Source: a virus. From it: a stretch of DNA of 29,535 nt. Location of the stretch: IMG/VR virus record IMGVR_UViG_3300009506_000139, positions 1-29,535 of that record; one strand, given 5' to 3'. Position numbers and translations under genes: made by a program. The notes under the pieces are model-generated. The model made no database searches. It worked only from the letters and a program-made list of their open reading frames with translations, and was not told where the DNA came from. Position 1 is the stretch's first letter; the number at the start of each line of letters is the position of its first letter. Of the stretch, positions 1-29,535 are shown piece after piece.

Positions 1-5
1 TGGTT

Positions 6-413
6 CTAGCCCTCGCTTCCATCGTCCTCCACCGGCTCGATTGCTTCCCTCAGTTTACGAACCATCTCCTCTGTCCAGGTGTGATCGAAGTGATCCAAGA
101 CTTTCTGGACACGGACCCGCATCTTCCTCAGATCAACAACCTCCTCCTGAAGTTCGCTGATCGTCTGACGTAGCCCATCAATGAACACCCTACGGGTCTC
201 GCTCTGCTCCAGAATCAGATCGTGGGCTTCCAGCGATTCGTCCATCCCACACGTACAAGCCTCAAATAAGTAGTCACCATCTCTCGAAAGAAAGATATAC
301 CTGGATTTACAATCGTGGTGATGCGTAGCATAGCCCCGAAGATCGGGAACCTGTTTGATCCGAATCTCATCCGGTTTCATGTTCGGATCAGTCTTTACCA
401 GAAACTCAACCAT
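6..413 (-). CDS. Hypothetical phage protein with Cys/His-rich N-terminus and coiled coil
   Basis: A 135-residue protein of unknown function. The start at 413 is chosen because GGGAG lies 6-10 bases upstream; an in-frame upstream ATG lacks such a site and would overlap the previous gene further. Residues about 25-60 hold a His/Cys cluster (HHHDC, then CTCG) that could bind a metal. Residues about 70-125 are charged and heptad-like, suggesting a coiled coil, and the C-terminus is acidic. Its ATG overlaps the stop of the small gene before it, so the two are probably translationally coupled. No family is recognised. The reading frame is well supported; the function is open. Confidence 0.7.
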   Translation of the reverse strand: MVEFLVKTDPNMKPDEIRIKQVPDLRGYATHHHDCKSRYIFLSRDGDYLFEACTCGMDESLEAHDLILEQSETRRVFIDGLRQTISELQEEVVDLRKMRVRVQKVLDHFDHTWTEEMVRKLREAIEPVEDDGSEG

Positions 414-549
414 CTTCTTTCTCCCTACGAAGTTCCTCAATGATTTGGCGCATCAGGTCCACAGGAACCAGAATCGCTTTCGACCGAAACTCAGGATCGT
501 CCAGGATCACTTCGATCTCATCCAGCATCTTCAGATCATCCCCAGTCAC
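406..549 (-). CDS. Small acidic hypothetical protein, GTG start
   Basis: A 47-residue reading frame that fills the gap between two longer genes. It begins with a GTG whose last bases form the TGA stop of the upstream gene (GTGA overlap), and its own TGA overlaps the start of the next gene. This double overlap is the signature of the surrounding operon and is the main argument that it is real. The upstream GGGAAGAA can serve as a ribosome site. The product is helical and charged (start VTGDDLKMLDE, end RREKEDG) with no recognisable domain or membrane segment. Confidence 0.55.
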   Translation of the reverse strand: MTGDDLKMLDEIEVILDDPEFRSKAILVPVDLMRQIIEELRREKEDG

Positions 550-1028
550 TTCTTCCCTTCCAGCATCGCAAAGCCAGACGAACTCTCAGAAATGAACTTG
601 GCCTTGTTGTCCCGAACATACGTCCCCAGTGTTCCGCCGTCCCGAGTCATCAAGTAGGGAAGGAAAGCTGTGATCATATCGATCATCCCGTTCTCCACCA
701 TGTTCAATGCTGTCCGTATCCAATCATGGATATGACGCCACACCACTTTTCGAGCTTGATCCAACATCTTCTGATCGTACTCGGCACGATTACATCGGGT
801 TCGCGGATGGTATGGTTTGATCGCTATGGCCCGAGCCGCTACTCGCTGAGCATCGACTCGGATCAGAAAGGGCATCTCGTCCAAAACGAATTGAACACCG
901 CTCTCATCACCCTGACGAATAATGGCAATCTGATCGCAACCATGCTTCTCCAGCAATTCCGCAATTGCTGTCTGACTCGACTGCACCGTAACCTTCGTAT
1001 CCCAGCTAGTCGGAAGTGTTCTCTGCAT
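546..1028 (-). CDS. Conserved phage hypothetical protein
   Basis: A 160-residue protein. The start at 1028 (MQRTLPTSW) is chosen because the reading frame before it would run through most of the upstream Cys-rich gene; GGGG lies about 6 bases upstream. The middle (GCDQIAIIRQ, then a strand-rich part ending FLIRV) followed by a helical block (ARKVVWRHIHDWIRTALNMV) resembles, from memory, a common phage family of unknown function in which a short beta region precedes a helix ending near a conserved Gly. It overlaps the gene upstream by 23 bases and the small GTG gene downstream by 4. No enzyme motif is visible. Confidence 0.7.
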   Translation of the reverse strand: MQRTLPTSWDTKVTVQSSQTAIAELLEKHGCDQIAIIRQGDESGVQFVLDEMPFLIRVDAQRVAARAIAIKPYHPRTRCNRAEYDQKMLDQARKVVWRHIHDWIRTALNMVENGMIDMITAFLPYLMTRDGGTLGTYVRDNKAKFISESSSGFAMLEGKK

Positions 1029-1254
1029 CCCTATTCCCCGGTTTGTTGATGCTGATATGCCAGTCGCAATCCCCGCCGTACTCGCACTCATCCCCTGGAC
1101 ACGGAACCTTGTACCCAGGCTCACAACGATCAACCCCCGTACATTCGCAAGGCATCAAATCATCCAGTTCGCAGCTGCACTCACCCATATCGGCTACCAA
1201 GCCCTCAAAGCCGTGGTCACTGAGATACTGCCTGACGATCGCTTTTACGGTCAT
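1006..1254 (-). CDS. Cysteine-rich small phage protein
   Basis: An 82-residue protein beginning MTVKAIVRQYLSDHGFEGL. It has ten cysteines in the stretch after residue 25 (GECSC, MPCEC, DRCEP, VPCPGDEC, GDCDW), which suggests a structural metal site rather than disulfides in a cytosolic phage protein. A short helix carrying a Gly-Phe-x-Gly-Leu turn precedes the Cys cluster; this layout is, from memory, recurrent in unrelated tailed phages with no known role. The start is placed at 1254, where ATGA overlaps the upstream stop and GGAAGGGAAA precedes the ATG. Confidence 0.72.
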   Translation of the reverse strand: MTVKAIVRQYLSDHGFEGLVADMGECSCELDDLMPCECTGVDRCEPGYKVPCPGDECEYGGDCDWHISINKPGNRDAENTSD

Positions 1255-1574
1255 TTTCCCTTCCTCTCCAGATTCCACCAAAACATTGCGAAGTTGGCAA
1301 CATCGACTGGATCACCTTTCCCAACATGATCCTGAATCCGATCACGGATCACATCCAGAGCCCCACTCACACTAGAACTATCCCAACCATCAGGAGTACA
1401 CCAGCCCTTCCTACCCTCTAACATTTTCTCAAGCAGCTTGATTTTCATCTCGACGCAGAAATCATCGACCGCATCACACAGATTGAGAGCTTCGTGCATC
1501 TGACTCTCACTCGTTTTCCGACGATACGACTCTACAAAATGAAAAAGCTCCCTGGCAGTTTCTTTCATATCCAT
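1251..1574 (-). CDS. Hypothetical protein with phage-typical C-terminal motif
   Basis: A 107-residue protein starting at 1574, where AGGAG lies 7 bases upstream of the ATG. The first 60 residues are mostly helical and acidic. The C-terminal part (HVGKGDPVDVANFAMFWWN) matches a short motif seen at the end of many small phage proteins; its function is not known to me. The gene begins just after the stop of the MazG-like gene and ends with a 4-base overlap with the Cys-rich gene, so all three are likely made from one message. No signal peptide or membrane segment. Confidence 0.68.
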   Translation of the reverse strand: MDMKETARELFHFVESYRRKTSESQMHEALNLCDAVDDFCVEMKIKLLEKMLEGRKGWCTPDGWDSSSVSGALDVIRDRIQDHVGKGDPVDVANFAMFWWNLERKGK

Positions 1575-1575
1575 C

Positions 1576-1986
1576 TCAAAACTCCTTTCCACCATGTTTG
1601 TAGGGGCGGCGAGCATTGTAGATCATTTTGTCGATCAAGGCTCCAGCCATATCCCATCCACGGGCAACGGCAAGGTCCATGATCCGAATAATCGCATCGG
1701 CCAGCTCCTCCTCGATTCCGAGACGATGCGTGATCTTATCGGACCTCGCGTTTCCATTACGCAGAGCCTCTAGCCCCTCACTGATCTCGCTGTGAATCAA
1801 GGCCAGCATCTCCCCGTTGTTCCGCTCCTCGTCCCACCAGCCATGTCCTTTGGCATTAGAATGAACGACCCGAGCTATTCGGTAGAAATGTTCCACGAAA
1901 TCCTGAGCCGCTTCTTCCGTGGGAATCCATCCGCGCTCCTGCAACTCTTCCAATGTCCGCTGGCCCCAACCTTCCTGGTCAGTCAT
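1576..1986 (-). CDS. MazG-like nucleotide pyrophosphohydrolase
   Basis: A 136-residue all-helical protein. The family hydrolyses nucleoside triphosphates or modified nucleotides to the monophosphate and pyrophosphate, using Mg2+ held by an ExxE...ExxD set. Here E67 and E70 (HSEISEGLE) form the first pair, and E94 with D97 (EEELADAIIRI) the second, at the spacing expected for the all-alpha NTP-PPase fold. A 20-40 residue N-terminal extension precedes the core. In phages such enzymes are proposed to clean the nucleotide pool or blunt host alarmone signalling. Which substrate it uses cannot be told. The start overlaps the upstream stop by 4 bases. Confidence 0.8.
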   Translation of the reverse strand: MTDQEGWGQRTLEELQERGWIPTEEAAQDFVEHFYRIARVVHSNAKGHGWWDEERNNGEMLALIHSEISEGLEALRNGNARSDKITHRLGIEEELADAIIRIMDLAVARGWDMAGALIDKMIYNARRPYKHGGKEF

Positions 1987-2237
1987 CCTCGACTCTCCTT
2001 TTTCTTCTCCCAGACGCGCCGCTCCTCATCTTGCAGCAGCACGACCAAACACGCTTTGCAAAAATGCTGGCGCACAGGTCCAGCCGCCTCAGCCAGATAT
2101 GCGTCTAGGTAAACCGTCGTAGACGAATTCGCCTCGGTCGGTCTCCACCGCACCGGAACAAAGACTTGACGACCATCCGCGCCGACCTCCATATCAATAG
2201 GACGATCGCAGCGGTTGCAGATGTATTGCTTCGTCAT
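1983..2237 (-). CDS. Zinc-ribbon-like small protein
   Basis: An 84-residue protein with two Cys pairs: CNRC near residue 7-10 and CKAC near residue 60-63, separated by about 50 residues, as in a two-knuckle zinc ribbon with a long insertion. The middle (VFVPVRWRP, TTVYLDAYLAE) looks beta-rich, and the C-terminus is basic (RRVWEKKKESRG). Many phage zinc-ribbon proteins bind nucleic acid or help a larger enzyme; nothing here identifies the partner. Its stop overlaps the MazG-like start. The ribosome site is weak (GGAAGCGAG), so it may depend on coupling to the upstream gene, which ends 3 bases away. Confidence 0.65.
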   Translation of the reverse strand: MTKQYICNRCDRPIDMEVGADGRQVFVPVRWRPTEANSSTTVYLDAYLAEAAGPVRQHFCKACLVVLLQDEERRVWEKKKESRG

Positions 2238-2240
2238 GGG

Positions 2241-2735
2241 TCAGCTCGCTTCCTGGGCCGGTTCCTGCTCCTGCTCCCCGTGATCGCAGTTCTCGTCATG
2301 CGTATGCACCGGGAGCTCATGAGCATTGACGTTCCAGATAGTCCGGAAAATCCGATGGATATATTGGAGCCGCTGCATCCCCAAGTCCATCTCCCGTTTC
2401 CCCTTCGGATTGCGAGCAAGGCTCTTCGCCTTTTGCATCTGCACCAGCATCCCATCCATCGCGTCCAAATTGTCCCGGATCAGAAACATGAGAGTCGCCG
2501 TGCCGCGAAACGACTCATCGAGCCCACAATCACATTCGGCTGCCTCTTGAGACTTCTGGATAGCTTTTTTGCCGAACTTCTGCTTCCACCAGCTCTCGGG
2601 GACAGCCAGCTTCGCGCACCCCACCGAGTGGTGCATCTGCGATCCTAACCGCCGCAGGAAGGGAATCGTCTCGATCTCCTGAGCTTCTTTGTCTGTAAAC
2701 AGGTCCAGAACCTCTTTCGTCAATTCGTGTCGCAC
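2241..2735 (-). CDS. Hypothetical protein, GTG start
   Basis: A 164-residue, largely helical protein of unknown function. The start codon is GTG, with AGGAG 6 bases upstream, a good ribosome site. Features visible are an amphipathic helix at residues 3-30, a CDCG motif near residue 70 that might bind metal together with C39, and an acidic, His-containing tail (HTHDENCDHGEQEQE). There is no membrane segment and no catalytic signature I recognise. It precedes the zinc-ribbon gene with 3 bases between stop and start. Confidence 0.68.
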   Translation of the reverse strand: MRHELTKEVLDLFTDKEAQEIETIPFLRRLGSQMHHSVGCAKLAVPESWWKQKFGKKAIQKSQEAAECDCGLDESFRGTATLMFLIRDNLDAMDGMLVQMQKAKSLARNPKGKREMDLGMQRLQYIHRIFRTIWNVNAHELPVHTHDENCDHGEQEQEPAQEAS

Positions 2736-2751
2736 AACGCTCTCCTTTCCA

Positions 2752-2979
2752 TTAGTCCACGCTCAGCGGAGACTCCTCTTTGATCTCAGCTCCGATCAGC
2801 TCCATGATTTTAGATGCCTTGGTATTAACACCTAGAGGAATCTGACCACCAATCAGATGAATACCCGATCTCGATTGAGCCGATGGAATCATCTCCATAT
2901 CCACGACGAAGTCGATACGATCTGTCCAAATATAAATCGATTCGTTCGACAATCCTTTAACCTTAATAAATTCAGTCAT
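2752..2979 (-). CDS. FlbD/YlzI-like small protein
   Basis: A 75-residue protein beginning MTEFIKVKGLSNESIYIW. Its plan, a short strand, a turn, a strand ending in I-D-x-V, a Gly-Gly hairpin (GIHLIGG) and a final helix (TKASKIMELI), matches the small FlbD/YlzI-type fold whose bacterial members sit in flagellar operons but whose phage members have no known role. A second protein of the same plan is encoded at 21297-21479 and seems to continue into 21135-21296, so these may be paralogues. AGGAGGAAGG precedes the start by a few bases. Assignment to the family is by eye. Confidence 0.55.
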   Translation of the reverse strand: MTEFIKVKGLSNESIYIWTDRIDFVVDMEMIPSAQSRSGIHLIGGQIPLGVNTKASKIMELIGAEIKEESPLSVD

Positions 2980-3107
2980 ATCAGTTTCCTTCCTCCTGAG
3001 CTTCCAATAGATCGGTTAGTTTGAATAAATCCCGTTCCGCAGCAGAGAAAACAGTCTTTCGCTGCTTCCTTATCGATGATCGATTCAAAGTCTAGAATCT
3101 CATTCAT
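2976..3107 (-). CDS. Small Cys-containing hypothetical protein
   Basis: A 43-residue reading frame filling the space between the CsrA-like gene and the FlbD-like gene. The ATG at 3107 has GAGGAG about 7 bases upstream and overlaps the CsrA-like stop; its TGA overlaps the next ATG (ATGA). Both edges therefore fit the operon pattern. The product has an acidic helix (LDFESIIDKEAA) followed by CFLCCGTGF, a compact Cys motif that could be half of a metal site, and a Gly/Ser-rich end. No function can be proposed. Confidence 0.5.
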   Translation of the reverse strand: MNEILDFESIIDKEAAKDCFLCCGTGFIQTNRSIGSSGGRKLI

Positions 3108-3294
3108 GCCCCAACTCCTCTCGTGGCTCCCTGGTAATCTTCACGTCCCGAGGAGCACGGATCGCAACCTTGACGACCCTGCCCGAACGATCCCGCCGAC
3201 CGACCCGAACCGTGATGTCATCACCGATCCGAACCTCCGTATTGTCATCGACGGTCAGCGCAAGCCAACCTCGTTGTTTCTTTTTCTCACTCAT
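3100..3294 (-). CDS. CsrA-like RNA-binding translational regulator
   Basis: A 64-residue protein whose core (residues 10-60) follows CsrA closely: LALTVDDNTEVRIGDDITV aligns with the usual LxLTRxxGExIxIGDDIxV, then VKVAIRAPRDVKITRE aligns with the VRIGIxAPKxVxVxRE segment. CsrA dimers bind GGA in hairpin loops or Shine-Dalgarno sites and block or alter translation. The Arg of the VxRE element (R55 here), key for RNA contact, is kept. The Arg in the first strand (LTR) is replaced by Val, and an extra basic N-terminus (SEKKKQR) is present. Its start overlaps the exonuclease stop by 4 bases. It could target host or phage messages; the RNA target is unknown. Confidence 0.8.
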   Translation of the reverse strand: MSEKKKQRGWLALTVDDNTEVRIGDDITVRVGRRDRSGRVVKVAIRAPRDVKITREPREELGHE

Positions 3295-3803
3295 CGAAAC
3301 CTCAGCTTCCAGCGTTTGACCATCTCCTCAAACGCTTCGAGATTTCCAATCGCATCATCGAGAGGATTGTGAGTATGCTCCGTCTTCCGCAGATGCTTAA
3401 AATTTAGGAACATGCTACGAACCAAACCTTTATAAAGCGATCCAAGATTCGTCGAACTATGCCCAAATGGATTGCGCCCTAAGAAATGATGAAAGTACCA
3501 TGCAACAAACATCCAATCGAAACCGTTATTGTCACTGATGAAGAAGGGACGTTCCCCCTGGCAAACCTCCTCAATCCAAGACGCGAATCGCTGCATCGTA
3601 CCACCGGCATCCGGGAAGTTAATCGTGTCCTCTCTGGTGAATCCAGAGACCTTCAGTGCCTGGGGAACCCATCGCTCACTGATCGGCTTCAGGTAGTCCA
3701 GGAACGTAGACCGACCCTCATCCAGAGCAGCCGCCCCGATAGCGATCATCGAGTAGTCACCAGGGATCGGGCCGTCCGCTTCGATGTCCACCACGATTAT
3801 CAT
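3291..3803 (-). CDS. DEDDh-family 3'-5' exonuclease
   Basis: A 170-residue protein of the RNase T/DnaQ superfamily, which removes nucleotides from 3' ends of DNA or RNA using two metal ions. The catalytic set is visible: D6 and E8 (VVDIEADG), D96 (NNGFDWMF) and H145 with D150 (HNPLDDAIGNLEAF), the H-x4-D order marking the DEDDh subgroup. It is a stand-alone domain, so it may act on RNA (as exoribonuclease) or proofread; the separate polymerase at 23616-26705 keeps at least the DxE motif of its own exonuclease domain. It is followed by the CsrA-like gene with a 4-base overlap and preceded the same way. Confidence 0.85.
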   Translation of the reverse strand: MIIVVDIEADGPIPGDYSMIAIGAAALDEGRSTFLDYLKPISERWVPQALKVSGFTREDTINFPDAGGTMQRFASWIEEVCQGERPFFISDNNGFDWMFVAWYFHHFLGRNPFGHSSTNLGSLYKGLVRSMFLNFKHLRKTEHTHNPLDDAIGNLEAFEEMVKRWKLRFR

Positions 3804-4123
3804 TCCTGCGTTCCCTCTTCTGGCTCCTCAGCCGTCTCCGGTTCTTCCTGGTCCGCTTGAGGCTCGGGATCGGAGCTCTCTTCCGGTTCATCCTCATCAT
3901 CCTCGATGCCCCCGAAATCGACTCCCCCATCTTCAAACTCACCGACCATCAAATCAGTAAATTCCGCAGCCATCTCCGTTGCGATAACTTCGTGAGCCAA
4001 CCGTAGATCAACCGGATCAAGATTCATACTGGCAACCGTTCCCATCAGATTGTCCAAGCGCGGAAGAAACTGCTCCAGGAATTCGTCGAGGACAACGCCG
4101 TTCGTATCTACCACTTGGCTCAT
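3800..4123 (-). CDS. Acidic-tailed hypothetical protein
   Basis: A 107-residue protein. Residues 1-70 contain two predicted helices (LDEFLEQFLPRLDNLM and LRLAHEVIATEMAAEFTDLM). Residues 72-107 are a low-complexity acidic tail with about 20 Asp/Glu, Pro-rich (EEPETAEEPEEG). Such tails occur in proteins that mimic DNA or contact basic partners such as single-stranded DNA-binding or anti-host proteins, but that is only a possibility here. Start and stop overlap the neighbouring genes by 4 bases each. No family is recognised. Confidence 0.65.
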   Translation of the reverse strand: MSQVVDTNGVVLDEFLEQFLPRLDNLMGTVASMNLDPVDLRLAHEVIATEMAAEFTDLMVGEFEDGGVDFGGIEDDEDEPEESSDPEPQADQEEPETAEEPEEGTQE

Positions 4124-4353
4124 TTCTTCTCCTCCACCTTCTGAAACTTATAGACCGGTTTGATCCGTTCGTTCAAAAACTTCCCGGACGACGGAGCATC
4201 CACGAATTTTCGAAACTCCGCATAAGGCACATCCATGTATTCATAGAGCCCCCCGTTCCTGAAGAGGACTTGCATCGTTCCCAGGTCAGGATCAACCTCA
4301 GATGTCGAGGTCCATCCGGCTCCCAGGATGTTTGAGCTGTGAAGTAGTATCAT
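4120..4353 (-). CDS. KTSC-domain protein
   Basis: A 77-residue protein consisting of little more than one KTSC-type domain. The domain signature is seen as a beta-rich part (MQVLFRNGGLYEYMDVP), a helix (AEFRKFVDAPSSGKFLNE) and the terminal IKPVYKF, which matches the usual G-x-Y-x-Y-x-x-VP, SxGxFxN and IKxxY landmarks. The family is common next to phage and plasmid nucleic-acid enzymes, but its activity is unknown. The start at 4353 is chosen because GGAGG lies 5 bases upstream and the ATG overlaps the previous stop; a longer frame upstream would overlap it fully. Confidence 0.75.
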   Translation of the reverse strand: MILLHSSNILGAGWTSTSEVDPDLGTMQVLFRNGGLYEYMDVPYAEFRKFVDAPSSGKFLNERIKPVYKFQKVEEKK

Positions 4354-4655
4354 TTGATCCTCCAGGTGATATGGTAGAGACGATGGATTGTCGAGCCACA
4401 AAGGCGACATGGCTTTCCAGAAGAAAAGGTTCGCTCTATCGAATACTCCAGTTCGCATTCAGGACACTGCCTCTCCATCGATCCATCGAAGGGGAAAGCA
4501 TGGCGACACCGATGACAAATTAACCGTGAGAGCTGCCCATGAACAGAGATCGTTGTTCCATCAGCATAAAGATCATCTATTAGCTGGTCTCGTTGCTCTT
4601 TCGGCAAAGATAAGGCTTGACGCCTCAACTCTTCGAATTCGATCTCGTCGCTCAT
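4350..4655 (-). CDS. Zinc-ribbon protein with three CxxC knuckles
   Basis: A 101-residue protein starting at the ATG that overlaps the previous stop (ATGA at 4655). The N-terminal 45 residues are helical (DEIEFEELRRQALSLPKEQR). The C-terminal half carries three knuckles: CHRC, CPEC and CRLC, a pattern found in zinc ribbons of transcription or replication accessory proteins. Possibly one knuckle pair forms a full ribbon and the third pairs with a nearby His (STIHRLYH). The role is unknown; the context is a string of small accessory genes. Confidence 0.65.
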   Translation of the reverse strand: MSDEIEFEELRRQALSLPKEQRDQLIDDLYADGTTISVHGQLSRLICHRCRHAFPFDGSMERQCPECELEYSIERTFSSGKPCRLCGSTIHRLYHITWRIK

Positions 4656-4939
4656 ATACGCCCCTCTCGCAAACCTTTCGCACCTCCACACTCGACCCAA
4701 TGCTTATATGCACCAGGACTTCCCCAAGACGCCGCTGGCATCATATTATAGAGATATGCGCCATAGGCCGGGAGATTGCGCTGATTCTCCATGTCGGCCC
4801 GACTACAGGCTTCCATGAAGTTATTGGACACGATCGCCTGAAGGAAATGACCCAGAGGATGTCCCTCCTCCGTGTATCCCTCCAAAGCCTGAACCATGTG
4901 CTCCGGAATCGCATAACCTTGAAAAGTGTACCCACTCAT
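4652..4939 (-). CDS. Conserved phage hypothetical protein (PEHM...GHFLQAI type)
   Basis: A 95-residue protein with a layout that, from memory, recurs across tailed phages: a start of the form Y-x-F-x-G-x-x-IP (YTFQGYAIPEHMVQALEGY), then PLGHFLQAIVSNNFMEACSRAD, a run NLPAYGAYLYN, and W with G-S downstream. The function of this family is unknown. GGAGG lies 5-6 bases upstream of the ATG, and the gene overlaps both neighbours by 4 bases. The helical, compact sequence suggests a small cytosolic regulator or inhibitor, but that is a guess. Confidence 0.72.
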   Translation of the reverse strand: MSGYTFQGYAIPEHMVQALEGYTEEGHPLGHFLQAIVSNNFMEACSRADMENQRNLPAYGAYLYNMMPAASWGSPGAYKHWVECGGAKGLREGRI

Positions 4940-5271
4940 AAAAACCTCCAGAATTTCCTAATAGATTGACGAAGCTGATCACAAAAAGATTCTTTAGATT
5001 CTTTCCATGGAGACGGTAAAGTAAATTGAAATATCCCATCCTCTAAATTGATCGTATTATCTTCTAAGTCCCCAAGTAGGTCTCCAACCAGATAGCCTTT
5101 ACCATCATCCACTATATACCACGGACCAACTTCTATACGAACTGATCCAGGTTTTATCGGAGGAAGATTAAGTTGTCCATAGACATACCCATCCTCAAGT
5201 ATCTCCAGTAAACCTATTTCATTGCCATGCAAATAAGAATGTGATGTCTTATCTAACACTTCACCACCCAT
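4936..5271 (-). CDS. Hypothetical beta-rich protein, start uncertain
   Basis: About 111 residues if it begins at the ATG ending at 5271 (MGGEVLDKTSHSYLHG). That ATG sits directly after AGAAAGGA, closer than usual; a GTG four codons downstream would put the same ribosome site 12 bases away. The frame upstream overlaps the small membrane gene and is unlikely to be coding. The middle is rich in short strands (VYGQLNLPPIKPGSVRIEV, GPWYIVDDGKGYLVGD). It is A+T-richer than the flanking genes (many ATA, TTA and AGA-type codons), so it may be a later acquisition. No family is recognised. Confidence 0.55.
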   Translation of the reverse strand: MGGEVLDKTSHSYLHGNEIGLLEILEDGYVYGQLNLPPIKPGSVRIEVGPWYIVDDGKGYLVGDLLGDLEDNTINLEDGIFQFTLPSPWKESKESFCDQLRQSIRKFWRFL

Positions 5272-5455
5272 TCCTTTCTGCCCAGCCATCGAAGCGGTTG
5301 AGCATCGCCGCAAAGGTTCGGCTCTTGAAGAAAGCTCCCAGGACATACCCCAGAACGAAAAATGCCCCTGGCCGTCCTAAGAACCAAACCAAGTCTGTAT
5401 AACCTCGAATCACCGTTTCCGCAGTTGTCACCAGAATCCCAATCATCTCATCCAT
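5261..5455 (-). CDS. Small single-pass membrane protein
   Basis: A 64-residue protein with one hydrophobic segment (roughly residues 27-43, PGAFFVLGYVLGAFF) preceded by a short amphipathic N-terminus (MIGILVTTAETVIRGYTDL) and followed by a basic, aromatic tail. GGAG lies 7 bases before the ATG. Small one-pass proteins in phages include holins, superinfection-exclusion factors and membrane anchors. No lysis enzyme is found in this window, so calling it a holin is not justified. Confidence 0.6.
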   Translation of the reverse strand: MDEMIGILVTTAETVIRGYTDLVWFLGRPGAFFVLGYVLGAFFKSRTFAAMLNRFDGWAERNGW

Positions 5456-5473
5456 GAGACAGCTCCTTCGTTG

Positions 5474-5695
5474 TTATTCATCGTCCAAGCTAATTGCTTC
5501 CCGCACGAAACGAGAAGTTTGACGAGTCGTTTTAATTCCGCCGTTGAGTAAGTCAAAGACTAACTCCCTCAATGCTTCAGACCTCGTATAGTTAAACCCT
5601 GTATCTTTCCGTACCTTCTCGATCATCCTGTCGAGACGTTTGACGGCAGACGGTTCTATCCTCAGCGTAATAACCGATTTCGTTTTGGACGCCAT
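5474..5695 (-). CDS. Ribbon-helix-helix (CopG/Arc-like) DNA-binding protein
   Basis: A 73-residue protein. A short strand (KSVITLRIEP) is followed by a helix (SAVKRLDRMIEKVRKDTG) and, after YTRSEAL, a second helix (RELVFDLLNGG), the order expected of an MetJ/Arc ribbon-helix-helix dimer that inserts its beta ribbon into the DNA major groove. The start at 5695 has AGGAGG 5 bases upstream. It lies just after the hairpin at 5717-5746. A second protein of this type is encoded at 28325-28570, so either might read the operator-like motifs at the two promoters. Confidence 0.75.
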   Translation of the reverse strand: MASKTKSVITLRIEPSAVKRLDRMIEKVRKDTGFNYTRSEALRELVFDLLNGGIKTTRQTSRFVREAISLDDE

Positions 5696-5716
5696 CAATG
5701 CCTCCTATTCATTGAA

Positions 5717-5746
5717 GGGGGAGCCTCAGTCTAATAAGGCTCCCCC
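5717..5746 (-). terminator. Strong hairpin, possible terminator
   Basis: A perfect 9-base inverted repeat (GGGGGAGCC and GGCTCCCCC) with a 12-base A+T-rich loop lies between the DUF932-like gene and the ribbon-helix-helix gene. On the minus strand it is followed by TTCAATG, not a proper T run, so it may pause or stop transcription only partly, or protect the 3' end of the upstream message. No promoter is visible between it and the next gene, so readthrough is probably used. Confidence 0.55.
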
Positions 5747-5754
5747 AAGTTACA

Positions 5755-6582
5755 TCAGTCGCTCTTGCTGCTACGAGCCGATTTCGCGGTCTCGCTGTCC
5801 TGAAGATAGTAGCGACCAATGGCTTCCCCGACCCGCAGAGACCCATCGCCCTCCAGACGATGTGTAGCCACGTAGGTCAGACCGTTCAGCAGCCCCCACT
5901 GCGAGTCGGTTTCGATATTGTCGATGACCTCACCCCATTTCGTGGAGGTGAGTTCGGTGATCTGTTTCTTCGCGCCACGAATATCACCCAGCGTCAACGG
6001 TCCGCTCTCCACCAATTCTTTGAAAAGAGGAGCCGTTTCGATCATCACTCCTGCACAACGACCGATCTGAGCAGCAGCATCGTCAGCGTCCAACAGATTA
6101 TTTCCCTCTTCCCCCGAGGTATGGCGCAGAAGAAAATTGCCAAACTGATTGGCGCTGTGGAATTGGTTGAGGCATTCCATGAACGCCAGGAAGAGCTGAA
6201 TGCCAAACTTGCAGGAACCGTTGTAACTGTTACGCACCAGCAAGCCAACCTTCATCGTCCGTTCGATTCCGTTTTTGATCGAAGCGATCGGCTCCTCGCT
6301 CATGTAGTACGCCGAAAAGCGTTGTCCGGTAAATTCCGGTTTTTTCATCTCGGACCAGCTGAACTTGCTCCGAGTCTGCACGTCCTGCACGATCTGGAGA
6401 GCTGTCTCATTCGTAATCAGCTGGTAGCCACGGCTCACATCGCTGACCGGCTGAAACAGACCATCGTCGTCTTTGACCTTGATGATTTGACGATTGGTTT
6501 CCCTGCCCTCACTGGTAAGAATCGGTTCGGTTTCCACCGCAGCAAAGGGGTCTGAGAACTTGTAAGGTTTGGATGGCGGCAT
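5755..6582 (-). CDS. DUF932-like phage/plasmid protein
   Basis: A 275-residue protein. The segment GYQLITNETALQIVQDV, the later SYNGSCKFGIQLFLAF and MECLNQ give the layout of DUF932-type phage/plasmid proteins, in which a region of the form 'Y-x-v-x-x-n-e-a-l' is followed by 'vvxNShdGS' and a conserved Cys/Asn. No activity has been established for the family; links to recombination or plasmid maintenance are tentative. The gene has its own consensus promoter (6634-6663) and a hairpin after its stop, so it is likely transcribed as a single-gene unit, unlike its neighbours. AAGGA lies 7 bases upstream of the ATG. Confidence 0.72.
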   Translation of the reverse strand: MPPSKPYKFSDPFAAVETEPILTSEGRETNRQIIKVKDDDGLFQPVSDVSRGYQLITNETALQIVQDVQTRSKFSWSEMKKPEFTGQRFSAYYMSEEPIASIKNGIERTMKVGLLVRNSYNGSCKFGIQLFLAFMECLNQFHSANQFGNFLLRHTSGEEGNNLLDADDAAAQIGRCAGVMIETAPLFKELVESGPLTLGDIRGAKKQITELTSTKWGEVIDNIETDSQWGLLNGLTYVATHRLEGDGSLRVGEAIGRYYLQDSETAKSARSSKSD

Positions 6583-6628
6583 TGTTGGTTCCTTTCGTTT
6601 CGTTCAGTTCAATACAACCTACAGATGA

Positions 6629-6651
6629 ATACGATTGTATCCTATTCGTAT
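6629..6651. promoter_or_regulatory. Inverted-repeat operator candidate over the -10 box
   Basis: On the minus strand ATACGA and TCGTAT, exact reverse complements, flank 11 bases that contain most of the -10 hexamer. The same half-sites occur, in the other order and 9 bases apart, over the -10 box of the promoter at 28596-28625. The position means that a bound dimer would block polymerase. A ribbon-helix-helix protein is the natural candidate. Confidence 0.55.
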
Positions 6652-6663
6652 ATCCCTTGTCAA
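6634..6663 (-). promoter_or_regulatory. Consensus sigma-70/sigma-A type promoter
   Basis: Read on the minus strand: TTGACA (consensus -35), 18 bases, TACAAT (one mismatch to the -10). The -35 overlaps the TGA of the upstream gene. The expected transcript start is near 6627, leaving a leader of about 45 bases before the DUF932-like gene. The same 18-base spacing is seen at the promoter upstream of the ribbon-helix-helix gene at 28570. Confidence 0.8.
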
Positions 6664-7067
6664 CCTCCCCTCAGTCTGGCAATCAATCCCTTTCGTTTTT
6701 CCTTGGTTTCCTCGACTTTTTCCTTCTTCCCTTTCGTGGCGTCGGCAATCCAGACTCCGGGCTCCTTCAACAATCCTTGCCGTTCCGATTCCGCATAAGT
6801 CAGTTCCAGAGTACCCGGTTTTCCTGGACGCTTATGAAGAGCCGTTGATTGACGAGCCAAGGATTGCAAACCCTGAATCGTTTTGATACCGCCATGCTTG
6901 ACCACAATCTCAGGACCATTTGTCTCTGCCGGGGTCCAGTCCAGAATCTGATCTGTTGCAATCCAGTATCCTTTCCCTCGATGATTGATCTGCCATGCAA
7001 CAGCATGTTCCATCACCAAATAGCAGTCTTCCAGGACAACGTAGCGCAACGGCTTTTCCAATTTCAT
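6660..7067 (-). CDS. Hypothetical protein
   Basis: A 135-residue protein from the ATG at 7067 (MKLEKPLRYVVLEDCYLVM), which overlaps the upstream stop by 4 bases and has GGAGG upstream. The first 65 residues look beta-rich (YLVMEHAVAWQINHRGKGYW), and the remainder holds a helix (IKTIQGLQSLARQ) and a basic, low-complexity tail (KGKKEKVEETKEKRKG) that could contact nucleic acid. No family is recognised. The next promoter begins at its stop codon, so this is the last gene of the transcription unit that includes the methyltransferase. Confidence 0.65.
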   Translation of the reverse strand: MKLEKPLRYVVLEDCYLVMEHAVAWQINHRGKGYWIATDQILDWTPAETNGPEIVVKHGGIKTIQGLQSLARQSTALHKRPGKPGTLELTYAESERQGLLKEPGVWIADATKGKKEKVEETKEKRKGLIARLRGG

Positions 7068-7381
7068 GGTTTGAGCTCCTCCAAATCTCCTGGATACAGG
7101 GTCTTCAAACAATCAAGTTCATACTCGTCCAAAACTCCCATCAGAAACTTGCGTCGAAGATAGCCGAAATATCGATTGAGTGTCACCGCAGCGAAGTTCA
7201 AATGAATGTAGAATAGTTCCCAAGGTTTCAAATTATCGCGTCCACTCAAGTGAACCTCATCGACACAGTAATAGTCTCCGAACCAGACTGTGAGCAAAGA
7301 TTCGACCTCAAAGACACCGCCCTGACAGTTCTGTTGTCCCCGGTATTGGAACGTGATCTCATCTATCCGGATCGAACTCAC
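7064..7381 (-). CDS. Hypothetical protein, GTG start uncertain
   Basis: About 105 residues from a GTG at 7381, where GAGGA lies 3 bases upstream. A GTG at 7417 in the same frame would add 12 residues, but these lie within the methyltransferase reading frame and look non-native. Visible features are a beta-rich start (IRIDEITFQYRG), an aromatic middle (TVWFGDYYCVDEVHL) and a helical, Leu/Arg-rich end. There is no recognised motif. It overlaps the methyltransferase by 23 bases and ends with an ATGA overlap. Confidence 0.55.
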   Translation of the reverse strand: MSSIRIDEITFQYRGQQNCQGGVFEVESLLTVWFGDYYCVDEVHLSGRDNLKPWELFYIHLNFAAVTLNRYFGYLRRKFLMGVLDEYELDCLKTLYPGDLEELKP

Positions 7382-8537
7382 GAATCCTCTTTCTTGCCAT
7401 CCCGCAATAAAACTCACTGAGGTCCACTCCTACAAAATCCAGACCTAGTTCCTTAGCAATCAGGCCCATCGTCCCCGACCCGCAGAACGGATCGAGCAAT
7501 CGGCAAGGAACAGTCTCGACTCGTTTACACTGACAGCTAGGAACCCATCCCAACAGCTCCCGTTTCGACTCCCAACCCCGTTCTGGAGGAGGAGCCTTCC
7601 CAAATCGCTGTTCGGGCAAGCTGGCAGTCCTACCATCATCATCCCGGTCTTTGGCCTTTGTGCGCCGAATCACACGCAGGAACGGGGCTCCACAGTTGTC
7701 GCAGCAACCACGTTCCGACACCGAGGAACGAACCGGCCTACGAACCAGATGAGGAGGAAAAACTGCATAATGGCACTCCTTAAAAGGAACCGTGGAATGT
7801 GACCAGACCGAACGAGGATTCTTACGGACACCCTCCCTAGAAACGGACTCCTCCATCACCGCATCCCGATCCGAAAAATACTTCTCCGATTTGATCAGCA
7901 TGAAAATGAATTCGTGAGCCCTGGTTGGTCTCCACGATCCACGTTTATGCCGTACCCGTTTCCTCTCCCAGCAGTCAGAACATGATCCATCCGTGCAGTT
8001 CTCGCACTCGATAGACCCACCGGAATCATCCAGTACCAGTTCCTCACACCAGCCCTGAACACTTTCTGGGATTGGATTTTCTTTTGCGTATACCACATCT
8101 GTCCGCAGCAACCAACCATCATCCTGAAGAGCGAACGCAACTTTCCAGGGGATACCCCAGAGTTCCTTTCCCGCATAGCAGTCGCCCAGGTTCAGCCAGC
8201 AGACACCATCAGGACGGAGAACACGTTTGACTTCGCGGAAGACCTCAACCATGTGCTCAATATACATCTCAGGGCTCGGCTCCAAACCCAGACATCCGCG
8301 CCAGCCCTCGCACCCGCTCTGGCACAAACCGCGCTCATCCCACTCATGTTTGCAGTGCTTGTCCTGGACTCCCCACTCCAGCGGATCGAGATCGTAGTCC
8401 CGCAAATTAAAGTAGGGAGGACTCGTTACAACGCAGTGAAACCAGTCCGCAGGATACTTCTTCAGGACGGATCGAACATCACCCTGAACGATCCGGCTCT
8501 TCGGTTTGCGCTTTGGCAACGAAGGAGTTCTGCTCAT
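7359..8537 (-). CDS. DNA methyltransferase with zinc-ribbon insertions
   Basis: A 392-residue beta-class adenine-N6 or cytosine-N4 methyltransferase, transferring a methyl group from S-adenosylmethionine to an amino group in DNA. Motif IV is TSPPYFNLRDY (residues 38-48). The SPPY form is more usual for cytosine-N4 enzymes, though some adenine enzymes also have it. The S-adenosylmethionine motif I is DPFCGSG near residue 350, so the order (catalytic then cofactor motif) is beta class. Between them are Cys clusters (CENCTDGSCSDC near 180, CCDNCG near 280 and CQC near 335), which look like zinc ribbons inserted for target recognition. No restriction enzyme is adjacent. It may protect phage DNA from host nucleases or regulate it. 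Confidence 0.9.
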   Translation of the reverse strand: MSRTPSLPKRKPKSRIVQGDVRSVLKKYPADWFHCVVTSPPYFNLRDYDLDPLEWGVQDKHCKHEWDERGLCQSGCEGWRGCLGLEPSPEMYIEHMVEVFREVKRVLRPDGVCWLNLGDCYAGKELWGIPWKVAFALQDDGWLLRTDVVYAKENPIPESVQGWCEELVLDDSGGSIECENCTDGSCSDCWERKRVRHKRGSWRPTRAHEFIFMLIKSEKYFSDRDAVMEESVSREGVRKNPRSVWSHSTVPFKECHYAVFPPHLVRRPVRSSVSERGCCDNCGAPFLRVIRRTKAKDRDDDGRTASLPEQRFGKAPPPERGWESKRELLGWVPSCQCKRVETVPCRLLDPFCGSGTMGLIAKELGLDFVGVDLSEFYCGMARKRIREFDPDR

Positions 8538-8743
8538 GTCCCACCCTCCTCATCCTGCTTACTAATCCAGTTAGACAGACAAGCATGACAGCAAAAATGA
8601 AATGTCTGAAGAGCTGGACTCATATAATGTACGAGAAGTCTCGGAGCCCGATATTTTCTCCGGATTAGAGTAAAAGTAAGAGGGAGTGTCTCAACTAGAT
8701 CAGCTCCACATTGATCACAAATGTACCGTTCTACTTTACTCAT
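8534..8743 (-). CDS. Zinc-ribbon-like small protein
   Basis: A 69-residue protein with CDQC near residue 9-12 and CCHAC near residue 51-55, the two knuckles of a zinc ribbon, with a basic stretch (LIRRKYRAPRLL) between them. It resembles the protein at 1983-2237 in plan (CxxC, about 40-50 residues, CxxC) though the sequences differ. It directly precedes the methyltransferase with an ATGA overlap, so it may partner that enzyme, but there is no direct evidence. Confidence 0.62.
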   Translation of the reverse strand: MSKVERYICDQCGADLVETLPLTFTLIRRKYRAPRLLVHYMSPALQTFHFCCHACLSNWISKQDEEGGT

Positions 8744-8949
8744 TCCGTTTTCTCCGGAGGAAAGTAACCAGCCTTCTCCAAGATCGTCTGCGGAATCCTT
8801 CCGATCAAATCAACCATCTGCTCCGTCGTCAAGTACACGGCTCCGGAGCGGCAGGCAATCTTGTAGCAACCCTCGACATTCGAGCCGGAACCGAGTCCCA
8901 TCCGTTCGAAGATCACTTCATCATCACGTTTCACTTCGCCCAGAGCCAT
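8740..8949 (-). CDS. Hypothetical protein
   Basis: A 69-residue protein from the ATG at 8949, which has AAGGAG 6 bases upstream; an adjacent ATG at 8952 is closer. It begins MALGEVKRDDEVIFERMG, then GSGSNVEGCYKIACRSGAVYLTTEQM, and ends with a helix (LIGRIPQTILEKAGYFP). A Cys pair with a 4-residue gap is present but no clear fold is visible. It overlaps both neighbours. Confidence 0.6.
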   Translation of the reverse strand: MALGEVKRDDEVIFERMGLGSGSNVEGCYKIACRSGAVYLTTEQMVDLIGRIPQTILEKAGYFPPEKTE

Positions 8950-9262
8950 CATCTTCTCCTTCGATTGATTGTTGTAACTCACAGGCCCGATGATAGTTTC
9001 GAGCCGCTTCCAGGTAGTCATCCCACCCCTCGACATCGAGGGTTCTCATGTGCTCAACGAAGATCGCCAGTCCGAAGCGAAAGCCACGCATGTCCAGACC
9101 CCGCAGATCATCAAAGAGTTCAGTGCTCAAACCAAGCCACCTCTTCGGCTTCTCGGCTTCGGCCATCGCACGATTGACGATGCCCAGAAAGAACTCATAG
9201 GTCACATTCGCAGACTGAGCTATCTGTCGATGTTCCTTGCTATTCGGTTTTATTTCCCGCAT
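8924..9262 (-). CDS. Hypothetical helical protein
   Basis: A 112-residue protein, mostly helical (EFFLGIVNRAMAEAEKP, LAIFVEHMRTLDVEGW, YLEAARNYHRACELQQ). No motif is recognised. The start at 9262 lies within the last 13 bases of the epimerase-like gene, and the ribosome site is weak (GTGAAG), so it probably relies on coupling. A long acidic region with Gly/Ser (EGEDDGSGRSET) closes the protein. Confidence 0.6.
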   Translation of the reverse strand: MREIKPNSKEHRQIAQSANVTYEFFLGIVNRAMAEAEKPKRWLGLSTELFDDLRGLDMRGFRFGLAIFVEHMRTLDVEGWDDYLEAARNYHRACELQQSIEGEDDGSGRSET

Positions 9263-10194
9263 ATCTGCTTCACCAGTTTTTCATTATGGGCAATCGGATC
9301 AGTCCATCGAAACGAGGGGAGTTGACGAAGAGCATCCTGAATGTCTACGCCGCCCTGCCGCAACGTGATCTGTGGATTCCAACCAAACGTCGAACGAAAG
9401 GAATCAAAGTTGCATGGACACTCTACGTGGTCCTGGAGTTTCTCAGCAATGATCCGAACATTACAGTCTGGGACCAGTTCCAGGATTGTATCCTTCAGAC
9501 CCTGAGCATTGATCCGCAGTTCCTCATGCCCCACATCAAACCAAGGACTGATTCCAGGAGCTCCCGTCCACTTATCAATAACTGTCTTAATAGCAAACGA
9601 AGCATCGATAACGCTGAGCATATATTCGTTCAAATGGGAAGGGATCACCACTTCTTTTTCCTGGATCGCCCGAGCCAAGAACAAATTAGGGAACTGATCA
9701 AAACGGAACCGACCCATCGGATATGTACCAAACAGATAGGGAAACCGCAAGATCATCGAGTTTGCCCCCAGCTCGTAACGATGATGCATCAGGACACTCC
9801 AGGGACGACCGTAGAGAGCCTCTTCGCCCTTCCCCAACGAACCAAGCCAGCTCCCAATGATAGATAGCTTGATTGCTGCTCTCGACACCGCCTTAGCTAA
9901 CATCCGAGTGCCATACGAATTGCAGCTCTCAGCAAAGTCAAGATGCGATTCAACGACGGCCCGAGGACCGATCTCAGCCAGATGAATCAACACTTCCTGA
10001 TCCTTCACGGCTACTGCACAATCCTCATAGATACGAAGATCACCTGGAACCATCTCCATGTTCTGAGCCATTGATGCTGGCAAACGACCAAACATCCCAT
10101 TGTCGAATATGCGAACCTTGTGACCGGCCTGTTGCAGCATCATAGCAACGCTGCGTCCCAAATAGCCAGCACCACCTGTGATGAGAATGTTCAT
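9250..10194 (-). CDS. NAD-dependent epimerase/dehydratase-like protein, catalytic Lys absent
   Basis: A 314-residue extended short-chain dehydrogenase. The N-terminus has the NAD-binding Rossmann turn (ITGGAGYLGRS, G7-G8-x-G10-x-x-G13) and the acidic D31 that holds the adenosine ribose. Such enzymes alter sugar nucleotides, for example at C4. The active-site YxxxK should read Y128-x-x-x-K, but residue 132 is Trp (YGRPW), so the catalytic lysine is lost. Either the enzyme uses another base, or it acts as a binding or structural protein. AGGAGG lies 4 bases upstream. Most phages with such a gene modify DNA, surface sugars or tail glycans; no partner gene is seen. Confidence 0.82.
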   Translation of the reverse strand: MNILITGGAGYLGRSVAMMLQQAGHKVRIFDNGMFGRLPASMAQNMEMVPGDLRIYEDCAVAVKDQEVLIHLAEIGPRAVVESHLDFAESCNSYGTRMLAKAVSRAAIKLSIIGSWLGSLGKGEEALYGRPWSVLMHHRYELGANSMILRFPYLFGTYPMGRFRFDQFPNLFLARAIQEKEVVIPSHLNEYMLSVIDASFAIKTVIDKWTGAPGISPWFDVGHEELRINAQGLKDTILELVPDCNVRIIAEKLQDHVECPCNFDSFRSTFGWNPQITLRQGGVDIQDALRQLPSFRWTDPIAHNEKLVKQICGK

Positions 10195-10202
10195 CGTCCC
10201 TC

Positions 10203-10484
10203 CTATAGTTTCTTTGAGGACTCGTATTGCCGAAATCCAATATCTAATTTCGGCGGAGTATCATAAATTCGTCCATCAAGATTGGATTGAAATCGACCAC
10301 GGGGAATGATCTTTGGCTCAAAGGTTCCTACCTTTGTAATGCTGATAGACTCGCCATGCTCCAAGGATTTTCGGATCACGGAAAAGAGAGCTGATACAGC
10401 TTTCCGCGATTGCCGTATCGATAACTCGGATTCCTGCGCTACCAGCTCAGCCAATTCCTTCTGTGTCACCCATCGATCACCCAT
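10203..10484 (-). CDS. HU/IHF-family DNA-bending protein
   Basis: A 93-residue protein aligning with HU/IHF over its whole length: the N-terminal helix (TQKELAELVAQESELSIRQS), a second helix ending in LEHGESISI, the VGTFEPK strand and a beta arm (PRGRFQSN, DGRIYDTPP), and a C-terminal strand. HU/IHF dimers bend DNA without strict sequence need or at sites. In phages they help package or organise DNA. The start at 10484 is preceded by GAGGA with a 6-base gap. It follows the terminase with an 8-base overlap, a location that fits a DNA-packaging or recombination role. Confidence 0.85.
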   Translation of the reverse strand: MGDRWVTQKELAELVAQESELSIRQSRKAVSALFSVIRKSLEHGESISITKVGTFEPKIIPRGRFQSNLDGRIYDTPPKLDIGFRQYESSKKL

Positions 10485-12480
10485 CGGGTTTCCTCTTCCT
10501 TGAGAAAATAGGTTTCCGACTCAGCTGCTTCTGCTTCCAGTCGGGGTTCAACAAGTCACGATCATAGTCTTTGATGTCCGTAAAAATGTGGTACTCAGGT
10601 TTCGAACGTGTTTCCTCAGTGTCTTTATCGTAGAGACGCACCACACTAGGATCGATTCGAGGAATAGAACGCTTATCACTCAACAATTTGAAAACAGAAC
10701 CGCACAAACTATCAGCAGTATCTTTCCCCCCGCCCTCCGGGTGATCGACTTTCTCCTTCGTTTTGTGAGGGACGACCACCAGTTTTTTCAATTCCTCAAG
10801 CAAACGAGTATGCCGATAACACTTGATGCGCCGTTCCAAGATGACTTGCCGCAATACTTCATAGGGGACCATGCTAATATCCACAGACTGTTCCCCTGAG
10901 TCAAAACCCCTGCGGTCCAACTCCTGAATCGAATGAGTAGACTGATAGCGATCATATGATACAAACGCAATGGGTAGACCAGCACTATAAAGATATGATA
11001 TAAAATCAACGATCTGACCGAAACCGATCTCCTCAAATTCTCTATTCACGATCCGCACCGTAAAGTCTGTATGGATCAAATAGTCCTGTGTCGTATAGAT
11101 GTGACCGTCTTTGTCTTCACGTTCCACATTCATCAAGTCGCCCAAGCAGACACAGCTCATACCAGCCGCGTCTTGACGACCTTTCGCCAGATCAACATGA
11201 ATAAACCGAGAGCTATTCGGGTATTTACGAACGCGCCAGATGTCCCTGGTTTTGTCAATCAGATCGAACATCAGCTCTCTTTTGAAATTATCGATCAATG
11301 CGTTTCCAAGATCACGATGACCGACCATCACTTCTTCCTGCCGGAACGGATGGACCAAATCGTCGCTCACCATCGCATCAATTAAATCGCGCTGCTGGAT
11401 AAAGGGGTTCACACCGAATGTTGGTATCCCACCTAAATCTCGGATAGCCTCATTCAGATTACGATAGAATGTGTCCCAAAGCTCAACAGGAGGAGTAATA
11501 ATACGCATCCCGGAAGGAACATGCTCAGGCAATTCTCGGTGCATCGAAGATTCCTGACGATCGTTCCCAACCAAAACATAAAACCGTTTGGAGTTCCGAT
11601 ACTGGTGTTCCCGAGCCTCCCACGTCGCAAAACAGGTCACATGTGTATGTGGGTCGTTACCATACTTCTGACGATGCTGAGACAGAAATGCCTCTTGAGA
11701 CTTAGGTTGAGACGCCAATACCAGGAGCGGAATCGGAGCTACTCGGTGCATAAATTGAGTATCGATACGTTCCCGAATCTCCACGTATTGCGCCTGAATA
11801 CTACGCCCCTCGGCTCGTGGAATGTTCGCCTCATCCAACATACCGGAAAAGATCGCCCTACCCAACGAATGAATCGCCATTGAACCCAGAGCAAACACGA
11901 TACTTTTAGGCAAATCGACATAAGAGCTATTATGACGAGGAGTCGTAATGCTACGAAAATACGGACTTCTCTGCATATATCTTTGGATATTGTAATACGA
12001 CCCATCATCAACATTTTTCTTATGAATGTCGAAGAGGGCAATACCAATCTTCGTATCAGGAATCAAACCATAAAAATCCTGTGGCGCATGAAACGTGGTT
12101 AGCAAATAAATTTTATACAATAACGCGATCAAACCAGCCGTTGTCTTACCGGCACGGATACCGCCCTCGATGATCCACTCGTAAATCTCGTTCTGCGGAT
12201 CAAGAACATAGCGTAGCTCTTCGCGCCACGGCTCCCAGAAACTTCCCCCGAATCCTAGATAGTCATCCGAATCGATGAACTCATCAATACCAACAGGCTT
12301 CTCTGTTCGATCAATCTTCCAGAGCTCCTCAGCCGTTTCAGATCGTCCAGTCGTAGAGAGCTCATGAATCGATTGAATCAGAGATTTGTGAAGATCACTT
12401 GGAATATCGCTCCAAACCGTCGTATCCCCCACCAAGATACGATCAGCAAATTCCTGAATCTCCCTAGGTGTAAAACTCAT
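10477..12480 (-). CDS. terL: Terminase large subunit
   Basis: A 667-residue packaging ATPase and nuclease. Walker A is GGIRAGKTT (residues 106-114) and Walker B is MLDEAN (D216, E217). The C-terminal RNase H-like nuclease shows its acidic residues: IHVDLAKGRQDAAG near 430, FVSYDRYQS near 508 and KDTADSL near 588. The enzyme translocates DNA into the procapsid and cuts at headful or site boundaries. The N-terminal 100 residues before the ATPase, rather long, may bind the small subunit. The neighbour upstream, 12477-13262, is the probable small subunit. The start overlaps it by 4 bases. Confidence 0.92.
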   Translation of the reverse strand: MSFTPREIQEFADRILVGDTTVWSDIPSDLHKSLIQSIHELSTTGRSETAEELWKIDRTEKPVGIDEFIDSDDYLGFGGSFWEPWREELRYVLDPQNEIYEWIIEGGIRAGKTTAGLIALLYKIYLLTTFHAPQDFYGLIPDTKIGIALFDIHKKNVDDGSYYNIQRYMQRSPYFRSITTPRHNSSYVDLPKSIVFALGSMAIHSLGRAIFSGMLDEANIPRAEGRSIQAQYVEIRERIDTQFMHRVAPIPLLVLASQPKSQEAFLSQHRQKYGNDPHTHVTCFATWEAREHQYRNSKRFYVLVGNDRQESSMHRELPEHVPSGMRIITPPVELWDTFYRNLNEAIRDLGGIPTFGVNPFIQQRDLIDAMVSDDLVHPFRQEEVMVGHRDLGNALIDNFKRELMFDLIDKTRDIWRVRKYPNSSRFIHVDLAKGRQDAAGMSCVCLGDLMNVEREDKDGHIYTTQDYLIHTDFTVRIVNREFEEIGFGQIVDFISYLYSAGLPIAFVSYDRYQSTHSIQELDRRGFDSGEQSVDISMVPYEVLRQVILERRIKCYRHTRLLEELKKLVVVPHKTKEKVDHPEGGGKDTADSLCGSVFKLLSDKRSIPRIDPSVVRLYDKDTEETRSKPEYHIFTDIKDYDRDLLNPDWKQKQLSRKPIFSRKRKPDG

Positions 12481-13262
12481 CGTAACACTCTGCGTTTCGA
12501 TCGTGAACGATATACCCGCGCCTTCCCCGGTTTCTCCGGTTTCTCCGGTTTCTCCGGTTTAACCTTTGTCTCTTTCGATTTCTGTTTCTGCTTTGATTCC
12601 TTTAGAACGGATTTCTTCGTCGTCTTCGCTGAACCAGCATCCTCCCCCTTCTTAGAGTTCCACTGCTCAAAACTATTGACAAGAGCTGTGTGCATCATCC
12701 GAAACAATTCGCGCTGCTCCGGATCAGGCAATCCATCAACTCCGTGCAAACGACGACCCTGAAGAGTTTTGTCAATTTCTTCATCCGACATTCCAGGATT
12801 TGCTAAGAACGTACCTCCCTTCAAAACTTGTTCATGAGTCAACTTTTCAACAACATTCAATGCTTTTACATACTCGGTTTGATTATCTAAACCCATCTCC
12901 AGGACAGAATCCAAAGTAGGGGCCATAGATGACTGGAGTCGAGCACGAAATTCCCGGATACGCATTCCTTCCCAAAGAGCAGATGCGGTCAACCGAAGGA
13001 CACCATCGATCAGTCGAGCCTTTGTTTCTCGTATCCCCCCAGCCATAAACTCCTCTGGAGCAGAGAATCGGTCAAACATCGGACGAAGGAAGAGTTCGTT
13101 TTCCGTGGGCCAAGCCAGTCCTGTCTTGTCGCGTTCCGGGGTCTGTGACACATCATTTTCCCCACCTATGATCTCATCTGGCTCTCGGGCATCAGAATGA
13201 TCGTTGGGAGGAGCAACTTCAGGAAGCTCGGCTCCACGTCTAGTTCGATTATTATTTGGCAC
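12477..13262 (-). CDS. Probable terminase small subunit (by position), Lys/Pro-rich tail
   Basis: A 261-residue protein. It starts at GTG 13262, preceded by GGGAGG with a 9-base gap, giving an 11-base overlap with the sigma-like gene. The first 60 residues are poorly ordered (PNNNRTRRGAELPEVAPPND). Residues 65-200 are helical with LTHEQVLKGG and MSDEEIDKTLQGRRLHG. The C-terminal 50 residues are very basic with repeats KPEKPEKPEKPGK. The location just upstream of the large subunit suggests the small subunit, which binds DNA and recruits the motor, but no helix-turn-helix is clear. The basic tail could bind DNA. Confidence is moderate because only position and character support it. Confidence 0.5.
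   Translation of the reverse strand: MPNNNRTRRGAELPEVAPPNDHSDAREPDEIIGGENDVSQTPERDKTGLAWPTENELFLRPMFDRFSAPEEFMAGGIRETKARLIDGVLRLTASALWEGMRIREFRARLQSSMAPTLDSVLEMGLDNQTEYVKALNVVEKLTHEQVLKGGTFLANPGMSDEEIDKTLQGRRLHGVDGLPDPEQRELFRMMHTALVNSFEQWNSKKGEDAGSAKTTKKSVLKESKQKQKSKETKVKPEKPEKPEKPGKARVYRSRSKRRVLR
12527..12560. repeat. 9-base tandem repeat encoding Lys-Pro-Glu repeats
   Basis: Three full copies and a partial fourth of CCGGTTTCT in tandem, in frame within the gene above, giving the Lys-Pro-Glu repeats near its C-terminus. The copies are identical at the DNA level, so the array is probably recent and may vary in length by slippage among related phages. Confidence 0.85.
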
Positions 13263-14286
13263 GATCAACAACCTCCCTGAACGGCACAACCATTCTTCGC
13301 TCAACTTTCTGATAAGCAGCACGAATTTGATCCTCATTGAGCGAGTAGCGATTGCACAGTCCGGACATTACACGTTCAGAGTTCTTCCCCTTGGATAACG
13401 ATAAATAAATATCCATGTTAGCCAGAAAGAGCAGATAGTCTGCTTTCTTTGGGACTTGATAGGTATATCCGCGATGCTCCAATGATGCCCCGTCAAAAGC
13501 GACGATGAAATCAGACATCTTATCGAATCCCAGAATCTGTAGCAGCTCAGGAATGATTGAATGGGAATGAAAGGTAGCGGCCCCCAACGCCAGAGCATCA
13601 TTCAGATCAGCAATCAGATCACCGACTCGCACACCACGGCTCACGCGCTTCTCCGCAATAAAGCACAGCAGAGTACAATAGGAACGATAAAAAGGAATAT
13701 CGTCTTTTGGAACAGTGAAACGCTCCCAAAATTTGTTACCTGGGACAGTCCCCTTCGCGGATATGATTTCCAGCATAAACCGGCATAAACGACGCACTTC
13801 TTCGTCATCGAATCGAATAAGAGAGACAGCCATCGTATAGGTAGAATACTTTTGGTATTCCTGCTCCATCGCCTCTTCAGCTTGTTCGAACTCATTGGTT
13901 CGAACCAAAACAGATCGAATCGCCCCATCAGGATTTTCAATCGGCTCCTTCGGATAGTGGCGGTATTCAAATTTCTGTTTCCAGCGAACAGCCAAAACAC
14001 GTAATCGAGACCAGAAGTAAGCTGAAAAATCGAACTCCGACTCAAATTTTCGATTGCAGTTCCGAACCAAGTCCGTAATGACGAAGCAGCTCTCCCCCAT
14101 AAGATCATCGCGGTCTTCCCGCGTAAGGTCTTTCCACAAATAGAAAACCAAACGCCCAACCATAGGAAGCAAGGCCACAATCGTTTTGTCTCTCCACGCC
14201 GCCAACCTAGATGATCGGTAACGACAATAGAGAGTATAGGCTCGTTCACTATCATAGATTTTCTGTACCTCTTCGAGAAAATCCAT
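13252..14286 (-). CDS. Divergent sigma-70-like factor (tentative)
   Basis: A 344-residue protein. Residues 35-110 resemble sigma region 2: a helix ending VGRLVFYLW, then DLTREDRDDLMGESCFVITDLV (as in the E-DLxxE-GxxGLxxA stretch), then DFSAYFWSRLRVLAVRWKQKF, as in the region 2.3/2.4 helix that meets the -10 DNA. The C-terminus (CNRYSLNEDQIRAAYQKVERRM) could be a helix-turn-helix like region 4. A sigma factor would redirect host polymerase to phage genes. The gene sits beside SbcDC, as T4 gene 55 sits near gene 47, but the match is by eye and weak. No clear ribosome site lies before the ATG. It could instead be a virion or replication protein. Confidence 0.45.
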   Translation of the reverse strand: MDFLEEVQKIYDSERAYTLYCRYRSSRLAAWRDKTIVALLPMVGRLVFYLWKDLTREDRDDLMGESCFVITDLVRNCNRKFESEFDFSAYFWSRLRVLAVRWKQKFEYRHYPKEPIENPDGAIRSVLVRTNEFEQAEEAMEQEYQKYSTYTMAVSLIRFDDEEVRRLCRFMLEIISAKGTVPGNKFWERFTVPKDDIPFYRSYCTLLCFIAEKRVSRGVRVGDLIADLNDALALGAATFHSHSIIPELLQILGFDKMSDFIVAFDGASLEHRGYTYQVPKKADYLLFLANMDIYLSLSKGKNSERVMSGLCNRYSLNEDQIRAAYQKVERRMVVPFREVVDRAK

Positions 14287-14295
14287 CGTATTGGT

Positions 14296-17241
14296 TCACA
14301 AACTGGACACGCCATTCTCTTTGCGGACAACCCATCGCTGAGGAATCAAACCCTTGAGGAAGGAATGCTGTGTGACCAGATACACCGATAGTTCCTCATC
14401 CTCTGCTTTCTTCCGTAGCAGCGCAGCCAAGTTCTCCATGCCAGTCATATCCAGCTTATCATCAATTTCATCACAGATCAAAAGATTTGTATGCAAACCA
14501 GTTGTGGACCGAGCCAAAGCGTTCAAGGCAAACTGAATTACGAGATCGGCACGACGACGTTCCCCGCTGGAGCAAGACGTGTAAGATCGGTTCCCATGAA
14601 CCGCCACATTGAACTTGTCCACGACCTTTCCGCTCTTCAATTCGGTAGCCGAATCGATAATGACTCGATCATCGCCCAGGAGGATTTCAGAATACTCCTC
14701 CAGCTTATGATTCAGCCAGTCCACGACGGAACGCAGGACCATCGAACGAATGCCGGTCGGAGCGAAAATGGAAACGATGAATTCCTTTTCTGACAGTTTA
14801 TCGTTCTCGACTTGCAGCTCATTGAGAGCATTCTGCAACTGCGCCTCAGCCTCTGCCAGTCTCTTTTCGGCTTCATCCAGGTGTCGCTGACGTTCATCAC
14901 GCAAAGATTGAGCCGTTTTGATCGCGTTCTGCACCTGAACAATACTGCTTTCTAAATTACGAATCGTCCCCGCTGTTCCCGTTATAGTCTCACTCCAATA
15001 CAGCATCGATTCCTTGAGAGACTGTTGTGCTGCTTCCAAAGCATTCTTCTGCTCACAAAGAGAACGATGAATATCTTTCGCTGCGGTATACTCAGATTCC
15101 ATAGATGACAAATCAGGATCAGCCTGAGAATGCACATGCTCTGCTCGATCCAAGCTTTGACCACACTGCGGACACTTCCCCTCCTTCAATAGTGCCTGTG
15201 CCTCACGAGCCAGTTCCTTCCGCTGGTACAACACGGTCTCAATCCGAATACGAACCGATACCGCATCTTCCCATCGACGAACCACATCAGACAACTCATC
15301 AGCTAGAATCAATGATCTCTCATGGAGTTCATCATAATTTTTCTTTTCCCCCAAAATCTTCGCATTCTCTTGATCCAAATGTGACTGGAGAGATTCTAAT
15401 TTCTCATCACACTCGGAGATCGCAGTCTTATTACCGCTTTCCAAAAATTCTAGCTGCTGGCGAGCGAAGTCCACAGCCGATTGAGCCTGAGATGCAGACG
15501 CATGAGCACTTATTCGTTCATTGTTCTTTTGTTGGATGCCCCCCTCCACATCCCGCTTCCACTTCAATGCAGCAGCATGAATCGCATCATACAGATCGAG
15601 ACCGACGATCGACTCCACCAGCCTCTTCCGATCCGCATCACCCAAGTCCATGAAACGATGGCTCAAACCCTGGGTGAGAAAGAATAGATGCTGAGCGATC
15701 CCTGGTTCGATACCCAAGATTTCATCGATCACCTTTTGGCTGTCACTAGGGAGTCGAGGAGTCACATTCGAGTCCCCGATCTCGATGTCCAGGCCGGTCC
15801 CCTTCTGCGGCTGATTTCGATACCGATGAATCCGCAGAACCACATAATCACCGTTGGCTTCCCGAAACTCCAGGTCCACCCTTACCGAGCAAGGATCACC
15901 AGTTTTCTTCCCGTTCAGAAATCCGACTTCGGTCTTTCTGGTTCCCCGCAAAGTTTTGTCAAACAAGGCCCAATAGAGAGCTTCGAAGATCGCAGACTTG
16001 CCTGAACCATTTGATGCCGCCCCAGGATCGTCCAGGTTCTGCCCCTCCACCAGAGTCAGCCCTGGTTGCGTAAAGTCCACATAGAGCTGCCGAAAAGACA
16101 TAAAATTCTCAGCTGCCAAATTATTGAACCGAATCGACTTACCTTTGGACTGCCTAACCGATCCGACCTCAGCCACGAGTTCCTGGCAAGACTCCAGAAT
16201 CCGCCCCAGGTCCAAACCCTCGGGCAGCTCCACGCCCTCCAAGTAACGCCGCAGATTGGCGTCTACAGCCGTATCAAGCTCCAGGACGGCTTCCTGGTTG
16301 CCTCGGACCTCGATCGGGGCAGGAACGACAGCTGAATGCGCGAATTTGGCAATCTGGGACCGGAGCCGTTTGTCCTTTTCCAACCCTGGATCGTGCAGAT
16401 AGACCCGGACATTGGTTCGATCCCGATTGGAGAGCAGCTGGAGTTTGTCGATCTCCTCCTTCGAGTGGACATGAACCGTCTCGAAAATCTGGCAGTGAGG
16501 ATTCTCGATCCTCTTGATCTCCTGGGAGACCGTATCGAACAGGATTGCTCCCCGAGGAACCGGAGCCCCGCTGTCCGAAAACGTCCTGGCCGTAATCGAG
16601 CCGGGGAAGACAGCTTGCCGCCCACCTGGACCGGCGATCGCATGGGGCCGATGATAATGACCATTGAACAGGATACTCCCCTCCGGAAGCTGATCGAGCG
16701 TCATTCCCTTGGGGGATGGAGAACCGGCCTGACGATACGCCCCTTTGACCTCCATGTGACCGAACCAGATTTTGATCGAAGCATTGTCCTTCCCGGTCGG
16801 CAAGTCAGACAGGTCTGACCCGTAGGGTAGAAACCCGAGCCACTCAAACCGCAGAGGAGATTTCCGATTGACAAACTGCCGAGCCTTTACAGACCCATTG
16901 ACGTGATCCTGCATAAACGGCAGGAGATGAATCCGGGGGCTATAAATTTCGTGGTTGCCGAGTACCATCTCAAACTTCGCATCGATTTGAGCACACAGAT
17001 TCAAATGGTTACGCAAAAGCAATTCAGCAACATGCAACGATTGAGCATCGACATGATCGTGAGTGTGGAACACGTCGCCCAGACAAACCGATAGATGCGG
17101 ACGATGCTCTACCACCAGCTCATTCAACCAATCCCCGGTCTTCAGAATCTCCTGGAGATACGTGGTCAACCCGTCTTCAGTCGGTCGGCTGAAAGCGGAG
17201 TTCGGATAGATATGAGGATCGCCCCAGATCAGAATTTTCAT
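14296..17241 (-). CDS. SbcD-SbcC (Mre11-Rad50) fusion protein
   Basis: A 981-residue single chain that joins two subunits usually made separately. Residues 1-340 are an SbcD/Mre11 nuclease: GDPH (D8, H10), GDVFH (D56), GNHE (N96, H97), GHMEV (H162) and GHYHRPH (194-200) bind the two metal ions. Residues about 370-981 are SbcC/Rad50: Walker A NGSGKSA near 415, coiled coils, the zinc hook CPQC near 690, a signature motif (SCSSGERRR, near 892) and Walker B LLICDEID near 922. The complex opens blocked DNA ends and helps recombination (T4 gp47/gp46). GGAGG lies upstream. It runs from the stop of thyX to the sigma-like gene. Confidence 0.93.
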   Translation of the reverse strand: MKILIWGDPHIYPNSAFSRPTEDGLTTYLQEILKTGDWLNELVVEHRPHLSVCLGDVFHTHDHVDAQSLHVAELLLRNHLNLCAQIDAKFEMVLGNHEIYSPRIHLLPFMQDHVNGSVKARQFVNRKSPLRFEWLGFLPYGSDLSDLPTGKDNASIKIWFGHMEVKGAYRQAGSPSPKGMTLDQLPEGSILFNGHYHRPHAIAGPGGRQAVFPGSITARTFSDSGAPVPRGAILFDTVSQEIKRIENPHCQIFETVHVHSKEEIDKLQLLSNRDRTNVRVYLHDPGLEKDKRLRSQIAKFAHSAVVPAPIEVRGNQEAVLELDTAVDANLRRYLEGVELPEGLDLGRILESCQELVAEVGSVRQSKGKSIRFNNLAAENFMSFRQLYVDFTQPGLTLVEGQNLDDPGAASNGSGKSAIFEALYWALFDKTLRGTRKTEVGFLNGKKTGDPCSVRVDLEFREANGDYVVLRIHRYRNQPQKGTGLDIEIGDSNVTPRLPSDSQKVIDEILGIEPGIAQHLFFLTQGLSHRFMDLGDADRKRLVESIVGLDLYDAIHAAALKWKRDVEGGIQQKNNERISAHASASQAQSAVDFARQQLEFLESGNKTAISECDEKLESLQSHLDQENAKILGEKKNYDELHERSLILADELSDVVRRWEDAVSVRIRIETVLYQRKELAREAQALLKEGKCPQCGQSLDRAEHVHSQADPDLSSMESEYTAAKDIHRSLCEQKNALEAAQQSLKESMLYWSETITGTAGTIRNLESSIVQVQNAIKTAQSLRDERQRHLDEAEKRLAEAEAQLQNALNELQVENDKLSEKEFIVSIFAPTGIRSMVLRSVVDWLNHKLEEYSEILLGDDRVIIDSATELKSGKVVDKFNVAVHGNRSYTSCSSGERRRADLVIQFALNALARSTTGLHTNLLICDEIDDKLDMTGMENLAALLRKKAEDEELSVYLVTQHSFLKGLIPQRWVVRKENGVSSL

Positions 17242-18026
17242 TATACCTTCCTCCGATCCGTCTCCAGTGCCTCACCGCCATCGTCGCATAGAATGACCTG
17301 ATAGTCCGAAAAGTATTCGGGAAGCTCATTCACCATGATACGCCACACCTTCATCGCCCACCGACGAATCTCCTGATCCGCTGCCGGATGCGCTCGCTGC
17401 TCGATCACATTCCGCAAGGCACGGACATTAGCTGACCAGACCATCTCCGTCATCAACGCATTGCCGAGGAGTCCACGAGCAGCTCCACGCGCCTGTTTCC
17501 GCGCCGTCAGCTTATCAACTCCATGCTTCAACAAATACTCCTCCAGGTTCTGAACAACGACGTAGTATGCCCGTTGACAAATACCTTTGACTTTCTCGAA
17601 ATACCAATCCTCCTCGTCTCGAACGACCACCTGATCGATATACTCCCGAAGCAAGGGATGCACGATCCAATCTGAATCGCTCTCATCAACATATCGAGTT
17701 GAACGCTGGGAAATCGCAACCCCGATCCGATGGCGCACTAGCTCATGGGTCAATCCCCGGCTCACCCCGGAAATGAAAAATGTGTATTGGGCATGTTCCA
17801 GCACTGATCCGTGGCCGACCTCCAAAATATGATCGGCAAATGCCGAACTCGACCGACCCGAACCAAACGAATCGTAACAGGTCCGTCCTGCCGTCTCAAT
17901 CAGATTGGCAGCTCCGCAACCGTACAGCTGGTTTTCTGCGGGACGCCCGAGCTCCTTTGGCAACTCAATGAAGCTGGGACGACCGATTAGCCGCACAATC
18001 GGGTAGGCGTTTTCACTCTCTTTCAT
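17241..18026 (-). CDS. thyX: Flavin-dependent thymidylate synthase (ThyX)
   Basis: A 261-residue enzyme that makes dTMP from dUMP using FAD/NADPH and methylene-tetrahydrofolate. The family signature is seen as GHGSVLEHAQYTFFISGVSR (residues 71-90, with E77 and H78), then RHRIGVAISQRSTRY (98-112), in which R98-H99-R100 bind flavin. The distance from RHR to the downstream Ser-x-Arg-Tyr (S109) is one residue longer than the commonest form (RHR-x7-S), but some ThyX groups look alike. ThyX is typical of lytic phages that need extra dTTP. The start has GGAGGA and AGGAG close by, overlapping the upstream gene by 14 bases. Confidence 0.95.
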   Translation of the reverse strand: MKESENAYPIVRLIGRPSFIELPKELGRPAENQLYGCGAANLIETAGRTCYDSFGSGRSSSAFADHILEVGHGSVLEHAQYTFFISGVSRGLTHELVRHRIGVAISQRSTRYVDESDSDWIVHPLLREYIDQVVVRDEEDWYFEKVKGICQRAYYVVVQNLEEYLLKHGVDKLTARKQARGAARGLLGNALMTEMVWSANVRALRNVIEQRAHPAADQEIRRWAMKVWRIMVNELPEYFSDYQVILCDDGGEALETDRRKV

Positions 18027-18402
18027 TGCTCCTGTCCTCCTCTACGATGAAACAGTTATGAATGATCTCCGCAGTTTCCTCTGATGGCCTTTTACCAACA
18101 AAAGGATTAAACAACGGACTCGCTACGATCTTCTCCATCAAAGTCTGCCGTCGCGCCATAGCAGCGATCGTTGCGAGAATCGAAGTTTCGCGCTCCTCCA
18201 GAATATGTCTCCGCGCTTCCTCCCGAGTCAGAGTCCCACCCCATCCTGCTTCATGCGCCCAGATCATCGTATCCAAATCTGAGGAGGAATCCACGTTGGT
18301 CAGCGGATAAGGTATCGGGGAGATGACACGCGCCCCGTCAGGTCCAGTGATGGTCGCCGTCGTTGGTCCCAGTTCCACCTGGAAGCCGTCAGGAATTATC
18401 AT
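18013..18402 (-). CDS. Hypothetical protein
   Basis: A 129-residue protein from the ATG at 18402 (MIIPDGFQVELGPTTATITG). AAGGA lies upstream; the longer frame before it covers the preceding small gene. The first 35 residues look like a beta hairpin; the middle (GTLTREEARRHILEERETSILATIAAMARRQTLMEKI) is helical. No family is recognised. It overlaps ThyX by 14 bases. Confidence 0.65.
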   Translation of the reverse strand: MIIPDGFQVELGPTTATITGPDGARVISPIPYPLTNVDSSSDLDTMIWAHEAGWGGTLTREEARRHILEERETSILATIAAMARRQTLMEKIVASPLFNPFVGKRPSEETAEIIHNCFIVEEDRSNERE

Positions 18403-18592
18403 CCGGCTTTTCCTTCCAGCACTCCCCGTATCCACGCTGAATCACCCGCCCCCGCCTCGATACGAGATCGACATAATTCCTGTGAATGCGCCGAACCGTC
18501 CTGGTAGCATACGTGTTACCTTCCTCGATATAGACCGTATCGCCGCGCTGAGCGATCCTCTGGTCAACCGTTGTGAATTGATGCTTCGGCAT
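18389..18592 (-). CDS. Small basic hypothetical protein
   Basis: A 67-residue, basic, beta-rich protein (QRGDTVYIEEGNTYATRTV, then VDLVSRRGRVIQRG) whose pattern is compatible with a small SH3-like barrel. RNA or DNA binding is conceivable but not shown. GGAG lies 7 bases upstream of the ATG. It overlaps the next gene by 14 bases. Confidence 0.6.
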   Translation of the reverse strand: MPKHQFTTVDQRIAQRGDTVYIEEGNTYATRTVRRIHRNYVDLVSRRGRVIQRGYGECWKEKPDDNS

Positions 18593-18619
18593 AACCCTGC
18601 TCCTTCATTATTATCTAAC

Positions 18620-18931
18620 TTACTTAGCCCGATCTCGACACCCACAGTGAGAACCATAAAGATTTTTCGCGCCACATATAGAGCATGTACGATCAGGCTC
18701 TTTAGCATCTCCCGCAGAAGGCTGTGAAGTCTCTTTCACCAAACTAACAGAAGGCTGCGAAGTCTCTTTTACCAAACTAAGGGAAATACTTCCATCTAGC
18801 TCCCCACGAATAAACGCCCACACAGCAGAAGGAATCAAGGAATCGGGTATGTCAACCACGTAAGTTTTAAGACTCTGAGTCCCTGTGTGAATAAGAGCGC
18901 CAAAATCGTTGGTAGTCATTGCGATTTTCAT
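18620..18931 (-). CDS. Hypothetical protein with internal repeat and C-terminal zinc site
   Basis: A 103-residue protein. The first 50 residues contain a short beta/alpha region. Residues 52-72 hold two copies of an 11-residue unit (SLVKETSQPSV / SLVKETSQPSA), produced by a 33-base tandem duplication. The end has CSICGAKNLYGSHCGC, a C-x2-C...C-x-C knuckle that may bind zinc. Function unknown. GGAGGGG lies 7 bases upstream of the ATG. Confidence 0.65.
   Translation of the reverse strand: MKIAMTTNDFGALIHTGTQSLKTYVVDIPDSLIPSAVWAFIRGELDGSISLSLVKETSQPSVSLVKETSQPSAGDAKEPDRTCSICGAKNLYGSHCGCRDRAK
18715..18780. repeat. 33-base tandem duplication
   Basis: Two adjacent 33-base copies that differ at only two positions (T/C and C/T). 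They encode the duplicated 11-residue unit above. Near identity of the copies implies a recent duplication; the unit is in frame, so the protein is not broken. Confidence 0.9.
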
Positions 18932-18944
18932 AAGATTTCCCCTC

Positions 18945-19865
18945 CTATCTCAAATTCTGAAACGGAATAATCCAGGACGCATAGTCCTCATAAATGCTAC
19001 GCAGACCCAACGATTTCAAAAGATTCGTCATCCCCTGATCATTATAACGATAGGGTTTATCAAACGTATGCTGTATCGTTGCCCGAACCTCATCAGGCAG
19101 AACCTCCAGACCCACATCCATCAGTTTCAGATTGCGCTCAACCACGTCCCACTGCTCCGCGATCTTCTTTACCCGATTCGACTTCATCTGCTTACAGGCT
19201 TCGCAGAACTCAGCTCTGGTTTCAAAAGCGATCGAGTTCAACGCTTCCCTCGCCGTCTTGTCCCCGGCCCCATTCACACCTGGAATGCAGTCACTCGGAT
19301 CGCCAACGATCGCCCGATACAGCATGTAGTCATTGATCGACCGCAGACCCGTGAATTCCTGGACTTGCTCTGAATGAACGACCTCACCCTTGACCGGACG
19401 ATAGACCATTGTTTCTAGGTCAACGAACTGGATCATGTCTTTGTCATCGCTCACGATCAAACGACGGCTCAGCGGATTGGTCAGTTGCAGAACCCAACCG
19501 ATCAAATCGTCGCCCTCCACATCGGGGAACTGCAAATGCCGAATACCTAGCCGCCACAGAAAACTATTCTGGATAATCTCCTGCTGAAGAAAGGCATCTT
19601 CGAACCGCTGCTGCTCCTTCGGGTCTTGGCTCTTCGGCTTGGCTTTGTACTCAGGGAATAATTCACGGCGACGTTTCGACTTGCCACCATCATAAACGAC
19701 GACCACAGAATTGATCGTCGGGAATTTCGTCATCAATCCGTGCAAGGATCGCAGCCATCCCAGGACAACGCCGGTCGGCATTCCCTCACTATTTGTCATT
19801 CGTTGCAGCTCTCTGATGTGCCGCAGACGATGAGTCAAATAGTTTCCGTCAACGATTGCTAACAT
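18945..19865 (-). CDS. 5'-3' exonuclease (T5/T4 RNase H/PolA-type 5' nuclease)
   Basis: A 306-residue flap endonuclease-family enzyme that removes RNA primers and 5' flaps. Visible acidic metal ligands are D6 (IVDGNYL), D59 (VVYDGGK), E117, D119 and D120 (VEGDDLI), and D140, D141 and D143 (VSDDKDMI). The helix-3-turn-helix follows (GDPSDCIPGVNGAGDKTA, residues 188-205) and binds DNA. The large polymerase at 23616-26705 has no 5' nuclease domain, so this separate enzyme fits the missing role. GGAG lies 9 bases upstream of the ATG at 19865; the frame upstream of it lies in the RNA ligase gene. Confidence 0.9.
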   Translation of the reverse strand: MLAIVDGNYLTHRLRHIRELQRMTNSEGMPTGVVLGWLRSLHGLMTKFPTINSVVVVYDGGKSKRRRELFPEYKAKPKSQDPKEQQRFEDAFLQQEIIQNSFLWRLGIRHLQFPDVEGDDLIGWVLQLTNPLSRRLIVSDDKDMIQFVDLETMVYRPVKGEVVHSEQVQEFTGLRSINDYMLYRAIVGDPSDCIPGVNGAGDKTAREALNSIAFETRAEFCEACKQMKSNRVKKIAEQWDVVERNLKLMDVGLEVLPDEVRATIQHTFDKPYRYNDQGMTNLLKSLGLRSIYEDYASWIIPFQNLR

Positions 19866-19866
19866 C

Positions 19867-20535
19867 TTATTTTGCTCCCTTCTTTTTCTTTTCAAACCAA
19901 TCAAACATATCACGGCGAATCTTACACATTGCCGTATCAGGATCGGCCAACGGATCGGTATTCCGAATTACGATTCCCTCCGCGAAATCCTCCGCGCCAT
20001 TACACCAATGCGCTTTGACACGGGATTCCAAACCCTGCATAATAAATGAAAGTTTCTGAAAAGAATCTATCGTTAATTCCCGCACCGGATCAAGAGGGCT
20101 ATTCATTTCCCCTGGAAGGTCTCTTGGATCAAAAGCGAAGTACCGACGCAAATAGGAAAAGGGAATCCAAATATGCCGATCCAGCCCAAGGAAGTTGTCC
20201 CCGCCACTCACCTTCGGCCCCATAACCTCCCCAAAATGCTGCCCATCGGTCAAGGGGACATATCCCTTTTCAAACGCATTCCGAATGCCCTCTGCCAAAT
20301 GGCTCTTATCGAAAAACGTAGCGGGATAGAAATTGGTTCGATTCGTATATGCCACAAGCTCCCGATTACGAATAACCAGGCTCACATTCGTACCGTCAAT
20401 CTTTTCGGAAATTTCAATATCGCCAGAGCGGTTGAAAACCCATTCGTAACCAGGATTGATTTGATTCGTAACTTTTCCACGTTCCCGAATTAGTGGACAT
20501 TCGATTTTCGGAAAGTCGCTCCAAATCAGATTCAT
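19867..20535 (-). CDS. RNA ligase (Rnl2-type), minimal
   Basis: A 222-residue nucleotidyltransferase that joins or repairs RNA ends through a lysine-AMP intermediate. Motif I is KIDGTN (K45 is the AMP acceptor), motif III-like FGEVMG follows at about 102-107, motif IV is EGIVIR near 187-192 and motif V ends in CKIRRD (K near 206). Only the catalytic domain is present; the C-terminal domain of larger T4 Rnl2 is missing. It may repair tRNA breaks made by host anticodon nucleases, as T4 ligases do, though a kinase partner is not in this window. AAGGA lies 8 bases upstream. It directly precedes the 5' nuclease. Confidence 0.85.
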   Translation of the reverse strand: MNLIWSDFPKIECPLIRERGKVTNQINPGYEWVFNRSGDIEISEKIDGTNVSLVIRNRELVAYTNRTNFYPATFFDKSHLAEGIRNAFEKGYVPLTDGQHFGEVMGPKVSGGDNFLGLDRHIWIPFSYLRRYFAFDPRDLPGEMNSPLDPVRELTIDSFQKLSFIMQGLESRVKAHWCNGAEDFAEGIVIRNTDPLADPDTAMCKIRRDMFDWFEKKKKGAK

Positions 20536-20550
20536 TATTCTATTCCTTTC

Positions 20551-20769
20551 TCAATGATGACAGTCATCGATACAATTATCTATCGCATCGAGACGCTGAC
20601 GACGAATCTCCTGCGCGACCACATCCTCAATACGATCCTGAAACGGGATAATAGACTGAACTAGGTAAGACTCACATGAAGATAGCCATTCGTCCACATC
20701 CAGCTCATAACGAACCCAATCACGGATAGCGTCCCACAGCTCCAGTCGAAATTTAGGATCGAGTTTCAT
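20551..20769 (-). CDS. Small hypothetical helical protein
   Basis: A 72-residue protein starting at 20769, where AGGAG lies 6 bases upstream (MKLDPKFRLELWDAIRDWVRY). An in-frame extension upstream would read into the folded noncoding segment. The product is helical and acidic with three Cys and a His-His end. Unknown function. It lies just below the structured segment at 20790-21134, so it may have its leader within that RNA. Confidence 0.6.
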   Translation of the reverse strand: MKLDPKFRLELWDAIRDWVRYELDVDEWLSSCESYLVQSIIPFQDRIEDVVAQEIRRQRLDAIDNCIDDCHH

Positions 20770-20789
20770 ATCCGTCTCCTTCATAAAGG

Positions 20790-21134
20790 TGGGCGACAGT
20801 CGGCCAGCTTCTACTTTTCGCTTCCAGCAGCGAGTCGCCAACTCACTACATTATCCCGACAATCGGTTGCGTCCTGGCTCTTGCTTCAGGAATTACGGGA
20901 GCGACCCCAACCTGACTCCGGGTTTAACGACCGCCGCCCTCCCGGATTCCAATGTATGCGGGGCTCCCACCCGCTGCGGCATCACGTTCATGCCTCTGGT
21001 CCGTTGTCCATCCCGCCCAGCCACGCACCTACAGCCAGACTCGTATCGTGAGTTACACCCCGTCGTATACGTTTTCTCCCATTCCCCACGATCAGACCGT
21101 GCATAAGATTAACGGGGCCGCACGGTCCTCACGA
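20790..21134 (-). ncRNA. Possible structured noncoding RNA (about 345 bases)
   Basis: The longest stretch without a convincing minus-strand gene. On the minus strand it folds into many short, compatible helices. At the 5' end (minus sense) a 7-base pairing, 21046-21052 with 21128-21134, abuts an 8-base hairpin, 21095-21102 with 21120-21127. The loop of that hairpin (21112-21117) can pair with 21058-21063, a 6-base pseudoknot. Further helices are 20995-20999/21035-21039, 20978-20982/20990-20994, 20897-20902/20963-20968 (enclosing 20917-20922/20941-20946), 20872-20876/20887-20891 and 20792-20797/20834-20839 (enclosing 20818-20822/20829-20833). Base composition is G+C-rich. The layout recalls transposon-associated guide RNA scaffolds (HEARO/IscB or TnpB omega RNA), but I cannot verify it; no endonuclease gene is adjacent. 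Confidence 0.5.
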
Positions 21135-21296
21135 CTACTTCTGCCGAGTCTCCTTTTTCTTCGCAGCCGGTTTCTTAGCCGCAGTCGGTTTCCGTTTCAC
21201 TGGCAATTGGACGACGTTCGACTTCTTCTTCGGCCCCACCTGGACGATCTGAGCCCCGATCGCGTTGACAACGTGTTCAACGGACTCACGAACCAT
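21135..21296 (-). CDS. Lys/Ala-rich tail and VRES helix, downstream half of an FlbD-like gene split by TAG
   Basis: A 53-codon frame whose ATG directly follows, in frame, the TAG that ends the previous gene. It reads MVRESVEHVVNAIGAQIV, then a basic, histone-like tail (QLPVKRKPTAAKKPAAKKKE). The VRESVEHVV segment is what an FlbD/YlzI-like protein has after its Gly-Gly hairpin (VKESxEEV), and the gene before stops exactly there. It has only a weak ribosome site of its own (GGTGGCGG). So this is either the second half of one protein read through the TAG, or a restart by coupled translation. The tail could bind nucleic acid. Confidence 0.6.
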   Translation of the reverse strand: MVRESVEHVVNAIGAQIVQVGPKKKSNVVQLPVKRKPTAAKKPAAKKKETRQK

Positions 21297-21479
21297 CTAG
21301 GAACCGCCACCGCTCATCACTTCGATTCCGGTATGCTCCGGAATTTTCCGTTCACCCATCCCAGGGATCGGGCCTACCTGACGAACATCGGCCTCATGAT
21401 GAGAGACAGCGCAAATCAGTTCGGAGTTGATGTAGATCGGCTCATCACTGATAGTCGATGTCAACTTGAGCATACGCAT
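21297..21479 (-). CDS. FlbD/YlzI-like protein, N-terminal half before an in-frame TAG
   Basis: A 60-residue product (start MRMLKLTSTISDEPIYINS; end GIEVMSGGGS, TAG). The first strand, the strand ending ELICAVS and the Gly hairpin match FlbD/YlzI-like proteins, but the last helix is missing and appears after the stop, in the same frame, at 21294. GGGGG lies 6 bases upstream of the ATG, which overlaps the TAA of the single-stranded DNA-binding protein gene by one base. Compare 2752-2979, which is uninterrupted. Other genes here (for example 10203-10484 and 23281-23604) use TAG as a normal stop, so whole-genome reassignment is unlikely. Confidence 0.6.
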   Translation of the reverse strand: MRMLKLTSTISDEPIYINSELICAVSHHEADVRQVGPIPGMGERKIPEHTGIEVMSGGGS

Positions 21480-22591
21480 TAGTTACCCCCTTCCTGATAG
21501 GTGGCTTGACACGGGGCCTGATGTGAACAGGTCAGACATTTGCGGAGCATGGCATCGAAACCACGCTTCCCGGTTTCACGATGCGGCATGTTTCCGCCGT
21601 AGCACGGATACTTTGCCCCATCCACTTCCGGAGGAAGCTGAGCGTTCGCCCCCTGGTTGGTCGGCGGTTGCGGGGGAGCAGAAGACGTTTCCGGCTGAGT
21701 CACCGGAGCTTCGGCAGGAGCTGATGCCACAGGACGGCTCACAGGAGGAGGAGTTGTCGGACGGTTTCCGGGAAGAGACATGCTGCCAGGGGACGGGATG
21801 TGACCCAGGAATTGTCCCAGGATGTTATTCGCGCCCCTGTGCAATTCCTGAATACAGGTCTCATCCGGATACGGGAAGTAGGTCTCCAGGTTCGGCAAAG
21901 CATCCAGCGCATCGTAAATGGCGTCCAGATTCGCCACTCCCGGCTTGTCCGGATATGTGATCCAAGGAATACGCAGGGCCGCATACTCACCCGTATTCTG
22001 GTCAACCTCGTCATTGTCCTGAACGATGTGAGCCGGATAATCCGGAAAACCGCTTGGCGTCTTATCAATCTTTTTGACATCCAGAATAACGGCCCTCTCC
22101 GGGTGCAAAGAATTGATGTCGAGCTGCAATTGATCGACCAAAGGTCGGATAGCTTTCATTGCCAATTCCCAGACCCGAAACGCATCCTTCAGCGGAACGC
22201 CTTTGTGCTTCACATCGCTCCGATTAAACGCATTGACGTAGGCTTTCGTATTTGCTCGTTTCCCCCCCAAAAGACGACTCTGCTCCTCACTAAGCGTATC
22301 CCCGACTTCCTGATTGATCTTCTCGATCGCCGCACAGATCGGACACGTATCGTTTCCCGGCCAAAACGCCAAGCAAGGCAAAGGAGCCCGTCCGGACGGA
22401 TGACATCCCCAGTGCCAACCGAGAGTCCGCTGATAATTCCCGCCCTCCATGAGCGGTGGGGCAATCACAAGTTGATACGACCCTTTTTCGATCCGCATCG
22501 TATTCGTATTGTAAAACTGAACACTGCCAGTCGCATTCGACTGGAGATGCTGTTTCCCCGGAGTCGGGATCGTCCTTCGTTGCTGTGTCAT
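21479..22591 (-). CDS. T4 gp32-like single-stranded DNA-binding protein
   Basis: A 370-residue protein. Four zinc ligands are visible at exactly the spacing of T4 gp32: H60, C73, C83 and C86 (H-x12-C-x9-C-x2-C). The domain continues with YVNAFNRSDVK and beta strands. A Pro-rich linker (about residues 275-325) leads to a second Cys group (YPCYGG, KCLTCSHQAPC) not found in T4 gp32, and the acidic tail is absent or altered. The protein would coat single-stranded DNA in replication, recombination and repair. The start at 22591 is chosen for AAGGA 7 bases upstream. Confidence 0.8.
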   Translation of the reverse strand: MTQQRRTIPTPGKQHLQSNATGSVQFYNTNTMRIEKGSYQLVIAPPLMEGGNYQRTLGWHWGCHPSGRAPLPCLAFWPGNDTCPICAAIEKINQEVGDTLSEEQSRLLGGKRANTKAYVNAFNRSDVKHKGVPLKDAFRVWELAMKAIRPLVDQLQLDINSLHPERAVILDVKKIDKTPSGFPDYPAHIVQDNDEVDQNTGEYAALRIPWITYPDKPGVANLDAIYDALDALPNLETYFPYPDETCIQELHRGANNILGQFLGHIPSPGSMSLPGNRPTTPPPVSRPVASAPAEAPVTQPETSSAPPQPPTNQGANAQLPPEVDGAKYPCYGGNMPHRETGKRGFDAMLRKCLTCSHQAPCQATYQEGGN

Positions 22592-22605
22592 GTTGGTTTC
22601 CTTCA

Positions 22606-22644
22606 TTGGTTTTCGCTGTTGGTTTTCGCTGTTAGTTTTTCGCG
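22606..22644. repeat. 13-base direct repeat, two perfect and one degenerate copies
   Basis: TTGGTTTTCGCTG occurs twice back to back, followed by a related third copy (TTAGTTTTTCGCG), in the short gap upstream of the single-stranded DNA-binding protein gene. The minus-strand form (CAGCGAAAACCAA) lies 5' to the ribosome site. It may bind a protein or simply be a slippage array; no -10 or -35 is seen near it. Confidence 0.75.
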
Positions 22645-22662
22645 CCCATCATCGGCCACGGC

Positions 22663-23133
22663 TCAAACCGACATGGGGCTCGCTTTCCTTTCCTGCCGTT
22701 CATTGATCGATAACTGTTCCAATGCTTTGAACCGAGTAAGAACTGCCCACCGCAAATGCTCCAGGAATCGAGCCACGGAATTCAGGTCTTCGGTTCGACG
22801 AGCCAACGCCTGATAGTCGGCATTGTCACGGACAAAACTTTCCGCTTTCCATTGAGGGGTTCTGGAAGAAAGAGAATTGTCGCAGGACTGCATAGCCAAT
22901 CGATGATACATACGATCGCTCTCAGAACGGCTCAGCGATTCCAGGCGACGATACTTCTCTGCGACATACGCAGCGATCGCTTCCAATTCCGATTGCCGCT
23001 CGATCTCATCCTTCAAATCTCCGATCTTCAATGACTGGATGATTTTCAAAACGAGATCGCGGTCCTCATCCTCCAGATGAGGAATCTCATCGGTTTCCTG
23101 AATTCTCTGGACCAGAATCTGTAGCATGTCCAT
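22663..23133 (-). CDS. Helical protein, possible UvsY-like recombination mediator
   Basis: A 156-residue all-helical protein just upstream of the single-stranded DNA-binding protein. Its plan, an N-terminal acidic region, then a helix with YxxxxxxLESLSRSESDRMY, a segment with VRDNADYQALARR, and a final helix (ARFLEHLRWAVLTRFKALEQ), is similar to T4 UvsY and to other phage recombination mediators that load a RecA-like protein onto coated DNA. The match is of shape and place, not of residues I can prove. GGGAG lies 6 bases upstream. The gene overlaps the previous one by 47 bases. Confidence 0.45.
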   Translation of the reverse strand: MDMLQILVQRIQETDEIPHLEDEDRDLVLKIIQSLKIGDLKDEIERQSELEAIAAYVAEKYRRLESLSRSESDRMYHRLAMQSCDNSLSSRTPQWKAESFVRDNADYQALARRTEDLNSVARFLEHLRWAVLTRFKALEQLSINERQERKASPMSV

Positions 23134-23281
23134 CGATCTCTCCCATCCGTAGCTTTATGATCCTATTGCGAAGTTCGATTGCATAATCGACAAGCCAGTC
23201 AACATCTGGATCGCCCTGGTCCGTTCTTCGACGAACAATATCCCAGAAATGGTTGTCTACATCTTTTGTAAGTTCCACCAC
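23087..23281 (-). CDS. Small hypothetical protein, GTG start
   Basis: About 64 residues if it begins at the GTG overlapping the preceding TAG (23281); a second GTG follows at once and could be used instead, with GAGAGG 6 bases upstream. The product begins VVELTKDVDNHFWDIVR and continues with an acidic helix (VDWLVDYAIELRNRIIKL). A TTG further upstream would lie within the coding part of the previous gene. No function is evident. Confidence 0.5.
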   Translation of the reverse strand: MVELTKDVDNHFWDIVRRRTDQGDPDVDWLVDYAIELRNRIIKLRMGEIDGHATDSGPENSGNR

Positions 23282-23604
23282 TAACCCTCTCTTACCCGTT
23301 TTAATAATTCCCAATAAACCTCTCGATCTAGATAAGCAACTCTATGATAATCATTCGGACCCTCACTAAGTTCATGTATTAAATGCAACAGATCATGCGC
23401 CTTAGCGAGACGCTCCTGCATATCGTCCAAACAGTGCCGCTCATAGTCCCGCTCTTGAATAGCAACCTTATGGAATGACTGGGCGATCTCCAATTCTTTC
23501 CTGAGATCGTCCCGCTCACGTTCAGCCACGTTTGCCCGTTTCAACACTACGAAGTAAGCAGAACGCCACTCCTCCAGCGTATTTGGCTCTCTTTGGTTGC
23601 ACAT
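23281..23604 (-). CDS. Coiled-coil hypothetical protein
   Basis: A 107-residue protein with a long charged helix (VVLKRANVAERERDDLRK... to about residue 75) giving a coiled coil, followed by HELSEGPNDYHRVAYLDREV. GGGAG lies 5-8 bases upstream. It lies directly after the polymerase stop and probably belongs to the same operon. No family is recognised. Confidence 0.6.
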   Translation of the reverse strand: MCNQREPNTLEEWRSAYFVVLKRANVAERERDDLRKELEIAQSFHKVAIQERDYERHCLDDMQERLAKAHDLLHLIHELSEGPNDYHRVAYLDREVYWELLKRVREG

Positions 23605-23615
23605 CGGCTCTCTCC

Positions 23616-26600
23616 CTAAAATTGAAAACCGGGGGTAGTATACACCGGCATACGATCCGATGTCAATTCGGGGAACTTCAATAGGTAGGAAACGGCCCCC
23701 TCATCCAGCAATTTTTCTTTAGTTGCTCCACTTTTCCGCACAACCTCCATGATCTGCTCGATCCAGGTAGTGCTTTCCGGTTTGTCCTCATCGTCAATGT
23801 GAGCCGTGATAATCAGGCGACGATCCGAGAGCAGCTCCAAGTCCACCATCTCACCCCAGTTCAGACCGATCTCAAAGTCCACTTTGAGGGGAACGGTCAA
23901 CATCGGAAAACGCTGCACCAAATTCGTTGTCATCTCGTCATGCTGAAGCTGCGTGTAATCGAACAGCTCGAACACTGGCACATCGGCCTCAATCGAGTCA
24001 TGGATAAATGCCCAGAGCTTCGAATGCAAGCCGCGCTCCTTAATGCCACGATAAATGCCTTGAAGCGCAAAAGTCGCCCAGTCCGAACTCTGCCCCTGGA
24101 TCGGAGTGTTCATCGCCTGACGAATCGCATGTTTACGAATGTTCTCATTAGCATGATACACATCAGGCAACAACCTTCTCGCACCGAGCGAAGTATAGAT
24201 ACACCCATGCTCTTTGACATAGCTCTCACAGAACTTCATATAGTCCCTGATCTTGGAAAAGGTTTTAAGCCAGCGGTCAACAAACTCCTCTGCTTCCTCC
24301 AGGGAAATTCCGGATTGAGCCGAGATCGTAAATGGAGTCGCCCCGTAAAGAATACCGAAGTTCGTCGTCTTTGCTTTGCGACGCTCATGCGCCGTAACCT
24401 CTTCTAGTGATTTCCCCAAGATTCGTGCGGCTGTGGCTCTGTGAATATCCATACCTGATTTGAAAATTCCCAACATAGTTGAGTCGCCACTGATCCGTGC
24501 TGCTTCACGCAGCTCCATCTGACTATAGTCTCCGGCTACGATCACGCCATCCTCGAACCGAGAACGATACACTCGTTTCACCTGGGACATGAAAGGTACG
24601 GTCTGCACAGTTGGATCATAAGCGGTCCAGCGGCTCGTCCCCGTTGTCCGGATACCAAAGTTCGAATGAGCACAACCATCTTCCCCAATAAAATCGTAAA
24701 GAGGTTTCACATAGCTCGTAAAATGCTTGTTGAGCACACGATAGTCGAGCAGAACCTTCAAGGCTTCTATCGTCTGATCGTAATACTCCACATTGTTCGA
24801 ATCGTTTCTCTTGCAACGCTGAAGATATTCGATATGCAGTTTGATCGTTTCCTGGTCCGTACTTCCCTGTACCTTTGCAAAACCACGTTTGGCAAGCCAA
24901 TTGCTCTCTCCCACCTCTTTATAATGTTCCACCTGATAGGGCAGCCCCATCACTCCGTGAAACAGGAGGTTCATCGACTGCCAACCACCCAAAACCAGCT
25001 TATAGTCATACTGATCCTTCAACGCCTTTTCGTAACCATGATCGACGAACCATTGGAAGTATTCGTTGAGCTGAGATTCTTCCCTCTTCTCAACCTCTGC
25101 CAACAAGGGCTGATCAATGAAGACTCCGTTTTTCCGCATCTCAACTGCTGGATCATGACTTTGCATCGACAAATAGTGAAACACCCAGATCAATTTATGA
25201 GGAGAGAACCACTTCTCCCCAAATATCGATTCGTCCAGACCGATCTCTCGGAGCATCTCTAACTGCACCGGAACCAGATGGGCAACGGTAACAACGTCGC
25301 CACAGGCATATTCCTGGAACACGTTATACGGAACGTCCTCAAACGGGTCTTGACCCTTTTTGAGTTTTTCCTGCTCTGCTCTCATCCGCTCCTTCGGATG
25401 GACGTAATCCGTATACTTCGTTGCCAGATAATCGAGATCATGGGGTTCCGTGTCATTCGACAAGACCCAAGCAGCCAACATCGTATCATGCCTGACGGAG
25501 CCATCCGGAATCTTGATGTTGGTAGAAGCAATGAAGGAGGTATGGTCAAACTGGAAGTTCTGCCCCGCCAATGGTACATGAGAAAACAAACGGGTCAGCG
25601 CAGCATTGATCCGTTTGTAGACGAGGAGATCACCGACAAACGGACTATGCTTGTGCTTGTAAGGTATGAATCCTGTATCGAGTTGATCGAACGGGATTTT
25701 CTTATCGGCTAACCCGCGACAAATTGTCACACATAAGATGCGAAACGTGGGATGAAAAATATCGAGACCGCCCCTCGGACCCTCGCTAGAGGACTCTAGG
25801 TCCACACTGATAAAATCGAACTCTTGATTGTCATAGGCTCGGATCAGCCGGTCCACATAGCCCTCCACTTTGGCAACCGTATCCAAATCCTGAAACGTGA
25901 TTTCCTGTTTGGCTTCACCCTGAATGATCCGTCTAGCATAAACCAAATCCTGAAAGATCAAATCACGGTATTTCTCGTTCCCTCGCAGGACTGCCGCAGG
26001 ATGGATAATGGGTAACACCTGGAACGTACCGGCATACGGTTTCTCCCCCAGGTGGAGAATCTCCAGAGGGTACAACCCACCCCGGAGTTTCGTGATCGTC
26101 TTCTTCCCAATCAAACTCAGAGCCGCCGTTGCCCCCACTGCGATCACAAGCTCGGGTTGATACTCACAGATTTCCCGCTCAATGTAATGGCGACAAGCCA
26201 GCATCTCATCCTGAGTAGGAGTCCGAATCGAATTGTCATCGTGAGGACAGCAGCGCACAACATTAGTAAACCGAACCCACTCCTCAGGGATATTCGCGTC
26301 GCTCAGCATGTCGCGGAGCAAACCGCCAGCAGGACCGACAAACGGCATGTTGGCTACGTCCTCCTGCTTCCCCGGAGCCTCGCCCACAATCAGGATTCGT
26401 GGCGTCTCACTACCACATCCCTGCATATTTACATAAGTCGCGTTCTCATTCAGGCCACACCGCTGACACAGATTTGATGCGACTTCAACAAACTCATCCC
26501 CCCGGCACTGTCCACAGTACACAGACTTGTCCGTATAGCTCTGCTCTTTGGGCTTCTCCCCCAGATAGATACTCGGTCCCATATATGCGCGGCAATAGAA

Positions 26601-26705
26601 ACAATGCAAAATAATTGTTCCGCCCTGCTCAACAAGACCGTCATTAGCACCTGTTACGTTTTTCCACGATTTAGGAACTGGTTTCTGGAGTCCTGTGGTG
26701 TGCAT
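23616..26705 (-). CDS. Fusion of uracil-DNA glycosylase and DNA polymerase I
   Basis: A 1029-residue protein. Residues 25-60 hold a zinc pattern (HCFYC, YCGQC). Residues 60-265 are a family-4-like glycosylase: CQRC, then GEAPGKQED with PFVGPAG, CC...C (18-base-type insertion between the two metal Cys), and IIHPAA. The Fe-S ligands of the family seem kept. Residues 270-600 hold a proofreading domain (FISVDLESSS near 300). The PolA palm follows: motif A AGDYSQMELREA near 728, motif B TNFGILYG and motif C FIHDSIEAD near 902. It copies the phage genome; the glycosylase may excise uracil in step. SPO1-like phages also carry such a fusion. Confidence 0.92.
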   Translation of the reverse strand: MHTTGLQKPVPKSWKNVTGANDGLVEQGGTIILHCFYCRAYMGPSIYLGEKPKEQSYTDKSVYCGQCRGDEFVEVASNLCQRCGLNENATYVNMQGCGSETPRILIVGEAPGKQEDVANMPFVGPAGGLLRDMLSDANIPEEWVRFTNVVRCCPHDDNSIRTPTQDEMLACRHYIEREICEYQPELVIAVGATAALSLIGKKTITKLRGGLYPLEILHLGEKPYAGTFQVLPIIHPAAVLRGNEKYRDLIFQDLVYARRIIQGEAKQEITFQDLDTVAKVEGYVDRLIRAYDNQEFDFISVDLESSSEGPRGGLDIFHPTFRILCVTICRGLADKKIPFDQLDTGFIPYKHKHSPFVGDLLVYKRINAALTRLFSHVPLAGQNFQFDHTSFIASTNIKIPDGSVRHDTMLAAWVLSNDTEPHDLDYLATKYTDYVHPKERMRAEQEKLKKGQDPFEDVPYNVFQEYACGDVVTVAHLVPVQLEMLREIGLDESIFGEKWFSPHKLIWVFHYLSMQSHDPAVEMRKNGVFIDQPLLAEVEKREESQLNEYFQWFVDHGYEKALKDQYDYKLVLGGWQSMNLLFHGVMGLPYQVEHYKEVGESNWLAKRGFAKVQGSTDQETIKLHIEYLQRCKRNDSNNVEYYDQTIEALKVLLDYRVLNKHFTSYVKPLYDFIGEDGCAHSNFGIRTTGTSRWTAYDPTVQTVPFMSQVKRVYRSRFEDGVIVAGDYSQMELREAARISGDSTMLGIFKSGMDIHRATAARILGKSLEEVTAHERRKAKTTNFGILYGATPFTISAQSGISLEEAEEFVDRWLKTFSKIRDYMKFCESYVKEHGCIYTSLGARRLLPDVYHANENIRKHAIRQAMNTPIQGQSSDWATFALQGIYRGIKERGLHSKLWAFIHDSIEADVPVFELFDYTQLQHDEMTTNLVQRFPMLTVPLKVDFEIGLNWGEMVDLELLSDRRLIITAHIDDEDKPESTTWIEQIMEVVRKSGATKEKLLDEGAVSYLLKFPELTSDRMPVYTTPGFQF

Positions 26706-27687
26706 GTTGATCTCTCCCTATTACACCACGGCGTAGCAGCTGCGCCATTGTTTCAAACGGTTCATACGGGATCGCTGCTGACAGACAGTCCGAGAACCGG
26801 TCTCTACCTAGACTTGAGGGGTCTTCCCCTAGTGGCATAACGACCAGATGAGCACGGCGATTATAACTGGAAAACCAGTGGCATAGCTCCAAAGAGTTTC
26901 TCAGCGCATCCGAATCATATGCCACATAGTAATCGGTAAACCCGGCCCTCAACAACCGACTCCTCTGCCGCTCCGAAGGACTCTTTCCATACGTCGCTAC
27001 CCCGTTTCTACCCGCAGCAATCGCATCGAAACAACCCTCCGTGATAATCACGCTCTCACCCTGTACCCGAACCAAGTTCCAAACCCCCTGGCTCTTCCGC
27101 ACCGACCTGGGATGCTCGTATCGACGAACCAAATGCGGTTGCTCCTTACAGTCCCGCATTAGTTCCGGAGTATAGGCGCGAGCCACCCAAACCAAAATCG
27201 GAGACGTGGGATCGAACGATTCACGCTCGATGAAAACGATTCGCTCCCCCAGGCAGCCGACACCCTCCTCGATCTCGTAATACACGATGTCATCATCATC
27301 GAGTCCACGATTGTATAGATACGCCCTGGCCCGAGCACTGGGACCACCAGCCAGGACTTGAGGAGGATCGCAATACTCGTAACGCTCCTCTCGCAAATTC
27401 GGCTCTTTCGACAACAACAAGGATCGAGCCGCCTCTAGCCACTCGTCGGGAACCGGAGTATCTTCTGATGGAATAGGAATCCCCAGCATCCGATACAGCG
27501 ATTCCCTATTACCACTCGTATCGCAACGATGACATTTCCAAAGACCAGATTTTGAATTAAAATAGAGATGCCCCCACGTATCCGGCTTGAAGCAGAAAGG
27601 GCAGATAAAGCGGCATTCATCACCCGGAGCTGGATGTGGAACCCCGAGACGAGCAATCAACTGAGGATCGAGAAGACGGTTAGTCAT
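26671..27687 (-). CDS. DNA primase (zinc + TOPRIM)
   Basis: A 338-residue primase. The N-terminal zinc-ribbon is CPFC...CHRC (residues 29-55), which binds template. The TOPRIM fold shows SVIITEGCFDAIAAGR (E at about 216) and YYVAYDSDA (acidic pair near 249-251). It lays down RNA primers for the polymerase, with which it shares 35 overlapping bases, and for the helicase at the right end. It has no fused helicase domain, so the two act as separate proteins. The ribosome site is weak (GGA about 9 bases upstream). Confidence 0.9.
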   Translation of the reverse strand: MTNRLLDPQLIARLGVPHPAPGDECRFICPFCFKPDTWGHLYFNSKSGLWKCHRCDTSGNRESLYRMLGIPIPSEDTPVPDEWLEAARSLLLSKEPNLREERYEYCDPPQVLAGGPSARARAYLYNRGLDDDDIVYYEIEEGVGCLGERIVFIERESFDPTSPILVWVARAYTPELMRDCKEQPHLVRRYEHPRSVRKSQGVWNLVRVQGESVIITEGCFDAIAAGRNGVATYGKSPSERQRSRLLRAGFTDYYVAYDSDALRNSLELCHWFSSYNRRAHLVVMPLGEDPSSLGRDRFSDCLSAAIPYEPFETMAQLLRRGVIGRDQHAHHRTPETSS

Positions 27688-27850
27688 TCAACGGAATCCG
27701 AGTCCTCGTTTGCTCGATCGGTTTCTGATCGAGAGTCTTCTCCTCCCACGAGTAGGAGCAGTTCTGACAGGTACGACAAAGAAACTCTTTATCCGGCCTG
27801 AAAACGTGAGACGTTGTTACATCCGAGCTTCCACATTTTGGACAGTTCAT
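27680..27850 (-). CDS. Small zinc-ribbon protein
   Basis: A 56-residue protein from the ATG at 27850, with GGGAGG 4 bases upstream. A longer reading frame upstream lies in the noncoding gap and lacks a ribosome site. Residues include CPKCGSSDV and CRTCQNCSYSW, giving a TFIIS-like zinc ribbon. It overlaps the primase start by 8 bases, so a role with the primase or polymerase is plausible but unproven. Confidence 0.7.
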   Translation of the reverse strand: MNCPKCGSSDVTTSHVFRPDKEFLCRTCQNCSYSWEEKTLDQKPIEQTRTRIPLND

Positions 27851-27996
27851 GTGACCTCCCATTTGTAGATAATGCCGATGTGCGGTCCGGTCTGACTCAG
27901 GGAAATTCAGAGACCGCTTCGAGACCCCTCTACCAACCAATTTGGTTCAGAGGTTCGACTCTCGGGCGCATCGGCTACTGCCCAATTCCAGTTGTG
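27851..27996. other. Gene-free gap with long inverted repeat
   Basis: A 146-base gap between two minus-strand genes. GCCGATGTGC (27874-27883) can pair with GCGCATCGGC (27966-27975), a 10-base stem with one G-U, enclosing about 80 bases with a 6-base pairing (27882-27887 / 27912-27917), a 13-base palindrome (AACCAATTTGGTT, 27935-27947) and AGAG-GTTCGA-CTCT (27949-27962), whose loop looks like a tRNA T-loop. No canonical cloverleaf can be drawn, and no promoter is visible. It may be a tRNA-like relic, an attenuator or a structural element. Confidence 0.4.
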
Positions 27997-28320
27997 TTAG
28001 ACGATCGGCACGCCAGCCCCCGAAACGACGTGGCGCAAGAAGACGATCTCGAACTTGTCCGGACCCGTCTCCATCACGAAAAATCCGGTATCCGGGATCG
28101 GCTCCAGAACGCGGTTCCCCTGGTCATCGGTCCCGACTACCCGAGACAGACCTGGGCTCACACCCTTGCACCTCCCCTCGTACACGACGGGCTCCCCCGC
28201 CTTGTTGATGAGAGTCGTCGTCAATTGGACATTCAGCGTGTCACAGCCCTGCTGGATAAACGGATTCTTTGCCAAATCAAACTCGACGATCACATCTTCG
28301 AACGCATCGGCTAAACTCAT
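27997..28320 (-). CDS. Hypothetical protein
   Basis: A 107-residue beta-rich protein (NVQLTTTLINKAGEPVVYEG, then GFFVMETGPDKFEIVFLR) with a possible helix at the start (ADAFEDVIVEFDLAKN). The order of strands is compatible with a small beta-sandwich. AGGAG lies 7 bases upstream of the ATG. It is the second gene of the unit led by the ribbon-helix-helix protein. No function is recognised. Confidence 0.65.
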   Translation of the reverse strand: MSLADAFEDVIVEFDLAKNPFIQQGCDTLNVQLTTTLINKAGEPVVYEGRCKGVSPGLSRVVGTDDQGNRVLEPIPDTGFFVMETGPDKFEIVFLRHVVSGAGVPIV

Positions 28321-28324
28321 CGGC

Positions 28325-28570
28325 CTACTCCTTCTTCTTAGTTCGTGTTTTGCAACTGCCCTCTCTGGCCGTTGCGATCAAAAGCTTGTCGGGACCGCGA
28401 ATGATACGCACTTGCTGTTCGGTGAAAGCAACCAATAAGGCTCGCAACAACTCAGACCTCGAATGCCAACCGAAACGGTGAACCATACGATCAATTCGCT
28501 TCCGTGTTTCCGTTGACACAACGATTTGGATACTTTCGCTGCTGCCATCACCGACTTTTGAACGTCCCAT
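28325..28570 (-). CDS. Ribbon-helix-helix DNA-binding protein, likely autoregulator
   Basis: An 81-residue protein. The strand (SIQIVVSTE) is followed by a helix (TRKRIDRMVHRFGWHS) and a second helix (SELLRALLVAFTEQQ), the Arc/CopG plan. The start at 28570 is chosen because the promoter is so close that a start at 28585 would leave only a few leader bases; AGGGA lies 5 bases upstream of 28570. A 21-base palindrome covers the -10 box of its own promoter, and related half-sites lie at the DUF932-like gene promoter, so it may repress both. The tail is basic (TRTKKKE). Confidence 0.78.
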   Translation of the reverse strand: MGRSKVGDGSSESIQIVVSTETRKRIDRMVHRFGWHSRSELLRALLVAFTEQQVRIIRGPDKLLIATAREGSCKTRTKKKE

Positions 28571-28591
28571 TGCTGTCCCTTTCATGAAGCC

Positions 28592-28612
28592 TCGTATTAT
28601 AATAGAATACGA
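28592..28612. promoter_or_regulatory. 21-base palindrome, probable operator
   Basis: TCGTATT and AATACGA, exact reverse complements, flank 7 bases, giving a symmetric site on the -10 region of the promoter. Binding there would block initiation. The nearest gene codes for a ribbon-helix-helix protein, the usual user of such sites. Related half-sites lie at 6629-6651. Confidence 0.7.
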
Positions 28613-28625
28613 ATGTATTTGTCAA
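28596..28625 (-). promoter_or_regulatory. Consensus sigma-70/sigma-A type promoter
   Basis: On the minus strand TTGACA, 18 bases, TATAAT: both hexamers are perfect. Transcription would start near 28589. It lies directly after the terminator of the helicase gene, so it starts the unit that reads into the replication block. The 18-base spacing equals that of the promoter at 6634-6663. Confidence 0.88.
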
Positions 28626-28628
28626 ATA

Positions 28629-28671
28629 GAAAAAGACGGAGGGGGACGTAGGGATGAGATGCCCCCTCCGT
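28629..28671 (-). terminator. Intrinsic terminator after the helicase gene
   Basis: On the minus strand ACGGAGGGGG and CCCCCTCCGT form a perfect 10-base stem with a 16-base loop, followed by CTTTTTCT, a short U run. It lies just after the helicase stop and just before the promoter at 28596-28625, so it separates two transcription units. Confidence 0.88.
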
Positions 28672-28679
28672 AAAGAGGA

Positions 28680-29535
28680 TTAGTTTTCTCTGGTTTCCTC
28701 CACTTTATCGACCTCCGTAATCGTCGCTTTGTTCATTTCCATTAGCACAGGAAAGGTCTGAAAACTCTTTCCGCGCCTATTCTTATCCAAATGGATTCGT
28801 CCTCGACCCAAGGCTCGCTCTTCCCGATTCTGATTGATGCTCACAACGATGTCGGCTTTCGCCGTTTTCTGAGAGGAGTTCGCAACGTGGTCCTGTGTAA
28901 TCACATCATTCTTACCCAGAGATTGAGCTCCGCGACTCGCCCGACTAATCTGAGAAGGGGCAATCACCGCCAATTGAAACTCCGCTGCCATCTCCTGAAG
29001 CTGATCGTAAATCTCACCCATCGCGGAGTACATATTCTCCCCGCTACCACCCCGTAGCTGGTCAGGATAATCGATAATCATCATCCGGGGGCGGAACCCC
29101 TCGCCCGAGACCAGTGCGGACAGGTGAGAATAGATTTGACCGATCCTGGTAGTTCCAGGTGTGAACCGTTTGATCCGCAGTTTGGCATGAGCCAGATTCA
29201 ATCGCTTATAGCGTTCCAAGTATAAGGCTTCGCCTCTCACGATCTGCCCCATCGTACACCCGCTGAGTCGGGCCGCATATCGAAGAGCGATGTCCATCTC
29301 CTGCATGTCCCCGATTGCATAATGAACTACAGCCCCCTTATTGATCGACAACTCCCAGGCTCCCAGGTTGACGCAGAACATCGTCTTCCCACCGTTGCTC
29401 AAGCCGAGCACAACCATCAATTCGCCCAGCCCCATACCGCCATACATCGCATTGTTCAACGTGGGGTACGGAGTCATAATCTGGCGGTCCTTATGGTAAG
29501 ACGATGACTGAAGCATCAGAGGCAGTGAAGACGAA
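28680..29535 (-). CDS. DnaB-like replicative helicase, C-terminal part (cut by window edge)
   Basis: At least 284 residues; the frame stays open to the end of the window, so the N-terminus lies beyond it. The RecA-like motor shows Walker A (GLSNGGKTM), Walker B (MMIIDYPDQL), a further motif (LAVIAPSQISRASRG) and a C-terminal arginine-bearing strand (IHLDKNRRG). DnaB-type helicases unwind DNA at the fork as hexamers. An internal ATG at 29516 is possible but the frame upstream is compatible with coding. The gene ends at the strong terminator, and the primase is encoded nearby, so together they form the phage primosome. Confidence 0.88.
   Translation of the reverse strand, partial: SSSLPLMLQSSSYHKDRQIMTPYPTLNNAMYGGMGLGELMVVLGLSNGGKTMFCVNLGAWELSINKGAVVHYAIGDMQEMDIALRYAARLSGCTMGQIVRGEALYLERYKRLNLAHAKLRIKRFTPGTTRIGQIYSHLSALVSGEGFRPRMMIIDYPDQLRGGSGENMYSAMGEIYDQLQEMAAEFQLAVIAPSQISRASRGAQSLGKNDVITQDHVANSSQKTAKADIVVSINQNREERALGRGRIHLDKNRRGKSFQTFPVLMEMNKATITEVDKVEETREN

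Follow-up and report, generated by a model that had tools for sequence, protein, structure and literature searches.

The DNA analyzed here, referred to as the window, is the complete 29,535-nucleotide stretch of virus record IMGVR_UViG_3300009506_000139, and all genes of this 29.5-kb record are on the minus strand. In transcription order, genes for DNA polymerase A, two small genes, the SSB gene, a 60-aa gene and a 53-aa gene lead up to the segment under study, which is followed by a small gene (within 20784-20551), an RNA ligase gene and a 5'-3' exonuclease gene (Table 1). The 53-aa gene had no match in PHROGs, Pfam or PADLOC, and the downstream small gene had no family match. The likely start of the latter is an ATG preceded by AAGGAG, giving a protein of about 72 aa; this phage commonly uses AAGGAG as its ribosome-binding sequence, and the minus strand has 20 copies. 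Elsewhere in the window, positions 14296-17241 (minus strand) encode a single 981-aa protein that is a fusion of SbcD and SbcC (PHROGs 100 and 77; Pfam), and 9-nt tandem repeats (TTCTCCGGT) occur at 12523-12558 within the coding region 12477-13337. In alignments with polymerase relatives from other phages, the match begins at query residue 80 or before and covers the uracil-DNA glycosylase-superfamily region.

Table 1. Genes and sequence features at the locus, listed in the direction of transcription
Feature	Position in the window	Strand	Basis or remark
DNA polymerase A with N-terminal uracil-DNA glycosylase domain	23616-26705	-	Pfam
SSB gene	21479-22606	-	operon context, upstream of the segment
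Upstream 53-aa gene	21135-21296	-	coding score 0.34 per codon; Lys/Ala-rich tail
Direct repeat AAGGAGAC, first copy	21148-21155	-	repeat D4; within the 53-aa gene, at its 3' end
Gene-free segment	20785-21134	-	between the 53-aa gene and the small gene preceding RNA ligase
P1 5' strand, UCGUGAG	21128-21134	-	inverted repeat I11; adjoins the UAG stop at 21137-21135
P2 5' strand, GACCGUGC	21120-21127	-	inverted repeat I7; flush against P1
Pseudoknot strand in the P2 loop, CCCCGU	21112-21117	-	duplex energy -9.9 kcal/mol
P2 3' strand, GCACGGUC	21095-21102	-	inverted repeat I7
Pseudoknot partner between P2 and the P1 3' strand, ACGGGG	21058-21063	-	pairs with 21117-21112
P1 3' strand, CUCACGA	21046-21052	-	inverted repeat I11
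Hairpin GAAUCCGGG ... CCCGGAGUC	20914-20949	-	inverted repeat I6; 9-nt arms, 89% complementary; formed in the local MFE structure
3' part with outer helix GGCGAC/GUCGCC	20778-20841	-	sub-threshold Rfam int-alpA match
Direct repeat AAGGAGAC, second copy	20774-20781	-	repeat D4; contains the likely Shine-Dalgarno sequence of the downstream small gene
Downstream small gene	20551-20784	-	77-aa ORF; coding score 0.31 per codon
RNA ligase gene	19867-20535	-	PF09414, E=7e-7; phrog_548

The interval 20785-21134 contains no gene, as had been proposed from the sequence at the outset. The segment had no three-base periodicity (p=0.69), in contrast to its two flanks, where this signal was strong (p<0.001). 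The codon-usage score, for which the clear genes of the window served as training set, was close to zero in all six frames from the ORF at 20551-20784 to the stop codon at 21135. Six-frame translations of the segment (with X at stops) compared with Pfam and PHROGs gave only matches with E values of at least 0.03, so that no protein family was recognized in any frame. The G+C content of 59% places the segment at the 99th percentile among 345-nt windows, compared with 46-55% in its neighbors. By the same scoring, 4237-4651, 4940-5260 and 27688-27996 are likewise stretches to which no gene was assigned, and weaker ORFs may fill them. An unrecognized short gene, such as the 38-aa ORF at 20988-21104, is very improbable: the frame of that ORF has a codon score of +0.13 around 21010-21105, in the lower quartile of true genes, but other frames there score similarly, the ORF has no ribosome-binding site, the 5' half of the segment in which it lies shows no periodicity (p=0.84), and the Pfam and PHROGs scans returned no family match for it.

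The segment had also been described as densely folded throughout, a description that failed in comparison with shuffled sequence. Set against dinucleotide-preserving shuffles, 370 nt had an MFE z-score of -0.51 for the minus strand, where no folding stability beyond composition was found; the plus-strand value was -1.50. The thirds of the segment gave z-scores of +0.39, +1.11 and -0.67, the first of these being the pseudoknot region folded without its pseudoknot. Because the MFE of the whole and of its thirds equals that of shuffles, the nine short helices that can be drawn in this G+C-rich 345-mer are unremarkable. A scan with 120-nt windows found most of the segment ordinary, with only 20821-20940 low (z -2.2), and the hairpin formed by GAAUCCGGG and CCCGGAGUC was not demonstrated above chance. 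The lowest fold z-scores of the whole window (-3.3 to -4.7) were those of 22970-23110 (minus strand), a long hairpin within the 156-aa ORF 22663-23133.

One local RNA-like fold at the 5' end of the segment is statistically unusual when compared with shuffles. The helices named in the original prediction (21046-21052/21128-21134 and 21095-21102/21120-21127) are present and flush with one another, as is the 6-base pseudoknot, in which CCCCGU at 21117-21112 pairs with ACGGGG at 21063-21058. P1 (7 bp), P2 (8 bp) and the candidate pseudoknot (6 bp) are all perfect, and together they span 21046-21134. P1 and P2 of this length were found in 3 of 3,000 shuffles and the combination with the pseudoknot in none of 3,000, counts that overstate the true significance because the motif was defined post hoc, after it had been noticed. 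Neither strand of the window has a second instance of the combination. The probability of P1 was about 0.88 when the 111-nt element was taken in isolation; in the full-length ensemble, competing pairings dominate, and the probabilities of P1 and P2 fall to 0.16 and 0.06. After the usual pseudoknot penalty, itself an estimate, the pseudoknotted fold is approximately level with the best nested fold. Stop-codon readthrough or bypassing at the adjoining UAG was considered and rejected, since a second in-frame stop follows six bases on (UAG UCG UGA); for bypassing, we know of no precedent for a ribosomal hop of 350 nt.

All of these helices consist of Watson-Crick pairs and would therefore form equally on the other strand or in DNA. 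This property, together with the position of the segment between the genes for SSB, RNA ligase and 5'-3' exonuclease, would suit an element that works at the DNA level (a replication origin, for example, or a recombination or packaging site), with the inverted repeats acting as DNA. Such an element is nevertheless improbable, as the segment has no A+T-rich unwinding region (G+C 59%) and no iterated binding sites, and the GC skew has no local sign change.

The original prediction had likened the segment to the omega RNAs of HEARO/IscB and TnpB systems, and the Rfam search that it suggested was carried out together with a TnpB omega-RNA model; neither the HEARO nor the TnpB model matched the segment. 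For HEARO (RF02033), no match was obtained up to E=10 in a 1-kb search, nor in a separate genome search, whereas all 12 IscB loci used as positive controls (from plasmids and phages) matched with 59-154 bits; the control alignment yields a HEARO consensus that the segment does not resemble. A DNA pattern based on HEARO was tried and set aside, having produced one chance match in IMG/VR, in a coding stretch (L001), and none in GTDB genomes. For TnpB, a covariance model (R1) was built from 15 omega RNAs at TnpB 3' ends. This model recovered 31 of 46 held-out TnpB loci and covers the sampled TnpB clade only; against the window at E values up to 10, it gave 28 weak matches elsewhere and none in the segment, even with filters off. 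The peptide FLKQEPGRNR, which had been taken for a TnpB-like tail and the mark of a stripped transposon end, is preceded by an in-frame stop, and no connection to TnpB was found by tblastn (plasmids and phages) or Pfam. To one TnpB 3' end, the segment had an 82% match over 28 nt (E=1.7), within the score range of reversed-sequence controls.

That the segment is a HEARO RNA, or an RNA of the modeled TnpB clade, is therefore refuted. An OMEGA guide RNA of either type without its nuclease is barely credible: the superficial style of hairpins and a pseudoknot, the short peptide and the 28-nt match speak for it, but both covariance models with working controls were negative, no trace of a TnpB or IscB protein was found by tblastn or Pfam, and the 28-nt match is no better than the reversed-sequence controls; a distant TnpB clade outside the model is formally possible. 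The main present value of the analysis is a negative one, in that a possible solo OMEGA guide RNA has been struck off by tests whose positive controls worked.

No Rfam family reached its gathering score in the segment, and searches for tRNA and tmRNA, considered as further candidates, were negative. The best sub-threshold Rfam match of the whole window was to int-alpA (RF02996) at 20778-20841, with 24.9 bits against a gathering score of 35.8 (E=0.011 for 1 kb, 0.32 for the whole window). We regard this match as a weak lead, not an identification, and a literature search on int-alpA returned nothing useful. It bears on whether the segment could give rise to a trans-acting phage small RNA that is not of the guide type, for example in the style of int-alpA, processed from or initiated within it. 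The match falls exactly in the 3' part of the segment, and the 5' domain is compact and pseudoknotted, which would fit such an RNA; yet the score is under the curated cut-off, no int-alpA gene context was found in the window, and on the minus strand within the segment neither a sigma-70-type promoter nor a terminator was recognized. Complementarity of at least 11 nt elsewhere in the phage was also absent, except for a stretch resembling a ribosome-binding site. On this balance, we consider a small RNA of this kind unlikely.

A feature that the original prediction had not mentioned is the 8-mer AAGGAGAC, of which the window has exactly two copies, one on each side of the segment. Excision of the 374 nt between the copies brings the 53-aa and downstream ORFs into one frame (...KKKET / ETDMKL...). 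The pair of repeats may reflect an insertion with an 8-bp target duplication, or it may consist simply of a ribosome-binding site and a Lys-Glu-Thr coding sequence. The restored frame would also be compatible with a group I or group II intron, or another self-splicing insertion, joining the flanking ORFs. This is highly improbable, because the 1-kb search, run up to E=10, gave no match to any group I or group II model, although the models were functional (group II domain V was recognized in one control locus with 42.9 bits), and no gene for an intron endonuclease or reverse transcriptase is present. As a separate observation, an 18-nt repeat (17/18 identical), GAAGAAAAAGGAGA[C/G]TCG, occurs at 21145-21162 and 1990-2007; the former copy lies a short way upstream of the segment, within the 53-aa gene's tail, and the latter is the ribosome-binding region of the pyrophosphatase gene (1576-1986).

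If the repeats are a target duplication, the segment would be a small inserted DNA element, or the decayed remnant of one, of about 366 nt, which split one gene into the 53-aa gene and the small gene that now flank it and has no function for the phage. Consistent with this, the copies at 21155 and 20781 bracket the segment, the flanking ORFs share a frame without the intervening sequence, the G+C content is raised over that of the neighbors, the terminal AAGGAG of the 53-aa gene is not followed at the usual spacing by a start codon, and distant syntenic contigs have no spacer at that place. Against it, no terminal inverted repeats were found at the segment borders where the direct repeat lies, no transposase is present, and no relative with an empty site was found for comparison. 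Moreover, one AAGGAG copy is expected in any case, the other lies in a Lys/Glu-rich coding tail, and the coincidence of frame has a chance of 1 in 3. We regard an insertion as possible on a tentative footing, and it is the main rival of an intercistronic RNA, with which it is nearly tied; if true, the locus would represent ordinary gene disruption by a small noncoding element.

Relatives of the segment were sought by several routes. No homologue was found by blastn in phages and plasmids, by a single-sequence covariance model of the core run over about 1.5 Mb of phage sequence and TnpB/IscB loci, or through relatives of the RNA ligase and DNA polymerase (searched with a single sequence or an alignment), among which the nearest polymerases have 28% identity. 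Further DNA patterns, three in IMG/VR and one in GTDB, gave a few matches, all unrelated. In all, phages, plasmids, IMG/VR and GTDB yielded no homologue in which covariation of the helices might show. Two distant contigs (L069 and L024) keep the order of polymerase, SSB and exonuclease, and their genes are contiguous where the segment would be. In L069, positions 10001-20113 carry genes for polymerase, SSB, a RecA-like protein, exonuclease and SbcD/SbcC in an order comparable to that of the window.

Our preferred reading, to which we assign a probability of about one in three, is that the segment is a lineage-specific noncoding element in the phage replication operon, acting in cis as an intercistronic RNA or giving rise to a small RNA released from the operon transcript. 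Because no promoter or terminator was recognized on the minus strand inside the segment, we infer that it is read through as part of a polycistronic minus-strand transcript. In vivo, the first 89 nt, beginning with the base after the upstream stop, would fold into a coaxial P1/P2 hairpin closed by the 6-bp pseudoknot, and the remainder would form ordinary hairpins as far as the next gene's ribosome-binding site. Acting in cis, the RNA structure would most likely govern how the transcript is processed or decays, or how strongly the SSB genes upstream are expressed relative to the small gene, RNA ligase and exonuclease downstream; alternatively, a small RNA may be released from the operon transcript.

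Several observations point to such an intercistronic RNA. Genes with good coding signal lie on the same strand on both flanks, the structure starts at the very base after a stop codon, an AAGGAG ribosome-binding site lies at the other end of the segment, and the combination of P1, P2 and pseudoknot was absent from the shuffles, with P1 probable locally. On the other side, the energy of the whole segment is no better than that of shuffles, P1 and P2 are improbable in the full-length ensemble, the motif was chosen post hoc, Watson-Crick helices are not strand-specific, no homologue was found, and the syntenic contigs L069 and L024 have no such spacer between polymerase and exonuclease. The more specific proposal of a previously undescribed phage ncRNA, defined by a P1/P2 coaxial stack with a loop-to-junction pseudoknot at the stop codon and regulatory or trans-acting in the replication operon, is doubtful. 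Should the segment prove to be a genuine RNA element, it would add one more orphan structured RNA to those in phage operons, together with a precise pseudoknot.

Three known systems come closest to the segment. Like the HEARO/IscB omega RNA, it is noncoding, a few hundred nucleotides long, and able to form several helices and a pseudoknot, but it does not match RF02033 at any threshold tried, and directly 3' of it there is no iscB or isrB but an unrelated small gene and then RNA ligase. With TnpB omega RNAs, which lie at the right ends of IS200/IS605 and IS607 elements, it shares a noncoding, structured character and a short KQEP-like peptide in one frame; it differs in having no tnpB, in not being scored by R1, and in its lack of the conserved GCCTGYGGAG...TGAARCAGGAA...GAATCC hairpin...GTCAA elements. 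The likeness to int-alpA RNA consists of a weak full-length alignment of the last 64 nt, including the GCGAAAAG stretch and the outer helix. The segment departs from that family in scoring below 35.8 bits, in having neither a U-rich terminator tail nor an integrase/alpA neighborhood, and in carrying a 5' pseudoknot domain of its own, which int-alpA RNAs do not have.
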